64,000 bases of DNA from Mucilaginibacter sp. (GTDB taxonomy: Bacteria; Bacteroidota; Bacteroidia; Sphingobacteriales; Sphingobacteriaceae): assembly GCF_025359345.1 (NCBI RefSeq), contig NZ_JANYGQ010000036.1, positions 310,001 to 374,000 of the forward strand. Direction: 5' to 3'. The translations under genes and the position numbers were made by a program. The notes under the pieces were generated by a model. The model worked only from the letters and a program-made list of their open reading frames with translations. It did no database searches and had not been told where the DNA came from. Positions 1-64,000 of the stretch are shown in pieces; positions within the stretch are counted from its first letter, which is position 1, and each line of letters starts with the position of its first letter.

Positions 1-456
1 ATCAAAATAGCCCTCAATATCGCTTGCTTATTATCTTGCACAAGTGCCTCAACAGTTGATAAGTTTTATACCGAGAAAGGGGAATGGGACTCCGCTAGAA
101 TACCGTTTATAAAACCTTACGAGGCCATAATTACAAGTAAGGAACTTGGTTGGAGTATGAATTTAGATGGAAAGGATGGCGATACAGGATTTTCCAATAT
201 TAAAAAGGCTAATGTGGAAGGTGGAATAATATTTATATATAGTATAAATAGCATTTTTCACGGCGTTGATGTTAACCAATCGTGGCATATAATAATACCT
301 GGAAAACGCATTGAAAAGGGCTTTGCTAGCTACCACGAGTATCGGGATTATTTAAATGCGCTTGGGATAAAATCTGAACCTACACTTTATGATATTGGGC
401 ATATTGCCGATTATTATGAAGATCACGATACTGTAGATTGGAAAGCCATTAAGTGA
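1..456 (+). CDS. Unknown lipoprotein, 5' end cut by the window edge
   Basis: The reading frame is open from the first base of the window to the stop at 454-456, so the start codon lies outside. An ATG at 157 exists, but the residues before it read like real protein: a hydrophobic stretch ends in LLSC (residue 13 of the visible part), which fits a lipoprotein signal peptide and lipidation Cys. That makes this the C-terminal 151 residues of a lipoprotein rather than a 99-residue protein. The rest is soluble and mixed in composition, with no motif I recognise. It sits in low-GC accessory DNA beside other small unknown genes. Function unknown. Confidence 0.55.
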   Translation: MKIALNIACLLSCTSASTVDKFYTEKGEWDSARIPFIKPYEAIITSKELGWSMNLDGKDGDTGFSNIKKANVEGGIIFIYSINSIFHGVDVNQSWHIIIPGKRIEKGFASYHEYRDYLNALGIKSEPTLYDIGHIADYYEDHDTVDWKAIK

Positions 457-489
457 TTATTTAAATAGCGCTTAAATCTCCTCCAAACC

Positions 490-540
490 CGCCACACAAT
501 GCAAATCACCCATAAAAGAGTTCGAGTTTTGTAGTCTAAG
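490..540 (+). repeat. Intergenic repeat R50, copy 1
   Basis: About 50 bp sharing the core CATAAAAGAGTTCG and TTTTGTAGTCTAA with copies at 2838-2888 and 3906-3951. All three are in the same orientation, each just after a plus-strand gene and not coding. The role is unknown. Confidence 0.7.
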
Positions 541-550
541 TACCACCGAA

Positions 551-568
551 ATATCCCATGTGGGATAT
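551..568. other. Short perfect inverted repeat
   Basis: ATATCCCA, two spacer bases, then TGGGATAT. It lies between repeat copy 1 and the hairpin at 575-603. It could be a protein-binding site or part of a longer folded RNA. Confidence 0.45.
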
Positions 569-574
569 TTTCAA

Positions 575-603
575 ACAGGCTTTCAGATTTTCTGAAGGCC
601 TGT
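575..603. terminator. Hairpin of the GCCTTYAGAT family
   Basis: ACAGGCTTTCAGA pairs with TCTGAAGGCCTGT across a 3-base loop, with one wobble. It lies between the convergent ends of the genes at 1-456 and 632-1144. No strong T-run follows on either strand, so terminator function is likely but not certain. Confidence 0.5.
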
Positions 604-631
604 TGATTTGATAACAAATTATTATAGTATA

Positions 632-1144
632 TCACGGTAACGGCCATGTCTTATCATACCAATCCTCGTTACTATTTATCGCTAATTCAAAGCCATCTTC
701 TATATTTAATTCTTTAATTTTTGAAAAAGCATAATTGCCAATTTCGATCAAAGCTGGTTCAATTTCTGTCCAGCATTCCCCTTCAGTTTCACTTTCCCAC
801 CCTTCGGAGAAGCTTTGATGAGAAACTTGCTCAAAGTCTCTTAATTCAAAATCTGCAGGATTGCAAATTCTTGTATACTGATTCGGCTTAAATAGTTCCG
901 CTTGTTCGATATCCCCTTCAGCTAAATATTGGTCGTAATATTTTTTATTCCAATTATTGGATTCTGCCACTTTTTTAAGAGAGTTTTCCTTACTATCGAA
1001 GTTAATTGAGCTTACGGCCGCATCAGGGTCCGTCCAAATGCTTGTAGTGTAAATTTTAAAAGTGGGCCTTTCAATTTGTAGTCGTTTAATGGTATTATCA
1101 ACCATCTCGGTCATTTCCATTAAATATAAGGTTTGGTTAAACAT
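632..1144 (-). CDS. Unknown 170-residue acidic protein
   Basis: A complete reading frame without signal peptide or membrane segment, so probably cytoplasmic. It is acidic and rich in Glu, Asp, Asn and Trp, with a central YDQYLAEGD stretch and a C-terminal EDWYDKTWPLP. Its size, composition and place among small orphan genes resemble DUF4303/SMI1-like immunity proteins of toxin systems, but I see no diagnostic motif, so this is only a suggestion. The start at 1144 is the first ATG; a second Met (MEMTEMVDN) lies eight codons in and could also serve. Convergent with the gene at 1-456. Confidence 0.6.
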   Translation of the reverse strand: MFNQTLYLMEMTEMVDNTIKRLQIERPTFKIYTTSIWTDPDAAVSSINFDSKENSLKKVAESNNWNKKYYDQYLAEGDIEQAELFKPNQYTRICNPADFELRDFEQVSHQSFSEGWESETEGECWTEIEPALIEIGNYAFSKIKELNIEDGFELAINSNEDWYDKTWPLP

Positions 1145-1231
1145 TTTGGGTTTCGTCTACGATTAATGAATATTTGGTTGGGAATTAAATATCATAAATT
1201 TAGAACATTTAATGCAAGCAATAGTAAAATA

Positions 1232-1448
1232 TTAAAAGCTTAAGTTATATATTCTCTGAAAGTCAAGGAGTATATGATCTGTTTCATTAGGACTAATTTT
1301 TGATTTTAGCTTGAAACACTTCCCGTCGCCATATTTAAATCTGTGTTTATTATGCCATTGGGTCAATTAATAGCTGTAAATCTTCAATAAAGTTATTGGA
1401 AATTGGGGTCTTTGAGATCTCATTCACACCCATCCATGTGAACGGCAT
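1232..1448 (-). pseudogene. Frameshifted remnant of a small gene
   Basis: Read on the minus strand from an ATG at 1446-1448, the frame gives MPFTWMGVNEISKTPISNN and continues through IEDLQLLID. It then hits two stops, while the neighbouring frame carries on as QWHNKHRFKYGDGKCFKL to a stop at 1232-1234. The switch falls near 1353-1364. Both halves read like normal protein, so this looks like about 72 residues of a former gene, perhaps only its C-terminal part, broken by a single-base indel. The family is not recognised. Confidence 0.45.
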
Positions 1449-1462
1449 GGGAAAGATTATTG

Positions 1463-1498
1463 AAAGCCTTTAGATGAAAATCTGAAGGCTTTTTTTTT
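1463..1498 (+). terminator. Intrinsic terminator, GCCTTYAGAT family
   Basis: AAAGCCTTTAGAT pairs with ATCTGAAGGCTTT and is followed by a run of T on the plus strand. No intact plus-strand gene lies directly upstream, so whatever it ends is undetected or decayed. Confidence 0.7.
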
Positions 1499-1597
1499 AA
1501 AGAGCGGTTCGGTAATTTGTCCGTTGTAAATCATAAATCTTAATGCGATATTGAAATACTTTTGTACAAGAGTTTAATATTTCTAAATCAATATTGT

Positions 1598-2215
1598 ATG
1601 CTAAAAAAACATTCAATTCTATTGGGAATAATTATTTCGATATTGTTGCTATTTATAGCTACATGGCACTATCCCGGTGGGTCGCAAGTTGACAAAAACT
1701 CCGTTGGGTTTGACTGGAAGAACAATTATATAAGTAATCTTTTCGGTAAAAATGCTGTTAATGGATCATACAATTCAGCTCGTTTTTGGGCTATAGGAGG
1801 AATGATTTTCTTTTCGGCTAGCTTTGCTATATTCTTTGTTGAATTTTCAAAGAAAATACCGGCAAAGGGCGCCTCCAAAATAGTAAAATATGTAGGGGTC
1901 GGTGGTATGTTTTTTGCTTTTTTAATAGCGACCCCATTGCACGATATCATGATTACTATCGCTAGTACAATGTTTCTTATAGGGATGTTTTATATCACTG
2001 TTTTTGTTTTAAAGTAGAGGCTGCATTTATTTAAATGGCTATGTATTGTTTGGCTCCTTGTGTTTTATTATACGCTATACCTTTATGGCTCTGGTAGTGT
2101 TAAGTATTTACCAATAATGCAGAAAATTACGTTTGCCACTACAATAGCCCTAGTTTTAGGGCTGGCATATTTTACGAAAAAAGAAGATTTTCAACAGATC
2201 AAGGAGGGCAAATAA
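1598..2215 (+). pseudogene. Six-helix-type membrane protein interrupted by in-frame TAG
   Basis: The ATG at 1598 starts MLKKHSILLG with a first membrane helix, and several hydrophobic segments follow until a TAG at 2015-2017. The same frame continues without a gap after the TAG (RLHLFKWLCIVWLL), adding two more membrane segments and ending at TAA 2213-2215, for about 205 codons in all. The layout of hydrophobic segments resembles the DUF998/Frag1 kind of small integral membrane protein, but that is a weak match. A nonsense mutation is the simplest reading. A 139-residue truncated product could still be made. No sign elsewhere suggests stop-codon recoding. Confidence 0.55.
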
Positions 2216-2319
2216 AATAGCTGGTCTAAGTGTCGAAAATTTAACTTTATACACTTTAATTCCAGGCTGGGTTTAGCAAGTTGACTTTAACGCCATAACC
2301 AACATTAATAATTATAAAA

Positions 2320-2781
2320 ATGACCTTAGATATTGATGACAACCTAAACATAGATTTACAATTGGAGAATGGTGGTTTGCGCGTAATAACCAAGATAGGA
2401 TCTTACCTGGTACGTAACCAGACTTATGAAGAAACCAAGTCTGTAATTGAAAAAAATTACAAAATTGTAAAAGATTATTATCAGGGTAAAGCCAATTCGT
2501 TAATCACTGAAATTGATTTAGAAAACTTTTCCCTCAAAATTGTACTTAATTATTTTTACATGTATAATATGTGGCGAACGATGTACAAGCGAGAAAAAAA
2601 CAGGGATCTAACTTTTTTACCGAAAGATTTTGAACACCCAACGACATCTTATTTAATAATCAATTATTTCCAAAAACAATATCCTAATAACTATGCTGAT
2701 AAATGCGAACTGTTACTAAATATGTCGAGCGACCGATTTTTAGAATATATGCGGTTTAAAGAGCAGTTTGACAATAAATAG
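2320..2781 (+). CDS. Unknown 153-residue protein
   Basis: A single clean frame from ATG to TAA with no signal peptide or membrane helix. The N-terminal half alternates short beta-like segments (NLNIDLQLENGG) and the C-terminal half is helical and aromatic (IVLNYFYMYNMWRTMY), with many Lys and Asn as expected in low-GC accessory DNA. No motif is recognised. It stands alone, more than 100 bp from the broken membrane gene before it, and is followed by repeat copy 2. It may be an orphan antitoxin, immunity or phage-related protein, but nothing in the sequence shows this. Confidence 0.55.
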   Translation: MTLDIDDNLNIDLQLENGGLRVITKIGSYLVRNQTYEETKSVIEKNYKIVKDYYQGKANSLITEIDLENFSLKIVLNYFYMYNMWRTMYKREKNRDLTFLPKDFEHPTTSYLIINYFQKQYPNNYADKCELLLNMSSDRFLEYMRFKEQFDNK

Positions 2782-2837
2782 TTCATGCTTTCAGTTTATG
2801 GTCAATGTCATCAAACACCGTACATCATTATCAATTG

Positions 2838-2888
2838 CACCGCACAGTACAAATTAACCATAAAAGAGTTCGGGCTTTGTAGTCTAAA
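2838..2888 (+). repeat. Intergenic repeat R50, copy 2
   Basis: Shares the CATAAAAGAGTTCG core and CTTTGTAGTCTAA end with copies 1 and 3. It starts about 57 bp after the stop of the preceding gene, in the same orientation. Confidence 0.7.
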
Positions 2889-3034
2889 AGACATTGAAAA
2901 AGCTACAATCCTTTAGCTGAAAAGTTGAGCGCTCTTTTATTCTGTTGTGTTTAACCTATAATTGCCGGATTACATAAATTATAGCACAAAACCAGGTTTA
3001 ATTTATATTTTACAGCCTGCAACAAAAAACAAAC

Positions 3035-3901
3035 ATGGCATCAGGCTTTTTTGCGATTTTGGACGATATAGGCGCTTTGATGGATGATGTTGCGGCGACA
3101 ACTAAAGTTGCGGCGAGTAAAACCACAGGCATATTGGGCGATGACCTGGCCGTGAACGCAGAAAAAGCTACAGGTTTTTTATCGTCGCGTGAATTGCCTG
3201 TACTATGGGCCATTACAAAAGGCTCATTAGTTAATAAAGTCATTATTGTCCCCATTGCATTATTGTTAAGTGTGTTTTTTCCGTTGGGTGTTAAAATTGC
3301 CCTGGTTTTAGGAGGCTTTTACCTGGCTTATGAGGGAGTCGAAAAAATAATCGAATACCTTTTTCATCGTTCAAAAGCGGCACACCAGGTAATTAAAGAA
3401 AGCGAACAAAACGATACCGGCGCCGAAAAAGCAAAAATTAAATCGGCTATAACAACCGACTTCATTCTGTCTATAGAGATCGTAATTATTGCGCTGGGGG
3501 CTGTCACAGAAAGGAGCCTGTTGATACAGGGAATAACCGTTTCGGTTGTTGCATTCCTGGCAACGATAGGCGTTTATGGCATAGTTGCAATTATTGTCAG
3601 GTTGGACGACGCCGGCTATAAATTGATTGAACGCGCTCATAACAAAGGTTTCTTTTCGGCCGTGGGTGTTTTACTGGTTAAATCGCTACCGGTTATTATT
3701 AAGCTGTTAAGTGTAGTCGGGACATTCGCTTTAATCCTGGTTTCAGGTGGCATTTTCGCTCACAATATCGAATATTTACATCATTTATTGCCAAACCTGC
3801 CATCACTGATCAGAGAGCTCATAATAGGATTGGCTGCCGGCTTGATTATGGTAGCTATACTAATGGGGGGGCGAAAGATATTGCCATTTTTTAAGAAATG
3901 A
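3035..3901 (+). CDS. DUF808 family membrane protein (YedI-like)
   Basis: The N-terminus MASGFFAILDDIGALMDDVA and the following VAASKTTGILGDDLAVNAEK are characteristic of the DUF808/YedI family of inner-membrane proteins. Hydrophobic segments follow from about residue 70 (KVIIVPIALLLSVFFPLG) to the C-terminus, giving roughly six to seven membrane helices. At 288 residues it is near the usual family length. The function of the family is not established. It stands alone, with repeat copy 3 directly after the stop. The ATG start matches the conserved family N-terminus, so the start is secure. Confidence 0.9.
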   Translation: MASGFFAILDDIGALMDDVAATTKVAASKTTGILGDDLAVNAEKATGFLSSRELPVLWAITKGSLVNKVIIVPIALLLSVFFPLGVKIALVLGGFYLAYEGVEKIIEYLFHRSKAAHQVIKESEQNDTGAEKAKIKSAITTDFILSIEIVIIALGAVTERSLLIQGITVSVVAFLATIGVYGIVAIIVRLDDAGYKLIERAHNKGFFSAVGVLLVKSLPVIIKLLSVVGTFALILVSGGIFAHNIEYLHHLLPNLPSLIRELIIGLAAGLIMVAILMGGRKILPFFKK

Positions 3902-3905
3902 TCCC

Positions 3906-3951
3906 CTCCACACCATACAAATCAGCCATAAAAGAGTTCGGGTTTTGTAGT
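3906..3951 (+). repeat. Intergenic repeat R50, copy 3
   Basis: Matches copies 1 and 2 through CATAAAAGAGTTCGGG and TTTTGTAGT, and begins 5 bp after the DUF808 stop codon. The similarity ends sooner on the 3' side than in the other two copies. Confidence 0.7.
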
Positions 3952-4074
3952 GCTGCGTTAGATCAGCGATAAAATAATTGAGGGTAGTTCAAAAGATTAT
4001 CATTTTTGCAATACAATGGTTTTAATGCATATTTGGGGAGTTGTATTTCTAACCAATCGTACCCTTTCACAAAT

Positions 4075-4728
4075 ATGAAAAAAAGCTTCACCCTATTATT
4101 ATGTCTCTTTCTATTTGCATCTTGCAGCACACATTTGGTTACGAAAGGATTACAAAATAAAACTTCGAATTACGTTGTAACAACCAGCGGTAAACACATC
4201 GATGCGGCATCTGTAAGTATCAATGATGATAAGGTAACTGCAGATACGGCCACATACCAGCTAACCAATGTTAGCGCAATAAAGATAGGCGAGTCTTATT
4301 ATAGCTTAAAAAATGGTGAACTTTACGAAGGTGTATACTACGGAAAATTGATATTATTGAAACGTTTTGGCGGTATGGTTTACACTTACTCAACCACCAG
4401 GACTTCTGCACATGCCTTTTATAATTTTTATTTGCAAAAAGAAGGACAGTCTGAGATCGTTGATTTTGACAATAAAAGCCTTATTGAAAATGTGCGGGAT
4501 AATCCTTTGGCGTTGCGGAAAGCAAGAGCCGCGCAAATTTATGGTACTGTAAATACCGTAAGCATTTTTACGGCAATAGCAGGACTTGCGTGTGTGTTTT
4601 TGCCTTATAACAGCCCTGTCAGAAAGCCTGGTGTTACCGTTGGGCTTTTTTCAATGCCGGCATTCTTGATAACTTTGCCTATTGCCCCGCATAAAAAATA
4701 TAAAGCAGTTGTCGTCTATAATCGCTAA
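4075..4728 (+). CDS. Unknown lipoprotein
   Basis: I place the start at the ATG 4075 because it begins a textbook lipoprotein signal, MKKSFTLLLCLFLFASC, with lipidation Cys 17. An upstream in-frame TTG at 4006 would bury this signal. The mature part (about 200 residues) starts beta-rich, including a TTSGKHIDAASVSINDDK stretch, and near residues 165-210 has two hydrophobic segments (SIFTAIAGLACVFLP and VGLFSMPAFLITLP), so the protein may be anchored both by lipid and by helices. No conserved family is recognised. Monocistronic by spacing, followed by a hairpin of the GCCTTYAGAT family. Confidence 0.7.
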   Translation: MKKSFTLLLCLFLFASCSTHLVTKGLQNKTSNYVVTTSGKHIDAASVSINDDKVTADTATYQLTNVSAIKIGESYYSLKNGELYEGVYYGKLILLKRFGGMVYTYSTTRTSAHAFYNFYLQKEGQSEIVDFDNKSLIENVRDNPLALRKARAAQIYGTVNTVSIFTAIAGLACVFLPYNSPVRKPGVTVGLFSMPAFLITLPIAPHKKYKAVVVYNR

Positions 4729-4838
4729 AGAATCGGCACGGGCGCATTAAGTGCAATTTACGGAATTCAGTTAAACTATACGAATCAATGATAGAGCCGT
4801 TTGTTTTTTGCGGTCTAAGGAACGGCAAAAAGAAATCA

Positions 4839-4868
4839 AGAGCCTACAGACGAAAGTCTGAAGGCTCT
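4839..4868. terminator. Hairpin of the GCCTTYAGAT family
   Basis: AGAGCCTACAGAC pairs with GTCTGAAGGCTCT around a short GAAA-type loop. No T-run follows on the plus strand. It lies about 110 bp after the lipoprotein gene and just before a minus-strand gene remnant. Confidence 0.55.
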
Positions 4869-4880
4869 TAAAATTCCTGG

Positions 4881-5036
4881 TTAAAACAAGAGGTTAGATT
4901 TATAAACAATTTTATATAGTTCCTGCAATGGGTATTCTCCATTTAGCCCATAATCTTCTATTACAATTTTTTTTGTATTGGTATAAAATGTGATTGTAGA
5001 ACAGGTTTTTTGAACTAAAATCTTATCTCTCTTCAA
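4881..5036 (-). pseudogene. C-terminal gene remnant, DUF6438-like ending
   Basis: On the minus strand an open stretch with a possible TTG start at 5036 ends at TAA 4881-4883 and reads in part TKKIVIEDYGLNGEYPLQ. The pattern of Lys-rich strand, then DYGxNG, then an amphipathic helix resembles the end of DUF6438-type lipoprotein domains. No full N-terminal part exists upstream; a neighbouring frame shows a short protein-like piece (GYVTYITFEER) before a stop, consistent with an additional frameshift. I read this as a decayed gene end rather than a live small gene. Confidence 0.35.
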
Positions 5037-5188
5037 ATGTGATGTAGGTCACATAGCCCCCTGAAATTTCCTGCCGAACTTTGTTGTGCGGTTAAAAAAT
5101 ATGTAATACGTGGACACTTAAGTCTTTTAGTGTCCGGCCTATATTAACCGGGTTAGTCAACAAAAAGAGAAACACGACAAGATATATC

Positions 5189-6100
5189 ATGAAAAAGGTG
5201 ACAACAAATAATAGTATAAATATGCCTCTGCTTGGATTTGGCACCCTGATTCCAAGTGCGGCTGCGACGATAAGTGCTACCATGGACGCGCTGGATGCTG
5301 GGTTTCGACATTTCGATTGTGCGGAACGATACCGAAACGAGCGCGAGGTGGGCGAGGCCTTGCAGGCAGGACTTGCGGCTGGCGGACTAGCCCGCGAGGA
5401 CATCTTTGTTACCACAAAGTTGTGGAATACCAATCATCGGCCCGAATACGTTCAGCCGGCATTTGAGGCGAGCCTGAACAGACTCCGGCTCAGCTACCTG
5501 GATCTCTATCTCATTCACACGCCATTTGCATTTCAACCCGGAGATGAGCAAGACCCACGGGATCAAAACGGTAATGTTATTTACGACCGCGATGTGACTT
5601 TGGCCGACACATGGAAGGCGATGGAGAGCCTGGTGGACGATGGTAGGTGCCGGGCGATCGGATTATCTGACATAAGCCTGAAAGAATTATTGCCCATCTA
5701 TGAATCGGCGAGAATTAAACCGGCAGTGGTCCAGGTAGAAGCACATCCGTACTTGCCGGAAACGGAGCTTTTGGAATTCTGCAAGGAGAAGGATATCGTG
5801 TTTTTGGCTTTTGCGCCATTGGGTCACGGAATAAAACCAGGGCCACTCGAAGATTCGGTCATTACGGCCATTGCTGAGCGGGTTGGAAAGACGCCAGCTC
5901 AGGTGCTGTTGGCCTGGGCTCTGCAGCGTGGTACCGCTTTGCTTACCACGCCAAAAACTGCGGCCCGCGCGCGCGAGAATTTTGACATCTCTTCTCTGCC
6001 GCAAGATGCCTTTGATGAAATCAGCCGCATTGAGACCAGGCAGAGGTTCAATGAGGTAGTGAAGACTGGCGTCCCGGGTTTCATCGCACGAGGTAATTGA
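5189..6100 (+). CDS. Aldo/keto reductase
   Basis: A cytoplasmic NAD(P)H-dependent oxidoreductase of the aldo/keto reductase superfamily that reduces aldehydes or ketones; the substrate cannot be told from sequence. The (beta/alpha)8 landmarks are present: the N-terminal MPLLGFGT, catalytic Asp43 and Tyr48 (HFDCAERY), Lys77 (TTKLWNTNH), His110 (DLYLIHTPF), and the cofactor-binding GLSDIS and TPKTAARARENFD regions. The length of 303 residues is typical. It stands alone between intergenic spaces. Codon use is visibly richer in G and C than in the neighbours, and the sequence looks more proteobacterial than Bacteroidota, which suggests transfer. Confidence 0.93.
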   Translation: MKKVTTNNSINMPLLGFGTLIPSAAATISATMDALDAGFRHFDCAERYRNEREVGEALQAGLAAGGLAREDIFVTTKLWNTNHRPEYVQPAFEASLNRLRLSYLDLYLIHTPFAFQPGDEQDPRDQNGNVIYDRDVTLADTWKAMESLVDDGRCRAIGLSDISLKELLPIYESARIKPAVVQVEAHPYLPETELLEFCKEKDIVFLAFAPLGHGIKPGPLEDSVITAIAERVGKTPAQVLLAWALQRGTALLTTPKTAARARENFDISSLPQDAFDEISRIETRQRFNEVVKTGVPGFIARGN

Positions 6101-6237
6101 GTGGTAAAATCAAACAATAGGCGACCCATTGGTTTTGTGTATTAGTATCATCTAATTATGATAATTAATATGCGGGCGCAAACGAATAGGTTCGCTTATC
6201 AATAAAGCTATTTTAAATTAATTGCAGGCAGCAGGCT

Positions 6238-9042
6238 CTAAATTTTGATCAGTTTGCCCTGTGAAACAATTTTCCCTTGCAGCGTTATTACATAAATATA
6301 GACTCCGGGATTAACGTTCAGTCGGAAAGTATTTTGCAATCCATTAAGGGCCTTATCCAGATCTAACCTTCCGCCGGCATCATAAAGCTTAAACTCGTAG
6401 TTATTGATATCGCCACTCAATATATTTACCTGGGTGCTTACCGGGTTGGGAAATACAGTAAATTGACTGGGTTGTAAAAATGTGGCATCGGCGAGGTCAG
6501 AATAAATGATTTTACCATCATCGGTAATTAGTTTTGCCCGATAATACTGAATCCCTTTTTTAGGATTGGCATCTATAAACTGATAGGCTAATGCAGAATT
6601 AACTGTTGTTGTACCCAATGTTACATAGGTGTTATAACCGGTCAGTTTTTCCCAACCGATGGATTTGAGGTTTACCACACTGCCTACCTGCAGGTCGAGC
6701 GCTATGGTATTATTTACTACAGTGGCCAGCAAGGTTCGGATATAGCAGCCTACACCCTGGGTAGTGGCATCAATTGTAAGGCTTTTTATTCCCTCGAAAC
6801 CGTCACCCAGTGCGCTCACCGCAAAATACGATGATGACTGTTGCTGGGCGGGTATAATAATAGTAGTATCAGTTACATTAGTAAATTGATGCAGTAAGTT
6901 ATCTTTAATGTTGTAAATAACATAGCCTTTACTACCCGGCTGAACTTTCCAGTGAAGTAAAGTACCATCGGTACAGTTATATCCTACCTCCAGGTTTAAA
7001 GGTCTTGAAATAACAAACTCTTTGCTGGTAAATACATGCCCGTTAATATCCATTTTAAGCATAGCCAATATAAAGGCATCGGGGGCGGTCCAGTCGTAGT
7101 ATTTATCTTTTAGGGTGATGTCGCTGATGGCTTTCCAGGTGGTGCCATGGTCGTAACTTACGCTCAGCTTTCCTGACGTCACGTCGAATGAACTTTGCCA
7201 GCGCAGGTAGTTCTCTTCAGTCGCAAAAAGCTGGTCACGACCTGCCGGATAGGTCCACTCAAAAGTGTTTGCCTTTACCGCCTGGTGCGCAATATAAAAA
7301 GTTTGTGAACCGGCTGCCACTTTAGCGCCCTTTACATGAATAGTATAGTTACCAGCAGCAGGGTTCTGCAAAGTTACTTGTTCTGTATTGTTCAAGGTGT
7401 CTCTTTGGCGTATAGCCGGTTTCGTTAATGAATCAACCGACGGGTACGAGCTCAGCGTCCATGGTAGCAGGTTTTGTCCATTGGGGGTGGTTACTGACAG
7501 GTCAAGATCATTGACCAGGGCCGTAGGAGCATTCAGTGCCGCCGGTGGATCGTTCCAGGCTAATGACACTTTAAATTCGCCGGTGCCTGGCGGAACGTTT
7601 ATGGTATAATCAGCCTGTTGCCCATTGTTTAAAGATCCTTTTTTAAAACGATCTTCATTAACAGTGCGCAAAGCTTCCAGGGCGTTTAACTGCCCATAAC
7701 CTGTTTTATGGTCTACAGCGGGCAGGCCAATATCATCTGCTGAATTAATGAGCACACTTTTCATCAGCGCAGCTGAGGGTAATTGGCCGGTTTGCATTTT
7801 ATAAGCCTGTTGCAATAGCACCACCGCCCCCGAAACTAAGGCTGCCGCACCCGACGTGCCGTCATCGCCATTAGCTACCAGTTCGGGCTTAATACGGCCA
7901 TCATATGCCGGGCCGGCCGAACTTAGATCTTCCGGGACACCCCTGCGGTCGGTGCCGCCAACAACCAGCACATTTTTTGCTTGCTTAAAGGTGCCTGAGA
8001 GATTGGCTACGCCTGCAATGCCATTGTATACCCCTGTTGCAGACGCTGATGTGCCGATATTTCCTGACGAAAACACATGGGTGATCGAATCATTCTCCAT
8101 CACTTGCTGGTCATAAGCAACAGCCTCGGCCCCATAATAATTCTCGATACCGGTGCCGTAAGAATGGTTTTGTACGCCAATATCAAAGGCTTTAAAAATG
8201 GCGGTACTATCTGGCATCAGGCGGGCAAAGTCGGATGAGGTGAATCTTACTTTCGGTGCTGCGCCAAGTCCCCGGATAAATGAATTGCCGTTGCCCCCAA
8301 TTAGGGTAGCCATAGTGGTGGCATGCCCTGAAGTAATAGCCGCCGCCTGGAACGAGTTGAACGAGCGGCCAAGCAAATCAAGGTCATCATCATAACGCTG
8401 TTCTTTAATGCCAATGTTTATACCGCTGCCGTTAATAGCAGGATAATTATCGGCGATAGCCGAGATATGGTTTACACCCAGGTCAATATCATTAATTACC
8501 AGTTCGGCATGAGCCTTGCGGGTAACATTTGCAAAAATAACATACGGCTCTTGTAACAGATCAGGCAGGCGTTGTAAGGCCAGGTTTACCGTGATTGTAT
8601 TTGCGGTTTGAACGGTTATTTCACCATATTTTTTAATAGCTGTTATTACCGAATCGCTGCTGGAAGTGATTGATAAGTCGACAGATTGCTTGCTGGAAGG
8701 ATGTTTTTGTAAAAGCAGCAACAAATTATCCGTGGCTTTCCACAATGAGCCTACGGGTGTGGCTTCCTGTATGTTTTTATCGCCTGATAAATCAGCAGCC
8801 GATGCTACTACATAAAAATTATAGGATACTCTTTTTACAAGGCGGAGTTTTTTAATATCAACCTTAGCAGGTTCCTTAAATTTAACCAGGTAATAGTTAA
8901 TATCGTTACTGGTGTTTAATAACCTGGCCGCAGGTGCACTTTTATAAAGCCCGGCAATAGCTTTATCGCTCATTGGCTTTTGTGCCAGGGCGAGTTGAAA
9001 GCATAAAAATACCAGAACAAAACAAAGTGATTTTTTAATCAT
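6238..9042 (-). CDS. Secreted S8 (subtilisin-like) peptidase with T9SS tail
   Basis: A secreted serine peptidase. Residues 1-20 are a Sec signal. The peptidase domain (about 195-450) shows the His motif at H240 (GHATTMATL), the oxyanion Asn at N328 (VFSSGNIG) and the Ser motif at S397 (GTSGAAALVSG). A jelly-roll domain of the Kp43 kind follows (about 470-590), then Ig-like segments. The last 75 residues (FTVFPNPVS to the final GKLIKI) are a T9SS type A sorting domain, so the enzyme should cross the outer membrane. The usual Asp motif (DTG) is not visible; the matching strand reads GINIGIKEQ, followed by three Asp residues at 218-220. It is therefore a diverged or perhaps inactive peptidase. 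It lies downstream of the M57 protease gene on the same strand. Confidence 0.9.
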   Translation of the reverse strand: MIKKSLCFVLVFLCFQLALAQKPMSDKAIAGLYKSAPAARLLNTSNDINYYLVKFKEPAKVDIKKLRLVKRVSYNFYVVASAADLSGDKNIQEATPVGSLWKATDNLLLLLQKHPSSKQSVDLSITSSSDSVITAIKKYGEITVQTANTITVNLALQRLPDLLQEPYVIFANVTRKAHAELVINDIDLGVNHISAIADNYPAINGSGINIGIKEQRYDDDLDLLGRSFNSFQAAAITSGHATTMATLIGGNGNSFIRGLGAAPKVRFTSSDFARLMPDSTAIFKAFDIGVQNHSYGTGIENYYGAEAVAYDQQVMENDSITHVFSSGNIGTSASATGVYNGIAGVANLSGTFKQAKNVLVVGGTDRRGVPEDLSSAGPAYDGRIKPELVANGDDGTSGAAALVSGAVVLLQQAYKMQTGQLPSAALMKSVLINSADDIGLPAVDHKTGYGQLNALEALRTVNEDRFKKGSLNNGQQADYTINVPPGTGEFKVSLAWNDPPAALNAPTALVNDLDLSVTTPNGQNLLPWTLSSYPSVDSLTKPAIRQRDTLNNTEQVTLQNPAAGNYTIHVKGAKVAAGSQTFYIAHQAVKANTFEWTYPAGRDQLFATEENYLRWQSSFDVTSGKLSVSYDHGTTWKAISDITLKDKYYDWTAPDAFILAMLKMDINGHVFTSKEFVISRPLNLEVGYNCTDGTLLHWKVQPGSKGYVIYNIKDNLLHQFTNVTDTTIIIPAQQQSSSYFAVSALGDGFEGIKSLTIDATTQGVGCYIRTLLATVVNNTIALDLQVGSVVNLKSIGWEKLTGYNTYVTLGTTTVNSALAYQFIDANPKKGIQYYRAKLITDDGKIIYSDLADATFLQPSQFTVFPNPVSTQVNILSGDINNYEFKLYDAGGRLDLDKALNGLQNTFRLNVNPGVYIYVITLQGKIVSQGKLIKI

Positions 9043-9055
9043 ACTGCATAATAAA

Positions 9056-9082
9056 CTAAAGGGGAGTTATGCTCCCCTTTAG
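9056..9082 (-). terminator. Perfect 11-bp inverted repeat, likely terminator
   Basis: CTAAAGGGGAG and CTCCCCTTTAG around a 5-base loop, lying between two minus-strand genes. On the minus strand it is followed by TTTATTATG. It probably ends or attenuates transcription of the M57 gene before the S8 gene. Confidence 0.65.
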
Positions 9083-9130
9083 TTAGTAAAACTACTTTGT
9101 TGATCAATAAGAAGCAATACGATAAAAATT

Positions 9131-9964
9131 TTAGTACAAATAATCCAATGCTATTACATCATTCGCGTTAAATGTACGGTCGGTACCGTTTGAGCAGGCC
9201 AGCATGAATGAAGCCGCATCAAAAGTTTTGGTTGGTGTACCAGGGATATGAACAGCCCCGATACCCGCAGTACCCTCATTACTTTTAGCTCCGCCGCAAC
9301 TTAAGGCACGGTTAAAGTAATCGGTATGACGGAAGCCTATGCAATGCCCCATTTCGTGCTGAATTACGGAAGTAACATATCCTACATCAGGATTAGTTCC
9401 ATAAGCCTGCGCATTGGTGTTAAGCTGGATCTGATTGTAAGGGTTGCCGGATGAAGTTGGGAAACCCGAAGATCCTAAGGTGATGAAACCACCGCTTGGA
9501 CCCTGGTTAAAACCAATGATTTGGATGGCACCGCCGCTGCTTACCACCTGGAATTTAAGCGAAAGGTTTAACGCGTTATAGCGTGCTACAGCGTTAGCTG
9601 TGGCTGTAGCATAAACTGTAGGCAAATTTGAAATGGACACAGTAATGGTTCGTGGAAGACTTTTAACCAGGTTGGTCGTCCGGTACTGCTCTGTTTCAGC
9701 AATCCTCAGGGTTGGGCTGGTGCTGACCTCCGAAAGGTTCGCCGGGGTTAACATGATATCGCCTTCTACCAGGTAATTATCACCCACCTTGCGCACATCA
9801 TCTGTGCTAAAACCAAGATCGGAGATCTTCTGGGTAACGGCGGCTGAGACTAGTGTAGGGTCAGCCTTTTTTTCGACGCCCTGATTATTTTTAGTACAAG
9901 CTGGTAGCAATGAAGCTGCACATACCATGCATACCCCAATTTTAAGTAAGAGTTGTTTTTTCAT
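9131..9964 (-). CDS. M57-type zinc metalloprotease lipoprotein
   Basis: A surface or periplasmic zinc peptidase of the dual-action HEIGH (Peptidase_M57) family, a metzincin-like group. The signal peptide ends in LLPAC with lipidation Cys 23. The active-site helix reads HEMGHCIGFRHTD, giving zinc ligands H203, H207 and H213 and catalytic E204. The preceding region contains the expected beta strands and the ARYNALNLSLKF segment. At 277 residues it has the normal size. It lies on the same strand as the S8 peptidase gene downstream, so the two secreted proteases may be expressed together, although a strong hairpin separates them. Confidence 0.92.
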   Translation of the reverse strand: MKKQLLLKIGVCMVCAASLLPACTKNNQGVEKKADPTLVSAAVTQKISDLGFSTDDVRKVGDNYLVEGDIMLTPANLSEVSTSPTLRIAETEQYRTTNLVKSLPRTITVSISNLPTVYATATANAVARYNALNLSLKFQVVSSGGAIQIIGFNQGPSGGFITLGSSGFPTSSGNPYNQIQLNTNAQAYGTNPDVGYVTSVIQHEMGHCIGFRHTDYFNRALSCGGAKSNEGTAGIGAVHIPGTPTKTFDAASFMLACSNGTDRTFNANDVIALDYLY

Positions 9965-10617
9965 TTGTCGGTACTGTTATTTGTTACTAGTTAATTAATA
10001 CTTAAACAATCATTAGCTGGCCAGCCTGTTGTTCTTACGATAAATATATTAAATCGGATCAACATTAATTTAATATTTAATAAATATTTTAATCATAGAT
10101 ACATTTATATTGCCCATAAACTAAAAAAGACACCTGCAACGTGTAGCAGTTACACGGGCAATACCGATTAATAAATAAGTACAAATATTCGTTTTAGTTA
10201 AACTAAACAGCATTTTTTTTCACTATTTATTACCCGGTATGCTATGAATTTCAAAACAAAAGCGACAAATCAAACCTCGAAAAATGTTGAAAAAAAATTC
10301 AACAAATTTTGTATTTTTTGAATTTTTCGCCCGCATATGGCCTGTTTTTCGGCACCAAATCCACGATAAATTATCTGATTAAAAGGAAAAATCTGCCTGA
10401 TAAAGGCCCGGGACTGTAAATTTTATAATTGAAATACCGTATGTAAATATTTTAAAATCATTAAACTGATTGATTTAAGCACTAGTGAAAATCGTTCGGA
10501 AATGAACCTTTATTATCATATCAAATTAAATCTCTGTATTTCAGATAACCTAATTTTTGCCGCCTCCGGTAAATTTTCTGGAAAGCGTTACCAATTTATT
10601 TAAACCGGTAATTAATC
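9965..10617. other. Long AT-rich intergenic region between divergent genes
   Basis: This space holds the promoters of the M57 gene (leftward) and the LuxR gene (rightward). It is AT-rich with several poly-A/T stretches and no reading frame I would support. A terminator-like hairpin at its right end (10618-10652) has no visible gene to serve, which hints at an unannotated transcript or small RNA inside. Confidence 0.4.
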
Positions 10618-10652
10618 AAAAAAAGTCAACTCAAAATACGGGTTGACTTTTT
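10618..10652. terminator. Bidirectional-type terminator without an adjacent gene
   Basis: A-run plus AAAGTCAAC pairs with GTTGACTTT plus a T-run across an 11-base loop. It works in principle on both strands, but both flanking genes point away from it. Confidence 0.7.
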
Positions 10653-10758
10653 TAATTCGGCCTGCTTATTGAATCGAATTGTTGTGCAATTAATTGGGGT
10701 TATAACATGATGATATATTCGCTATAAAGACCTATTTTTAAACATCCAACAGCCAACA

Positions 10759-11226
10759 ATGACGTTCATGATTTCTGCAAAGAATAAGCAAATTATAATT
10801 TATGGCGTATCGCTTGCTTTGTTATTGGTGTTACTAAAATGGCTGGAATGGCGCTTTATTATTATCGATCATGCTTTTGAAATTTATGCGGGCACTATAG
10901 CGCTGGTTTTTACCGGACTGGGTATATGGCTCGCCATAAAACTGATAAAGCCAAAGGTAGAAACTATTATAGTTGAAAAAACGGTGTTCGCAGGGTCCAA
11001 TTTTGTTTTAAACGAAGCTGAAGTAAACCGGCTGCGTTTAAGCGCCAGGGAACTGGAAGTTTTACAATTAATAGCCGATGGGTTAAGCAATCAGCAAATT
11101 GCTGAAAGGCTGTTTGTATCATTAAATACCATAAAAACCCATACCTCGAACCTTTTTTTAAAAATGGAAGTAGAACGGCGCACACAAGCCATTGAAATGG
11201 CAAAGCGCTTGGGACTGATACCCTGA
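10759..11226 (+). CDS. Membrane-anchored LuxR-type transcriptional regulator
   Basis: Two N-terminal membrane helices (about residues 12-30 and 42-63) are followed by a short linker and a C-terminal LuxR/GerE helix-turn-helix (about 93-153). The core reads LSARELEVLQLIADGLSNQQ, then IAERLFVSLNTIKTHTSN, which are the conserved scaffold and recognition helices. There is no receiver or PAS domain, so the signal is probably sensed through the membrane part or a partner. This small 2TM-LuxR layout recurs in Bacteroidota next to DUF4199 and VOC genes, as here (120 bp upstream of the DUF4199 gene). The start could be the ATG at 10759 or the one three codons later. Confidence 0.9.
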   Translation: MTFMISAKNKQIIIYGVSLALLLVLLKWLEWRFIIIDHAFEIYAGTIALVFTGLGIWLAIKLIKPKVETIIVEKTVFAGSNFVLNEAEVNRLRLSARELEVLQLIADGLSNQQIAERLFVSLNTIKTHTSNLFLKMEVERRTQAIEMAKRLGLIP

Positions 11227-11345
11227 TGCGCATCATTCTTTAGTATGATAATAGCCTTTTTTTGAAAAATCACCCAAAAGTATGACCCGAAACATAAGCC
11301 GTTACTGCAATTTTGGACAGGATTTAAAACTTAATTAAAGAAAAG

Positions 11346-11882
11346 ATGAAAAAGATAATTGTTACTTGCGGCATTATAGGGGGCCTTATTAGCATTTCGT
11401 GGTTTATATTTGGTATGCAGGTTTTTACGGTCAATATGAGCGAGAATGAGAGCCTGCTTTTTGGGTATGCATCAATGGTGCTGGCCTTCTCGTTAATTTT
11501 TGTAGGCGTTAAAAATTTTAGGGATAATTATAATGATGGCACAATTAGTTTTGGCAAGGCCGTAAAAATAGGGCTTTTGATAACTGCTGTGGCCTCAACC
11601 GTGTATGTGGGGGTATGGCTGATTGACTATTACTTTTTCATCCCCGATTATATGGAAAAATTCGCCGCGACAAAGTTGGCCGACCTGAAAACTAACCACG
11701 CAAGCCAGGCGCGCATTGACAAAGAAATGGCAGCAATGGCCGGGTACATCAAAATGTATAAAAACCCGTTTTTCAACGCGATGCTTACTTATACAGAGAT
11801 TGTCCCGGTTGGGGTTGTGGTATCGCTTATTGCTGCCCTTATACTTAAAAGGAAATCGAAACCAATTGTAGCAAACGCATAG
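11346..11882 (+). CDS. DUF4199 family membrane protein
   Basis: An integral membrane protein of 178 residues with four hydrophobic segments: about 5-25, 38-56, 76-95 and 150-168. Family landmarks are the start MKKIIVTCGIIGGLISISW, the loop NFRDNYNDGTISFGKA, the IDYYFF segment, and a charged helical stretch (MEKFAATKLADLKTNHASQ) before the last helix. The biochemical role of DUF4199 is unknown. It follows the LuxR-type regulator and precedes a VOC protein by 22 bp, so the three form a likely transcription unit, with the regulator perhaps controlling the other two. Confidence 0.88.
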   Translation: MKKIIVTCGIIGGLISISWFIFGMQVFTVNMSENESLLFGYASMVLAFSLIFVGVKNFRDNYNDGTISFGKAVKIGLLITAVASTVYVGVWLIDYYFFIPDYMEKFAATKLADLKTNHASQARIDKEMAAMAGYIKMYKNPFFNAMLTYTEIVPVGVVVSLIAALILKRKSKPIVANA

Positions 11883-11904
11883 ATTAAAATAAAACTGGAT
11901 AAAT

Positions 11905-12285
11905 ATGAAAAAAGTAACGGGCTTGGGCGGCGTATTCTTTAAATGCAACGACCCGAAAGCTATGAACGACTGGTATGTCAAAAACCTTGGATTGCCGGCC
12001 AGCACATACGGAACTACGTTTGAGTGGGTAGATGCCGATGATCCGTCAAAAAAAGGATCGACATCCTGGTGTACATTTCCGCAGGATACCAAGTATTTTA
12101 ATCCGTCCGAAAAGCCTTTTATGATAAATTACCGGGTAGAAAACCTGGTTGCGCTGCTTGAAGAACTTAAAAGCGAAAACGTGACCATTGTTGATGAAAT
12201 TGCCGAATATGACTACGGCAAGTTTATCCATGTGCTGGACCCTGAAGGCAATATCATTGAGCTTTGGGAACCGAAAGACGAATAG
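11905..12285 (+). CDS. VOC family protein (glyoxalase/bleomycin-resistance fold)
   Basis: A 126-residue single-module protein of the vicinal oxygen chelate superfamily. It shows the paired beta-alpha-beta-beta-beta units: GLGGVFFKCNDPKAMNDWYV at the start, and the second half with MINYRVENLVALLEELKSEN and the terminal metal-binding strand HVLDPEGNIIELWEP. The Glu in IIELWEP is the usual metal ligand. The substrate is unknown; such proteins include lyases, dioxygenases and drug-binding proteins. It starts 22 bp after the DUF4199 gene and is likely co-transcribed. Confidence 0.9.
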   Translation: MKKVTGLGGVFFKCNDPKAMNDWYVKNLGLPASTYGTTFEWVDADDPSKKGSTSWCTFPQDTKYFNPSEKPFMINYRVENLVALLEELKSENVTIVDEIAEYDYGKFIHVLDPEGNIIELWEPKDE

Positions 12286-12289
12286 TGTT

Positions 12290-12350
12290 AAGTCAGTAGT
12301 CTTTAGTCGGGAGTCGTAAGTCGAATTCTTGCCTTTTCTGATTTAGAACT
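12290..12350. repeat. Degenerate AGTC-type spacer repeat
   Basis: Repeated AGTC units at 6-8 base intervals (AGTCAGTAGTCTTTAGTCGG and onward to GTCGTAAGTC). The same kind of spacer occurs at 63278-63310, and CTTGA/CTTGG versions lie at 51515-51550 and 61730-61765. These are typical of Sphingobacteriaceae intergenic DNA. Confidence 0.5.
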
Positions 12351-12446
12351 CAAGACTAACCGTCAATGTTTGAGTGACATGACACTAGCCGGCTCAGGTC
12401 ACCAATTGAAACTACGAAGCAGCTGTTGCTTATTTATTGAAACAGC

Positions 12447-12483
12447 AAAAGGAAATATTCTTAAATGAATATTTCCTTTTTTT
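12447..12483 (+). terminator. Intrinsic terminator
   Basis: AAAAGGAAATATTC pairs perfectly with GAATATTTCCTTTT around a 6-base loop and continues into a T-run. It closes the LuxR-DUF4199-VOC unit and separates it from the peroxidase gene. Confidence 0.85.
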
Positions 12484-12565
12484 ATGCCCATAACTGTACC
12501 GGCAGGATATATGAATGCAGCAGAGATTAGTTATTTTCGTAGCTCACAATTACGATATATTACCC

Positions 12566-13489
12566 ATGAAAGCCGATTCGCAAAATGTAACAGACTACAC
12601 CAATGACAATACCATATTTATGGTTTGGGATTTTAAGGATAACCTGGACGTCAAAGATGTTTTTAGTAAGCTTTGCAAACTGCTCATCAACCTCAATAAT
12701 TCTGTTAATGTTCGTTTCCCTGTTTCGCGTGCAAGCTGTGTGATGGGGATTGGACACGATGCCTGGCTCCGGCTTGACCTGCCAGGGCCCTTGCCTAAAG
12801 AATTGGTAAATTTTACTCCCATCGCAGGCAGCAAACACAGGGCCGTTTCTACCCGGGGCGACCTGCATTTTCATATCAGGGCAGATAATACAAGCATATG
12901 TTATGATATGGCATCCGCTATAACTGATGTTTTGAGCCCGGTGGCTGTAAGTACCGAAGAGATTCATGGGTTCAGGTATTGGGACAGCCGCACGATTTTA
13001 GGCTTTGTTGACGGTACCGAAAACCCGCAGGGACAGGACAGGGAGCTCTTTAGCATGGTGGGAGATGAGGACGCCGCTTATAAAGGGGGAAGTTACCTGT
13101 TTGTGCAAAAGTATGTCCACAACTTAACATCGTGGAAAGAGCTTTCTACTGAACAGCAGGAGAAAGTAATCGGGAGGTCTAAAGCCAATGATATTGAAAT
13201 GGCGGACGATGTAAAACCAGCAAACTCTCACATAGCATTGGCTAATGTTGGCGATGATCTTAAAATTGTTCGTGATAATATGCCTTTTGGCAATATGTCG
13301 ACGAATGAAATGGGGACTTATTTTATAGCTTATGCAAGCACATTTACCACGGTGCAGAAAATGCTGAATAACATGTTTATTGGCTCTCCTGCGGGGAATT
13401 ACGACAGGATATTAGACTTCAGCACAGCCAAAACGGGCAGCCTGTTTTTTGTGCCGACGTTTAACATGATAGATGATTTTTCAGCGTGA
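12566..13489 (+). CDS. Dyp-type (dye-decolourising) haem peroxidase
   Basis: A haem peroxidase of the Dyp family, closest in look to the cytoplasmic YfeX/DypB group; there is no signal peptide. With the start at 12566 the signature GFVDGTENP gives the distal Asp149, the proximal haem His is H222 (ANSHIALANV), and Arg236 lies in IVRDNMPFG. A longer version starting at 12515 is open, but I prefer 12566: the VTDYTNDNTIFMVWDF opening fits the family N-terminus, and a TATTTTCG box (one mismatch from TAnnTTTG) at about 12531 would lie inside the longer form. Natural substrates are unknown. It stands alone, with a terminator before it. Confidence 0.9.
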   Translation: MKADSQNVTDYTNDNTIFMVWDFKDNLDVKDVFSKLCKLLINLNNSVNVRFPVSRASCVMGIGHDAWLRLDLPGPLPKELVNFTPIAGSKHRAVSTRGDLHFHIRADNTSICYDMASAITDVLSPVAVSTEEIHGFRYWDSRTILGFVDGTENPQGQDRELFSMVGDEDAAYKGGSYLFVQKYVHNLTSWKELSTEQQEKVIGRSKANDIEMADDVKPANSHIALANVGDDLKIVRDNMPFGNMSTNEMGTYFIAYASTFTTVQKMLNNMFIGSPAGNYDRILDFSTAKTGSLFFVPTFNMIDDFSA

Positions 13490-13720
13490 AATTCCGGCAC
13501 CGGCAGACTTGTAACCCGTGGCTAACAAACAGGATATTTGCTTTTCGCCGGTTAGGCCCGGCTAATAATATGGCGTTTGTGGTGTCTGTAGCTATCGTTT
13601 TTAACTTAACAATAACCCGTTTTAACTTTTGAACAACCATTTATCCATTAGTTACTTAGCCCTGATTTATTCCCCTTTTGTTTGATAAATTATTTTAGCT
13701 TTACTACCGAAAATTAAACT

Positions 13721-16700
13721 ATGATGAAAATTTTACGTTCAGTATTGTCGGCATTTTTGGTGTTGGCGGGTTTATTTTGCTATGCTCAAAAACCAGTAAT
13801 ACAATACGGCGGCATTCCATACTATTACTATTACGCCAAAGCACAGATTACACCAGTTGTACCGACTAATACCGGGGGAGCGGTTTCGACCGGAAAGTTT
13901 GTCAATTTCAGATCTGCACTCGGAACCCTGGCCGCGGTAACAACCGATCCTACGGGAAATGTTTATTTTACAGAAACCGGAAATAATGCAGTAAAAACGA
14001 TCCCCTTTATCGGTGGGGCTCCGGATACGTTAGCAATTGGGTTTAACCAGCCCTATGGTGTAGCCGCTGACGCGGCAGGCTATGTTTATGTAGCAGACTA
14101 TGGTAACCACGCTGTCAAAAGAATTCGGATAGTTGGTGGTACTGTTGTTGACCTGTTGTCGGGAAATATTGCGCCATACGGACTTGCCATAGACAAATGG
14201 GGAAACTTGTTTTTTACTGACTGGATAAGCGGCTCGGTAAAGAAAATCCCCGCCGGTGGCGGAGCGGTAACAACGTTAGGGTCTGGCTTTGATTCACCTA
14301 CAGGTATTGCCCTGGATACAGCCGGCAACGTGTATGTTGCCGACCGGGGACATAACTTAATAAAAAAGATTGACGCCGGGGGCGTTGTTACTACTTTAGG
14401 CAGTGGCAACGGTAACCTCAATGGTGTAGCTGTAGATGCTGCAGGAAACGTGTATTTTTCGGACAGTAATAACACAACAATAGTAGAAATACCGAAAAAT
14501 GGCGGAAGCGTGGTGCCAATTGGCTCCGGTTTTAGCCAACCAACAGGCTTGTATATAAATGAGCATGGCAATATTTATGTGAACGATAGCGGGCACCAGA
14601 CTATTAAAGAACTACAGGCTACAAATTTTGATATAAACGGCAAAATGCCGGTTGGGCTAAATTTTGATTTCAACACAGGGATCATTAGTGGAACACCGGC
14701 CATTAAGACCAATAGAAAAACATATAGCGTCGCAGCAGTTAATGCTTCCGGCAGGTCGTTTACGAACGTTACCATCCAGATTTGGGGTGAGCAGCCTCAT
14801 ATAACTTATAAAACGCCGGATATTTTTACAGTTGGTGACGCTATCATTCCACTTGTGCCGGTTAATACCGGTGGTCCGGTGGATGTAGGATATTCGGTGT
14901 TTCCTCTCCTGCCAGATGGTTTGGTTCTTGACTATCATACCGGCGTTATAAGTGGTACGCCTACCACAACCCTTGCCGCAAAAAATTTTAACATAACAGG
15001 GACTATCGAAGGCAAAGGCGGTTATACAACAACGATTAACATTAAGGTAATCCCGGCAACCAAACCTGTTTTAAGCTATAATACCCCGCAGATATACAAA
15101 GCAGATACTGTTATTACACCGCTGGTGCCAAACAGCAATTTTGTTGCTCCTGCAGGCACAACAAAAGCGGTAACTGTGGCATCGGGATTAAGTAACCTTT
15201 CAAATGTGGCGGTTGATAATTCCGGGAATATTTATTTCTCGCAATTACTGACAAATACAGTTAAGAAAATTCCGGCCGGTGGCGGGAGTCCTGTTGTTCT
15301 TGCGTCCGGATTTAGCTCGCCTATGGGTGTAGCGGCAGATGCCCAGGGCAACGTTTATGTGGCTGATAACGGGAACAATGCTGTAAAGAAAATACCCGTA
15401 GGGGGCGGTGCCGTTGTGTCTGTGGCAACAGGCCTAAATGGTCCATCGGGCCTGGCAGCAGATGCAGCCGGCAATATATATGTCACAAACCTGGGTAATG
15501 GGCTGGTACAGAAAATTCCTGCAGGTGGCGGTAGCGCAGTAACTGTAGGGCCGGTGTTTCAGCATCCAACAGGAGTTGCTGTTGACGGCGCAGGAAATAT
15601 TTATGTGAGCGATAGTGGCAGCAATTTAATACAAAAAATACCCGCAGGAAGCAATACTGCCACCTCGCTCTCCAGCGTCAACAATCCTTCAGGGGTTGCG
15701 GTGGATGTTGCCGGTAATGTGTTTTATGCAGAATTGAACCTCGGCAATATAAAAGAACTACCTGTGTCGGGAGGCGCGGCGGTTACCATCGCTTCGGGGT
15801 TGAATTCTCCATCAGGCATAGCCATCGATCCTAAACATGTTATATACGTAAATGATTCTAACAACAACGCTGTTAAGGAATTTGTACCGCTGGGCGGCTT
15901 TTTTATCGGGTTGCCTTTGCCCGCCGGGCTAAATTTTGATTATGATAGCGGGACGATCAGCGGCACACCGCTAGCCACAACCCCTGCTACAGATTACCCT
16001 GTTGTTGCTTATAATAAATATGGGCTTGCATCTGCCATAGTAAACATTAAAACAGTTAATGGCGCCGACCTTTATGATTTGCACCTAAGTGCGGGTGTTT
16101 TGACCCCGGTATTTGCAACAACACAAACAAACTATACGGCAATTGTGCCAAATGCCATAGCATCATTACAAATTACGCCTTTCGCCAGTGATGCAAAGGC
16201 CACCATAACGGTAAACGGTTTGGCCGTAACATCGGGATCACCTTCACAAACCCTGGCACTGGCCGAAGGCGCAAATGTTATTACTACGGTAGTTACCGCC
16301 CAGTACGCCACATCAACAAGAACTTATACGGTAACGGTAACAAGGGCTGCGGGCAATTTATCAACCAATGCTGCTTTAAGCACCTTAAAGCTAAACCCGA
16401 TAACCACACTTACCGCAGTAAGCGGCCCGGCGTACAAAAATTATACAACTAATGTACCCAACACCGAAACAAGCCTGATGGTTATGCCAACCGCGCAGGA
16501 TGGCAACGCAACTATTAAAGTAAACGGCGTTACGGTGGTAACAGGTACAGCATCACAGGCCATACCATTAAATGTGGGCAGCAACGTAATTAACGTGATT
16601 GTTACTGCACAGGACGGCGTAACCACCAAAAGCTATCTAATTACTGCTACCCGTGCCCTGCCGACTATAGCTACACTGTCAAATTACACCTTAAGTGCGG

Positions 16701-18205
16701 GCGTACTGTCCCCGGTATTTGCGACTGCTACTACCGATTATACAACCATAGTTCCGTACGCCACCGCAAGCATACAGGTAACCCCAACTGCAACCGACGC
16801 GGGCGCTGCGATAACAGTAAATGGCGCGGCGGTAGCCTCAGGCTCGGCTTCTGCAAGCCTGCCACTGGCCGAAGGTGCGAATGCCATAACTACCGTAGTA
16901 ACGGCGCAGGATGGTACAACTACCAAGACTTACTCTACAACGGTAACGAGAGCGGCAGCCGGATTATCAACCAATGCCTTGCTCACAACCTTGAAAGTAA
17001 GCCCGTCGACAGCGCTTACGGCAGTTAGCGGCCCGGGTTATAAAAATTATACAACCAACGTGCCCAATGCCGAGGCAAGCTTAACGGTTACGCCCACTAC
17101 CCAGGACGGCACCGCAACTATAAAAGTGAACGGCATAACCGTGGCATCAGCTTCGGCTTCGCAGGCAATACCATTAAATGTGGGCAGCAATGTTATTAGC
17201 GTAGTAGTAACAGCACAGGACGCCGTAACTACAAAAAGCTATATAATTACTGCTACCCGTGCCCCATCTGGCATTGCAACGCTTTCAAGCCTGACTTTAA
17301 GCGCGGGTTCTTTAACACCAGCATTTGCTCCGGGTACAGTAAGTTATACTGCTGACATACCAAACACCGTATCATCTGTAGCGATAACGCCCACCACTAC
17401 CCAGGCAGCTGCAACTGTAAACGTTAACGGAGTACCGGTTATGTCGGGTTCGGCTTCAGCGAACCTGCCGATGGCTGTAGGGGCAAATATTATTACTGTG
17501 GCGGTAACGGCGCAGGACGGCACAACCGTTCAGACTTATACAATAACCGTTACAAGAGGCGTAACTTTGTCGAACAATGCGTTGCTTACAACCTTAAAAC
17601 TAAGCCCGGTTACCACACTGGCAACTGCCACCGGCCCCGGCTATAAAAATTATACAACGGCGGTACCCAACAGCGAAACCAGCCTGAAGGTGGTCCCAAC
17701 CGCGCAGGATGCTACCGCTACTATAAAAGTTAATGGCGTGAGTGTTGCCTCGGGCGCAACATCGCAGGCCGTTGCATTGAGCGTGGGCGATAATATCGTC
17801 ACTACCGTGGTAACGGCGCAGGACGGCGTAACCACCAAAAGCTATATTATTACAGTAACCAGGGCTGCACCAGGTATGGCGGCGCAATATGAACAACCAA
17901 CAACCGGTTTACCGGCCGACGGTATAACTGTTCGGCAGGGAGTTTCGCCGAACGGCGACGGTAATAATGACGTACTTACCATTGATGGAATAACTAACTA
18001 CCCGGATAACAATATTTCTATTATGAGCGGCAACGGCGTGCTTGTATTTGAAGCAAAGGGGTATAACAATACTTCTGTAGCGTTTGACGGGCATTCGGGC
18101 AAAAACGGCAGACTGCAGCCTGCCGGCACTTATTTTTATAAATTGGATTATAAGGACGGGGCCGAAGCGAAAACTAAAACAGGATTTATTTTGCTGAAGT
18201 ATTAA
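13721..18205 (+). CDS. Giant secreted NHL-repeat / cadherin-like protein with gliding-motility tail
   Basis: A 1494-residue secreted protein. A Sec signal (residues 1-22) is followed by NHL beta-propeller repeats (GVAADAAGYVYVADYGNHAV type, about 50-300), Ig-like domains ending in GLNFDFNTGIISGTPA, a second NHL propeller (about 480-730), and another Ig-like domain. Six cadherin-like beta-sandwich domains follow (about 785-1385), arranged A-B-A-B-A-B with a period of 202 residues. The C-terminus (VSPNGDGNNDVLTI to FILLKY) is a gliding-motility/T9SS type B sorting domain. It is thus exported by the type IX system and probably displayed on or released from the surface, with a role in adhesion or matrix binding. 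Monocistronic. Confidence 0.93.
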   Translation: MMKILRSVLSAFLVLAGLFCYAQKPVIQYGGIPYYYYYAKAQITPVVPTNTGGAVSTGKFVNFRSALGTLAAVTTDPTGNVYFTETGNNAVKTIPFIGGAPDTLAIGFNQPYGVAADAAGYVYVADYGNHAVKRIRIVGGTVVDLLSGNIAPYGLAIDKWGNLFFTDWISGSVKKIPAGGGAVTTLGSGFDSPTGIALDTAGNVYVADRGHNLIKKIDAGGVVTTLGSGNGNLNGVAVDAAGNVYFSDSNNTTIVEIPKNGGSVVPIGSGFSQPTGLYINEHGNIYVNDSGHQTIKELQATNFDINGKMPVGLNFDFNTGIISGTPAIKTNRKTYSVAAVNASGRSFTNVTIQIWGEQPHITYKTPDIFTVGDAIIPLVPVNTGGPVDVGYSVFPLLPDGLVLDYHTGVISGTPTTTLAAKNFNITGTIEGKGGYTTTINIKVIPATKPVLSYNTPQIYKADTVITPLVPNSNFVAPAGTTKAVTVASGLSNLSNVAVDNSGNIYFSQLLTNTVKKIPAGGGSPVVLASGFSSPMGVAADAQGNVYVADNGNNAVKKIPVGGGAVVSVATGLNGPSGLAADAAGNIYVTNLGNGLVQKIPAGGGSAVTVGPVFQHPTGVAVDGAGNIYVSDSGSNLIQKIPAGSNTATSLSSVNNPSGVAVDVAGNVFYAELNLGNIKELPVSGGAAVTIASGLNSPSGIAIDPKHVIYVNDSNNNAVKEFVPLGGFFIGLPLPAGLNFDYDSGTISGTPLATTPATDYPVVAYNKYGLASAIVNIKTVNGADLYDLHLSAGVLTPVFATTQTNYTAIVPNAIASLQITPFASDAKATITVNGLAVTSGSPSQTLALAEGANVITTVVTAQYATSTRTYTVTVTRAAGNLSTNAALSTLKLNPITTLTAVSGPAYKNYTTNVPNTETSLMVMPTAQDGNATIKVNGVTVVTGTASQAIPLNVGSNVINVIVTAQDGVTTKSYLITATRALPTIATLSNYTLSAGVLSPVFATATTDYTTIVPYATASIQVTPTATDAGAAITVNGAAVASGSASASLPLAEGANAITTVVTAQDGTTTKTYSTTVTRAAAGLSTNALLTTLKVSPSTALTAVSGPGYKNYTTNVPNAEASLTVTPTTQDGTATIKVNGITVASASASQAIPLNVGSNVISVVVTAQDAVTTKSYIITATRAPSGIATLSSLTLSAGSLTPAFAPGTVSYTADIPNTVSSVAITPTTTQAAATVNVNGVPVMSGSASANLPMAVGANIITVAVTAQDGTTVQTYTITVTRGVTLSNNALLTTLKLSPVTTLATATGPGYKNYTTAVPNSETSLKVVPTAQDATATIKVNGVSVASGATSQAVALSVGDNIVTTVVTAQDGVTTKSYIITVTRAAPGMAAQYEQPTTGLPADGITVRQGVSPNGDGNNDVLTIDGITNYPDNNISIMSGNGVLVFEAKGYNNTSVAFDGHSGKNGRLQPAGTYFYKLDYKDGAEAKTKTGFILLKY
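16061..17878 (+). repeat. Three tandem 606-bp units inside the NHL/cadherin gene
   Basis: The A-module phrase LSAGVLTPVF-like recurs with its GCG codon at 16091, 16697 and 17303, exactly 606 bp apart. The B-module sequence AAAAATTATACAAC recurs with TTAT at 16441, 17047 and 17650 (606 and 603 bp). Each unit encodes one A and one B cadherin-like domain. Confidence 0.85.
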
Positions 18206-18271
18206 CCTGCCAAAATTGTAAAATCAGCCGCATAGGTTTTTATACTTGCTGCTGGCTATCACTGATACAAC

Positions 18272-18305
18272 AAAAGCCTTCGGATAAATTTCTGAAGGCT
18301 TTTTC
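18272..18305 (+). terminator. Intrinsic terminator, GCCTTYAGAT family
   Basis: AAAAGCCTTCGGA pairs with TCTGAAGGCTTTTT and continues TTTTCTTT. It ends the long NHL gene. Confidence 0.85.
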
Positions 18306-18392
18306 TTTGGGCAATATTTAGCCGTTTTATCTCCCGCAAACAATTACACCACAAAGCAGTTATACTACGGTCAACTTTTTAATCCAATCCAT

Positions 18393-19718
18393 TTGACCGC
18401 GACAAAACAAAATAATACCGTTAAGGGATTTAACGTCACCCGACTATTGCTGATCCTTGGCCTTGCTGTGCTTTTATGCGGCGAAGGCTATTCCGGCTAC
18501 CAGCTGCATACCCTTTCAAAGCAGCAGGAACAAATCAAGTCCGACTATTCCGATATAAATAACATCACGCTCGGGCTGTTTTCGGTTACGCAGTGGCAGG
18601 ATAAAATAACCGGTATTGTAAATCACCAGGTTAAGCACTTTACGCTTACGCCGAAACAGAAAAAGGATCTGCAGGTAGAGGTGCAGCAAATACTACTTGC
18701 ACTCATTAACAAGGCCGAAGGCCTGCTCAACAAAAAGCCAACCTCGCTGGGCGGAAAGATTAAAAAACTGGCGGTTAAAACCTTTGTTAATACCGACACC
18801 ATAAAAGCCCAGGTACCCGCTTTCGCAAAAAAGATCATCGCCAAAATTGATAATCCTAAAAACAAAAGCAAGTTGAGCAACCTGGCGATGAGCAAGTTTG
18901 ACGAGGCAAAGCAAAGCGGCTATTTAGATAGCACGATTACTGCAAATGACTCGGTGAGGAATATTATGTTTAAGAAATACCAGGTCTCCTCGTCCGAAGA
19001 ACTTAATAAAAAGCTTACCGCATCGCTGAACAGTATCCGGGCGCAAACGTATAATTATTCGTTTGGTATGCTGGGCTGCATTGTGGCGGTGTTGATGCTC
19101 TGGTGGATATTCAGGAAACGGGTTGAATTGCACGCGGCACTTTTTATAATGTCGCTGTTATTCGCATTTATCCTGCTGGCGGTAGGCTTAACCGCATCAA
19201 TGGTAGAGGTAGATGCGCGCGTTAGCTCGCTCGACTTTGTGCTTTTAGGGGAGCACGTAGTTTTTAAAAACCAGGTATTGTTCTTTCAAAGTAAAAGTAT
19301 TTTGGACGTGGTGGAAGTGCTGATAAAACAGCCGGCTGTTGATTCCATAGGGGTTGGTATTTTGATACTCGCCTTTAGTATCCTGTTCCCGATCATGAAA
19401 TTAAGCTCTACCGGCATTCACCTGCTAAGCAAAAGGAAGCTGGCCGAAAATAAAGTGATCAAATACTTTGCATTTCAATCGGGCAAATGGAGTATGGCCG
19501 ATGTTATTGTTATCGCCATATTAATGACTTATATCGGCTTGAATGGCTTATTGGAGCGGCAGCTGGCCAGCCTGAATATTAAGAGTGATGCGTTAACCAT
19601 CATCACAACAAATAACACGGCGTTGCAGCCCGGCTATATCATTTTTATCAGTTTCGTTTTATTCGGATTGGTGCTTTCTACCATTCTGAAGGCTATTACA
19701 CCCTACGATTCGCATTAA
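18393..19718 (+). CDS. PqiA-like membrane protein, first of a tandem pair
   Basis: A 441-residue inner-membrane protein. One N-terminal helix (about 15-35) is followed by a long charged extracytoplasmic or coiled stretch (36-220), then a helical bundle (about 222-440). The C-terminal part resembles paraquat-inducible protein A: SKSILDVVEVLI, a conserved SGKWSMADVIVIAI helix and the final LQPGYIIFISFVLFGLVLS. PqiA proteins work with envelope lipid-transport factors in Proteobacteria; the role here is unproven. No ATG is usable near the N-terminus, and TTG at 18393 gives the right start, as in the neighbouring paralogue. The second copy begins 22 bp after the stop, so the two form an operon. 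Confidence 0.8.
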   Translation: MTATKQNNTVKGFNVTRLLLILGLAVLLCGEGYSGYQLHTLSKQQEQIKSDYSDINNITLGLFSVTQWQDKITGIVNHQVKHFTLTPKQKKDLQVEVQQILLALINKAEGLLNKKPTSLGGKIKKLAVKTFVNTDTIKAQVPAFAKKIIAKIDNPKNKSKLSNLAMSKFDEAKQSGYLDSTITANDSVRNIMFKKYQVSSSEELNKKLTASLNSIRAQTYNYSFGMLGCIVAVLMLWWIFRKRVELHAALFIMSLLFAFILLAVGLTASMVEVDARVSSLDFVLLGEHVVFKNQVLFFQSKSILDVVEVLIKQPAVDSIGVGILILAFSILFPIMKLSSTGIHLLSKRKLAENKVIKYFAFQSGKWSMADVIVIAILMTYIGLNGLLERQLASLNIKSDALTIITTNNTALQPGYIIFISFVLFGLVLSTILKAITPYDSH

Positions 19719-19740
19719 TATTAAATAATCAGTTACAGCA

Positions 19741-21063
19741 TTGACAAGTAACCAGCAAAATACCGCGGCAAGGAAATTCGGATTGCCCCATATCATACTC
19801 ATTCTCGGGTTAGGTGTCCTGCTTTGCGGTGAGGCTTATTTTGGCTACCGCCTGCAGGCACTTTCCAGCGAACAGGAGCAGATCAAAGAGGATTACAGTA
19901 CAGTAAACAATATCACGTTCGGTATATTTTCTGTCGACAAGTGGCGCGAAAGAATAGCGGAAGTTATTAATCGGCAGGTAAGTGATTTTCATATGACCCG
20001 TGCGCAAAAGAAAGCTTTGCAGGCACAGGTAGAACAACAGCTGCACAGTTTTGTGAATAAGACGGTGGCAGAGATCAATAAGCCCCAAAAATCATTGGGA
20101 GGCAAGCTGAAGAAACTGGCATTTAATGCCATGGTGAATGCGGATGATATACAGGCACAGGTACCGGGGTTTTCGAAAACGATAATAGACAAGGTAAGCA
20201 GCCCGGCAAGCACCAAACGACTGAAAAATATTGCAACCAGCAAGCTAACCCAGCTTGAAAACCAAACCTATGACAGCACTTACGAGGCAGACTCCGCAGT
20301 TACCAAAAGCTTATTCAGCAAATACCACGTTGCCGGTGCCGACGAGTTTAACAAAAATTTAGATACCCGGTTAGCCGCCATCCGTACAGTTACTTACAAC
20401 TACGCATACGCTATGCTGGGCTGTGTGGTATTTGCACTTGCCCTATGGCTATTAATGCGAAACCAGGTGCACCTGCATACCCCGCTTTTTGTGATGTCGC
20501 TATTGTTTGCTTTGATTTTATTGGTGGTGGGTATAACTGCAACTATTATACAGGTAGATGCACGGATACAGACCTTCAATTTTACGCTGATGGGCGAAAA
20601 GGTGGCATTTGACAACCAGGTATTGTTTTTCCAAAGTAAAAGCATATTCAGCATAGTTAAAGCATTGGTGAGCCAAACCAAGCCCGACGCTGTATTGGTG
20701 GGTATACTTATCCTGTTATTTATTATTGTGCTGCCGATGTTAAGGATGATAGCGAAGGGAATTCATATCGTAAGCCCGAAGAGAATTGCTGAAAACAGGG
20801 TGGTGAGATATTTGGCGTTTGAGTCGGGCAAGTGGGATATGGCCGATGTGATGGTGGTGGGTATCCTCATGACCTATATTGGCCTGAACGGCATCATCAA
20901 AAGCCAGCTTTCCAATTTAAACATTCATAGCGGCTCGTTGAATGCCATAACGGAAAACAATACATCACTGCAGCCGGGATATATCATATTTGCAGGCTAT
21001 GTAATTTTTGCGTTGATATTGTCGCGTATTTTAAAACGGATTACGGCGTATGGTGAGGTGTGA
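19741..21063 (+). CDS. PqiA-like membrane protein, second of a tandem pair
   Basis: A paralogue of the preceding gene with the same architecture along its whole 440 residues: N-terminal helix with GLGVLLCGEAYFGYRLQALS, a coiled region with YSTVNNITFGIFSVDKW, and a C-terminal PqiA-like bundle with ESGKWDMADVMVVGILMTYI and LQPGYIIFAGYVIFALILS. It also uses TTG as start codon at 19741. The two copies have clearly diverged, most in the coiled middle part, so the duplication is old. They may form a heteromeric membrane complex. No MCE-domain or PqiB-like partner gene lies nearby, which sets the pair apart from the proteobacterial pqiABC layout. Confidence 0.8.
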   Translation: MTSNQQNTAARKFGLPHIILILGLGVLLCGEAYFGYRLQALSSEQEQIKEDYSTVNNITFGIFSVDKWRERIAEVINRQVSDFHMTRAQKKALQAQVEQQLHSFVNKTVAEINKPQKSLGGKLKKLAFNAMVNADDIQAQVPGFSKTIIDKVSSPASTKRLKNIATSKLTQLENQTYDSTYEADSAVTKSLFSKYHVAGADEFNKNLDTRLAAIRTVTYNYAYAMLGCVVFALALWLLMRNQVHLHTPLFVMSLLFALILLVVGITATIIQVDARIQTFNFTLMGEKVAFDNQVLFFQSKSIFSIVKALVSQTKPDAVLVGILILLFIIVLPMLRMIAKGIHIVSPKRIAENRVVRYLAFESGKWDMADVMVVGILMTYIGLNGIIKSQLSNLNIHSGSLNAITENNTSLQPGYIIFAGYVIFALILSRILKRITAYGEV

Positions 21064-21131
21064 AAGTGTCGGTAGCACTTTAGCGATGGAAATAGCTGAT
21101 TCCGGGCATAGGGTTTGTATGATAAATCAAC

Positions 21132-21139
21132 TAACTTTG
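21132..21139 (+). promoter_or_regulatory. -7 promoter box TAACTTTG
   Basis: An exact match to the Bacteroidota -7 consensus TAnnTTTG, 17 bp before the ATG of the 57-residue gene. A TTTG upstream at 21114-21117 is closer than the usual -33 spacing. Confidence 0.55.
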
Positions 21140-21156
21140 TATAAACCATCTTCAAA

Positions 21157-21330
21157 ATGAGTGATAAAGACCTGGCTAAACTTTTTGAGATCGCTAATGC
21201 TGCCATCGCGAAGGCCAGAACTATGACCAAAAAAGAAGCTATTTCCTCACTGAACGATGCCGGTATCGTGACCAAAAAAGGTAAATTTAAAAAAGCATAT
21301 GCTGGTTGGGAAGAAATAACACAAGGCTAA
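21157..21330 (+). CDS. Small conserved-looking 57-residue protein
   Basis: An ATG-to-TAA frame encoding 57 residues, starting MSDKDLAKLFEIANAAIAKA. It is highly charged and helical, with a Lys-rich centre (GIVTKKGKFKKAYAGW) that could bind nucleic acid. A good -7 box sits just upstream, coding bias looks normal, and no overlapping gene competes on either strand. I do not recognise the family. It lies between the PqiA-like pair and the ubiquitin-like island, and the 190 bp after its stop contain nothing I can identify. Confidence 0.6.
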   Translation: MSDKDLAKLFEIANAAIAKARTMTKKEAISSLNDAGIVTKKGKFKKAYAGWEEITQG

Positions 21331-21522
21331 CCCACGAGCGAAGAGAGCAAAGGTAAGAAGCGTTGCGTACGTGTTGGCCACTTAGCGGAGAGGATTGGTC
21401 GCTGCTCAAAAGCCCATGAGACATACGCGCCGGAAGGGGGTAAATCTATAGTGCGAATTGCCCCTTAGTTATGCAACGCCAGCTGAAAGAAATCTCCTAT
21501 ATTTTGTGCTGGCAGCGTATAT

Positions 21523-22143
21523 TTATCGCTTATTTTTTGATTTCCATAAATCAGATAACGTTTTAATATCGCCGTCGGATATAGCAGCAGAGGGTTCAGG
21601 TCGTACACTGCAAACATATTTACGTGGATTACTAAAATAGTTTGTTTCGTCATCTGACGGCAAAAGAACGCCCTGAAATACGCGCGCGCCAACAACTAAA
21701 TTTATCGGGTTATTGTTGTTATTAGTGAGTTCAATTGAAAGGCAGCCGCAATAACCCGGTTGTACAATTGTCGACACAGTTAAACCTAACCGCGAATAGG
21801 AGCTGCGCATATACAGAGTGAGCAGGTGATCTTTTGGCATTTTAACGTATTCTAAACTGCTCGCTAGCACCGTTTGATTCGGATATAAAATAAATGTTTC
21901 TCCTAATTGCCGGCGTGACTCTTGGAAAAAGCGTTTAACATCCCGTTGACCCGCACCGGTCGCGTTATTTAACGAAGTGTCTATAAAGGCCTCGCGGCCG
22001 TGAACTGATACTAAGAAATTACAGCCGAGTCTGAAATCTATGCCGATGTGTGAAATTTGTGATTTCTCCAGCAATGGTCTAATGATTAGTTTTTGGGTAT
22101 TCAATAACTCCTTTATTGTTTTACCAGAAGCAAATCCGCTCAT
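21523..22143 (-). CDS. dCTP deaminase / dUTPase-fold enzyme
   Basis: A 206-residue protein with the trimeric dCTP deaminase fold. The signature reads MRSSYSRLGLTVSTIVQPGY, giving the phosphate-binding R113-S114-S115 and R118, followed by the strand CGCLSIELT with E138, the position of the general base in Dcd. The N-terminal IGIDFRLG also fits. Known members convert dCTP to dUTP (or dUMP); some act in phage defence by draining dCTP. It has an insertion around residues 55-80 compared with housekeeping Dcd. Its ATG overlaps the stop of the zinc-peptidase gene (ATGA), so it is the last gene of a three-gene operon, which argues for a role in the island rather than in housekeeping. Confidence 0.85.
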   Translation of the reverse strand: MSGFASGKTIKELLNTQKLIIRPLLEKSQISHIGIDFRLGCNFLVSVHGREAFIDTSLNNATGAGQRDVKRFFQESRRQLGETFILYPNQTVLASSLEYVKMPKDHLLTLYMRSSYSRLGLTVSTIVQPGYCGCLSIELTNNNNNPINLVVGARVFQGVLLPSDDETNYFSNPRKYVCSVRPEPSAAISDGDIKTLSDLWKSKNKR

Positions 22144-23270
22144 GAGACCTTAAGCCCCTCCCAATCTTTAAGTATAAAATAGTTACCGATGGATTTCTCA
22201 ATTAGGTTGTTGAGCGATTTATAGATCACTTTACTCGGTAGTTCCCCTTCTATTCCGGCATTTGATTTGAATTTTTCTGCTCCATCTAGCCAAATTTTCC
22301 AAGCATAGGGAAAAATACCATGCAATTCACCTGAATTCCCTAACTCTAAGGGCAAGAAATTATAAAAATCATCTGAATTAAGTACTTTATAACGTTTGGT
22401 CAGATCGCTTTTAGTTATCTCTTGGATGTATTTTTTTATGATTTCAACTAATGGATTGGGTTTACTTTCAAGAAAATCATTCACAATTGCCAATCTATTA
22501 TTACTGGACGGATGACTTCCGTAGGTGCGGTCAGCACCCTTCGATTCTAAATAATTCAAATAATGGTTAGACGTTTTACCGATATACTGTGCGGCGAATA
22601 GATCACAAAAATATTCTCCCAAATGATTTTTGAGACGCTTAATTTTTAACGGATTTTGATGGAAGTCGAAATATTCTTGGATTTTTGTCCATTCGTGTGG
22701 CGGGCACTTAATTAATTCTGTGGCCATCCTTTTCGACATACCATAATAAAGATCTATGAAGTGCCCAAGTTCATGATATAGGATAACCGAAGAAAAATAG
22801 TCCCGCGCTAGTATTAATGGAAGATTAATTTGTACAAGACGTTTTTCAAATGAAATTCCATATCCTGCGAAAATGGAATCGTATATATAATCCTCATTAG
22901 CTAGTTTTTCATCAAAGCTGTAAGCATCAATATCATTATTTAAACTAGTAACAATTATAAAAGTTTCTTCCGGAATCCAGTCATCCATAGCGAGATTTAG
23001 ACAGGACACTACCTCAAAGGGAATGGTATTCAAAGTGCTATCCATCAAAAATTCCAAACTCTTCGCTATAAAGTTTAATTGTCCCTGGATAACGAAAAGA
23101 TTATTCTCATTTAGCTCTGCCGGGAGGTTTGATTTTATAGCGTAAAAAAGGCTTGTCAGGTTATTTTGATAATTTTGTTTATCGAGGTCTGAATAGCTAT
23201 TATTTTGAGCTTTGCTGAGGAATATTTCACATTGCGATAAATGCAGGTCCAGTAGCTGACTATACTCCAT
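22140..23270 (-). CDS. M48-like zinc metallopeptidase
   Basis: A 376-residue soluble protein with no signal peptide or membrane helix. The zinc motif reads YHELGHFID (H166, E167, H170), and the third-ligand helix follows as HLGEYFCDLFAAQYIG (E219, D223), then GSHPSSNNRLAIVND, a phrase typical of M48-like gluzincins. It should be an active cytoplasmic peptidase. The N-terminal 100 residues are helical and unknown, as is the C-terminal third, and may bind the target. It is the middle gene of the operon: 17 bp after the 100-residue gene, and overlapping the dCTP-deaminase-like gene by four bases. In defence islands such peptidases often activate or cleave a partner. Confidence 0.8.
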   Translation of the reverse strand: MEYSQLLDLHLSQCEIFLSKAQNNSYSDLDKQNYQNNLTSLFYAIKSNLPAELNENNLFVIQGQLNFIAKSLEFLMDSTLNTIPFEVVSCLNLAMDDWIPEETFIIVTSLNNDIDAYSFDEKLANEDYIYDSIFAGYGISFEKRLVQINLPLILARDYFSSVILYHELGHFIDLYYGMSKRMATELIKCPPHEWTKIQEYFDFHQNPLKIKRLKNHLGEYFCDLFAAQYIGKTSNHYLNYLESKGADRTYGSHPSSNNRLAIVNDFLESKPNPLVEIIKKYIQEITKSDLTKRYKVLNSDDFYNFLPLELGNSGELHGIFPYAWKIWLDGAEKFKSNAGIEGELPSKVIYKSLNNLIEKSIGNYFILKDWEGLKVS

Positions 23271-23287
23271 TGATCCGACCTTTACAG

Positions 23288-23590
23288 TTAAGCCGTAACG
23301 GCGGCTCTACTGTTATTAATAATTGTCAGGACCATCGGTAAGTTCTGGGTTAGATTATCTGCATAAATTGGCATCAACAGAGTAGAACCCCAATCATATA
23401 ATCGAAGCTTAATGTTCAACCCAGTACGATCAACGTCTGCTATTTTTGTTTCATCCCGTGCCAAACGGGCTGCTTCCAAAATGATTGGTTTAACAATAGC
23501 GATATACGCTTCTTCTCCGTTGATCGCATGATCTAAAAATGAGGTAAAAAAATCAAGCTCAACGTCTTGCTGGTTGTGGGATCTCAACAT
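23288..23590 (-). CDS. Unknown 100-residue protein, first gene of peptidase operon
   Basis: A small soluble protein starting MLRSHNQQDVELDFFTSFLD, with helical segments and a C-terminal hydrophobic part (MPIYADNLTQNLPMVLTI). No known domain is seen. It precedes the zinc-peptidase gene by 17 bp and should be co-translated with it. Plausible roles are an adaptor, inhibitor or substrate of the peptidase, but the sequence does not decide. Upstream lies a roughly 250-bp AT-rich space that would hold the operon promoter and the terminator of the preceding gene pair. Confidence 0.65.
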   Translation of the reverse strand: MLRSHNQQDVELDFFTSFLDHAINGEEAYIAIVKPIILEAARLARDETKIADVDRTGLNIKLRLYDWGSTLLMPIYADNLTQNLPMVLTIINNSRAAVTA

Positions 23591-23793
23591 AAATTGGCTT
23601 TAGCGTAAGTGATAGTGACAAATTAATGACATATAAACTTAACTACAATTTTCCACAAAGGTTCAATTTTGCGAATTGTAATTCTTGTTTTCTTATTAAC
23701 AAAAACTAACAAAACAATTGCAAATGCTTGATTTTTAGAATCTTATAGCATTTTGGCGATTGTTGATAATTTTAATTTGGAACGAATATAAAT

Positions 23794-23826
23794 AAAAAAA
23801 GCGCAGGTATCTGCGCTTTTCTATAT
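23794..23826 (-). terminator. Intrinsic terminator
   Basis: AAAAGCGCAG, loop GTAT, CTGCGCTTTT. On the minus strand it runs into seven T residues, 14-15 bp after the stop of the 136-residue gene. It separates the regulator pair from the peptidase operon. Confidence 0.85.
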
Positions 23827-23840
23827 CGGTGCGAGCAATA

Positions 23841-24251
23841 TTACTTTAGTTCTTGCTCAATCGCTGTTAGTTGATCTAGTAGCAGGAGCGGGTCAATAAG
23901 GCCAAACACTTCAGAGATATCCTCACTGTAGGATGCGCTTTTAAAGCGGAAAGCTGGTGCATGAGGCTGTACAAATGAGTTGATTAGTGCAGTAATACGT
24001 TCAGGGACTTTTTGCATTAATGTATCGATTTTTCCCATTATTATCCCCATTAACTGTTGCTCTTGGTTTGCCGCTATCTTTTCCATCAAAGCAAATTTAT
24101 AGTTTTCAATATTTTTTAGGGTTTTATTGACAATGCTAACGCCATCAATACCTTCATTTTCCAACAGTTTTTGTGTGGTTTCTTCATCTTGATCACTTAT
24201 TTTCAGCAAGGAGTTTAGATATAAATCCTCTATCTTATTTATCTTTTCCAT
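23841..24251 (-). CDS. Unknown 136-residue helical protein beside the sigma-like gene
   Basis: A soluble, acidic, mostly helical protein (MEKINKIEDLYLNSLLKISD at the start) without signal or motif I recognise. Its start lies two bases from the stop of the sigma-like gene, so the two are translationally coupled. This pairing, together with the acidic helical character, would suit an anti-sigma or co-regulator role, which is inference. The C-terminal part (VFGLIDPLLLLDQLTAIEQ) looks like an amphipathic helix for protein binding. A terminator follows directly. Confidence 0.65.
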   Translation of the reverse strand: MEKINKIEDLYLNSLLKISDQDEETTQKLLENEGIDGVSIVNKTLKNIENYKFALMEKIAANQEQQLMGIIMGKIDTLMQKVPERITALINSFVQPHAPAFRFKSASYSEDISEVFGLIDPLLLLDQLTAIEQELK

Positions 24252-24253
24252 AA

Positions 24254-24835
24254 TTATTGAGTTATGTTTTTTCTTAATTCGGTCAATTTTCTCTCTATTC
24301 GTTTAACAGCATTGTATACCTGGTTTATAGGTATATTTAATTCTATGCTGATCTCGCGGGGCGGTAGTTCATTTTTTAAACAATCAAACACCTGGAAGGC
24401 TTCGGGATCGCTGCTGAATATTTGCATTACCATTTCTTCGAGTTCCTTTGCTTCTAGCAGGGCCTGGGGGTCGCTGGTCGAATCTTTAGCGGAGTTTTCA
24501 ATAACCTCATCAATAAATGTGGTGGTTATGACTTCTTTCGATTTTAAAAAATTAGATCGAATGCTATCAATGGCTCCTTTTAGGAAATCATATAAACTAG
24601 GGTATTGTTCCACATCCCATATTCTTTCCTCTGTCCAAATCTGCCGGATTGCTTCATCGGCAAAATGATTTGATAGGTTAACTATGTTAAATCGTTCACC
24701 TACCTGCGGGAATTTCTTCAATCTGTTTAATGAATAATAATGTAGCTGTTTGATCAGCTTTTCCCAGTTTTCCGCTTTCAACCGATCCAGCAACTCCTGG
24801 GTTGAAAGCGTTTTTTTATTTTTTATCAGCTCCAT
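24254..24835 (-). CDS. Sigma-70-like regulator, divergent from the ubiquitin-like operon
   Basis: The C-terminus (about residues 135-190 from the ATG at 24835) reads FDCLKNELPPREISIELN, then IPINQVYNAVKRIERKL, a sigma region 4-type helix-turn-helix. The N-terminal half has helices where region 2 would be (FADEAIRQIWTEERIWDVEQ), but typical sigma-2 residues are not obvious, so it is either a very diverged ECF-like sigma factor or a regulator built on the same HTH. A longer version from TTG 24898 is open; I prefer the ATG (MELIKNKKTLSTQEL). Its gene starts about 145 bp from, and divergent to, the ubiquitin-like operon, a position that suits control of that operon. Confidence 0.75.
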   Translation of the reverse strand: MELIKNKKTLSTQELLDRLKAENWEKLIKQLHYYSLNRLKKFPQVGERFNIVNLSNHFADEAIRQIWTEERIWDVEQYPSLYDFLKGAIDSIRSNFLKSKEVITTTFIDEVIENSAKDSTSDPQALLEAKELEEMVMQIFSSDPEAFQVFDCLKNELPPREISIELNIPINQVYNAVKRIERKLTELRKNITQ

Positions 24836-24980
24836 ATACAATAACTGCTGTAAACTTCGAGTTTTTTGCCGCGCTATTAAAAAAAAGTTTTGCCGCAAGG
24901 GATGGCAAAAAAATCATTTTCATCAGCATCTATTATCAGAAGGCCGACAAAGGCTTTATCACTTAGTAAATTAAAGAATC

Positions 24981-25430
24981 ATGGAAAATAACATTTTTGA
25001 ACTGACCATTAACGGCAAACTGTTTAAATCAGCAAAACAATTGATAAACGGTGAAGAATTACTCACGTTATTAGGCCTTCATAACTCTGCCGATTATGAA
25101 GTGCTGATGAAATTAACTGACCGCGAGTTTGAACCTATTGAGCTAAAAGAGGAAGTTGATTTGAAGAAACCTAGTGTAGAGGCATTCCTAGTAAAGCCTT
25201 ACCGGTCTATTAGCATTGAGGTCGACGATGAAAAATACCCGGTGACCGAATTGTTAATGACACCTAAAGAAATCATGGTGCTGGCAGGCCTCGATCCGCA
25301 AAAGCATTATTTAAAGCAGATCATCGGCCATACGGACATTACATATAAAAACGATCCCGACCACATTATAGGTATCGTTGACTGTATGAAATTCAGCAGC
25401 TGTAAAATAACCAGTACTACCGTATCGTAA
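24981..25430 (+). CDS. Two-domain ubiquitin-like protein (Multi_ubiq type)
   Basis: A 149-residue protein made of two beta-grasp repeats. Repeat 1 (about 4-70) reads FELTINGKLFKSA, then EELLTLLGL and LKEEVDL. Repeat 2 (about 76-146) reads SISIEVDDEKYPV, then PKEIMVLAGL. This pattern is that of the multiubiquitin domain family, found in bacterial operons with E1, E2 and JAB proteins. Unlike ubiquitin it does not end in Gly-Gly: the last residues are KITSTTVS, so conjugation would need another residue or other chemistry. It is the first gene of a three-gene operon; the E2-like gene starts 6 bp after its stop. Confidence 0.85.
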   Translation: MENNIFELTINGKLFKSAKQLINGEELLTLLGLHNSADYEVLMKLTDREFEPIELKEEVDLKKPSVEAFLVKPYRSISIEVDDEKYPVTELLMTPKEIMVLAGLDPQKHYLKQIIGHTDITYKNDPDHIIGIVDCMKFSSCKITSTTVS

Positions 25431-25436
25431 TTAGCA

Positions 25437-25814
25437 ATGGGAACACCTGAAATCGTAAGACAGCTTGAGGAGCTGGGTTACCAAACAACCGTTTATCCAG
25501 AAAACCCGAATTATCCGGGGGGATTTGTATCCTTTAAATATACTGTCCCCCATGGAAGGTTTATAGGTCAGGAGATTGAGGTGGCGTTAAACGCGCCTCA
25601 GTTTCCTCTTGTTCCACCATCAGGGCCCTATATCAGCCCGCAGTTATTGCCAATCAAGACGTTTGGGCCTTTGCCGCCATTCGACGGTATACATGCGCGC
25701 ATGGTGCCGAATGACAACTTTCAATATTGGAGCAGGCCTTTCCATGGCTGGAATGAATCGGAAAAGACTGTAAAAGAATACATCTGTTTTTTAAGAACAT
25801 TATTTGACTTCTGA
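25437..25814 (+). CDS. E2-like protein (prokaryotic E2 family E), no catalytic Cys in place
   Basis: A 125-residue protein matching the prokaryotic E2 family E. An N-terminal helix (EIVRQLEELGY) is followed by the beta-meander (NYPGGFVSFKYTVPHGRF) with the Pro-rich QFPLVPPSGPYISPQL that corresponds to the E2 PxxPP loop, and a conserved WSRPFHGWNES segment before the last helix. The only Cys (in KEYICFLRTLF) lies in the C-terminal helix, not where the thioester Cys of E2 enzymes sits. It may therefore act as a scaffold or use another residue. Its stop overlaps the ATG of the JAB-E1 gene by one base, so the two are tightly coupled. Confidence 0.85.
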   Translation: MGTPEIVRQLEELGYQTTVYPENPNYPGGFVSFKYTVPHGRFIGQEIEVALNAPQFPLVPPSGPYISPQLLPIKTFGPLPPFDGIHARMVPNDNFQYWSRPFHGWNESEKTVKEYICFLRTLFDF

Positions 25815-27319
25815 TGAAATATAGTATAGTAATAAGCGAGGCCGCACAGCGGCAACTAAAAGGGCATCTTGTAAGAGATGATGGACAGGAAGATTTATGT
25901 TTTGCATTCTATAAACTGTCAAGCGGGCTGCAACGCTGTTCGGCTTTAATTACCGAAATAGTGTTGCCTTTAAAAGGTGACAGAAACGTTCACGGTAATG
26001 TGAGCTTTAACGCAGCATTTTTTGATCGTGTTGGTTCTTTGGCCTTAAAAAAAGGTTGCGGCGTTTGCTTTATGCATAGTCATCCTTCCAGCGGCTGGCA
26101 GTTTATGAGCAACGACGATATCAAAGCTGAAGAAATGCTTGCCCCTCGGGTAAAATCAATTACCGGTATGCCTTTAGTTGGCATGACCATTGGTACCGAC
26201 GAAGCCTGGAGCGGAAGATTTTGGATAAAAGAAGCCCCGAGGCAATACGTACGACATTTTTGTGAATCCGTTAGGGTAATCGGTAGGGGATTAAAACTCA
26301 CCTTTTATGACAAATTACTTCCGTTACCAATATTTGACGAGGCTTTTCTAAGAACAGTATCCGCCTGGGGGGATCAGAAACAAGCTGATATTTCAAGACT
26401 GAAAATTGGTATTATAGGCTGTGGTAGTGTAGGCTCTATAATTGCGGAAGCTTTACTAAAAACCGGGATACAAAACATAATGTTATTGGATTTTGATACA
26501 GTTGAAGCTAAAAATCTGGATCGGCTTCAAGGCATCGGCCCAGATTCCGTTGGAAAGTCGAAGGTGTTTGAAATTCAAAATCGCCTGGATCGTATTAAGG
26601 TAGGAAAAGATGTGCAAATAACAGCTGTTCCTTATAGCTTAATTGAAGAAAAAGGCTTTAAAAGTGCTTTGGATTGTGATGTGCTTTTCTCCTGTGTGGA
26701 TAGGCCGTGGCCGCGGTTCTTGTTGAATTTCATAGCTTACGCGCACATGATACCTGTAATAGACGGCGGTATCGATACAAACCCCAACAAACGGATTACA
26801 AATCTTGACCAGGCCCGGTGGAAGGTACATACCGTAGGCCCTGAAAGAAGTTGTTTATGCTGTCTCGGGCAATTTACCCCGGAAGATGTGGCGTTGGAGC
26901 AATCTGGTTTGTTAGAAGATCCGACGTATATTAAATCGTTGCCTAAAGACCACTTTGTAAATCGCGGGGAAAATGTATTTGTATTCAGCCTGGGTTTGGC
27001 GGGTATGGAAATGCAACAGCTACTATCGCTTTGTTTACAGCCGCGGGGACAATACTATGGTCCAAAGGAGTTTAATTTTAATTCAGGTACCATAGATAGC
27101 GACTTTGATTTTCATTGTAAAAAAAATTGTGAATATCAAAAGATGGCGGGACTGGGGGATTCAGCTACGGTGGGTTTGACAGGTCGGCATTCGGTCGCAG
27201 AAAAACATCGCCATAAATATATGATGGTTGAAAGGGGTGTTGCCAAATTAAGCTTGTTCAATCGGGTTAAAAACTTGTTCAGACAAATAAATTATTACGC
27301 AAAAAGGCTGCAGAAATAA
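25814..27319 (+). CDS. JAB peptidase-E1 (ThiF) fusion
   Basis: A 501-residue two-enzyme fusion. The N-terminal JAB/JAMM domain (about 1-150) has the zinc motif MHSHPSSGWQFMSNDD (H88, H90, D102, with S99), a deubiquitinase-type metallopeptidase signature. The E1/ThiF domain (about 170-450) has the Rossmann GIIGCGSVG (202-207), the LLDFD nucleotide Asp pair, and NLDRLQG with the conserved Arg. Cys pairs at 347-350 (SCLCC) and 435-439 (CKKNC) should bind zinc. E1 would adenylate the C-terminus of the ubiquitin-like protein, and JAB would trim or remove it. The C-terminal 50 residues are basic. Last gene of the operon. Confidence 0.9.
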   Translation: MKYSIVISEAAQRQLKGHLVRDDGQEDLCFAFYKLSSGLQRCSALITEIVLPLKGDRNVHGNVSFNAAFFDRVGSLALKKGCGVCFMHSHPSSGWQFMSNDDIKAEEMLAPRVKSITGMPLVGMTIGTDEAWSGRFWIKEAPRQYVRHFCESVRVIGRGLKLTFYDKLLPLPIFDEAFLRTVSAWGDQKQADISRLKIGIIGCGSVGSIIAEALLKTGIQNIMLLDFDTVEAKNLDRLQGIGPDSVGKSKVFEIQNRLDRIKVGKDVQITAVPYSLIEEKGFKSALDCDVLFSCVDRPWPRFLLNFIAYAHMIPVIDGGIDTNPNKRITNLDQARWKVHTVGPERSCLCCLGQFTPEDVALEQSGLLEDPTYIKSLPKDHFVNRGENVFVFSLGLAGMEMQQLLSLCLQPRGQYYGPKEFNFNSGTIDSDFDFHCKKNCEYQKMAGLGDSATVGLTGRHSVAEKHRHKYMMVERGVAKLSLFNRVKNLFRQINYYAKRLQK

Positions 27320-27574
27320 CATACCCTTCTGGTACAACGCGGCCAATGCCATAAAGGTGGAATTCTCGTAACGCCATCCAGAAGACTCCTTTGGAGCCGA
27401 CTGATAGCCCGCATTGTTAACGAAGCTGGCTATTTTTGTGAATACAAATCTTGTAGTTTTTGAAGTAAATGGTTGTTGAAAATTTGTCTTCCGTAGTGCT
27501 CAGGTGTTCCATTTACAAAAGTGGGATGTCTTTCTGATGCGCGTAAAGTTAAATCATTGATAATCAAAATTTTT
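27320..27574 (-). pseudogene. Possible decayed coding DNA flanking the island
   Basis: On the minus strand two adjacent frames read like protein. One runs from a TTG at 27567 to TAG 27430-27432 (45 residues, containing ASERHPTFVNGTPEHYGRQ). The next frame runs from about 27440 downward, containing SAPKESSGWRYENSTFMALA, and continues antisense into the E1 gene. Neither has a good start and I cannot name a family. This may be leftover DNA from insertion of the island, or chance. Confidence 0.25.
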
Positions 27575-27608
27575 CAAAGCGTTCCACGTGTAAAAATGGA
27601 ACGCTTTG
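27575..27608. repeat. Perfect 12-bp inverted repeat
   Basis: CAAAGCGTTCCA, a 10-base spacer, TGGAACGCTTTG. No T-run follows directly on the plus strand. It lies right of the ubiquitin-like island and could be a regulator or recombination site, or a terminator reading leftwards. Confidence 0.55.
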
Positions 27609-27898
27609 CGGGAAATCGGGGCATTGTCTTCCCTAAAATTCAGCAATATTTTGCTCCATACTCCCGCAATTGTTTTTAACGTAGCCGCTGCGCGTCTCCG
27701 CTCACACCCCGGCGACAGGCAACAAAGCGACTAATAATCACCAACCAATAATTCACGTTTATAATACAAGTATTACCTTGAATAAAACACTCGCCTTATT
27801 TCCCCCTCCAATTCAATTTTTTTATTGTATTTTTCACACTTAAAAAACTTATCTTAACCTGTTCATAATTCCACTTACCAATTCTAATAAAACTTAAT
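27609..27898. other. Intergenic DNA before the GH42 gene
   Basis: About 290 bp, AT-rich near its right end, with no reading frame, hairpin or clear -7 box that I can support. It must hold the promoter of the GH42 gene. Confidence 0.3.
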
Positions 27899-29995
27899 AT
27901 GAGAAGCATAAAGCTTAAGGCAAAACTGTTGAGTCCCTTTATTATTTTGCTCTTTTCGTGTTCACAATTGATGGCCCAGATCAGCGGTAACAAACTGTTG
28001 TATGGTGTGGCTTATTATGATGAATACATGCCGTATCACCGCCTGGAAACGGATGTGAAAATGATGAAAGCCGCGGGAATAAACGTGGTGCGTATAGCCG
28101 AATCGACCTGGAGTACGGAAGAACCGCAGGAAGGCGTTTATGATTTCAGCCATATTGATAGTGTTTTAAATGCCATGGGTAAAGCCGGCATCCATGTGAT
28201 CCTGGGCACGCCTACCTATGCCGTGCCAACATGGCTGGTAAAAAAATACCCTGATATTTTAGCGACTACGCCGAGAGGGCAAAATCAGTACGGTGCGCGG
28301 CAGAATATGGACATCACCAATGTGCATTTCCGCGCCTATGCCGAAAACATCATCCGGAAAATAATGGAGCACGTGAAGGACAGCCCGGCAATAATAGGCT
28401 ACCAGGTGGACAATGAAACAAAGCCTTATGGCACCAGCGGCCCGAATGTTCAGCTCCTTTTCCAGCAATACATGAAGGATAAATTCAAGTCGCTGGATAC
28501 GATCAATAAAGCATTTGGCCTCGACTACTGGAGCAACCGCATCAACAACTGGGACGATTTCCCTTCGGTTAGTGGCAGTATCAATGCGAGTTTATCGTCC
28601 GAGTTTGCAAAATTTCAACGCAAGCTGGTAACAGATTACCTGGCATGGCAGGCAGCAATTGTGCGGGAGTATAAACACCCCAACCAATTTATTACCCATA
28701 ATTTTGATTTCGACTGGCATGGCTATTCATACGGCATACAAACGGAAGTGGACCATTTTGCGGCTGCTAAGGCCCTGGATATTGCGGGTGTCGACATCTA
28801 TCACCCAAGCCAGGACCATTTGACGGGCCTTGAAATTTCTTTTGGGGGCGATGTTGGCCGGTCGATGAAAAACGGGCAGAATTACCTGGTGATGGAAACC
28901 GAGGCACAGGGTTTTCCGCAGTGGCTGCCTTACCCGGGGCAGTTGCGCCTGCAGGCGTTCAGCCACCTGGCTTCGGGGGCCAATATGGTTTCTTACTGGC
29001 ATTGGCATTCCATCCACAACTCTGCCGAAACCTACTGGAAAGGCTTGCTCAGTCACGATTTTCAGCCAAATCCTACCTATGAGGAAGCTAAAACCATCGG
29101 TGCCGATTTCGACAGGTTAAGTCCGCATTTGATCAATCTTCAGAAAAAAAACGAGGTGGCCGTGTTGTTCAGCAACGAGGCGCTCACCGCTTTTAACGCG
29201 TTTTCATTCGGACCGGGGCCCCGCGAAGGCTACAACGATATTTTAAGGCCCCTTTATGATGCCTTGTACCATATCAATGTGGGGGTTGATTTTATCGACC
29301 CCACGAGTGCCAATCTTGAAAAATATAAATTGATTATTGTGCCGGTGCTGTATGCCGCGCCCGACAGCCTGTTAAAACGGCTAAACCTGTTTGTAAAAAA
29401 CGGCGGCCATATAGTTTACACGTTCAAAAGCGGCTTCTCCGACCAAAATGTAAAAGTGAGGAGCACCATACAACCGGGAATAATCGACGAAGCGTGCGGC
29501 ATTGAGTACAGCCAGTTTACGGCGCCTGAAAATGTATCCTTAAAAGACGATCCTTTTCATGTTGGCAAGGATAAAAATACGGTAAGCAGGTGGATGGAGT
29601 TAATAACACCTACAACAGCAAAAGTACTGGCCTACTATGACCACCCGGTATGGGGAAAATATGCAGCCATAACACAGAACAGCTATGGCAAAGGCCAGGC
29701 AACCTACATAGGCTGTATGACTTCGGACGCTGTAAATGAAAAAATAATGGAAAATGTCACAAGGTCGGCCGGGCTGTGGGGCGCCGACCAGGAATTGAAA
29801 TTTCCGTTGGTGGTAAAATCCGGCATCAACCAGCAGGGAAAAGTAATCCGCTATTATTTTAACTACGCGCCAACACCTGCAACCTTTATTTATCCGCATA
29901 AAAATGGCACCGAGTTGTTGAAAAACGTACCCGTAGTTTCGCAGCGTAGCATTGAATTGCCTGCATGGGGCGTAAAAATCATAGAGGAAAATTAG
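27899..29995 (+). CDS. Beta-galactosidase, glycoside hydrolase family 42
   Basis: A 698-residue exported GH42 enzyme that would remove beta-linked galactose from oligosaccharides. A signal peptide covers about residues 1-27. The (beta/alpha)8 domain opens with LLYGVAYYDEYMPYHRLETD. The acid/base is E173 in GYQVDNETKPYG and the nucleophile E333 in YLVMETEAQG; SYWHWHSIHN is also conserved. A trimerisation domain follows (about 410-620), with a small C-terminal beta domain (WGVKIIE). The length fits the family. No transporter or other sugar genes adjoin it, so it is monocistronic, with a terminator after it. Confidence 0.93.
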   Translation: MRSIKLKAKLLSPFIILLFSCSQLMAQISGNKLLYGVAYYDEYMPYHRLETDVKMMKAAGINVVRIAESTWSTEEPQEGVYDFSHIDSVLNAMGKAGIHVILGTPTYAVPTWLVKKYPDILATTPRGQNQYGARQNMDITNVHFRAYAENIIRKIMEHVKDSPAIIGYQVDNETKPYGTSGPNVQLLFQQYMKDKFKSLDTINKAFGLDYWSNRINNWDDFPSVSGSINASLSSEFAKFQRKLVTDYLAWQAAIVREYKHPNQFITHNFDFDWHGYSYGIQTEVDHFAAAKALDIAGVDIYHPSQDHLTGLEISFGGDVGRSMKNGQNYLVMETEAQGFPQWLPYPGQLRLQAFSHLASGANMVSYWHWHSIHNSAETYWKGLLSHDFQPNPTYEEAKTIGADFDRLSPHLINLQKKNEVAVLFSNEALTAFNAFSFGPGPREGYNDILRPLYDALYHINVGVDFIDPTSANLEKYKLIIVPVLYAAPDSLLKRLNLFVKNGGHIVYTFKSGFSDQNVKVRSTIQPGIIDEACGIEYSQFTAPENVSLKDDPFHVGKDKNTVSRWMELITPTTAKVLAYYDHPVWGKYAAITQNSYGKGQATYIGCMTSDAVNEKIMENVTRSAGLWGADQELKFPLVVKSGINQQGKVIRYYFNYAPTPATFIYPHKNGTELLKNVPVVSQRSIELPAWGVKIIEEN

Positions 29996-30030
29996 AAACA
30001 TGTAATGCCCGGCAAACACGGGTTTTTATG

Positions 30031-30066
30031 AAAAGTGCTGACACTAATTTGTCAGTACTTTTCGCA
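30031..30066 (+). terminator. Intrinsic terminator after GH42 gene
   Basis: AAAAGTGCTGAC pairs with GTCAGTACTTTT (one wobble) around an 8-base loop, followed by TTCGCATTTTT. Confidence 0.75.
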
Positions 30067-30271
30067 TTTTTCAGGGTAGCAAACAAGGCAAAAAGTGCAT
30101 TTATGAGGTAGAAACAGGCTTTTTGCGCATTGGGCCGGGCTTTTTGCTGTTCCACCCTGTTCCTTGTGTTTCAGTGTGCACAGGAACACAAAACTATACT
30201 AAAATACTGGCATAGGTTTTCTTCTAATTGCCAACAAATAATCTTTTATTTGTATCAACATAACACCCCCA

Positions 30272-31993
30272 ATGATAAAAAACTTCCTATGCGCTGTGCT
30301 TGCCCTTTCCGCCAGCCTGGCCTATGCCCAAAAGGCAAATACAATTGATAACTACTACCCGCTGCTAAGAAAAACCTTTATTGAAGCCAACGCCTTTAAA
30401 ACCGTAGCCTTTGTTGAAAAACGCTGGCGGGTGCCGGGCAATTCGGGCTTTAACGAGAGCATTTATGAGGTGGAGAAAATACTGCAGGCAGCCGGCTATA
30501 AAAAAGAGGTAAAAGGCGAAGCGGATGGCCCGTTAACTTATCGCCTGGAAACCCGCGAGCTGCGTCAGCCAACCTGGGAGCCGGTAAACGCCACTGTGAC
30601 CATTGAGGGCGAGCAACAGCCACTATTAAAATTCGCCACGAACCGTAATATGCTGGCCATGTACTCGGGAAGCACGCCTGCGGGCGGTATAACCGCCGAA
30701 ATTATTTATTTAGACAGGGCCTCCCTTAAAACCGCCGACCCGGAAAAGGTAAAAGGCAAGATCATTTTTACTGAAGGATCGATAGGCCAGGCTTACCAGG
30801 CTGCTATAAAAAATGGCGCATTAGGGGCTATGGCCTACAGCATGCCGGCCTATACCCAGCCCGAAAAAAATGTGAATTCCATCCAGTTTACTGGCGTGGG
30901 TAACCAGGATACCCTGAGCCATAATTTCGGGATATTGCTTTCGTACCAGGCAAAAGAGCGGCTGAAGGCCGCGTTGCAAAAAGGCCCGGTTAAAGTGCAT
31001 GTGGAAACGGAATCGAAAATGTACACCTCGAAGGAATTGACGCTGCTGGCCAATGCGCGCGGCACGGTAAAGCCCGACGAGCGCTTTGTATTCAGCGCCC
31101 ATGTGCAGGAGCCCGGCGCTAACGATAACGCTACCGGTGTAGGCACATTAGGAGAAATGGCCCGTATAACAGCGGAGCTTATCAAACAGAAAAAATTTGA
31201 GCCGGCACGCACCATCACTTTTTTATGGGGAGTGGAGATCAGTTCGACCGCGAGGTATATTAAGGAAAATTCGGAACGGGCCAAAGGCATAAAATGGGGC
31301 ATGAGTCTCGACATGGTGGGTGAGTATGTAACCAAAACAGGCGGCACTTTCCTGATAGAAAAAATGCCCGACCCGTCGGCCATCTGGACACGCGGCGCCG
31401 ATAAACACACCGAATGGGGCGGCAGCGTATTAACAGAAAAAGATATGTTCCCCCATTATTTTAACGACGTGGTGCTAAACCGCTGCAAGCAGCAGGGAAA
31501 AGACAACGGCTGGGTAGTAAAAAGCAACCCCTTTGAAGGCGGCAGCGACCACACGCCATTTTTGGAAGCCAAAATACCCGGCTTGCTGATGTGGCATTTT
31601 ACCGATGTGTTTTACCACACCGATGCCGATCGGCTGGATATGGTGTCGCCGCAGGAAATGAAGAACTCGGGCGTAAGCGCATTGGCCACGGCCTATACCT
31701 TAACCGCCGCTAACCAGGCCATAACCCTGTCATTAATTGCCGAACTCGAAAAAAATGCGACCGACCGCTTGCAAGCTGAATATGAGCTGGGTTTGCAGGC
31801 CATAAAAGCCGGTTCGCCCGCCGCCGCCGAAAAACATAAAATTGACGTATGGACAAAATGGTATACCGACGCCATCGGAAAAATGACCGATATTAATGTA
31901 GATGGCGTTACGGAGCCGATAAGCAGTCGTATAGCTGAGGCTCAGCAAAAGATAAACGGATTGAATTTGAAATTGGATGAGGGACTGAAGTAG
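30272..31993 (+). CDS. Exported M28 family metallopeptidase with PA domain
   Basis: A 573-residue secreted peptidase. A signal peptide spans 1-19 (cleavage after AYA). A protease-associated (PA) domain is inserted around 115-240 (KVKGKIIFTEGSIGQAYQAA, then KNGALGAMAYSMPAY). The M28 aminopeptidase fold shows the zinc-binding SAHVQEPGANDNATGVG, the GVEISSTARYI helix, a DMVGEY strand, and the final ligand His in VFYHTDADRLD. It would release amino acids from peptides in the periplasm. The HVQEPGAND phrase departs a little from the standard HxDS, but His and Asp ligands remain. Monocistronic. Confidence 0.9.
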   Translation: MIKNFLCAVLALSASLAYAQKANTIDNYYPLLRKTFIEANAFKTVAFVEKRWRVPGNSGFNESIYEVEKILQAAGYKKEVKGEADGPLTYRLETRELRQPTWEPVNATVTIEGEQQPLLKFATNRNMLAMYSGSTPAGGITAEIIYLDRASLKTADPEKVKGKIIFTEGSIGQAYQAAIKNGALGAMAYSMPAYTQPEKNVNSIQFTGVGNQDTLSHNFGILLSYQAKERLKAALQKGPVKVHVETESKMYTSKELTLLANARGTVKPDERFVFSAHVQEPGANDNATGVGTLGEMARITAELIKQKKFEPARTITFLWGVEISSTARYIKENSERAKGIKWGMSLDMVGEYVTKTGGTFLIEKMPDPSAIWTRGADKHTEWGGSVLTEKDMFPHYFNDVVLNRCKQQGKDNGWVVKSNPFEGGSDHTPFLEAKIPGLLMWHFTDVFYHTDADRLDMVSPQEMKNSGVSALATAYTLTAANQAITLSLIAELEKNATDRLQAEYELGLQAIKAGSPAAAEKHKIDVWTKWYTDAIGKMTDINVDGVTEPISSRIAEAQQKINGLNLKLDEGLK

Positions 31994-32034
31994 CGGTGAT
32001 TTAATTAATTTTGGCGGGTAGAGGGGACTTGACA

Positions 32035-32170
32035 TTGCGCCCGTTGGGTCGGGGTATTTTACCTACATCCGCAACATTCGTCGTGGCCTGAAGGCTATTT
32101 TCGCGATGATAGCGGGGCCGCTATTTCCTTTAGGGCGCTTACCCACAGTGGGCCGGTCAATCCGTGATGA
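32035..32170. other. GC-rich non-coding stretch between genes
   Basis: About 135 bp that is clearly richer in G and C than its surroundings, without a convincing gene. It contains short palindromic pieces such as CCCACAGTGGG. A short minus-strand open frame across it looks accidental. The nature of the stretch is unexplained. Confidence 0.3.
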
Positions 32171-32210
32171 TCTTTTAATAATTAATATTTGCGTTCTTTC
32201 ATAAAAAAAC

Positions 32211-32244
32211 AAAAAGCCTTCAGATATAAATCTAAAGGCTTTTT
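32211..32244 (-). terminator. Intrinsic terminator, GCCTTYAGAT family
   Basis: AAAAAGCCTTCAGAT pairs with ATCTAAAGGCTTTTT with one mismatch. It lies just past the stop of the minus-strand alpha/beta hydrolase gene and has A/T-runs on both sides, so it could serve both strands. Confidence 0.8.
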
Positions 32245-32263
32245 GGTACAACCGTGGACTATC

Positions 32264-33061
32264 TCATTTCGATTCTGTCAGCAAAATGGCTGCTAATTTA
32301 TCGGGCATAGATATGAATGGGGTATGGCTGCTTGGCAACGAATATTCCTTGCTAACATTACCATTGTTTTTTACCATTGTTTTTTGGAGTGTAAGGCTAA
32401 CCGCATGGTCATCGGCAGTGTGGATATAAGCTTTCTTTACTCTGCCAAATTTTCCATCGGTTAAGGTAACGGGCGTCGCCAGAGGTGCTAACGGTTCTGG
32501 TTTAATGTTGTTAGCAATGTACTCACCAACCTGTGCAGGTGCATCAGCGGCAAATACATCTATTACGCCATCTTTTGCAATATTTGCTGAACCGTTGGCC
32601 TGGTCAATTTGCAAATATTTACCAACGTGACTATCGGGGTCTTGTTTTGCAAGGGATAACAAACTTTCGCCGTTTTGTGGCAAATACGCAGCCAGGTAAA
32701 CCAATTCTTTAATTTGGCCCGGTATTTCTTCTGCAACCTGGCTGATAACCAAACCTGCCATGCTATGGCCTACTAAAATTACGTTTTTCCTGTCGCCGAT
32801 AGCGTTCTTTACTGCATCCACATAGGATTGTAAGCTGATGCTTGCGAATGAAGTTCCATCACTTCCGTGACCCGGCAGGTTAACGGCGATTACTTCGTGC
32901 CCTTGTGCTTTCAATAACGGCACAACCGCCTGCCAGGCAGTTGCATCAGCCCAGGCGCCGTGAACAAGTACGATTGTTGATGAATTTTTGTTGTTTGATT
33001 TTTGGGCTTGAGTAGTAAAACCTAAAACGCTCATTGCCATAAATAATATTGCTGTTTTCAT
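32264..33061 (-). CDS. Exported alpha/beta hydrolase
   Basis: A 265-residue hydrolase of the alpha/beta fold, in the esterase/hydroxynitrile-lyase-like group. A signal peptide (about 1-19, ending TTQA) suggests a periplasmic location. The oxyanion region reads VLVHGAWADATAW, the nucleophile elbow is VGHSMAG with S100, the acid lies in HTADDHAVS, and the catalytic His is in SSHTPFISMP. It would cleave a small ester or related compound; the substrate is unknown. The Crp-type regulator gene lies 131 bp upstream on the same strand and may control it. Confidence 0.9.
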   Translation of the reverse strand: MKTAILFMAMSVLGFTTQAQKSNNKNSSTIVLVHGAWADATAWQAVVPLLKAQGHEVIAVNLPGHGSDGTSFASISLQSYVDAVKNAIGDRKNVILVGHSMAGLVISQVAEEIPGQIKELVYLAAYLPQNGESLLSLAKQDPDSHVGKYLQIDQANGSANIAKDGVIDVFAADAPAQVGEYIANNIKPEPLAPLATPVTLTDGKFGRVKKAYIHTADDHAVSLTLQKTMVKNNGNVSKEYSLPSSHTPFISMPDKLAAILLTESK

Positions 33062-33192
33062 TTTGTTTAATGCCTAATTGTTTAGGACAGCACAAACATC
33101 GGAGTATGCCGGCGGGATAATTTTAACCCAGGTTAAAATCGAAATGCGGAATAAAAATATTGCACAACAAAAAATGATATCGGCGAAGCGCC

Positions 33193-33789
33193 CTATTTAC
33201 CCACCATCCGCTTACGGATCCGGCTTAGCGATGGTCCCTGGATTCCAAGGTAAGAGGCAATATGATAGAGCGGTACGGAGTTGAAAATATTAGGGTGTTT
33301 AGCTATCATTTCCCGGTAACGGTCTTCGGGTGTTTTGAACAAAAAGCCTTCAGTACTTCGCATTACCTCGTGAAAAGCTGTTTCGGCAACCATCCTGCCA
33401 AATCGTTCCCATTGATGCGACTGTCCGTAAAGGTCATTCAGTTGGTCGATGTGGATGTATAAAATAAGAGAGTCAACCATAGCCTCTGTATAATACTCAC
33501 AGGCGGTTTGGCTAAAAAAGCTGGTGAATGACGTTACAAATTGATGGTCAGAGAAAAAGAGCATGTTCTTTTCCTCGCCGGTGATTTCGTTTACCCGATA
33601 AATCCTGAACACGCCGCTGATGATGAACCCAAGGTGTTTACAAACATTTTTATATTCGTTGTAAAACTCTCCTTTTTTATATTGCTTTAATTTCCAATGC
33701 TGCAACGATAAATCAAATGCCTCGGCTTTCATACCAGCGGAGCCCATTACTTTGCGTAATAATTCTATCTCAGTTGCACCGTTTAACAT
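33193..33789 (-). CDS. Crp/Fnr-type transcriptional regulator
   Basis: A 198-residue regulator. A cyclic-nucleotide-binding-like beta-roll (about 30-125; KGEFYNEYKNVCKHLGFIIS, then GVFRIYRVNEITGEEKNML) is followed by a C-terminal helix-turn-helix (VPLYHIASYLGIQGPSLSRI). It belongs to the Bacteroidota Crp subgroup in which the residues for cAMP phosphate binding are not conserved, so the ligand is unknown. Such proteins often sit next to the gene they control, here the alpha/beta hydrolase. Confidence 0.9.
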   Translation of the reverse strand: MLNGATEIELLRKVMGSAGMKAEAFDLSLQHWKLKQYKKGEFYNEYKNVCKHLGFIISGVFRIYRVNEITGEEKNMLFFSDHQFVTSFTSFFSQTACEYYTEAMVDSLILYIHIDQLNDLYGQSHQWERFGRMVAETAFHEVMRSTEGFLFKTPEDRYREMIAKHPNIFNSVPLYHIASYLGIQGPSLSRIRKRMVGK

Positions 33790-33918
33790 ACCCTAAAAAT
33801 ATCTCTTTTAAATAATACCGCGTAATAAAGAGAGCTAATTTATTAAGTTCAGCTTGAGTTTTGTAGCCTTAAAGTCAATAATTCGCTACAATAATATTTT
33901 CTTACATCAAATCTATAA

Positions 33919-33928
33919 ATATCGATAT
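33919..33928. promoter_or_regulatory. Palindrome ATATCGATAT upstream of ArsR-type gene
   Basis: A perfect 10-bp palindrome directly in front of the -7 box of the ArsR-type gene. A related AT-rich stretch (AAATATATAGATATG) precedes the SDR gene. A candidate autoregulation operator. Confidence 0.35.
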
Positions 33929-33935
33929 GTAATTA

Positions 33936-33943
33936 TATCTTTG
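33936..33943 (+). promoter_or_regulatory. -7 promoter box TATCTTTG
   Basis: An exact TAnnTTTG match ending 4 bp before the ATG at 33948, implying a leaderless or almost leaderless transcript. Confidence 0.55.
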
Positions 33944-33947
33944 TGCC

Positions 33948-34250
33948 ATGGACATCATAAAAATAAACGCCTCGCTTGCCAACGCTGCCCGTTATGATAT
34001 TTTAAGATGGCTTAAAGACCCTGAAAAAAATTTCCCGCCACATAAGGAAGTCAGCGGTTTTGGTGATGGGGTATGTGTTTCGTTCATTAAGGATAAATCG
34101 GGTTTGTCACAGTCCACCATTTCCCATTATTTGAATATGATGGAAAATGCACAGTTGGTTATCGCTACCCGTATAGGAAAATGGACCTATTATAAAAGAA
34201 ACGAAGCAATGTTAGCAGCATATTTTAAAGCGTTGCAAAAGGACATATAA
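33948..34250 (+). CDS. ArsR-family winged-helix regulator
   Basis: A 100-residue single-domain repressor. The fold runs from NASLANAARYDILRWLKDPE through the recognition region DKSGLSQSTISHYLNMMENA to the wing VIATRIGKWTYYKRNE, all typical of ArsR/SmtB proteins. The metal-binding Cys-x-Cys of true metal sensors is absent; a single Cys sits in GDGVCVSF, so it probably senses something else (redox or a small molecule). It is followed 41 bp later by an SDR gene and then a PhzF gene, which it likely represses together with itself. Confidence 0.9.
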   Translation: MDIIKINASLANAARYDILRWLKDPEKNFPPHKEVSGFGDGVCVSFIKDKSGLSQSTISHYLNMMENAQLVIATRIGKWTYYKRNEAMLAAYFKALQKDI

Positions 34251-34291
34251 AAAATTTGAAATCATAAATCGATAAAGTTAAATATATAGAT

Positions 34292-34888
34292 ATGAGAATA
34301 TTAATTATCGGAGCTTCAGGAATTATAGGGAAGCCATTATTTGAATCGTTAAAAAAGGAGCACGAGGTATTTGGCGCGTACCGGAGCAGCGCCGAATACC
34401 CGGTGGATACGAGGGATGTTGCCTCGGTGCGGTTGTTACTGGAAACACTGCCCAAACTGGACGCCATAATTAATGCTGCGGGCTCGGCCGTTTGGGAAGA
34501 GTTTGATTTGTTGACAGAAGCCGACTATTACGTGGGGATCAAAGACAAACTGATGGGGCAGGTTAATCTTGTCCATACCGCTAAAGAATTTTTGAACCCA
34601 AATGGTTCGATAACGCTTACAACAGGTATCCTTGCTGATTTTCCAGAGCCCAGTTCAGCGGGTCTGGCATTGGTAAACGGGGCCTTGCATAGCTTTGTTA
34701 TGGCCGCCGCTCCTCAGTTAAAAAATAACATCAGGCTCAATGTTGTCGCTCCCGGGGCAATTAAGGGTGCCATTGAGAGCGAGGAACTGTTCGCCGGGCA
34801 TGCGCCGGTAGCCATTGAAGCTGTGATTGATGTATATAAAGAAGCATTATCGGGTTCAAAAACAGGCCACGTATTTAAAATTTATTGA
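34292..34888 (+). CDS. Short-chain dehydrogenase-like protein lacking the YxxxK motif
   Basis: A 198-residue Rossmann-fold protein with the glycine-rich GASGIIGKP near the N-terminus, an INAAGSAVWEEF segment matching the NNAG motif, and the strand-plus-loop TLTTGILADFP. The place where SDR enzymes have catalytic Tyr-x-x-x-Lys reads LALVNGALHSF, so both residues are missing; it belongs to a short atypical SDR group. It may bind NAD(P) and act as a reductase with other residues, or in sensing. It overlaps functionally with the downstream PhzF gene, which starts one base after its stop. Confidence 0.85.
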   Translation: MRILIIGASGIIGKPLFESLKKEHEVFGAYRSSAEYPVDTRDVASVRLLLETLPKLDAIINAAGSAVWEEFDLLTEADYYVGIKDKLMGQVNLVHTAKEFLNPNGSITLTTGILADFPEPSSAGLALVNGALHSFVMAAAPQLKNNIRLNVVAPGAIKGAIESEELFAGHAPVAIEAVIDVYKEALSGSKTGHVFKIY

Positions 34889-34889
34889 C

Positions 34890-35672
34890 ATGAAAATCCC
34901 AATTTATCAAATCGATTCTTTTACTAAAACGCTTTTCGGTGGTAACCCGGCTGCTATATGCCATTTACCTTATTGGTTGAGCGACCAAACCCTGCAGAAC
35001 ATTGCCATTGAAAACAACCTGGCCGAAACGGGCTTTTTTGTAGAAAAAGATGGCAAGTACGAGATCAGGTGGTTTATGCCACATGCCGAGATCGACCTGT
35101 GCGGGCATGCAACCCTGGCGGCTGCTTATGTGATTTTTAACTACCTGGATACCACCTTAACAAAAGTGTCGTTTTCGTCGCTTAGCGGTATACTTTCGGC
35201 AACAAAGGAGGACAGCGGCGCCATCACGTTAGATTTTCCATCATGGCCGCCAAAGCAGGTGCCTATACCCCAACAGGTTATTGACGCCTTCAAGGCGAAA
35301 CCGCTGGCGGCGTTTGCCGCTAGAGACCTCGTTGTGGTTATGGAATCAGAAGAAGAGGTTTTAAATGCAGACCCCGATATAAATTTGCTGAAGGGCCTGG
35401 GCTATGTTTGCCTGGCTATAACGGCCAAAGGAACCTCAGCCGATTTTGTTTCCCGCATTTTTGACGCCGAAGCGGATATTCCGGAAGATCCGGTTACCGG
35501 GTCGACCCACGCCATCCTGGTGCCATATTGGGCGGATGTTTTGGGCAAAACGGAACTGTGTGCTCTGCAGCTATCAAAAAGAAGGGGCGAAATTGCCTGC
35601 CGACTGGAGGGTGAGCGGGTATTTATGACGGGTTTCGCAGTGCCTTATTTGAGTGGGTTTATCGAGGTGTAA
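34890..35672 (+). CDS. PhzF-family isomerase-like protein
   Basis: A 260-residue protein of the PhzF family (diaminopimelate-epimerase-like fold, two similar halves). The start at 34890 gives the conserved MKIPIYQIDSFTKTLFGGNP. The motif NNLAETGFF contains the catalytic Glu of PhzF; the second half has DLCGHATLAAAYV and EDPVTGSTHAILVPYWA. Phenazine genes are absent here, so this is one of the many PhzF paralogues of unknown substrate. It is translationally coupled to the SDR-like gene, and a terminator follows. Confidence 0.93.
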   Translation: MKIPIYQIDSFTKTLFGGNPAAICHLPYWLSDQTLQNIAIENNLAETGFFVEKDGKYEIRWFMPHAEIDLCGHATLAAAYVIFNYLDTTLTKVSFSSLSGILSATKEDSGAITLDFPSWPPKQVPIPQQVIDAFKAKPLAAFAARDLVVVMESEEEVLNADPDINLLKGLGYVCLAITAKGTSADFVSRIFDAEADIPEDPVTGSTHAILVPYWADVLGKTELCALQLSKRRGEIACRLEGERVFMTGFAVPYLSGFIEV

Positions 35673-35726
35673 ACGCGGGCGTTTTAGCTACAGGAATAGT
35701 TGGGGGTGATTTGATTTAGTCCCTGC

Positions 35727-35759
35727 AAAGCCTTGGATGAAAATCTGAAGGCTTTTTTT
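35727..35759 (+). terminator. Intrinsic terminator, GCCTTYAGAT family
   Basis: AAAGCCTTGGAT pairs imperfectly with ATCTGAAGGCTTT and is followed by a T-run. It ends the ArsR-SDR-PhzF unit. Confidence 0.8.
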
Positions 35760-35804
35760 GTTAAATTCGGCAATCATAAAACAAGCTAAACCGGAACGCC
35801 ATAA

Positions 35805-37421
35805 ATGTTAGATTGGGTAAAAAACTTATTTAGTAATAAAGACGATTTCGAAAGTTACGAGTGGAGAACCGATTCTTCCATTTTTAACTTTTTGGCTGAT
35901 AACTTAAACCAAGAAGGAAAATTAACAGAACCGGGATTCGATTTGCCCGACGAAAAGCCAGCAAATGAGAATGAGCTGAGATTTGCTCCGGGTCTTCTCG
36001 ATTCAATGTTGGGCGCGCAGGATTCAGATAACTCAAAATTAGAAATAGATGAATTGGTTCAACTTCTAAAGCGCATTTCAGAGTATGGAGATCGCAAAAG
36101 TGAGGCAAAGTTTTATCAACTGATTACTGCTACTGATTCTGTGATTGGTATTATAGATGATTTTCTTGACCGGGCTGCTAAATTATCATTACCAATTAAT
36201 CCACACCTGCTTAACTTTTCCAAAGATTTGGCGTTCAAAACTGATCATAGAAACAGCGTTAAATTTGGTGTTGCAATGATTGGAATATGTGGCGACAAAA
36301 GCTTATCCAATCAAATTGAAATAATAGGCCTGCATGATGAATTTACACTTTTTGCGATTGTAGCGCTATCGGGCTTTTCAGATAATTTAATTAATGATTT
36401 ATGGGCGTTGGCTAAAAAAGTAGAGGGCTGGGGTAAAATACATGCTGTTGAACGCTTGGCAAAAATGGAATTGCCTAATGATATTAAAAATTGGCTGATT
36501 ACAGACGGATACAAAAACAGCATTATGTACGAATATCTTGCATACACTTGCGCATTAAACGGGGAGTTACATAATATAATTAAAAAGGAAACGATTAGTA
36601 ATACCATATTTAACTCCTCGACCGAGATTATTACAGCTTTAATTACCGGCGGTCCGGCGGAAGACATAACAGTTTATCAATATGCTGCAGTTTTAATAGA
36701 AAACTATGTAAGACATGCGACCGTGCATGCCAATGATGTATCGGTTTTTATTATGCTAACTGATATAAAAGAATTTTTAATTGAGCTTCAAAGCGATGAT
36801 ATTGCGAACCAATCAAAGAACGGCTGGACACAAGATATCATTTCAAATTGCCTGATTGATATAGTTGAAATTATCAATGGTAAAAACTGGTCTGAATTTG
36901 TCATGCCGGCTTTACAAAGCAACGATAACACATTGTTTTGGAGAGGAAAGCAAGCTGCTAAGATCCTAAATATAGATATTTGGGATATAGTATGGCAAAG
37001 GCTGAAGAATGATTCGTCCGACAGTTCATTATGGTATGACGTGGTAAATGAAGCTAAGCCTGAACAGGCGGATGAAGTTATTAACTATGCTATCGAAACA
37101 CTCCCCTTAAAAGAGTTGGCGACTGGACCCAAAGATTCATTAGGAATAGGGCCTGAATACGCCAGGCACCAGGCACTTGATTTTATCATAACATTTCTGG
37201 AAGGCTTCCCAACTAAAGGAGAGCTGATTATACTTTCTGCACTTGATAGTCCGGTGACAAGAAATAGATATATGGCGGTTAAGGCGTTGCAGAAATGGGG
37301 GAAGGCTAATTGGTCAGAAGGCATCGCCATCAAGCTTCTGCACTTAAGTAAGATCGAGCCGGATGATGATACAAAAAAGAATATTTTGCGGGTGTTAAAA
37401 GGACAGGACCTTAGCTATTGA
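35805..37421 (+). CDS. Unknown 538-residue alpha-solenoid protein
   Basis: A large soluble protein with no signal peptide. It starts MLDWVKNLFSNKDDFESYEW and is almost wholly helical from about residue 70 to the end, with repeating helix pairs (for example FAIVALSGFSDNLINDLWAL and RYMAVKALQKWGKANW) that look like HEAT-type repeats. Such proteins usually bind other proteins. No catalytic motif is seen. Codon use is AT-rich compared with the flanking PhzF gene. It lies 71 bp before a methyltransferase gene, with which it may be co-transcribed. Function unknown. Confidence 0.7.
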   Translation: MLDWVKNLFSNKDDFESYEWRTDSSIFNFLADNLNQEGKLTEPGFDLPDEKPANENELRFAPGLLDSMLGAQDSDNSKLEIDELVQLLKRISEYGDRKSEAKFYQLITATDSVIGIIDDFLDRAAKLSLPINPHLLNFSKDLAFKTDHRNSVKFGVAMIGICGDKSLSNQIEIIGLHDEFTLFAIVALSGFSDNLINDLWALAKKVEGWGKIHAVERLAKMELPNDIKNWLITDGYKNSIMYEYLAYTCALNGELHNIIKKETISNTIFNSSTEIITALITGGPAEDITVYQYAAVLIENYVRHATVHANDVSVFIMLTDIKEFLIELQSDDIANQSKNGWTQDIISNCLIDIVEIINGKNWSEFVMPALQSNDNTLFWRGKQAAKILNIDIWDIVWQRLKNDSSDSSLWYDVVNEAKPEQADEVINYAIETLPLKELATGPKDSLGIGPEYARHQALDFIITFLEGFPTKGELIILSALDSPVTRNRYMAVKALQKWGKANWSEGIAIKLLHLSKIEPDDDTKKNILRVLKGQDLSY

Positions 37422-37492
37422 AGCTTTTTTGCATTATTGCGCAGCCAAGTTAAGTGTTCAAATTCGGAACATGACATCTCAAAAAAGCAAAA

Positions 37493-38428
37493 TTGACTAG
37501 AAACAAACTCGGCATTAACAATAGCGAAGAAACGCTCTTTAAAATCCAGGCGGATATCGAAGCGTTTGAGAAGGATGCCGCACTTTACGAAGAAAAGAAC
37601 TGCGATAAACGCCTGGATGCGATAGATTTCCTGGAGTTTCATATCATTGACCATATTGAAAGTCTGATTGAAAAAACAGCCCAGACAAATCAATTGAGTT
37701 TACTGAAACAGTGGGCTGAAAACATAAAGCTTGCATTAGAAGCAATAGACAATAACCTGTTCAAAAAGCTCCGGGCACATATCCGGTCCAACGGATGTAC
37801 CGGGGAACAGTTCAAAAAGCTGGTGGGTAAATACATTGATTTTGATGCAGATGGAAGTGGTCATGAAGAAGCAGGTTACGATAACCTTGATGTTTTTTTC
37901 AACGGGTTACTGTCGTTCGGATCTGTCCCGGAGCAAACTAAAGCCCTGGAGCCGGAAATGGTTTTTTACCAAAAAACGCCGACGAGGATAATTTTTGAAC
38001 TTGTAGAGAAGGCTTACATTACTAAAAATGACGTTTTTTTTGATTTGGGTTCCGGCCTGGGCCAAGCAGCCATACTGGTAAACCTGCTGGCCGGAACGAA
38101 AACGAGAGGTGTGGAATTTGAGCCCGCGTTTTGCAATTATGCAAGCGACTGCGCGGCGCAATTCAACCTACCCAATGTATCCTTTATAAATGTCGACGCC
38201 CGGCAAGCAGACTACAGCGACGGCACCGTGTTTTTTATGTACACACCCTTTAAAGGCGAAATTTTGCAGGATGTTTTAGTACTACTGCGAAGCGAATCGT
38301 TGACAAGGAAAATTAAAATCATCACTTACGGGCCCTGCACGGCCCAGGTGGCATCGGAGGGTTGGCTGGATATTACTGTGAGCAACAATGATAATATTTA
38401 TAAGCCCGCGGTTTTTACCTCTATTTGA
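37493..38428 (+). CDS. SAM-dependent methyltransferase, class I
   Basis: The C-terminal half (about residues 160-300) is a class I methyltransferase: motif I is FFDLGSGLGQAAILVNLLAG, the acidic motif II is RGVEFEPAFCNYAS, and FFMYTPFKGEIL follows where the catalytic motif sits. This is close to the DOT1-like/rRNA-type subgroup in looks, but the substrate is not evident. The N-terminal 150 residues are helical and unknown. The only workable start is TTG at 37493; an ATG at 37471 begins a nine-codon frame that ends over this TTG, possibly a leader that regulates or couples translation. Confidence 0.8.
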   Translation: MTRNKLGINNSEETLFKIQADIEAFEKDAALYEEKNCDKRLDAIDFLEFHIIDHIESLIEKTAQTNQLSLLKQWAENIKLALEAIDNNLFKKLRAHIRSNGCTGEQFKKLVGKYIDFDADGSGHEEAGYDNLDVFFNGLLSFGSVPEQTKALEPEMVFYQKTPTRIIFELVEKAYITKNDVFFDLGSGLGQAAILVNLLAGTKTRGVEFEPAFCNYASDCAAQFNLPNVSFINVDARQADYSDGTVFFMYTPFKGEILQDVLVLLRSESLTRKIKIITYGPCTAQVASEGWLDITVSNNDNIYKPAVFTSI

Positions 38429-38716
38429 AGGGGAATAGCCTGAGATGCCGGGAAAATGCTACAAATAATATTGCCGGTGTTCGAAGTTTTTGCGATACGC
38501 GAACAATTACGCAGATATTAAAAATATCATACTTTTATTACCCGTTCGCCACGGTTCAGGCTGCAATTTAAGTCGTACGCAATAGAAATTTAACCTAAAC
38601 GCTGACAGCGAATCTTTTTAATTAATTCATGCATTAATGTTGTTACTTATTAAAAAATATTAATAACTTCCATTCGTGTTATTATTACACGTAACCCTCC
38701 CTAATTAATTTAAAAT

Positions 38717-39124
38717 ATGCAAAATAAAGCGATAAACGTTTTGTTGATAGATGATGACGACCTGAATAATTTAATATCGACAAGGTATATCAAAAAATAC
38801 TTTGCAAACTCAAACATTACTGCTTGTTTAAACGGCAAAATAGCCATTGATCTTATCGCGGAGAAAAAAGCTACGCAGCCATCATTCGGTTACGATTATA
38901 TTTTACTCGACCTGCATATGCCGGTAATGAACGGCTGGGAGTTTTTAGAAAACTACACATACCTAAGCATGGCCGGGAAAGAGAAATGCGAAGTTTTTCT
39001 GCTTACATCATCAGTGCACGACGAGGACAAGCTTCGTGCAAGCAACTATCCATTTATAAAAGATTATATTATTAAGCCCTTATTTTCAGATAAAATCTGC
39101 AAGATTTTTAATTTGGTGGAGTAA
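38717..39124 (+). CDS. Stand-alone response regulator (CheY-like receiver)
   Basis: A 135-residue receiver domain with no output domain. The acidic cluster is DDDD at 12-15, the phosphoacceptor is D65 in LLDLHMPVMNGWEF, the switch Thr/Ser are T97-S98, and the conserved Lys is K120 in YIIKPL. All phosphorylation residues are intact. It would pass on a phosphate signal from a histidine kinase not present in this window. The CLNGKIAIDLI segment is typical of Bacteroidota single receivers. Monocistronic. Confidence 0.93.
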   Translation: MQNKAINVLLIDDDDLNNLISTRYIKKYFANSNITACLNGKIAIDLIAEKKATQPSFGYDYILLDLHMPVMNGWEFLENYTYLSMAGKEKCEVFLLTSSVHDEDKLRASNYPFIKDYIIKPLFSDKICKIFNLVE

Positions 39125-39229
39125 CGGGCAGGTACAATTATTTGTTGTTTATAACGCTTTCTTTGATTTTTACCTAGCAATTATTAATTCAGGGCACACA
39201 CAGTTAAGGCACTGTGTAGATATGTTATT

Positions 39230-41239
39230 TTAACTCAGCGGAACCTCCACTGTTAATTCATGATGACCTTCGGGACCGATTTTGCCCTGGATGCCCTGTC
39301 CTCCCTCCTTTGCCGACTTGGCCACACCATTTATGGTGCAGTTAAAAAACACATTGTAATCCCCCGGGCCCCCCGAAAAACGGTAAACGGCTTTTAGTAC
39401 CTTATTGTCGATGTTTTGCTGATAGGAGATACCTGATGCTGTTACCGGAACCGGGTTGCCGTCAATGGTTACGTCCACGTACCTGAAATTTCCGGTAATT
39501 GTTGAAGCAAAGGTAGCCAGCGGAAATGTTTTGGGGTCTATAACCGGTTGCGGCGTAAAGCCTTTTAACAAGCCCCAACTGGTAAATTCCTCTTTCAAAG
39601 TGCTAAGTATTGCTTTTGTTAGCAGGCCGCGCAAAAGAATAAAGGTCCCAATGAACAGGAAGAATTTAGCAACGGGCTTGTAGTCAGTTACATTCAAAAT
39701 TACTTTTTGGATACGGCTTTTTAGCGCACCGCTATATTGTTCAATAGCGTCCCAGTTTTGAACGGGCCATTGTTTGTTGCCGCCGCAAAAGTTTATTTCC
39801 GGCATTTTAATTTCGTCATTTCCTACGGGTAAAATCTGAATGCTCCCGTCTTTTGCTGTAAACTGCGTCAAATCAACGCCTCTGTAGCCTGCTGCAAAAA
39901 TCGGGTTAGCCTCCAAGCCGGTTGCCGGGATTGTAAAATACTGCTGCAGAAAAACCTGGCAATTATACCGGCCAAGGAAAAAATCGTGCACACGAAATTC
40001 CTTATTTAAAAAACCGCTAAAGCCACCCAGCGCGCCACAGGCAATTGCCCGTTCACCCTGTATTGTTTTTTGTTCTGTCGTTCCCCTGTTGATGGTACGC
40101 GAGGGATCCACCAGGTACTGTCCGGCACAGTCAGGGTTCATCGCGTCCTTAATTTGTGAGGCTTTGGCGCGCATCTGGCTAATCATAGCCGAAAGGGTAA
40201 GGCCAACAACATGCAGCAGTTTATCGCTAAGGCTTATGGTCTGTGGTTTTGTGCTTGGAAAAGGGGCAATCATCAAAATGGTAGACTTGAACTTATTATA
40301 GCTTTCGTAGTCATTTTGATCCGGTTGTTCAGTTATGACCGCTAACACCTCCCTAACTTTATCAAAAGGTTCGTTATTTATCATGCCACCATCAACATTC
40401 AGACTGTTATAGGGGTCGCGGTCCGTCTGGATAGCCTTAATCGTTTTATTATCATATAAAGGGTTGTTGTTGACTGTTTTTTCGGTCCGGCTCACTACCC
40501 TTGAACGCAGGCCAACCGGGAAAGCGCCCGTTGCCATAGCTGCATCCATGGCGGCCCGGGTGTTTTCGCCCGATTTGATATTGAGCGGCATCCACCCATC
40601 CGAAGTTGGCTGCTCTCCCTGCCTTAGCAATTCAAAGCAGGCATAATCATTGTGAAGCTGCATGTAATAAGGGTGGCGGGTACCCGGCGCATCCGATTTG
40701 AAAGTTATATCATAGGTAAAACCTTCGAGGTTGCTTAATGTAGTGAACAATTTGAGTTTACGGGGGAAAAAATCCGGCATTTCCTGCCAGGCAACGGCCC
40801 CATCGGGCCTGATGGCCCGATGCGCCACCTCATCTATAAACCGGCAGTTAAGTGCCGAAACAACATCGCTGCCTATATCATCAGTAGCGAGCATTTTACT
40901 GAACATATCGCGGGCGGTCAAATCAACCCACGAATGATAAAGGATGTTTTCCGGGCGCTCCTCCTGCGGATCGGGCAATGGTGCTTTTACGGGGGTAATG
41001 CCCTGCTGCAAAGCAGCCGCGGTAATAATAGCAGTCATACCACCTGCCGAGGCTCCGCCCATAACCGGGATCTCAATTTTGTGAGAAGGAAAGCCGTTTT
41101 GGCCACGCGTTTTTTCGTAGGTGGCCAGTGCCTCTAACAGGTAGTCCATAACGCCGGCGGTGTAGGCGCCTGCCGAAACTGCACCAGCCATACAAATGCC
41201 AAGCTGAAATGCGGGATTGGGGGTTGGGTTGTCCGTCAT
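39230..41239 (-). CDS. Patatin-like phospholipase
   Basis: A 669-residue patatin-type lipid acyl hydrolase. The oxyanion glycine region near residues 15-30 (LGICMAGAVSAGAYTAGVMD) precedes the nucleophile motif GASAG with S64; the catalytic Asp lies in NVDGGMINNEPF. This Ser-Asp dyad cleaves phospholipid acyl chains. There is no signal peptide. A hydrophobic segment around 545-565 (FFLFIGTFILLRGLL) and a beta-rich C-terminal part suggest membrane attachment and an extra domain, making it about twice the usual size of bacterial patatins. Monocistronic. Confidence 0.88.
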   Translation of the reverse strand: MTDNPTPNPAFQLGICMAGAVSAGAYTAGVMDYLLEALATYEKTRGQNGFPSHKIEIPVMGGASAGGMTAIITAAALQQGITPVKAPLPDPQEERPENILYHSWVDLTARDMFSKMLATDDIGSDVVSALNCRFIDEVAHRAIRPDGAVAWQEMPDFFPRKLKLFTTLSNLEGFTYDITFKSDAPGTRHPYYMQLHNDYACFELLRQGEQPTSDGWMPLNIKSGENTRAAMDAAMATGAFPVGLRSRVVSRTEKTVNNNPLYDNKTIKAIQTDRDPYNSLNVDGGMINNEPFDKVREVLAVITEQPDQNDYESYNKFKSTILMIAPFPSTKPQTISLSDKLLHVVGLTLSAMISQMRAKASQIKDAMNPDCAGQYLVDPSRTINRGTTEQKTIQGERAIACGALGGFSGFLNKEFRVHDFFLGRYNCQVFLQQYFTIPATGLEANPIFAAGYRGVDLTQFTAKDGSIQILPVGNDEIKMPEINFCGGNKQWPVQNWDAIEQYSGALKSRIQKVILNVTDYKPVAKFFLFIGTFILLRGLLTKAILSTLKEEFTSWGLLKGFTPQPVIDPKTFPLATFASTITGNFRYVDVTIDGNPVPVTASGISYQQNIDNKVLKAVYRFSGGPGDYNVFFNCTINGVAKSAKEGGQGIQGKIGPEGHHELTVEVPLS

Positions 41240-41491
41240 ATTTTTTTAATTGAAAAGCAGGATGATTATCAAGAAATTAAGGCTAATAATAGAAAAACTA
41301 CAGGATATTTACCAGCGTAAAAACACGGTAATTTCCTGAGTATTTTCACCTGATTTTTGTAGTTGGAACCAACTGTGCCCCTGCAATAAATGGAATAACA
41401 TTAATGATGCCTGCTCAAAACCAGTGAGAATATTTATTATAAAACTAATTTACCTGTTAAAACGTTATTACAGTAATAAATACACATTGCA

Positions 41492-41674
41492 ATGGAAGAT
41501 AATATCATACCCATAAACCGCAATCATAATATTATAGATATAACCGAATATTACGAAATTGAATATTGGGCTAGCAGGTTTAACGTCAGGCCTGAACAAA
41601 TAAGGGCTGCGGTACTGGCTGTTGGTAGTTCAATAACCTCTGTTGAGCATTATTTGAATAAGAAAGCATCGTAG
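41492..41674 (+). CDS. DUF3606 small protein
   Basis: A 60-residue protein matching the DUF3606 family: DITEYYEIEYWASRFNVRPE followed by IRAAVLAVGSSITSVEHYL is the family pattern of two helices. The function of these small soluble proteins, which occur in many soil bacteria, is unknown. Convergent with the acyltransferase gene and preceded by about 250 bp of AT-rich DNA that should hold its promoter. Confidence 0.85.
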   Translation: MEDNIIPINRNHNIIDITEYYEIEYWASRFNVRPEQIRAAVLAVGSSITSVEHYLNKKAS

Positions 41675-41707
41675 AATAGAATATTCGATGCGATAATACC
41701 TGGCGGC

Positions 41708-42796
41708 TTAGCTTTCCAGTGTTTTCTTCCTGCGTTCGGTCAAGTACTTTCTTACAGGGATATCAAACCCCTCCATAATCAAATACGCCACACCAACCAA
41801 TAATATAATTCCTGTTATAATGATCAACGCCAGGTGGCCTGTTCCGGGTTTGTGGCTTGCATAATAATTCCCGAACATCCATATTGCGGCGTAATGCGTC
41901 ATGTACAGGGGATAAGATATTTTACCGGAAAATACGCACAGCTTTTTTAACCCTTTGGTTAAAATTGCCCCGGCGCCTAAAGCAATCACCAGGGGGAAGT
42001 AAAATAATACTACAAATGGCTCGGTTAGCCAATTCCATTTAGTGAATGGCATTACAAATGCCAGGGCTAATAACATTGTTAAGCCAATAAAACCCAGCTT
42101 ATTTTTAATAATCCAGTTTGAGCGATAAATCAGCAATCCCGCTAAAAACGAAAAGGAAATCCGGGCGCAGCCATCCCAAAAGTTCGGTCCGCCCCATCCG
42201 CCCATCAGGTTGCCGGCACTATAGCCAACAAAACAAAGCGCGGCAGCCGAAATCACGGTCAGCAATAATAAAAACCGGCGGCTTAACCTGCAAAGCACAA
42301 ATGCATAAACAATATTTGCAATATACTCCCAAAACAACGACCATGCCGGCGCATTGAAACTAAAGAGATTGAATGCCCTATCGGTAACCACCGGGAATGG
42401 CACCATGAAAACGGAGCAAATAAAAACAAGAAGGATTTTGCCGGCGCTATACAATTCCGGGTGCCCGCCAAATGGGTCGAACAGGAAGGCGAACAGGCCT
42501 AATATTGAACCCAAAATAACCAGCGGGTGCAGCCTTATTAGCCTCGATTTAAAAAATTCTAAAACACCTATTTTGGCAATCCGGTCATCGTAAGCGTAGC
42601 CGATAACAAACCCTGACAGGCAGAAAAAGAAATCGACCGCCAAAAAACCGTGACCGATAAAATTTTTGCTATAATCGGAATAAGCCATCTCCATAAAATG
42701 GAACGTAACTACTGCAAGTGCGGCAACTCCGCGCAAGCCATCAAGGATTTCAAAATGCTGTTTGTTTTGAAGTATTTCCGGAGCTGGTTTTTCCAT
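41708..42796 (-). CDS. Acyltransferase family 3 membrane protein
   Basis: A 362-residue polytopic membrane O-acyltransferase of the OafA/YrhL kind, with about ten hydrophobic segments. It opens with FEILDGLRGVAALAVVTFHF, whose Arg and His are the conserved catalytic pair of the family, and continues GHGFLAVDFFFCLSGFVIGY and the FFKSRLIRLHPL loop. Such enzymes transfer acetyl or similar groups to cell-surface sugars or other exported molecules. No glycan genes adjoin it, so the acceptor is unknown. It is divergent from the double-DTG gene at 42889. Confidence 0.9.
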   Translation of the reverse strand: MEKPAPEILQNKQHFEILDGLRGVAALAVVTFHFMEMAYSDYSKNFIGHGFLAVDFFFCLSGFVIGYAYDDRIAKIGVLEFFKSRLIRLHPLVILGSILGLFAFLFDPFGGHPELYSAGKILLVFICSVFMVPFPVVTDRAFNLFSFNAPAWSLFWEYIANIVYAFVLCRLSRRFLLLLTVISAAALCFVGYSAGNLMGGWGGPNFWDGCARISFSFLAGLLIYRSNWIIKNKLGFIGLTMLLALAFVMPFTKWNWLTEPFVVLFYFPLVIALGAGAILTKGLKKLCVFSGKISYPLYMTHYAAIWMFGNYYASHKPGTGHLALIIITGIILLVGVAYLIMEGFDIPVRKYLTERRKKTLES

Positions 42797-42888
42797 TTTT
42801 ATTGCGCCTGTTACAGCATTCGCAATAACGTAAATTTAAATGAAAATTCCCCGGTATTTTATTGACATTGCAGCACCTGGAAACACAC

Positions 42889-44076
42889 ATGAAAAACTAT
42901 CGTATCCTTATACTGCTTTTTTTAATTCAGCCGGTTTTCGGCCAAACAAAATTGCCGGTTATAAAAGCGACGTCAAAAAGCGTTGCCATAAACGATGGCG
43001 GCTATTTTGATAAAAATGCTTGGTCACTCTCGCCTAAAATTAAACCGGATGTTTTTACTGCCGACAGAACGCGCAAAACAAAGTGGGTTACTTTTTATAC
43101 CGATATAGATTCCATCAAAGTAAAAGTAAAGCCCGGAACCCGGTTCAATTTTGTGGTGGTGCTGAATGGAAAAGATTCATGCTTTACCCAAATTGCCAGC
43201 GCCATACCGCCGGAAGCCACGGCGAAAAGCAATGTTGCTGCGCATGATACCATCCCGTTTGTACTTACCTCCTACAATGCAATTGCGGTAAAGGCTATAG
43301 TTAACGGTACTGATACTTTAACCATACATTTTGATACCGGGTCGTGGGATTTCAGGTTAACAAAGGATGCCATCCTGAAAAAGACGAGATTGCTGTCGAA
43401 CCAGCCCGGCGCTTTATCAGGCACTACCAACCCGGATTATAATAAAATAAACAAAGTATTTAAGATACAAATGGGCCATTTGGTTTGGAACAACCCGGAG
43501 GTTGGCGTAACAACGTTAACCGCCCACGAAATGGATGGCCGTTTCGGCTGGAACCTTTTTGAGGGTAAATGCGTGCAAATTGATTACGATAAAAGCATTA
43601 TTGTAATCCATTCAAAATTGCCAAAGGAGCTGAAGGGTTACACCAAATCAAAACTGGATTTCAGAAACTCATTTGTTATAGCTAAAGGAAACTTTGAAAT
43701 TGGTAGGAATAAATTTGCCGGTAATTTTTTAATGGACACCGGCGCCGACCAGGCTATCATCCTGGACAGCGCCTGGGCCGCCAGCCGGAATTTCGCAGCT
43801 GATTTAAAGTTGATAAAAACAACGGTGCTGAAAAACCCACGGGGCGTAAAATTTGAAATTAAAGTAGTGCTCGCACCGCTGTTAAAAATAAACAACATTG
43901 CGCTTAGCAATATCCCAACCTCAATTTTGGCAGGTAAAAATCCCGCCGGATTTGAGATCAATAACTTCGGCAACGATTTACTGAAGCGCTTTAATATGAT
44001 ACTTGATTTTAAAAATGATTACCTGTACCTGCAACCCAATAAACTGATGAGCATGAAATACCGGGAAGGGGTATGA
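42889..44076 (+). CDS. Exported protein with two DTG motifs, retropepsin-like
   Basis: The start at ATG 42889 opens a clean signal peptide (MKNYRILILLFLIQPVFG); an upstream TTG would displace it. Two aspartic-protease-type motifs are visible, HFDTGSWDF in the first half and FLMDTGADQAI in the second, each followed by hydrophobic strands, as expected for a two-lobed or duplicated retropepsin-like fold (395 residues). The beta-rich N-terminal 110 residues are unknown. It should act in the periplasm or at the surface as an aspartic peptidase, but activity is unproven. Monocistronic. Confidence 0.75.
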   Translation: MKNYRILILLFLIQPVFGQTKLPVIKATSKSVAINDGGYFDKNAWSLSPKIKPDVFTADRTRKTKWVTFYTDIDSIKVKVKPGTRFNFVVVLNGKDSCFTQIASAIPPEATAKSNVAAHDTIPFVLTSYNAIAVKAIVNGTDTLTIHFDTGSWDFRLTKDAILKKTRLLSNQPGALSGTTNPDYNKINKVFKIQMGHLVWNNPEVGVTTLTAHEMDGRFGWNLFEGKCVQIDYDKSIIVIHSKLPKELKGYTKSKLDFRNSFVIAKGNFEIGRNKFAGNFLMDTGADQAIILDSAWAASRNFAADLKLIKTTVLKNPRGVKFEIKVVLAPLLKINNIALSNIPTSILAGKNPAGFEINNFGNDLLKRFNMILDFKNDYLYLQPNKLMSMKYREGV

Positions 44077-44084
44077 TTAAACCC

Positions 44085-44111
44085 GTAGAGAAACAATCTT
44101 TGTGTCTCTAC
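44085..44111. repeat. GTAGAGA...TCTCTAC palindromic repeat
   Basis: GTAGAGA and TCTCTAC arms extend inward as AACAA and TTGTG. This looks like the dispersed GTAGAGACGCAA-type palindromic element common in many bacterial genomes. It may also terminate leftward transcription, because T residues follow on the minus-strand side only before the stem. Confidence 0.5.
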
Positions 44112-44185
44112 AAAAAAACCATGTTTTTGCTTGAATTAACATATATTGGCTCTCGTTATCCTGATAAACCTTTTGTAATACCGTT

Positions 44186-45493
44186 ATGAATAAAAAACTT
44201 GTACTGTGGTCAATAACCGTTGGGTTAGGCGGCCTGCTTTTTGGTTTGGATGTTGCCGTAATTTCGGGCGCCGAACAAGCCATCCAAAAATTATGGGGCC
44301 TTAGCGACCTGATGCATGGTACAGCTATTGCAATGGCGCTATATGGCACAGCGGTTGGAGCGGCATTAGGTAATATCCCGGCAAATAAAATTGGCCGTAA
44401 AAAAACGCTGCTTTGGATAGGATTACTGTTTTTCATCACCTCGCTGGGCGCAGCGCTATCGCCCGGAGTTTATTTGTTTATGTTTTTTAGGTTTGTTGGC
44501 GGTTTGGCTATTGGCGCATCTTCAGTGGTGGCACCGGTGTATATTTCAGAAATTGCGCCGCCCAAATACCGCGGTCGCATGGTAATTTCGTTTCAGCTGA
44601 ACATTGTAGCGGGCATTTTGGTGGCCTATTTATCCAACTATTTATTACAGGGCTTTGGCGGCGTGGACGATTGGCGCTGGATGCTTGGTGTAGTGGCAAT
44701 ACCTTCCCTGGTATTTTCGGCCCTGATGCTGTTTACTCCCGAAACACCTCGCTGGTTGGTGCTTTATAAAAAGGACTATGCTGCTGCCAAACAAGTACTG
44801 CTGCTTACCGGAGAAGCCACCGATTCCATGATCGACCAAATAAAAAATTCTGTTTCGTCGACCAAAGAAGCTTTATTCAGCAAAAAATTTTACAAGCCTT
44901 TAGTACTGGCATTTTTAATTGCGTTTTTTAACCAGCTTTCGGGCGTTAATGCCATTATTTATTTTGCACCAAAGGTGTTTGAAATGGCCGGCATCCAGCG
45001 CAGTGGTGCCTTGCTGTCAACAGTGGGTATTGGTGTGGTTAATTTAATATTCACTATAACTGGCTGGTATTTAATCGACAGGTTTGGCCGCCGTACGCTG
45101 ATGTATATAGGCTCCTTTGGATATATCCTTTCCCTCTCGCTTATTGCGTTCTCTTTCAATGGTACCGACCATAGCATGATAGTATATTATGTATTTGTGT
45201 TTATTGCGGCACACGCCATTGGGCAGGGAGCTGTTATATGGGTGTTCCTGTCGGAGTTGTTTCCAAATTCGGTGCGGGCGAGCGGAACCTCGTTTGGCTG
45301 TTTAACACATTGGGCCTTTGCCGCGCTAGTGGCGCAGGTGTTCCCATATTTTGCGGCTAATGTGCCTGGTGCGTACATATTCGGCTTTTTTGCCTTTATG
45401 ATGGTGCTGCAACTGCTGTACGTATGGAAAATGATGCCCGAAACTAAGGGTGTTGCATTGGAGGACATGGGGAGTAACATCGTGTTGCATTAG
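44186..45493 (+). CDS. Sugar:proton symporter, MFS sugar porter family
   Basis: A 435-residue, twelve-helix major facilitator of the sugar porter family. Family signatures are all visible: the first-helix LGGLLFGLDVAVISGAE, the loop IGRKKTLL, RFVGGLAIGASSVVAPVYIS with PPKYRGR after it, the PETPRWL segment, QLSGVNAIIYFAP in helix 7, and PETKG near the C-terminus. It would import a hexose or pentose with a proton. It is followed by a VOC gene 5 bp after its stop, so the two form an operon; the sugar is not identifiable. Confidence 0.93.
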   Translation: MNKKLVLWSITVGLGGLLFGLDVAVISGAEQAIQKLWGLSDLMHGTAIAMALYGTAVGAALGNIPANKIGRKKTLLWIGLLFFITSLGAALSPGVYLFMFFRFVGGLAIGASSVVAPVYISEIAPPKYRGRMVISFQLNIVAGILVAYLSNYLLQGFGGVDDWRWMLGVVAIPSLVFSALMLFTPETPRWLVLYKKDYAAAKQVLLLTGEATDSMIDQIKNSVSSTKEALFSKKFYKPLVLAFLIAFFNQLSGVNAIIYFAPKVFEMAGIQRSGALLSTVGIGVVNLIFTITGWYLIDRFGRRTLMYIGSFGYILSLSLIAFSFNGTDHSMIVYYVFVFIAAHAIGQGAVIWVFLSELFPNSVRASGTSFGCLTHWAFAALVAQVFPYFAANVPGAYIFGFFAFMMVLQLLYVWKMMPETKGVALEDMGSNIVLH

Positions 45494-45498
45494 TAATT

Positions 45499-45909
45499 AT
45501 GGAGATAAAAATCAAAGGGTTTCAGCATTTAGGGATTCCCGTAACAGATATGGAACGATCTGCGGCGTTTTACAAGGGACTGGGGTTTGAAAATGTAATG
45601 GCTTCGGATTTTGTAATGAATGGAGAAAAGGGCGTTATGGCCATGATGCAACGGGGAGATATGATCATTGAAATATACCAGCTACCCTCATCATTACTGG
45701 GCGATATTAAAACCCGGAAGGATGGCCATATAGACCATATCGCTTTTGATGTGGACGACGTTGACACAGTTTTTGAAACGCTTAAAAGCAATGGTTACCA
45801 GCTTATTGAACCTGCCCCCGTTTTCCTTCCGTTTTGGCAGAAAGGTTGTAAATATTTTAACATCACCGGCCCAGATGGCGAAAGACTTGAGTTTAATCAA
45901 ATACTGTAA
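45499..45909 (+). CDS. VOC family protein (lactoylglutathione-lyase-like)
   Basis: A 136-residue glyoxalase-fold protein. It opens with IKGFQHLGIPVTDMERSAAF, carrying a metal-ligand His, has HIDHIAFDVDDVDTVFETL in the middle, and ends NITGPDGERLEFNQIL with the metal-binding Glu, the standard VOC layout. The start is 5 bp after the sugar transporter gene. A role in handling a sugar derivative or methylglyoxal would suit this context, but that is inference. Confidence 0.9.
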   Translation: MEIKIKGFQHLGIPVTDMERSAAFYKGLGFENVMASDFVMNGEKGVMAMMQRGDMIIEIYQLPSSLLGDIKTRKDGHIDHIAFDVDDVDTVFETLKSNGYQLIEPAPVFLPFWQKGCKYFNITGPDGERLEFNQIL

Positions 45910-45911
45910 AT

Positions 45912-45953
45912 GTACACCGGAGGACTGCCTGTTCTGGCCGTCCTCCGGTATAC
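45912..45953 (+). terminator. Strong hairpin after the MFS-VOC operon
   Basis: GTACACCGGAGGAC pairs with GTCCTCCGGTATAC (one mismatch) around a 14-base loop, followed by TTTGTAATGG. The T-run is weak, but the position fits a terminator. Confidence 0.65.
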
Positions 45954-46008
45954 TTTGTAATGGTTTTGATACAAAACAATCACAAAAACTAAACCGCCAA
46001 TAATTTCA

Positions 46009-46016
46009 TAAATTTG
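46009..46016 (+). promoter_or_regulatory. -7 promoter box TAAATTTG
   Basis: An exact TAnnTTTG match 27 bp before the preferred ATG (46044) of the M1 peptidase gene. It partly overlaps the TTG at 46014, which argues against that TTG as start. Confidence 0.55.
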
Positions 46017-46043
46017 ATTTTACTATCAACAAAAAAACTGACC

Positions 46044-47915
46044 ATGTTAAAATCATTTACTCTTGCCGCAATACTTTGCGGGGCGTTTATGTTTGCCAAT
46101 GCGCAAACACTAACCATGCCGCCCGAAATAAAGCAGGCCTTTGATAAAGGCACCCGTTCATTGAATGGTAAACCCGGTAAAAAGTACTGGCAAAACCACG
46201 CCCGCTACGATATATCGGTAAGCATGGCGCCGCCAAACAGAACCATTACCGGCGTTGAAGCCATCACTTATTTTAATAACAGCCCCGATACATTACGCCG
46301 ACTTAACATGAAGCTGATCGTAAACGTTCACCGCGGCAGAACGGCTACCGCAGCAAACGCCCCCCTTGGTATTAAGGTTGACGATATAAAAATAAACGGC
46401 ACCAAAGCCGACTGGGATAACGAAAAAGCCGTTACCACCAACCAGATGGTCGACCTAAAATCGCCTTTGATGCCGCATGATTCATTAAAAATGAACATCG
46501 CCTGGCATTACGACCTGGCTGGCGGACAAGGGCGCGACGGTGCTATTGATTCTACCAGTTATTACCTTGCGTATTTTTATCCAAGGGTCTCAGTTTACGA
46601 TGATTACAAAGGATGGGACACCCAGCCGCACACCGGTGGACTTGAGTTTTATAACGACTTTTGCGACTATAACTTGAGCGTAACCGTGCCTAAAAACTAC
46701 CTGGTATGGGCAACCGGTACCCTGCAAAACCCCAACGAGGTTTTACAACCCGAATTTGCTAAACGCCTGCAGGCCTCAATGACCAGCGACGAGACCATAC
46801 ACATCGCTACCGCGCAGGACCTTGCCGCTAAAAACATTACGGCCCAAAACGCCACCAATACCTGGAAATGGAATTCCACCAATATATCTGATGTGGCCCT
46901 GGGCGTCAGCAATCATTACGACTGGGATGCCGCAAGCGTTATTGTTGATGACAAAACACAGCGCCGCACCGCCATACAAGCAGCATTCGCCGATAGTTCG
47001 AACGATTTTCATGAGTATGTGAAGTTTGCACATAACACGCTCGACTGGTTTTCGCACAACCTGCCGGGCGTGCCCTACCCGTTCCCAAAAACAACATCAT
47101 TCCAAGGATTTGCCGATATGGAATACCCAATGATGGTAAACGACAGCCACACCAAAGACCTGACATTTGCGCAGCTGGTGCAGGACCATGAGATAGCTCA
47201 CACCTACTTCCCTTTCTACATGGGCACCAACGAAAGTCGTTATGCCTTTATGGATGAGGGCTGGGCCACAACTTTTGAATTATTGATAGGCACTGCCGAA
47301 AATGGCAAAGCGAAAGCTGATGAGTTTTACAAACAGTTCCGCGTTAACAGGTGGACGCACGGCCCGCATGCCAAGGAAATGCCGATAATAACCCCATCGC
47401 CAGAGGTAACATTTGGTGGTGGTAACAATGCTTATGGTAAGCCATCGTTAAGCTACCTGGCTTTAAAAGATATGCTGGGCGACGAACTGTTTAAAAAAGC
47501 GTTGCATACCTACATGAATAACTGGAACAGCAAACACCCGATCCCATGGGATTATTTTAATTCGATGAAGAGCGGTTCGGGTAAAAATCTCGACTGGTTT
47601 TTTTACAACTGGTTTTACACGCCTTACTACATCGATTTGAGCCTGGATAACGTTGAAAAAACATCAGGCGGATATAACCTGGCCATAAAAAACATCGGTG
47701 GTTTTGCAGTGCCGTTTGATGCCATTGTGACTTATACCGACGGCACAACAGAAACCATCCATCAAACCCCTATAGTTTGGGAAAAGGACCAGAAAAACAT
47801 CTCCGTAAAAATTAAAACCGGGAAAGAAGTAAAATCAGTAACGCTTGACGGCGGCATTTTTGTGGATGCCGATATGAAAAATAATACCTGGCCGGCAGTT
47901 GCGGCTGCAAAATAA
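46044..47915 (+). CDS. Exported M1 family aminopeptidase
   Basis: A 623-residue zinc peptidase. The ATG at 46044 begins a clear signal peptide (cleavage after FANA, about residue 20). The M1 catalytic core shows DHEIAHTYFPFY with H382, E383, H386 and, 18 residues on, E405 in AFMDEGWA: the HExxH-x18-E zinc site. The GAMEN exopeptidase motif of classical M1 enzymes appears as a diverged GFADMEYPM. A small Ig-like C-terminal part follows. It would trim N-termini of peptides in the periplasm. Monocistronic, ending in a terminator. Confidence 0.92.
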   Translation: MLKSFTLAAILCGAFMFANAQTLTMPPEIKQAFDKGTRSLNGKPGKKYWQNHARYDISVSMAPPNRTITGVEAITYFNNSPDTLRRLNMKLIVNVHRGRTATAANAPLGIKVDDIKINGTKADWDNEKAVTTNQMVDLKSPLMPHDSLKMNIAWHYDLAGGQGRDGAIDSTSYYLAYFYPRVSVYDDYKGWDTQPHTGGLEFYNDFCDYNLSVTVPKNYLVWATGTLQNPNEVLQPEFAKRLQASMTSDETIHIATAQDLAAKNITAQNATNTWKWNSTNISDVALGVSNHYDWDAASVIVDDKTQRRTAIQAAFADSSNDFHEYVKFAHNTLDWFSHNLPGVPYPFPKTTSFQGFADMEYPMMVNDSHTKDLTFAQLVQDHEIAHTYFPFYMGTNESRYAFMDEGWATTFELLIGTAENGKAKADEFYKQFRVNRWTHGPHAKEMPIITPSPEVTFGGGNNAYGKPSLSYLALKDMLGDELFKKALHTYMNNWNSKHPIPWDYFNSMKSGSGKNLDWFFYNWFYTPYYIDLSLDNVEKTSGGYNLAIKNIGGFAVPFDAIVTYTDGTTETIHQTPIVWEKDQKNISVKIKTGKEVKSVTLDGGIFVDADMKNNTWPAVAAAK

Positions 47916-47947
47916 GCGAGGCGCTGTTTTTGTATTAGAAATAATAT

Positions 47948-47976
47948 GCCCTGGATAAAATTCCGGGGCTTTTTTG
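47948..47976 (+). terminator. Intrinsic terminator
   Basis: GCCCTGGA pairs with TCCGGGGC (one mismatch) around TAAAAT, then a T-run. It lies 32 bp after the M1 peptidase stop. Confidence 0.85.
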
Positions 47977-48009
47977 TAAAACGATGTTCCCAGTCGAATC
48001 AAATATGCT

Positions 48010-48165
48010 CGTCGAATCTTTGGCTAAAGCCTCTGGGTTTGGTATATGTTGTCCGTCGCTTAAAAGCAACGGCAATAAAATTGCAGGTTGCGTTTACTCA
48101 TTGCCGTCGGCTTTAGCCGACGGGTAACGGTAAACAAAATCCGGCTTTAGCCGAATTTCTCGTAA
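48010..48165. repeat. Cluster of GGCTTTAGCC palindromes (REP-like)
   Basis: CCGTCGGC-TTTA-GCCGACGG at 48104-48123, CGGC-TTTA-GCCG at about 48142-48153, and a related GGCTAAAGCC near 48021, with ACGGCAAT/ATTGCCGT arms around the first. Non-coding and lying between convergent genes, as expected of dispersed palindromic repeats. Confidence 0.6.
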
Positions 48166-48183
48166 TGGGCAACTTCATTTATT

Positions 48184-50094
48184 CTACCCCTCCGACTGCT
48201 CAATCAACTTGCTCCAACCTTTATCTCCTGCATTTTTAATCTCTTTCTTCCGGGCTTCCATTACCTTTTTTATGCGTGAACTATATGCCCAGCAGGTGCT
48301 TTGGCGGATGGAGAGGATCTCGGATAATTTATGCGATGATATTTTGCCGTTGGTAGAATACATTAAAAATATCATGTAAAACGCCTTGTTGATAGGGATG
48401 CGCGTGTTTTGCAGAATGGTATAGGCAATAACCGACTCTTCGTACCCGCACTTGGAGCAACGGCGGCTGTAAGGCAAATGGCCGTGGCCGTAATGCGTGT
48501 TGCTGCACTTGCGGCAATTATAACCTTTATCCCATTTTAGGTCCGACAAAAATTTGAAACAGGTTTCCCTGTCGGGATAGATCTTGCTGAACTCTTCGAA
48601 ATCTACCTCGGTAGACATCACCCGGTCGTGGCTGATTTTTTCGATATCCTGGTGCAGGATGGTATTGTCCTTCTCCAGCAATACGTTCATCCGCGAAATT
48701 TCTTCGGCCTGTTGCTGCAATAATATGTTTACTTCTTTCAGTTCTTCGTTCTGGTGCTCTATTAAGGATGATTTTTCAACCAGTTCTTTAGTACGTTCCT
48801 GTACTTGTGCCTCAAGGTTGCGGTTCAGGGTATCTTTCAGGTCCTCGTTAAGCCTTAACTGCCTTATGGCCTGCAGTTGCGCTTTTTCCTGCTGTTTTTT
48901 CAGCAGGCGCACTTTATCGCCTATGGCGAACGATATAAATACCATCTCCATAATAAAGCAAAAACTGAGGCTGTAATAGTTGGCGGCTGTTACCGGCAGC
49001 CACCATAAGTTTAGCGCTATCAAGGCCTTTATAACAAAGCCGGTTAGCAAAAACGAGTAGCCAATCACAAAAAAACGGGCAGCCCGGTAACCTTTTATCA
49101 GCACGTAACAACCGGTAAAAAGCGCAAGCGACAGCGGCACGATCTCTATGATTTTATAGCTGAACCAATTAGGATTAACGGTGAGGCATAGCACAAAATA
49201 CAGGGTTCGGAACCCGATGACCCACCAAACCAATTTATTAAGCCTTGGTGCGTTTGCTTTTAAATTGAGCAGGCTTTGCGTAAACAGCACCGAGAAAATA
49301 CTGGCCGAAAACAAAGCAATGCCATAGGCATTATGGTTCCAAATCGGCGAACCGGGCCAAACATATTGGTAAGCAATGCCGTCGGCGCACATTTCGTACA
49401 GACCTATGCTGAGGTTGTAGGCCACATAGTATAAATACTGCCTTTGCCGCATGGCAATAAACATCATCAAGTTATACAGACCGAACACCAAAATCATCCC
49501 ATAAAAAACACCGAAGAAAAAATATTCTTCGAGGGCATAAGTGATAAACCAGCTTACCGAGCGCAGCACCATGATAACGTTTACCGGCTGGTGCGATTTG
49601 ATGCGGACATAATATACCTGCTCGCCGGGTATGCTGTTATCGAGATTAAGGGTGAAGTTTTTATGCTGGTAAAAACGCGCCTGGAACGGCCTGCTGCTGC
49701 CCAGCAAAGTTGCTTTGTAATTGTTTTTTTTATCAGGTGCGTAAACAGCGATACTATCTATGGTCTGGTCGAAAAACTCGATTATCCAGTTGTTATGCGA
49801 TTGCGGGTTATGTCTTATTTTAAGCCGGTACCAATAAGCCGGGGTTGGGTCCGTAGTGGTCGGAGTGGCGGTTTGATTAACCTTAAATTTGGCCTCAAAG
49901 CCGGCGCTTTTTACATCATTTATGGTAAGAGTGCCATGAAGGTCTTCCAGGTAATAAAGCTGGTCGTGCCTGAAAATTTGCTGTTTAGCCGTGTCGCTGA
50001 TGATGACAGCACGCTGGGCATTTGTCGTAATTGCAAAACAGAGCAAAAACGGGGCAGAAAGAAGAAATCTCAATAAAAATTTACTCATGCGCAC
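48184..50094 (-). CDS. 7TM signalling protein fused to IS1595-type zinc ribbon and HTH
   Basis: A 636-residue fusion. A signal peptide (1-27) is followed by an extracytoplasmic 7TMR-DISM sensor (about 30-180), a seven-helix 7TMR-DISM membrane unit (about 183-395) and a long coiled coil (395-490). The output end is unusual: a zinc ribbon with C527-x2-C530 and C546-x2-C549 (YNCRKCSNTHYGHGH, then RRCSKCGYEES), preceded by YPDRETCFKFLSDLKW and followed by an HTH-like helix set (IPINKAFYMIFLMYSTNGK to QSTCWAYSSRIKKVM). This is the N-terminal DNA-binding module of IS1595-family transposases, without the catalytic domain. It therefore looks like a membrane sensor with a domesticated transposase DNA-binding part. 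It follows the GH5 gene on the same strand. Confidence 0.85.
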   Translation of the reverse strand: MRMSKFLLRFLLSAPFLLCFAITTNAQRAVIISDTAKQQIFRHDQLYYLEDLHGTLTINDVKSAGFEAKFKVNQTATPTTTDPTPAYWYRLKIRHNPQSHNNWIIEFFDQTIDSIAVYAPDKKNNYKATLLGSSRPFQARFYQHKNFTLNLDNSIPGEQVYYVRIKSHQPVNVIMVLRSVSWFITYALEEYFFFGVFYGMILVFGLYNLMMFIAMRQRQYLYYVAYNLSIGLYEMCADGIAYQYVWPGSPIWNHNAYGIALFSASIFSVLFTQSLLNLKANAPRLNKLVWWVIGFRTLYFVLCLTVNPNWFSYKIIEIVPLSLALFTGCYVLIKGYRAARFFVIGYSFLLTGFVIKALIALNLWWLPVTAANYYSLSFCFIMEMVFISFAIGDKVRLLKKQQEKAQLQAIRQLRLNEDLKDTLNRNLEAQVQERTKELVEKSSLIEHQNEELKEVNILLQQQAEEISRMNVLLEKDNTILHQDIEKISHDRVMSTEVDFEEFSKIYPDRETCFKFLSDLKWDKGYNCRKCSNTHYGHGHLPYSRRCSKCGYEESVIAYTILQNTRIPINKAFYMIFLMYSTNGKISSHKLSEILSIRQSTCWAYSSRIKKVMEARKKEIKNAGDKGWSKLIEQSEG

Positions 50095-50243
50095 AGGGGG
50101 TTAGTAACGCTTTAGGTTTATTTAGTATACGTTTTCTCAATAAATTAGTTGCGCAGGTTCAGGTTGGTACGCAATGTTAACATTTTTACTTTTACAATCC
50201 TATTAAGGGTAAATAGTACAATTAAAACATCTAAAAGCCATAC

Positions 50244-51473
50244 TTATGGCACTTTAAATCCCAGCGCTTCCATATATCCTTTGTTTGGTTTGCAGTTTTC
50301 AAACTTGCAATTGTTTAAAAAGCCATATAAAGCTTTAACCAGTTCTTCACGGTTTTCAGGAGTTGCCTTACGGATGTCCTCGAAAGTGGTACGGTTTTTC
50401 TCTGTATAATCTATTACTTTGTCGTAACCGGCCGGTACTTCAAATGTGATGATACCGGCAGTATTGTCCAGTTTTTTATAAGGCCAGTAATGCCAGCCAA
50501 TGTTATTTTTTTCGAGCAAATCTTTAAATGTCTTTACCCACTCGTCTTTATTCTCGCCGGTTTCGCCGCAGTAAATGGGTACATTATATTTGTTGCTGAA
50601 ATCAACGTAATCCTGTATAACGTTCTGAATTGGCTCCGTCCAGTATTTGTGGAACTGGTAAATCAATTTCGAATCAAATGGCGGACCGAATGGTTTAAAG
50701 TTGCTGTCCCATTGTGCACCGCCCAATATCACGATATGGTTTTTGTCAACAAGGCGGATTGATTTGGTTATCTTTTGATAAAGCGGCTCAAGGTATTGGT
50801 TAAATTCGTCAGCCTTAAAATAAGTGGCGATTGGCTCGTTCAGTAAATCATAGCCCATTACGGTTGTCGAGTTGGCATAGTGAGCCGCAATGCGGTGCCA
50901 GATATCGATGGCTAGTTGTTGGCTGGTCTTACTTTTGAACAGGAATGGGTAGCCATAGCCATCATCAATATTGTCGCCGGTTTGGCCACCTGGTGCGGCA
51001 TGCATATCTAAAATAACATACAGGCCTTCTTTTTTGCACCAGCCAATCACCCTGTCCAGCAATTCAAAACCGCGGTTGGGGTTGTTTTCGCCCATATAAC
51101 TTTCGGCGGTAAAAAGCCGGTAATTAAAAGGGATGCGGATGGAGTTCATTCCCGAAGTCTTTAAAAAATGGATATCTGCAGCGGTTATGTAGGTGTCCTG
51201 GTATTTTTTCCAGAAGGCTTTTACATCTTCGGGGCCCATTATTTCTGATAAGGCCTGGTTTATAAGCTTTGGAGAGTTTACGCTTTTAAACTTAAACATG
51301 TAGCCCTCGGGCACCAGCCAGTTGCCGAGGTTGGTACCCCGCATTAAAAACGGTTTGTTATCAGGGCCGATTACCTGCTTGCCTTTAACGGTTATGAATT
51401 TTTGTGTTTGGGCTTTAATAACTGCCGGGCCCATTAATACCGAAAGCAACAAAACGAAAACTAACTTTTTCAT
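50244..51473 (-). CDS. Exported glycoside hydrolase family 5
   Basis: A 409-residue secreted GH5 enzyme. A signal peptide spans about 1-21. The (beta/alpha)8 fold shows RGTNLGNWLVPEG, NSIRIPFNYR, the acid/base E213 in YDLLNEPIA, an HKYW strand, and the nucleophile E304 in YCGETGE. The opening GNWL and overall layout resemble the exo-beta-1,3-glucanase side of GH5, but activity on other beta-glucans is equally possible. It lies 83 bp after the GH30 gene on the same strand; the two would work together on beta-1,3/1,6-glucans such as fungal or algal wall material. Confidence 0.9.
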   Translation of the reverse strand: MKKLVFVLLLSVLMGPAVIKAQTQKFITVKGKQVIGPDNKPFLMRGTNLGNWLVPEGYMFKFKSVNSPKLINQALSEIMGPEDVKAFWKKYQDTYITAADIHFLKTSGMNSIRIPFNYRLFTAESYMGENNPNRGFELLDRVIGWCKKEGLYVILDMHAAPGGQTGDNIDDGYGYPFLFKSKTSQQLAIDIWHRIAAHYANSTTVMGYDLLNEPIATYFKADEFNQYLEPLYQKITKSIRLVDKNHIVILGGAQWDSNFKPFGPPFDSKLIYQFHKYWTEPIQNVIQDYVDFSNKYNVPIYCGETGENKDEWVKTFKDLLEKNNIGWHYWPYKKLDNTAGIITFEVPAGYDKVIDYTEKNRTTFEDIRKATPENREELVKALYGFLNNCKFENCKPNKGYMEALGFKVP

Positions 51474-51514
51474 GGTTTATAACGATCTTTAATACTAAGC
51501 AATTCCTTAAATTT

Positions 51515-51550
51515 TTCTTTCTTGGTTCTTGGCTCTTGATTCTTGACTCT
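51515..51550. repeat. Degenerate CTTGG/CTTGA spacer repeat
   Basis: Repeated TTCTTGG, TCTTGAT and TCTTGACTC units between the GH30 and GH5 genes. A close relative lies at 61730-61765. Confidence 0.5.
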
Positions 51551-51556
51551 AATTCA

Positions 51557-53038
51557 TCACCATACATAGGTTGCGGCAGCACCGCCCGGCAATGTGCTGG
51601 TAACTATCTTATTGTTAAATTGTATATTAAATGTTGCATTGCTGCTGCCTGTGTTAAATACAATCAGCACCTTGCTGCCATCTGTATTTTTAAAGGCCAC
51701 GTTAGGCGTTACTGACAGTTCTGACGATGCTATTCTTACCGCCCCCGGCCTTACAAACTTTGACGCATGTGCGATGATGTAATAGCTGACATTACGTGTA
51801 ACACTTGAGCCACTGATAGTTAAAGCGCCCTGGCAAGTAGAGCACCCGCCGTTGGTGTGCGGACCGTAAGCGGCATCGGTAGCCATGTTCCATTCCAGCA
51901 CGTTGCGGCTCCAGTTTTTTGGCGCGCCAATAATCAGGTTTACCAAATGCCAGTTAAGGTCGCCGGCAAAGCTGCCCGTAGACGGTGTGTATTGCTCAGT
52001 AAAATAGAGGTTTTTGGCAGGGTAAGCATTGTGCACGGTAGTTAAGGCGCTAATGTTGCCGTTATAAAGGTGAAACGCGGAGCCATCAACATAGGGGTTA
52101 GCGGCAGGGTCGTTTAAAATAGCTATCGGGTATTCGGGGCGGTCAGCATTGTGGTCCCAAACTATAATCTTGGTGGTTAAGCCTGCGGTATGCAATTGGG
52201 GGCCTAAGTTATTTTTTACAAAATTGGCTTCCTCATCGGCCTGCATTACCATGGCCGGGTTGTTATTGGCGTTTAGCGGTTCATTTTGCGGCGTAATGGC
52301 ATCTATTGTTATACCTTCGGCTTTCATGGCCTGTATGTATTTGATGAAGTATTTGGCGTAGGCATCATAATACGATGTATTTAAGCTGCCGCCGGTAAAG
52401 CCATTGTTGCCAAGTGTGTTTATCTTCATCCAAACAGGCGCGGTCCAGGGGCAGGCCAATATCTTTATCTGCGGATTGATAGCCAAAATACTCTTCAGCA
52501 CAGGAATCAGGTCGGTTTTTTCTTTATCAATGCTGAATTGAGCTAGGCTTTCATCGGTGCCCGATACCACATCGTCATAAGTAAAATCGCCGGCGCTCAT
52601 ATCCGAAGCGCCTATTGAAATACGGATGTAGCTGATGCCGATATGTGTATCGTCTGTTGCAAACAATTCTTTCAGCAGGGCATCCTTTTTATCAGCGGGC
52701 AGGCTGTTAATTACGCTGGCACTGCCGCCGGTTAAGCAAAAACCAAAGCCGTCGATACTCTGGTAAGTAATTGTGGTATCAACCGCAATGGTGGTGTTTG
52801 AATTGGTTGCCGTGCTAAATAAAAGCGCAATATTTTGTTTGGCCAAAAGGGCACTTTGGTCGCCTTTGGTAAGCCACATAGTCACGTCTGTTTTTGCATC
52901 GACAGGTGGTATTACTGGTGGATCTACTATTGGGTTACCAGTTTGGCCTGGCGTATCTTTTTTGCTGCAGCCAGCCATTAAAAAAAGGCCTGCTGCTAAC
53001 GTTAAAATGAGTGCATTTTTTATCCTTGTATTTTTCAT
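51557..53038 (-). CDS. Glycoside hydrolase family 30 lipoprotein
   Basis: A 493-residue GH30 enzyme anchored as lipoprotein: the signal ends LMAGC with Cys 24, followed by a Pro-rich linker (residues 35-48). The barrel shows QSIDGFGFCLTGGSA, the acid/base Glu in DAITPQNEPLN and the nucleophile Glu in LYFTEQYT, with the side beta-domain at the end (VAFKNTDGSKVLIVFN). Family members cleave beta-1,6-glucan or glucosylceramide; beside a GH5 glucanase, beta-1,6-glucan is the likelier target. It would sit on the outer membrane. No SusC/SusD pair accompanies it in this window. Confidence 0.92.
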   Translation of the reverse strand: MKNTRIKNALILTLAAGLFLMAGCSKKDTPGQTGNPIVDPPVIPPVDAKTDVTMWLTKGDQSALLAKQNIALLFSTATNSNTTIAVDTTITYQSIDGFGFCLTGGSASVINSLPADKKDALLKELFATDDTHIGISYIRISIGASDMSAGDFTYDDVVSGTDESLAQFSIDKEKTDLIPVLKSILAINPQIKILACPWTAPVWMKINTLGNNGFTGGSLNTSYYDAYAKYFIKYIQAMKAEGITIDAITPQNEPLNANNNPAMVMQADEEANFVKNNLGPQLHTAGLTTKIIVWDHNADRPEYPIAILNDPAANPYVDGSAFHLYNGNISALTTVHNAYPAKNLYFTEQYTPSTGSFAGDLNWHLVNLIIGAPKNWSRNVLEWNMATDAAYGPHTNGGCSTCQGALTISGSSVTRNVSYYIIAHASKFVRPGAVRIASSELSVTPNVAFKNTDGSKVLIVFNTGSSNATFNIQFNNKIVTSTLPGGAAATYVW

Positions 53039-53247
53039 AATATTAAAGCAGCGGTATTATAAATTGTTAATAAATTTAGCAACCGGCCGCTGTTGGTTTT
53101 TATTGGTGATGGTATATTGCTAATATAATACTAACCAGTACGTTTTGCATACATTTGGTTAATTTAATATCAGTGCTTTTTTAATTTTTTTTGATACGCT
53201 TTAATAACAAGTTAAATCAACGTTGTGTTACTTGTACACTATTGAAA

Positions 53248-53261
53248 TGGAACAAGTTCCA
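53248..53261. promoter_or_regulatory. Inverted repeat TGGAAC-AA-GTTCCA before modA
   Basis: A short dyad 15 bp before the modA start. It could be an operator for the molybdate genes, but it does not match the known ModE site and may be chance. Confidence 0.3.
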
Positions 53262-53275
53262 ACCAATTTAATACC

Positions 53276-54028
53276 ATGCCAATGAAAAAAATAAATTTAC
53301 TTTTAGTGCTCATCTTGCTTTTTACAGCGCCGATTTTTGCGCAAACCGTAAAAATTGCCGTCGCCGCCAACCTGCAGGCTGTGATAAAAGAGTTGCGCGC
53401 GGACTTTAAAAGCAAAACCGGGATTGCGATTGAACCGATTGTTGGCTCATCAGGAAACCTAACAACCCAGGTTAAAAACGGGGCGCCTTTCGATGTGTTT
53501 TTATCGGCCGATATGAACTTCCCGGAAACGCTTTTTAAAGACGGATTCAGCAGTAAAAAGCCGATGGTTTACGCGCAGGGGAGTCTGATTATTTGCAGTA
53601 ACCAGGATATAGGCTTTGAAAACTGGGAGCGTTTATTGCTAACGGAGAGGGTGAAAAAAATTGCTATTGCCAACCCGGCTATCGCCCCATATGGCAAGGC
53701 AGCGCAGGAAGCACTGAATAAAAAAGGAATACTGAGTGATGTGAAATCAAAAATTGTTACCGGCGAAAGCATATCGCAGGTAAATACCTATATTGCTACT
53801 GGCGTGGTTGATGTTGGTTTTACCACCCAGGCGCTGGTTGATGACCCGGCGAACAAAACTAAACTTTACTGGAAAGTTATCGACTCCAAACTATACGCCC
53901 CTATTGAACAGGGAATGATATTGCTGAAGCATGCCGCAGATAATGCTGATGCAGAGAGGTTTTACCAATATGTGCTGAGTGCGCCTGCGAAGGCGATATT
54001 TAAAAAGTTTGGTTATAAGGTGCAGTAG
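53276..54028 (+). CDS. modA: Molybdate ABC transporter, substrate-binding protein
   Basis: A 250-residue periplasmic binding protein for molybdate (or tungstate). A signal peptide (about 1-24, cleaved after IFA) precedes the ModA fold: VKIAVAANLQAVIKEL, the oxyanion-binding GSSGNLTTQVKNGAPFDVFL and ANPAIAPYGKAAQEAL, and the GVVDVGFTTQAL strand. These are the conserved ligand loops of ModA. Two ATGs (53276, 53282) are possible starts. It is the first gene of modABC, with modB following 24 bp later. Confidence 0.95.
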   Translation: MPMKKINLLLVLILLFTAPIFAQTVKIAVAANLQAVIKELRADFKSKTGIAIEPIVGSSGNLTTQVKNGAPFDVFLSADMNFPETLFKDGFSSKKPMVYAQGSLIICSNQDIGFENWERLLLTERVKKIAIANPAIAPYGKAAQEALNKKGILSDVKSKIVTGESISQVNTYIATGVVDVGFTTQALVDDPANKTKLYWKVIDSKLYAPIEQGMILLKHAADNADAERFYQYVLSAPAKAIFKKFGYKVQ

Positions 54029-54052
54029 AACAAGACAAAAGAACTTTTTTTA

Positions 54053-54724
54053 ATGGATCTCACCCCTATCTACCTCACCCTAAAATTAGCAGCAATCACC
54101 ACACTGCTGTTGCTGGTTATCGGCTTGCCGGTGGCGTGGTGGCTATCGCGGGGAAGGTCGTTTTTTAAGATTGCACTGGAGGCTATTATTACCATGCCTT
54201 TGGTTTTGCCACCATCGGTGCTGGGCTTTTATTTATTGCTGGCTTTTAGTCCCCTGCATGGCATTGGACTGTGGCTGCAAAAAACGTTCGATGTACAGTT
54301 TGTGTTTTCCTTTAAAGGACTGGTACTGGCATCTATTATTTATAGTATGCCTTTCATGATAGGGCCCATAAAATCGGCCCTGCAGCAATTGCCGGCTTCG
54401 CTGTCGCAGGCCTCGTACAGTTTGGGTAAAAGCAGGTGGCAAACTTTTGTAAAAGTGCTGTTGCCAAATATAAAGCCATCTCTGCTGACAGCAGTCGTGT
54501 TGACATTTGCCCACACACTCGGCGAATTTGGCGTGGTGCTGATGATAGGGGGGAATATTCCCGGAGTTACACGCGTAGCGTCAATAGCAGTATATGACTC
54601 GGTTGAGCAAATGGATTATCATACAGCCAATGTTTACTCGCTCATCCTTTTTGCTATTACTTTTGTTTTGGTGATAGCGGTGTTCATATTCAATAAATAT
54701 CAGTTAAAAAGCCCTTTGGAATGA
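54053..54724 (+). CDS. modB: Molybdate ABC transporter, permease
   Basis: A 223-residue permease with five to six membrane helices. The ModB/CysTW-type landmarks are GLPVAWWLSRGR, PLVLPPSVLGFYLL, and the EAA loop ASYSLGKSRWQTFVKVLLP that docks with the ATPase, followed by TFAHTLGEFGVVLMIGG. It forms the channel for molybdate in the inner membrane. Its last four bases overlap the start of modC (ATGA type), giving translational coupling. Confidence 0.95.
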   Translation: MDLTPIYLTLKLAAITTLLLLVIGLPVAWWLSRGRSFFKIALEAIITMPLVLPPSVLGFYLLLAFSPLHGIGLWLQKTFDVQFVFSFKGLVLASIIYSMPFMIGPIKSALQQLPASLSQASYSLGKSRWQTFVKVLLPNIKPSLLTAVVLTFAHTLGEFGVVLMIGGNIPGVTRVASIAVYDSVEQMDYHTANVYSLILFAITFVLVIAVFIFNKYQLKSPLE

Positions 54725-55338
54725 TTAGCATCGATATTGAAAAAAAGCTAAAGTCCTACAAGGGGCAACACATATTGCAAATAAAACAACAGTTTGCAGC
54801 GGGAAGTATTACTAAAATTTATGGGCCATCTGGCGCGGGTAAAACCACGTTGCTAAAAACCATTGCCGGCTTTACCGAACCCGAAAGAGGCAAAATTATC
54901 GTCAATGATGTCGTTTGGTTTGATACCGAAAGCAAAATCAACCTGCCGCCTCAAAAACGGATGGCCGGGTTTGTTTTCCAGGACTATGCATTGTTCCCCA
55001 ACATGACAGTGAAGCAGCACCTGGAATATGCCACAACTGATACTGAATGGATAAACCGGCTGTTAGCCATTGGGAAGTTGGGGCCGTTTGCTACTCATAA
55101 ACCCGAATACCTCTCGGGTGGGCAACAACAGCGTTTGGCTATATTAAGAGCTTTGGCCATCAAACCAAAACTTTTACTGATGGATGAACCGTTTTCAGCG
55201 CTTGACCCGGAAAGTAAATCAGCTTTAATTAACGAATTGAAGACGGTTTTTGAGGAACTGAAAACGACAGTTTTGATAGTTACCCATAATCCGCAGGAGT
55301 TGGATGGGTTAACAAAAATGGAAATGAATATTAGCTAA
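54721..55338 (+). CDS. modC: Molybdate ABC transporter, ATPase lacking the TOBE domain
   Basis: A 205-residue ABC ATPase. Walker A is GPSGAGKTT (35-43), the Q-loop lies in FVFQDYALFPNM, the signature is LSGGQQQR, Walker B is LLLMDEPFSALD, and the switch His is in VTHNPQE. ModC proteins usually have about 350 residues with a C-terminal molybdate-binding TOBE (mop) domain; here the protein ends soon after the H-loop. The short form is complete as an ATPase and is seen in some Bacteroidota. The MORN gene converges on it with a gap of three bases. Confidence 0.92.
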   Translation: MISIDIEKKLKSYKGQHILQIKQQFAAGSITKIYGPSGAGKTTLLKTIAGFTEPERGKIIVNDVVWFDTESKINLPPQKRMAGFVFQDYALFPNMTVKQHLEYATTDTEWINRLLAIGKLGPFATHKPEYLSGGQQQRLAILRALAIKPKLLLMDEPFSALDPESKSALINELKTVFEELKTTVLIVTHNPQELDGLTKMEMNIS

Positions 55339-55341
55339 GTT

Positions 55342-56925
55342 TTAATGTATCTCCATTGTTACATTACTGCCGTTTATTGAAAGACTGATGATTTTTGATT
55401 TATCGAACATGTTTTGCAGTACAACGTTAGCCTTCGTTTTAACTGCATCAGCAGCACCGTCATCGGTAACTGCAGTCCAGCGGCTGCCTACGCCGTAAGC
55501 GAAGTTTACATAATATTTGTTGTACATGGCTATGGCTTTTGCCTTATCGGTGCTTGGTCCGGATAAATCCAATCGCACATAATAATGCCGTGTTTTATCA
55601 GTGCTGATGTATGCCCCATACATACCGCGGAACAACACCTTGCTTTTATATCCCTCGGCGCCCATTAATTTCAGCATCTTATTTTCTTCGCCGCGTATTT
55701 GTTTATAGCCAGTTGCCCTATACCCATAAAACTCTTTTAATGCTTTGACAAAGGCTTGCAGCTCAATATAATCTGCGCCTGTATTCTCAGTAAACGCGGC
55801 ATCCTGCATGTGCGCCCATGTGCCCGATTTTATCAAAATGTTATCTTCGTCAAATAAGCTGCCTTTGCCGGTTTCAGCATTTGCCTCTTTTGATGTTTTG
55901 TTGATGTAATCCCATTCAAACTCGCCGGAGAGCCTTCCCTTCTTATAGTCGCCAAAAATATAGTCACCCTCCTTGTTAATCAATATTCCTTTGCCGTTGG
56001 TTTGGTTGGCTGTAAAATTGCCATAGTAATAGGTTTTATAAAGCACCAGTTCGCCCAGTCCATCCAACAGGCTATTTTTAAAATTCCCCACATAGTAACC
56101 ACCATCCATAACTTTTAGCCCAAAGCCGTTTTCACAATTTCCAAACTGGCAGCCCTTTTTAGTAGTATCAACAGCCACCACCTGTCCTTTAAAAAATATA
56201 CCCGATTGAACCAATTCATTTTTTTCGTTGTAAACGCTTCCATAGCCGGCAATTTGATCATCGATAAACGAGCCCTGGTAGGTACTGCCATTGCTATAAA
56301 ATTTCATGCTGCCCATTCCGCTTACGCCGCCTTCTATAAAAGTGCCGCTGTAGACATCTTCATTAAAAAATTGCTTCGCACCAAAGTTGCTATCGCAGTT
56401 TCCTAAAATACATTCATCGCCTTTTTTACTTTCATTATACAGTTCGACAAAATCATTGTCGTCTGACGCATAAATTTTTATCACCACAAAATCAGCCGGA
56501 CTTTTTAAATAGTATACGGAGTCGCCGAGCCTGTTAACATCGTTTTTTAAAACCCAGTTGTTACCCAGGCATTTTCTAAATTCTGCAAGCATGCCCCTGG
56601 CTTCCCCTTTGCCTGATGTACCTTCGGTAATAACCATGGTGTTGTATGCAAATGTGTGCCGGTCATCATCGTACTTTATAAATTCACTGGAAAATTCGTT
56701 TGATTTAACCCAAAGGCTAACTATCGGGGTATAATGTTTGGCTTTATCGTATTTATCAGCAACCTCGGCTCCCCTTATGGCGGTTAAAGCTGAGTCGGAA
56801 GCAACCACTTTAATAATTCTTTGCAGGTTATCACAACTTAATTGTTGGGCATTGGCTTTAAATATAATAAGAGAAAATACGAACGTTGCTGCTAAAGCAA
56901 CAGGTAAACGATTAGGGGCTATCAT
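55342..56925 (-). CDS. Exported MORN-repeat protein
   Basis: A 527-residue exported protein (signal about 1-26, ending KANA). The middle (about 195-340) holds MORN-type repeats: YSGTFIEGGVSGMGSMKFYS, YQGSFIDDQIAGYGSVY, YVGNFKNSLLDGLGELVLYK and YYGNFTANQTNGKG. Such repeats form beta-hairpin arrays that bind lipids or proteins. Flanking N- and C-terminal parts are unknown. Cys pairs (GDECILGNCDSNFG and KKGCQFGNCENGFG) repeat and could form disulfides. Convergent with modC, with no functional link evident. Confidence 0.88.
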   Translation of the reverse strand: MIAPNRLPVALAATFVFSLIIFKANAQQLSCDNLQRIIKVVASDSALTAIRGAEVADKYDKAKHYTPIVSLWVKSNEFSSEFIKYDDDRHTFAYNTMVITEGTSGKGEARGMLAEFRKCLGNNWVLKNDVNRLGDSVYYLKSPADFVVIKIYASDDNDFVELYNESKKGDECILGNCDSNFGAKQFFNEDVYSGTFIEGGVSGMGSMKFYSNGSTYQGSFIDDQIAGYGSVYNEKNELVQSGIFFKGQVVAVDTTKKGCQFGNCENGFGLKVMDGGYYVGNFKNSLLDGLGELVLYKTYYYGNFTANQTNGKGILINKEGDYIFGDYKKGRLSGEFEWDYINKTSKEANAETGKGSLFDEDNILIKSGTWAHMQDAAFTENTGADYIELQAFVKALKEFYGYRATGYKQIRGEENKMLKLMGAEGYKSKVLFRGMYGAYISTDKTRHYYVRLDLSGPSTDKAKAIAMYNKYYVNFAYGVGSRWTAVTDDGAADAVKTKANVVLQNMFDKSKIISLSINGSNVTMEIH

Positions 56926-57074
56926 AATTACGGCATTTATACAGCCATAAAGTTCCAGAAAAGTTTAGGCAATGGATGTTGGAAAAAGTAGTAAAAAAGT
57001 AGTAATCTGGATTGCTCGAAAATTCACGAATTGGATTAATAATGATGGAATCCAATTCGTGAAATTAATGTACG

Positions 57075-57653
57075 TTATAACGCTGCAGCAATAGATGCTA
57101 TTGATGCACGTTTGGTATAATCCTTATCAAATTGTACAAAAACAATTTTGCCCGAGCTATTGATAACATAGGTAGCCGGAACCGGCAGCACGTGGTCTTT
57201 ATTGCCATTGTTTTTCTCAAGGTCGACGCCGTAATTTTTAAGCTTGGCATTCAGTGCGTCGTCAACCCGGTAATTAACATCATACGCTTTCATTATTTTG
57301 TAGCCTTTGTCTTCTATAATTGAAAATGAAGCGTGTGTTTTCTCGATAGTTTTATTGATATTTTCGCCTGTTTCAGGAGTCACACCGATTACATAGGCGC
57401 CTTTGGCAGTTAACAGTTGTAACGAATCCTGCAATTGCTGAATGTGCTTGTTGCAATAAGGGCACCATTGGCCCCGGTAGAAAAACAGCACTACCGATTT
57501 ATGTTGTTTTAGTAATGCAGGCAGGCTAATTGATTTGCCTGCGTTATCTGTAGCTATAAATTTCGGGGCCTTTTCGCCCGCTTTAAGTCCATTTTGAGCA
57601 GAAGCCTGTATAGTAAAAAACAAGGCAACGGTTATAAGTAAGTATCTTTTCAT
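57075..57653 (-). CDS. Exported peroxiredoxin / AhpC-TSA thiol protein
   Basis: A 192-residue thioredoxin-fold protein with a signal peptide (about 1-19, ending ASA). The active site is FFYRGQWCPYCNKHIQQL with C64 and C67, the AhpC/TSA (PrxQ-like) pattern; the N-terminal GEKAPKFIATDNAGK and C-terminal PVPATYVINSSGKIVFV are conserved. It would reduce peroxides in the periplasm or act as a thiol oxidoreductase. It is downstream of the Lys/Met repeat protein and the ECF sigma pair on the same strand, suggesting a shared stress response. Confidence 0.92.
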   Translation of the reverse strand: MKRYLLITVALFFTIQASAQNGLKAGEKAPKFIATDNAGKSISLPALLKQHKSVVLFFYRGQWCPYCNKHIQQLQDSLQLLTAKGAYVIGVTPETGENINKTIEKTHASFSIIEDKGYKIMKAYDVNYRVDDALNAKLKNYGVDLEKNNGNKDHVLPVPATYVINSSGKIVFVQFDKDYTKRASIASIAAAL

Positions 57654-57687
57654 TTTATTAACGATATAATTTTTTTAGAGTAAAAGT

Positions 57688-57711
57688 AAAAAGGGGGATT
57701 ACCCCCCTTTT
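57688..57711 (-). terminator. Intrinsic terminator after the Lys/Met repeat gene
   Basis: AAAAAGGGGG, ATTA, then CCCCCCTTTT. It lies about 20 bp past the stop of the 82-residue gene and separates it from the peroxiredoxin gene. Confidence 0.75.
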
Positions 57712-57730
57712 CAATCAAAAACAAAACAAC

Positions 57731-57979
57731 TCACATTTTGCCTGAAGTGTCTTTCTTCATCTTCATTTTCTTTTTATCCATCTTGTCCATTTTGTCCATT
57801 TTCTTTTTCTCCATTTTGTCCATCTTCATCTTGTCTTTCTTCATTTTGTCCATTTTGCCGGTATCGCTAAGGGCAACGGTTGTTGAAGATAAATGGATAA
57901 CCGGTTTTGCCTGGCTGGTTAATGATAAGCAAGCTACAATGGCGGTTGCTAAAACCGCGCCCGAAATAATTGATTTCAT
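57731..57979 (-). CDS. Exported Lys/Met/Asp low-complexity repeat protein
   Basis: An 82-residue exported protein. A signal peptide (about 1-24, ending SQA) is followed by a short linker and a 40-residue tail made almost only of Lys, Met and Asp in a loose KMDKM/KKDKM register, ending TSGKM. It resembles the pentapeptide MxKDx-type small exported proteins. Met- and Asp-rich tails often bind copper or other metals; that is inference here. The repeat is also visible at DNA level as multiple CATTTTGTCCAT-like units. It lies just downstream of the ECF sigma/anti-sigma pair and may be one of its targets. Confidence 0.75.
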   Translation of the reverse strand: MKSIISGAVLATAIVACLSLTSQAKPVIHLSSTTVALSDTGKMDKMKKDKMKMDKMEKKKMDKMDKMDKKKMKMKKDTSGKM

Positions 57980-58061
57980 ACTTTGTTTTTTTAGTTTTTT
58001 ATGTATTTCCCGGTTAGTCGGGCATAAATTATAAACCTTACAAAGTATTTTAAAAAAGAGC

Positions 58062-58337
58062 TTAGTTTTTATTCAGTTCGTCCTCAATCCGGCCCTGTAA
58101 CTCGTTCTTGAAATTTTCGTCGAGCTTATAATCCTGGTGCATCGAACTGCGGAACAGTTCCTGTACCATCTGGTTGATGATACGGCTTTGCTTTTTGTAG
58201 ATGCGGCAAAAGGAGCAGCCCAATAAATGCACACGAAGCTCGAAAGATTCGCGGAAGGTGATTTTTCCTATGGACTTTTTTTCTATCAGGAAAGTGGCCT
58301 GTTTACAGTTATATATAACTTTTTTCAAATAGCTCAT
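58062..58337 (-). CDS. Putative anti-sigma factor with zinc-finger-like motif
   Basis: A 91-residue protein starting MSYLKKVIYNCKQATFLIEK at the ATG 58337, eleven bases after the sigma gene. The pattern NCKQATFLI followed by FELRVHLLGCSFCRIY gives His-x3-Cys-x2-Cys, the zinc-binding core of ZAS-type anti-sigma factors, although no transmembrane helix is present, so it would act in the cytoplasm. A longer frame from 58373 overlaps the sigma gene and is less likely. It should hold the ECF sigma factor inactive until a redox or other signal acts on the Cys residues. Confidence 0.85.
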   Translation of the reverse strand: MSYLKKVIYNCKQATFLIEKKSIGKITFRESFELRVHLLGCSFCRIYKKQSRIINQMVQELFRSSMHQDYKLDENFKNELQGRIEDELNKN

Positions 58338-58348
58338 AGTTTTAATGT

Positions 58349-58912
58349 TTAAATCCAGTTTCGTTGCAGGCATGCGCGCAGGTTAACTTTGGCGCGGTGG
58401 ATAATTACCCAAAAATTTGCCTGGCTAACCTTCAGTTCGGTGCAAATTGTTTCCGTTGGTTCCTCGTCAATGTGCTTCATGGTAAATACCGACATCCACA
58501 ATGCAGGCAGCTTTTGCAGGCAACGTTTCATTATCTGTTCAAACTCTTTGCTTACCAGTTTGTCGCTGTCTTCAATGCCAAATTCTTTGGGGCCGCTGCT
58601 TTTTGTCCAGTGCCCGTCATCGGCGTTAAAGAAATCGTTTTGCTCGTCCTCAACTTCCTTTTCGGTTATGTTTTGCAGTCCCGACGACTTTTTCCGGTAC
58701 ACATCAATTATTTTATTTTTAAGGATAGCAGTAAGCCACGTTCGTTCAGAACTTTTGCCCTGGAAGCCTGCCGTTTTTTGCAGGGCAGCCAAAAAAGTGT
58801 CCTGTACAAGGTCGCGGGCAAGTTCGTCGTCGTTAATACGGGTTATTGCGAAGCCGTAGAGGTAGTCGGCATGGGCGGCAACCCATTGGTGCGGATTTAG
58901 TTGATGCTGCAT
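58349..58912 (-). CDS. ECF-type RNA polymerase sigma factor
   Basis: A 187-residue ECF sigma factor. Region 2 shows YLYGFAITRINDDELARDLV and QDTFLAALQKT, with the DNA-melting GKSSERTWLTAILKNKIIDV. Region 4 shows LPALWMSVFTMKHIDEEPTE and the HTH TELKVSQANFWVIIHRAKVN. The N-terminal QWVAAHADYLYGFA fits the Bacteroidota group. An anti-sigma gene follows at 11 bp. Its promoter box lies inside a perfect 14-bp inverted repeat just upstream, so its expression is probably regulated by a dimeric DNA-binding protein. Confidence 0.93.
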   Translation of the reverse strand: MQHQLNPHQWVAAHADYLYGFAITRINDDELARDLVQDTFLAALQKTAGFQGKSSERTWLTAILKNKIIDVYRKKSSGLQNITEKEVEDEQNDFFNADDGHWTKSSGPKEFGIEDSDKLVSKEFEQIMKRCLQKLPALWMSVFTMKHIDEEPTETICTELKVSQANFWVIIHRAKVNLRACLQRNWI

Positions 58913-58929
58913 ATATTAAAACACAATTT

Positions 58930-58966
58930 GCGCTAATCAATTCAAATTTAACGAATTGATTAGCGC
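58930..58966 (-). promoter_or_regulatory. 14-bp inverted repeat centred on a -7 box, ECF sigma promoter
   Basis: GCGCTAATCAATTC, nine bases, GAATTGATTAGCGC. The spacer and flanks contain TAAATTTG on the minus strand (58943-58950), an exact TAnnTTTG box, with a TTG 17 bp upstream and the sigma ATG about 30 bp downstream. A regulator bound to the repeat would cover the promoter. Confidence 0.65.
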
Positions 58967-59005
58967 GCAATTGATGCTTAGTCGTTAATATAGCTAAATG
59001 CTTAC

Positions 59006-59042
59006 AAAAAAAAATAAAAAAGCCGGAACCAGGTGGCTGGTT
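59006..59042 (-). terminator. Intrinsic terminator of the FAD monooxygenase gene
   Basis: On the minus strand AACCAG/CTGGTT (or AGCC/GGCT) stems are followed by TTTTTTATTTTTTTTT. It lies about 190 bp past the monooxygenase stop. Confidence 0.65.
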
Positions 59043-59230
59043 TGCGTTTAGCGCAGGACAGCGACCTGCGCCGATGCGGCCACTCCTTGGGGCTGGATGT
59101 ATAGTATTCGCCCGCAAAGCGTTCCGTTTTTCTATGCGGAACACCCGGAACGCTGTGGAACATGCTGATTGTCAGGTGTTTTATTTTCATTGCAAAATAT
59201 AAATGCCTGATGATCAATAATTGTAAAAAC

Positions 59231-60430
59231 TTATGCCTTTGAACCAATCACCTGGCTCAAAAAAGCAATCGCATCCGGCGAATGTAGCAAAGCTGTGGAA
59301 TCTAAAGATTCCTGTGTGGTTGCCGACGCCCGTTTGCGCATTTGCATTTCATAGACCACAATAGCGCTATGTATGCTGTCGTATTCATCGCTTAAAAGAC
59401 ATTCGCTTAGCTCTACGGCATCCAGCATAGCCATGTTTACGCCTTCCCCGGCATAGGGTGGCATCAGGTGGGCGGCATCGCCCAACATGGTAAGATTGGG
59501 CTGGGTTTCCCATGTTTGATCGGTGGGCATGCTGAAAATTTGACGTGGTATAAGGCAGGTGCTGGCATTTTCAAAAAGCTCCTGCCAAACATCGTCCCAC
59601 CCCCGGTATTCCTGCTTAAACCAGGCAAGCGCCTGTGCTTTTTCGGTAAAATCAATGCCGCAATCGCGCAGCCAGTTTTCATCTTTTTTACAACCGGGGT
59701 AAAACACCAAACTGCCATCACCTTTCGAGCTTACGATCAGCGATTTGCTGTCGCCCACGGCAAATATCTTCCCGCCATTTAATAAGGTGTGAATTTTAGG
59801 GCTGTTTTTTGCTGAATCGTAAACTGAGCCTTCAATAGCAGTAAGCCCGGCATAAAAAGGTTTTATCGTTGTAATATAAGGCCGAATTTTAGAGTTGGCG
59901 CCATCCGCCGCGATAACCACATCAGCATAAACCGAAATGCCATTTTTAAATTCCAGCACCCAACCTTCGTTTTGCTTTTGCATGGCCACAAAATGGCTAT
60001 CCCACATTACGGTATCAGGCAGCAGTGAATCGAGCAGGATATTTTGCAGCGGGCCACGGTCAATTTCGGGGCGTTGCCGTTCAGCCAGGCCGTTTATATC
60101 ATCCTCAAAAATTGTATTGGCGGCTTTGTCCATAATGCGCAGCCTGTCGGCACCGGGGCGGTAGTTGGCTATAAACTCGTCCCATAAACCGGCCTCGCGG
60201 ATGGCCCTTAAACCCGACTCATCATGCAAATCGAGTGTGGCACCCTGTGCGCGGGCGTGGCGGTTCGCATCCCGCTCGTAAACTGTTACATCGGCGTCGT
60301 GTATTTGCAAAAGGCGGGCAAGGGTTAATCCGCCAGGGCCGCCGCCCACTATGGCTATCTTTTTATCTTTAATTATACTCACCTTGTTGTTTTTGTGTTT
60401 AATGGATAGACGATTGGGAAAGGGGAACAT
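59231..60430 (-). CDS. FAD-dependent monooxygenase, Tet(X)-like
   Basis: A 399-residue class A flavoprotein monooxygenase. The FAD/NADPH motifs are IAIVGGGPGGLTLARLLQ, the DG region VVIAADGANSKIR, and the GD motif TMLGDAAHLMPPYAGEG. The segments QGATLDLHDESGLRAI and RPEIDR closely follow Tet(X), the tetracycline-inactivating enzyme of Bacteroidota, and its many chromosomal relatives; the true substrate may be another aromatic compound. Two starts are possible, ATG at 60430 or GTG at 60382, just before the first strand. Monocistronic, with a terminator downstream. Confidence 0.9.
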   Translation of the reverse strand: MFPFPNRLSIKHKNNKVSIIKDKKIAIVGGGPGGLTLARLLQIHDADVTVYERDANRHARAQGATLDLHDESGLRAIREAGLWDEFIANYRPGADRLRIMDKAANTIFEDDINGLAERQRPEIDRGPLQNILLDSLLPDTVMWDSHFVAMQKQNEGWVLEFKNGISVYADVVIAADGANSKIRPYITTIKPFYAGLTAIEGSVYDSAKNSPKIHTLLNGGKIFAVGDSKSLIVSSKGDGSLVFYPGCKKDENWLRDCGIDFTEKAQALAWFKQEYRGWDDVWQELFENASTCLIPRQIFSMPTDQTWETQPNLTMLGDAAHLMPPYAGEGVNMAMLDAVELSECLLSDEYDSIHSAIVVYEMQMRKRASATTQESLDSTALLHSPDAIAFLSQVIGSKA

Positions 60431-60439
60431 TTTAAATTA

Positions 60440-60760
60440 ATTGCATCCCGGGGTTGAAACCCCGCGCTAGAATATAGGCCGAGCCATGGCTCTTTATTTT
60501 GCAAAAATTGAAGCTTACCCTCTTTGCGTAGCAGAGAGGGTCGGCAAGCGAAGCAATGCCGGGGTGAGTCAAGCCGCCATGCTTTTACGCCAATGCATTT
60601 GCGTTAGTATCTCGCGCAGATTTTACCCACCCGGTCGACGCGTTGCTGGACCACCCTCCCTTCCGCAAGCGGAAAGGGAATTCCTTAGCTTAAAAGCCCG
60701 CCTAGGTGCCGTGGCTCATAGTGGCTACACTTTTTAAACCTATTTGAACATGCACATACA
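60440..60760. repeat. Composite non-coding palindromic element
   Basis: A chain of inverted repeats: CGGGGTT-GA-AACCCCG (60449-60464), GAGCCATGGCTC (60481-60492), ACCCTCT/AGAGGGT (about 60517-60541) and a TTCCGC-AA-GCGGAA stem near 60661. An open frame crosses it but has no protein character. Such elements recur in Sphingobacteriaceae genomes and seem to be non-autonomous repeats. Confidence 0.55.
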
Positions 60761-60883
60761 TACAAGTTCATACAAGTTGATACATCTGGAATTTCCCCAA
60801 TAAAAAAATCTAATTTTATTGTAAGGAATTAAAACCAAGTCCGACTAACCCATAAAATCGTAATTAAAAACATATCATACATC

Positions 60884-61678
60884 ATGAAATCAATTAAAAT
60901 ATTTAGCCTGGTTGCCCTGGTTGCAATAGCCGCAGGGCTCACTGCCTTCGTCCGTTTAAAGGCGTCAACCCCAATAAAAGCCGGTGATAAGGGCTTTGCT
61001 GTTGTAGAATTATTTACTTCGGAAGGCTGCTCCAGCTGCCCGCCTGCCGATGCATTGGTTGCCAAAATTGAGAAAGAAAGCGGCGGTAAACCTGTTTATA
61101 TCCTGGCTTACCATGTTGACTATTGGAACAGGTTGGGCTGGAAGGACCAGTTCAGCAGTGCCGATTTTTCGAAACGGCAAAATGAGTACGCACATTATCT
61201 AAACCTGCAGTCGGTTTATACACCTCAGATAGTAGTAAACGGTAAAACCGAGTTTGTGGGTTCGGAAGAAGGAACCTTGCGAAATGCCATTCACGCTGGC
61301 CTGCAAAAAACATCAACAACGCAGGTTGAGCTAACTATTGCAGGGATGGAAGCAAAGCAGGCCGTTCTAAAGTACGCTGTTGAAGGGGCCGACAAAAACA
61401 CAGTGTTGCAGGTTGCCGTGCTGGAGAAAGCTGCCGTATCAAAAGTTGGCGCCGGCGAAAACGGAGGGCGCACGTTGTCGCACGTTCAAATTGTGCGCAA
61501 GCTACAGCAGCTTACATTAGCCGGCAACAGCGGCACTGCAAGTATTTCGCTGCCAAACGGTTTTGATTCCAAAAGCTGGGAAATCATCGGCTTTTTGCAA
61601 AACAGGGCCAACGGAACTATTACAGGCGCTGCAAGGGTAACATTTGCAGGCGACAATAGCACAGCCGCTGTAAAGTAA
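60884..61678 (+). CDS. DUF1223 thioredoxin-like exported protein
   Basis: A 264-residue DUF1223 protein with an N-terminal membrane or signal segment (about 5-24). The thioredoxin-like start VVELFTSEGCSSCPPADAL gives a CxxC pair at C49 and C52; YHVDYWNRLGWKDQFSS and the YTPQIVVNGKTEFVGS strand with the cis-Pro equivalent are the family core, and the C-terminal half is beta-rich. The family is thought to be a periplasmic thiol protein, of unknown substrate. It precedes the cytochrome b/molybdoenzyme pair by about 120 bp on the same strand. Confidence 0.9.
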   Translation: MKSIKIFSLVALVAIAAGLTAFVRLKASTPIKAGDKGFAVVELFTSEGCSSCPPADALVAKIEKESGGKPVYILAYHVDYWNRLGWKDQFSSADFSKRQNEYAHYLNLQSVYTPQIVVNGKTEFVGSEEGTLRNAIHAGLQKTSTTQVELTIAGMEAKQAVLKYAVEGADKNTVLQVAVLEKAAVSKVGAGENGGRTLSHVQIVRKLQQLTLAGNSGTASISLPNGFDSKSWEIIGFLQNRANGTITGAARVTFAGDNSTAAVK

Positions 61679-61729
61679 GTTACGAGATTCCAGACACCAG
61701 GAAGCAAGAAAGAATAGGTTTTCTCCTTT

Positions 61730-61765
61730 CTCCATCTTGACTCTTGGTCTCTTGGTTCTTAATTC
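61730..61765. repeat. Degenerate CTTGA/CTTGG spacer repeat
   Basis: ATCTTGACTCTTGGTCTC and following units, a close relative of the spacer at 51515-51550. Non-coding. Confidence 0.5.
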
Positions 61766-61801
61766 TATCTTTATTATCTTCACTTCACCATTAATCGCAA
61801 T

Positions 61802-62500
61802 ATGAAAACCATAAAAGAAAAGCACTCCTTAGCCATGCGCTGGTGCCATTGGGTAAACTTTCCCATACTCACTATCATGATATGGAGCGGCATGCTTATT
61901 TATTGGGGAAACGATACCTATACGTTCAGCTTGTTCGGGCATACGGTTTTCCGTTTTTTTCCCGATTGGTTTTATAGCGCTTTAAAAATACCGGCGCACC
62001 TGGCCGAGGGGATGGCCTTTCATTTTTTATTTATGTGGTTTTTTACACTGAACGGGGTGCTGTATGTTTTGTACACCATTTTATCGGGCGAGTGGCGCGA
62101 GTTGGTGCCGAAAAGGAACTCGTTTAAAGAAGCCTGGCTGGTGCTGTTGCACGATTTGCATATCCGCAAAATGGCGCCGCCGCAAAAAAAATATAACGCT
62201 GCGCAACGCATAGCCTACACAGCTATAATTATTATGGGCATAGGCTCGGTAGTTACAGGGCTGGCCATTTATAAACCCGTGCAATTTTATTATTTAACCT
62301 GGCTTTGCGGAGGTTATCATTTTGCCCGCATTATCCATTTTATATTGACTTTGGGCTACGTTTTCTTTTTTGTAATACATATTGTACAGGTAATTTTGGC
62401 GGGGTGGAAAAACTTCAGCTCCGTTATTTCGGGTTTTGAAGTAGTGAACGAACCTGCAAAACCGGCTATTCAACACACCAACGATGAGCAAGCAAGCTAA
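61802..62500 (+). CDS. Cytochrome b561-type membrane subunit
   Basis: A 232-residue membrane protein with four to five helices and paired histidines as expected for two b-type haems: MRWCHWVNFPILTIM near the N-terminus, IPAHLAEGMAFHFLFMW in the middle, and GGYHFARIIHFILTLGYVFF with a final VIHIVQV. It resembles the cytochrome b subunits of thiosulfate reductase/hydrogenase and of other molybdoenzymes. It should pass electrons from the quinone pool to, or from, the molybdopterin enzyme encoded next; the genes overlap by 17 bases. Confidence 0.88.
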   Translation: MKTIKEKHSLAMRWCHWVNFPILTIMIWSGMLIYWGNDTYTFSLFGHTVFRFFPDWFYSALKIPAHLAEGMAFHFLFMWFFTLNGVLYVLYTILSGEWRELVPKRNSFKEAWLVLLHDLHIRKMAPPQKKYNAAQRIAYTAIIIMGIGSVVTGLAIYKPVQFYYLTWLCGGYHFARIIHFILTLGYVFFFVIHIVQVILAGWKNFSSVISGFEVVNEPAKPAIQHTNDEQAS

Positions 62501-63275
62501 AAAACCGAAAAAGGAGCTCACCATTGAGCAAAAGATAAACCGGCGCAATTTTATTTCGTTTGCCAGTTTTACGGTGTTGGCCGGCGGGGCATATGGTGGC
62601 TGGCGATGGCTGTATAAGTCGCCGGAGGAAGTTGCCGGTGGCATTACAGGGGGCACCCGTAAACCGTTGCGCAAGGCACTCAACAAGACTGAACTGTTTT
62701 TTCGCCGGGTATTCAGTGATAACCACCTGGTTAAAACCTACCCAAAAGAAATGGCAGTAAAAGGCGCGAGGGTGAACAGCGACATCGGGTTGGAAGCCAA
62801 AAAGAAATTCGACCCGGCGACGTGGAAGCTGCAGGTTATAAAAAAAGGCGGCGAAGTGCTGCAGGTAAGCCTGCAGGAAATTATGGCCCTGCCGAAAACC
62901 GAGATCGTATACGATTTTAAATGTGTTGAAGGCTGGGACGAGATACAACACTGGGCGGGAGTAAAATTCATCGACTTTATTAAACATTTTAAGCTGGACG
63001 AATACACTAAAATGGAGTACGTGGGTATGGAAACACCCGACAAGGCCTATTATGTAGGCCTTGATATGCCGAGTGCGATACATCCGCAAACCCTGCTGGC
63101 TTACGAAATGAGCGGCAAACCACTCCAGCTTCAGCACGGGGCCCCGCTGCGTCTTATCATTCCCGTTAAATACGGCATTAAAAATTTAAAACGCATAGGG
63201 ACTATTACTTTCAGTAACACCCGGCCAAGAGATTATTGGGCCGAGGAGGGGTATGATTATTATTCGGGATTGTAG
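62484..63275 (+). CDS. Molybdopterin-dependent oxidoreductase, sulfite-oxidase fold
   Basis: A 263-residue molybdoenzyme of the sulfite oxidase/YedY family. The N-terminus NRRNFISFASFTVLAGG is a Tat-like signal or anchor. The molybdenum-binding Cys is C147 in YDFKCVEGWDEIQHWAGV, with the Moco-binding LQLQHGAPLRLIIPVKYG near the end. There is no C-terminal dimerisation domain, as in YedY-like proteins. It is coupled to the cytochrome b gene, and the cell's molybdate supply is covered by modABC at 53-55 kb. The substrate is unknown (methionine sulfoxide reduction is one family role). Confidence 0.92.
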   Translation: MSKQAKKPKKELTIEQKINRRNFISFASFTVLAGGAYGGWRWLYKSPEEVAGGITGGTRKPLRKALNKTELFFRRVFSDNHLVKTYPKEMAVKGARVNSDIGLEAKKKFDPATWKLQVIKKGGEVLQVSLQEIMALPKTEIVYDFKCVEGWDEIQHWAGVKFIDFIKHFKLDEYTKMEYVGMETPDKAYYVGLDMPSAIHPQTLLAYEMSGKPLQLQHGAPLRLIIPVKYGIKNLKRIGTITFSNTRPRDYWAEEGYDYYSGL

Positions 63276-63277
63276 GA

Positions 63278-63310
63278 ATGAAGTCGGAAGTCGGAGTGCC
63301 GAAGTCGGAA
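63278..63310. repeat. Degenerate AAGTCGG spacer repeat
   Basis: Repeated AAGTCGGAAGTCGGAG units directly after the molybdoenzyme gene, of the same kind as at 12290-12350. Confidence 0.5.
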
Positions 63311-63367
63311 TTTAAAAATGAGCAGTATAACCTGTTTTGATGCCGAAGTATTCATTAACTTAGGGCA

Positions 63368-64000
63368 ATGCAAAACATCCCGGGTAAATTTTGGATTTTA
63401 GTTCTGCTGCTTTGTGCGGCATGCAGCCAGCCGGCAAAAAGGGTCAATACTGTAAAACGAAAGGCTTCTGCGCCACTGCTGAAAAACGTTAGTTATGACG
63501 GAGGCGCTGTAAAATCCATCCATGTTTTTGTGGCGCTTTGCGACAATAAATACCAGGGTATAGTGCCCGTTCCAGCTAAAATTGGCAACGGGCAGGACCC
63601 GGACATGAACCTTTACTGGGGCAATGACTACGGCGTACGCACCTTCTTCAAGAGAAGCAAAGACTGGAAGCTAATAGGAACCCGGAAAGCAACCGGAATT
63701 ATCTTAGAACGCCTGATCTTCAAGAACATCGAAAAAAATTATTATTTAATTGCCGATGCTTATGATGGTCGTTACATTAAGCAAACTACCAAAGATTTTT
63801 TGCATAGTTGTTCGGGCCAACAGAAAGACACACTGAAAATTGACCATAAAACAATAGGCTTAAACGGTAACGCTGATTTGCTGGCTTATATTGGTCACGA
63901 TGGTATGATGGATTTTCGTTTGACTGATACAATCAAAAATACCGATGGCAAAACCAGGAATTGCATCATCCTGGCCTGTATAAGTAAAACCTATTTTGGC
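63368..64000 (+). CDS. Unknown lipoprotein, 3' end cut by the window edge
   Basis: An ATG at 63368 opens a frame that stays open to the last base of the window (211 codons seen). The N-terminus MQNIPGKFWILVLLLCAAC is a lipoprotein signal with lipidation Cys 19. The visible part includes IHVFVALCDNKYQGIVP, a GNGQDPDMNLYWGNDYGV stretch, YYLIADAYDGR and AYIGHDGMMDF, all with normal protein character. I cannot name the family. Cys residues near the end (NCIILACISKTYF) suggest a further domain beyond the window. Confidence 0.75.
   Translation, partial: MQNIPGKFWILVLLLCAACSQPAKRVNTVKRKASAPLLKNVSYDGGAVKSIHVFVALCDNKYQGIVPVPAKIGNGQDPDMNLYWGNDYGVRTFFKRSKDWKLIGTRKATGIILERLIFKNIEKNYYLIADAYDGRYIKQTTKDFLHSCSGQQKDTLKIDHKTIGLNGNADLLAYIGHDGMMDFRLTDTIKNTDGKTRNCIILACISKTYFG

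Follow-up and report, generated by a model that had tools for sequence, protein, structure and literature searches.

An island of eight genes in Mucilaginibacter sp., at positions 21523-27319 of the window (the whole stretch of 64,000 nucleotides that was analyzed), consists of three modules and not of one described system. These are a bacterial ubiquitination-like (Bub) operon on the plus strand and, on the minus strand, a sigma-like protein (SIG) with its small partner (P136), and a three-gene cassette coding for a 100-residue protein (p100), a likely zinc peptidase (pep) and a predicted dCTP deaminase (Dcd). By a slight preference, we favor an account in which a Bub unit controlled by SIG-P136 was combined with a self-contained mobile p100-pep-Dcd unit in a probably acquired island.

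Organization of the island

All eight ORFs of the preliminary description are present at their positions. Those without a family name have relatives in the same order elsewhere (p100 and pep before Dcd, P136 after SIG, and the E2-like gene between those for the ubiquitin-like protein and the E1), and are therefore not chance ORFs. The block is probably a small acquired island, with a GC content of 35-43% at 22-27 kb versus 43-51% at 15-21 kb and 44-51% at 28-33 kb; we looked for an empty insertion site and found none, so its edges are not proven. A terminator-like hairpin recovered by a consensus scan (23795..23822, minus strand; 12 pairs, 5 of them G-C, with a T-rich tail) ends the SIG-P136 unit and points to separate transcription units for SIG-P136 and p100-pep-Dcd.

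A predicted Bub operon on the plus strand

Sequence and fold comparisons identify the plus-strand genes as a Bub operon with a predicted protein-conjugation activity, the nearest solved structures to its products being Citrobacter BubCD and BubB. It belongs to type 6e of Iyer et al. 2006, the Bub-type class (PMC1779556, section 14). The genes are as tightly packed as first described, with spacings of +6 and -1. The first (24981..25430) encodes a BubA-like ubiquitin-like protein (Ubl) of 149 residues with PDB relatives 8u38, 9d5b and 9cd2; its proposed two-domain make-up is borne out by a match of residues 6-71 to Pfam Multi_ubiq (53.0 bits; cut-off 24.5) and by the alignment of its second domain with the single-domain Ubls of L007-L014. 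The product of the third gene (25814..27319; 501 residues) is, as proposed, a BubCD-like JAB-E1 fusion, which matches ThiF (100.1 bits; cut-off 28.1) and Citrobacter BubCD (9ea4; E 4.9e-16, residues 6-363), with the HSHP...DD stretch of the JAB domain included in the alignment. The E2-like assignment of the intervening 125-residue protein (25437..25814) stands for the fold but not for a conserved cysteine. The top VIA-align match of its AlphaFold2 model (pLDDT 76) is 9eae_C from the BubCD-BubB complex (Z 9.2, rmsd 2.9, 107 aligned), pointing to an E2/BubB fold, and Foldseek alone gave no match with E < 0.5; no cysteine is conserved in the family (alignment A10, 9 sequences).

The operon thus has the combination typical of Bub systems, namely a multi-domain Ubl, a cysteine-less protein with the E2/RWD fold and a JAB-E1 fusion. 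Its two-domain Ubl agrees with the one to three beta-grasp domains of Bub Ubls. It differs from these systems in that its match to BubCD amounts to no more than about 60 bits, a DUF6527-type gene is not seen downstream of the E1, and the Ubl tail (...TSTTVS) ends in Ser: the tails of its clade end in Val-Ser/Ala/Val in 10/10 cases, and none ends in Gly. According to PMC13373217, protection against phage has yet to be demonstrated for Bub operons.

SIG-P136 as a candidate controller of immune operons

Bub, Bil, CBASS and related operons are accompanied by controllers of two or three genes, viz., CapH+CapP, CapW and CapK+CapS, a feature shared by SIG-P136; in CapH+CapP, CapH is a repressor and its partner CapP is switched on by single-stranded DNA (PMC13373217). 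According to the same source, CapW or CapH+CapP accompanies 219 of 544 Bub operons and CapK+CapS accompanies 59, which leaves many with none of these. The census described below suggests that SIG-P136 represents an additional family of immune-operon controllers, in which a sigma-like protein takes the position of CapH.

In the window, the gene for SIG, a sigma-70/ECF-like protein, occupies 24254..24835 on the minus strand; an ATG start at 24835 would fit the relatives better than the TTG at 24898 where the listed ORF begins. A profile made from six relatives, leaving out the window copy, recovered it with E 5.8e-36. P136 (23841..24251, minus strand), a 136-residue partner and putative anti-sigma factor or protease target, was singled out in the same way with eight relatives: its E of 1.1e-7 made it the top hit among 61 window ORFs, the runner-up having 0.34. 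A narrower profile, made from the six unfused copies beside CapP only, gave 1.3e-4, and a single-sequence search yielded L030 as the sole match (E 0.0033). These scores place the window P136 with the most divergent copies of the family (alignment A12).

Our census comprised 11 loci picked by sigma homology alone, that is, six plus five new ones (E < 1e-25 for the latter); as L140 and L141 look near-identical, 10 are independent. P136 is present in 11/11, fused to another domain in two, and the CapP peptidase is next in line in 8/11 (PADLOC capP, 91-208 bits). These relatives share with CapH+CapP the peptidase itself and differ from it in having the sigma-like protein plus P136 instead of CapH. 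An immune operon of the E1/E2 type lies alongside SIG in 7/11 loci: Multi_ubiq with JAB-E1 in L029 and L143, Multi_ubiq with E1 in L140 and L141, an E1-JAB protein in L032, a CBASS locus with a DncV-like cyclase, E2 and SAVED in L142, and all four genes of BilABCD, a known anti-phage system, in L027 (145, 171, 198 and 447 bits). Such an operon is absent at the other four (L028, L030, L031 and L144), where four neighboring proteins tested match no PADLOC model. The minus-strand pair does recur beside Ubl/E1 operons (L008, L027, L029, L140, L141 and L143), contrary to the condition that would have refuted the preliminary description, and it is a better-linked partner of these than p100-pep-Dcd. 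The domains joined to P136 are a SNF2 helicase in L028 and an N6-methylase in L143; in L008, it is an M78-like domain. The fused peptidase of L008 gives no match to the capP model.

The window SIG falls under every sigma-family cut-off (for example, TIGR02937 with 19.4 bits against 42.9), and an operator-type palindrome, TTTTGCC-GCAAGGGAT-GGCAAAA (24888..24910), lies between SIG and the Ubl gene, and L140/L141 have a similar one with GGGAT between SIG and the genes diverging from it; having been noticed after looking, the palindrome is only a lead as a possible operator. These features, and the repressor nature of CapP's known partner, would suit a SIG that is not a working sigma factor but a CapH-like DNA-binding repressor, preserved mostly in its helix-turn-helix and assisted by P136 as a co-repressor. 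We regard this as unlikely: the relative in L028 passes Sigma70_r2 (region 2; 27.7 bits against 24), most of the family profile A4 can be aligned with the structures of SigW (5wuq; E 0.0011) and SigH (E 0.0041), and neither SIG nor P136 of the window or of L140 has a PADLOC match, including to capH. The formal top row for A4, 8vd6 CAP REPEAT (E 2.2e-10), was taken as an artefact, with no stretch passing.

We hence retain the sigma reading, under which SIG would be a dedicated sigma-like factor that is held by P136 and controls the divergent promoter of the Bub operon. Where CapP is present, DNA damage or infection would activate it to cut P136 (or the tether of SIG), and the freed SIG would recruit RNA polymerase to the operon promoter and to its own. 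A switch that keeps CapP and drops CapH would give Bub operons without one of the known controllers a released-activator logic, unlike derepression, and could be tested directly in a reporter strain. We know of no earlier case of a dedicated sigma factor freed by proteolysis to switch on such an immune operon.

The proposed CapP trigger is absent exactly in the window copy. There is no capP (M78) match among the eight window proteins or in the genome as a whole, which implies that this copy must use another trigger.

The p100-pep-Dcd cassette

The remaining minus-strand genes form a conserved three-gene cassette, of which we aligned eight copies. The first gene, p100 (23288..23590; unknown fold), has a counterpart of about 95-109 residues at the same position in 8/8 cassettes, with 13-38% identity to the window copy; the one on an E. 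coli plasmid corresponds to PHROG 27938. Next, pep (22140..23270) is likely a zinc peptidase of the gluzincin/M48-like kind with the motifs HELGH, H..E.F.D.F and HP....R. It matches phrog_24479 (141.5 bits) and shows 39 invariant columns in an alignment of eight sequences, in which the window copy is 21-55% identical to the others, the motifs HExxH, E and HP...R being kept in all of them. Peptidase M48 (PF01435) stays below its cut-off of 20.3 in relatives (12.0 bits in L043, 11.4 in L044) and is not listed for the window copy; we therefore describe pep as working like an M48 peptidase and do not call it one. As its structure model reaches only pLDDT 41, the term peptidase is founded on the motifs.

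The Dcd gene (21523..22143) overlaps that of pep by 4 bp, in keeping with the overlap first reported. Its product is, as claimed, a Dcd-type enzyme (TIGR02274 105.9 bits, cut-off 92.8; DCD PF22769 92.3 bits, cut-off 27), in which the stretch RSSYxRLG and E138 are invariant in 8/8 (columns R113, S114, S115, R118 and E138); we assume for these residues the roles of their equivalents in E. coli Dcd. It shares with the housekeeping Dcd a TIGR02274 score over the cut-off and the conserved RSSxxRLGL + E138 stretch, but sits in a group of its own and is a second copy in this genome, another Dcd over the cut-off being found at C12 (114.6 bits). The aligned cassette Dcds are 41-72% identical to that of the window, and among the matches listed, out of 73 in all, 16 plasmid records have at least 44% identity, whereas the other 24 listed have at most 34%; by this measure, the cassette Dcds form a separate group in plasmids. 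With the anti-phage dCTP deaminases (PADLOC dCTPase and AvcD) the enzyme has in common a predicted dCTP deamination and a defense-island setting. It differs from the PADLOC dCTPase family in being of the Dcd/dUTPase kind (TIGR02274, PF22769) and in being accompanied by pep and p100 in 8/8 aligned copies. The PADLOC dCTPase model matches neither the window Dcd nor the copies in L037 and L040, and p100, pep and the cassette Dcd are all without a match among the known defense models.

We propose that pep would act as a sensor or processing peptidase, p100 as a putative small inhibitor or substrate, and Dcd as the effector, converting dCTP to dUTP and thereby starving phage DNA synthesis. A plasmid addiction or nucleotide-metabolism module is an improbable alternative to such a defensive role. 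Plasmid records account for five of the eight copies aligned, and with another Dcd present in the window genome the additional one might serve as a toxin that stabilizes a plasmid; however, three copies (window, G091 and G167) come from genome contigs that were not recognized as plasmids, and the cassette repeatedly lies beside immune operons. With the cassette, protease-gated nucleotide depletion would have a compact candidate system that is carried on plasmids and already exists naturally in E. coli.

A broader proposal, which we advance tentatively and without leaning toward it, is that SIG-P136(-CapP) constitutes a damage- or infection-triggered controller family providing a proteolysis-freed sigma factor for Bub, Bil, E1-JAB and CBASS operons, that P136 is a portable anti-sigma sensor also joined directly to helicase, DNA methylase and peptidase domains, and that p100-pep-Dcd represents a hitherto undescribed system in which a protease gates dCTP depletion.

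Association of the cassette with Ubl operons

Some cassettes stand by themselves; others lie within a type I R-M locus or are carried by P1-like E. coli plasmids. In three independent lineages, namely the window, G091 and plasmids of Agrobacterium/Shinella/Rhizobium, they stand beside a Multi_ubiq operon, so that here too Ubl operons co-occur with the minus-strand genes. The regulators differ among the three, with SIG-P136 in the window and capH/capP-like matches in G091 and Rhizobium. In L038, L040 and L041, roughly 70 bp separate the DUF6527 gene of the Ubl operon from the start of p100 behind it on the same strand; in rhizobia, the Bub unit and the cassette may perhaps share one transcript.

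This recurrence with different regulators, and the close spacing in the last three loci, would be expected if all eight genes acted as the single system originally envisaged, with tagging and proteolysis controlling dCTP depletion. We consider that very improbable, since the Ubl operon is absent from the fetched cassette stretches of four other lineages (L036, L037, L039 and L043), the cassette is found in 0/10 other Multi_ubiq stretches of the family (L078-L087) and in 0/13 E1 loci (L006-L018, of which L011 and L012 are alike), with ORFs crudely called in both sets, and opposite strands and the hairpin divide the units in the window. Of the initial claim, the joint recurrence of the Bub and cassette modules holds, and their unity is overstated, each also occurring without the other. 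Under our preferred account, the two would travel together repeatedly, each working without the other.

The linkage might instead reflect nothing beyond the piling up of mobile immune genes in defense islands, which would make the Bub operon, the cassette and SIG-P136 chance neighbors; this we deem a serious if somewhat doubtful contender. Thus, the cassette of an Emticicia plasmid lies, by annotation, within the type I R-M locus, and the island of Rhizobium sp. CIAT894 (L041) also contains a known anti-phage dCTP deaminase (PADLOC dCTPase, 527 bits). In a family sample of 200 genomes, which leaves out the window genome as one chosen for having both, the cassette (p100 search) is found in 2/200 and Multi_ubiq in 13/200 with an overlap of 1, which alone is not significant (about 0.13). 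Set against this are the regular link of SIG-P136 to E1/E2 operons in the blind census and the plasmid data: a related E1 lies within a few kb in 3 of 16-17 pep-bearing plasmid records, the three being one lineage, whereas such an E1 (E 1e-20) occurs in only 110 of 72,556 plasmid records.

A CapP-linked sigma-like pair beside bacterial E1/E2 immune operons

The most valuable result of this analysis, which was not stressed in the preliminary description, concerns two minus-strand genes of the window, SIG, coding for a sigma-like protein, and P136, coding for its small partner. This pair is a recurring neighbour, linked to CapP-type M78 peptidases, of bacterial E1/E2 immune operons, including that of the established Bil system, and is a probable controller of these operons. 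With the window SIG as the query, matches at E 1e-5 or better were obtained in six other genomes of a phylum sample of 296, and the order SIG, a P136-like protein of ~130 aa and an M78 peptidase recurs around these six relatives, frequently with an E1- or E2-domain operon on the divergent side. Two more samples, searched with a seven-SIG profile at E 1e-5, gave matches in 35 of 165 genomes and 26 of 77, respectively; most of these matches, the weak ones, are probably ordinary ECF factors, and the weakest, with that appearance, were excluded ahead of the count. The resulting census unites the six loci from the window-SIG search with five new ones (E < 1e-25), making 11 and, as L140 and L141 look near-identical, about 10 independent loci. 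The window and L008, a locus elsewhere, stand outside this blind-chosen set, and both possess SIG, P136 and the plus-strand operon discussed below. Plasmid records searched with the SIG of L027 held no SIG relative.

P136 adjoins SIG in 11/11 census loci, in two of them (L028 and L143) forming the N-terminal end of a larger protein. Among SIG-profile matches at E 1e-17 to 1e-13, P136 was seen in the visible part of none of three loci, with two more such matches outside this count. As judged by sequence comparison, P136 is fast-evolving: as a single query, the window copy found only L030 (E 0.0033), and the six census loci outside the P136 profile matched it at E 2.8e-25 to 1.6e-4, the L143 fusion being the weakest. 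A leave-one-out profile finds the window P136 at 1.1e-7, the best of 61 window ORFs (runner-up 0.34), and such profiles find eight other members at 4e-34 to 2e-4, with the L008 domain weakest; the window SIG was likewise recovered, at 5.8e-36, by a profile built without the window.

A CapP-type peptidase is present in eight of the 11 census loci, and all eight match the PADLOC capP model (L027, 207.7 bits; L029, 171.2; L031, 91.3, the gene being split across two frames; L032, 178.8; L140, 176.8; L141, 180.1; L142, 192.8; L144, 176.2). The M78-like peptidase fused to P136 in L008 gave no capP match. The neighbouring operons are diverse: a Multi_ubiq protein with JAB-E1 in L029 and L143, Multi_ubiq with DUF6791-ThiF in L140 and its near-copy L141, a full BilABCD set in L027 (PADLOC BilA 145.4, BilB 170.5, BilC 198.1 and BilD 446.6), a ThiF-JAB protein in L032, and a CBASS set of DncV-like cyclase, E2 and SAVED in L142. 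Inspection and searches revealed none of these E1/E2-type operons in L028, L030, L031 and L144, and four neighbouring proteins from these loci matched no PADLOC model. Neither the window island nor its own 6.9-Mb genome has a capP match; the window thus carries the incomplete copy of the SIG-P136-CapP arrangement. A metallo-beta-lactamase read by eye beside L032 was dropped, Pfam being blank for that ORF.

In L140 and L141, SIG and the divergent operon are separated by an 80-odd-aa gene, which in L141 is DUF2188. L144 has a similar 80-odd-aa gene, followed, where the ubiquitin-like operon would be, by a 301-aa protein matching neither Pfam nor PADLOC models, which is possibly a new partner of the SIG-P136-CapP switch.

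According to PMC13373217, CapP is activated by ssDNA and cleaves the repressor CapH; in the SIG loci, the CapH slot is instead filled by the sigma-like protein and P136. The simplest mechanism would be one in which P136 restrains SIG and CapP destroys that restraint. The fusions of P136 to an SNF2 helicase (L028), an N6-methylase (L143) and an M78-like peptidase (L008) suggest that it is a portable sensor or tether. No description of the SIG/P136 pair was found in the open-access PMC literature, including passages of PMC12839542, a scope outside which many subscription papers lie.

Between SIG and the divergent operon, we noticed, post hoc, the palindromes TTTTGCC-GCAAGGGAT-GGCAAAA in the window (24888-24910) and ATTTTCC-ACGGGAT-GGAAAAT in L140 (7919-7939), which are possibly a shared operator. 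A GGGAT-palindrome hairpin occurs in two of 12 SIG upstream regions, leaving out the near-copy L141, and 0/500 first-order resamplings reach two; since the pattern was taken from the same two sequences as are counted, it is a lead only.

The plus-strand operon and a second sigma-like gene

The plus-strand operon (24981-27319) codes for a ubiquitin-like protein (Ubl), an E2-like protein and a JAB-E1 fusion. Among solved structures, the JAB-E1 protein is closest to Citrobacter BubCD (E 4.9e-16, residues 6-363). A model of the E2-like protein, built from a nine-sequence alignment (pLDDT 76), most closely resembles one chain of the BubCD-BubB complex (107 residues, rmsd 2.9, Z 9.2) and, next, UEV domains, whose E2 fold lacks the catalytic cysteine; the nine aligned E2-like sequences have no cysteine column in common. 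In Iyer et al. (2006; PMC1779556), type 6e operons are described as coding for a protein of one to three beta-grasp repeats, a cysteine-less E2/RWD-like protein and a JAB-E1 protein, a description that the window operon matches exactly. Such operons are named Bub in PMC13373217, which treats phage protection as not demonstrated for them. Given the likeness to BubCD and BubB and the fit to type 6e, the operon belongs to this known kind.

In the Ubl tails of the JAB-E1 clade (25410-25430 in the window, with the alignment), Val precedes a final residue that is Ser in four, Ala in five and Val in one of the ten counted (L012, a duplicate of L011, being omitted), and Gly in 0/10, and hence the chemistry of the conjugated end would be unusual. 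In G124, a genome whose E1 is 50% identical to that of the window, a NurA/HerA-like gene pair, judged by eye, stands immediately ahead of the JAB-E1 operon (L015:5310-8342).

The same JAB-E1 clade is accompanied elsewhere by another, apparently different sigma-like gene with a 300-aa protein, in L011 (7663-9275; L011 and L012 are one locus twice), L013 (4741-8182) and L014 (3444-5074), from three bacterial groups (Actinomycetes, Thermoanaerobaculia and Caldilineaceae MAGs). The sigma-like gene of L013 matches Sigma70_r4 at 29.4 bits against a cut-off of 24.1. An SMC/RecF-type ATPase adjoins this pair in L013 (Pfam) and L011/L012 (by eye); one also lies upstream in L010 (by eye), where the sigma gene was not found. 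We do not claim homology between SIG and this second type, as hhalign gives a probability of 6.9 (E 0.0053) over 41 columns only, and none was detected between P136 and the 300-aa partner.

A mobile p100-pep-Dcd cassette

The remaining minus-strand genes form the cassette p100-pep-Dcd, coding for a 100-aa protein, a likely zinc peptidase and a dCTP deaminase. The same gene order is found in Emticicia pEMTOL01, flanked by annotated type I R-M genes; on P1-like E. coli and Salmonella plasmids of ~90-109 kb, with neighbours including ref- and icd-like genes; in Bradyrhizobium; on plasmids of Agrobacterium, Shinella and Rhizobium; and in G167 and G091, genomes from the window's family. Plasmid searches returned 16 records with the window pep and 17 with the Shinella copy; phage records held no pep relative, and the window p100 as the query found no p100 relative on plasmids. 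The cassette is sparsely distributed: it is present in 8/5426 E. coli genomes, always plasmid-borne; in 1/395 genomes of the phylum sample, namely the window's own (window pep alone, 1/296); in 1/18 of the genus of G091, namely G091 itself; and, by p100 search of 201 family genomes, only in the window's own, G167 and G091. The search of viral contigs yielded only L047 and one contig of the E. coli type, represented by L046 and L149. A decayed version, with 24 pep residues and a Dcd across two frames, lies on a Sinorhizobium plasmid (L105:8882-9617).

The motifs HELGH, H..E.F.D.F and HP....R are kept in all eight pep sequences; a PDB search with the pep profile gave chance matches only, and structure prediction gave no usable pep model. 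Among the plasmid Dcd matches listed (40 of 73), 16 records have at least 44% identity and 24 at most 34%, and at the sequence level the cassette Dcds make up a group of their own. The window's genome has another Dcd over the cut-off on contig C12, plus a weaker match under it. The cassette Dcd would convert dCTP to dUTP, and the peptidase and small protein might control this extra, mobile enzyme, an arrangement that would fit a nucleotide-depletion switch triggered by infection. Neither p100 nor pep nor the cassette Dcd matches a PADLOC model; the PADLOC dCTPase is the nearest system by effect and belongs to a different family. The open-access PMC literature, outside which many subscription papers fall, furnished no description of the cassette or of a Dcd-peptidase operon.

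Does the island act as one system?

All eight ORFs of the preliminary description were recovered in the window's ORF list with the same positions and spacings, and family scans named three of the proteins confidently (Multi_ubiq for the Ubl, ThiF for the E1, and Dcd), the others being unnamed or weak. A terminator-like hairpin on the minus strand (23822-23795) separates SIG-P136 from p100-pep-Dcd. The GC content at 22-27 kb (35-43%), compared with that of the flanks (43-51% at 15-21 kb and 44-51% at 28-33 kb), fits acquired DNA. PqiA-like membrane protein genes stand in tandem to the left of the island (18393-21063). The left flanking PqiA-like gene is matched in 17/51 genus genomes, the window's own included, and in 5/5 genus stretches examined the block is missing after it; as the right flank was not found in those five stretches, the boundary is not clean. 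An Rfam scan of 18000-30000 gave zero matches, and the 5' RNA structure ahead of the Ubl gene was not convincing (z -1.5).

The eight genes had been proposed to be one system, with tagging and proteolysis controlling nucleotide depletion, a proposal that receives partial support. What stands is a recurrent association of the plus-strand operon with the cassette. G091 mirrors the window: Dcd-pep-p100 occupies one strand, capP-like (69.7 bits) and capH-like (45.5 bits) genes come next, and the divergent operon beyond them codes for Multi_ubiq, DUF6791, E1-like (E 3.7e-8 to the E1 of the window) and DUF6527 proteins. The Agrobacterium, Shinella and Rhizobium copies of p100 share the strand of a Ubl operon and begin ~70 bp past its DUF6527 gene. 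On the other side, the stretches examined for four cassette lineages contain no Ubl operon, and the cassette is in 0/10 other Multi_ubiq stretches of the family; in the family sample, Multi_ubiq occurs in 14/201 genomes, the cassette in 3/201 and both in two, one being the window genome, the starting point of the analysis. The existence of each without the other weakens the one-system reading, and either function or island clustering may bring them together. Pep was also considered as a stand-in for the missing CapP of the window, an idea rejected because pep coexists with a CapP-like peptidase in G091 (69.7 bits) and Rhizobium (53.8 bits).

The viral contig L047 begins with a DUF6527-like gene (by eye), after which come p100 and an incomplete, cut-off pep. 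Finally, the Rhizobium island with both the cassette and the Ubl operon is shared by a PADLOC dCTPase (L041:604-2229, 527 bits), an anti-phage dCTP deaminase of the known type.
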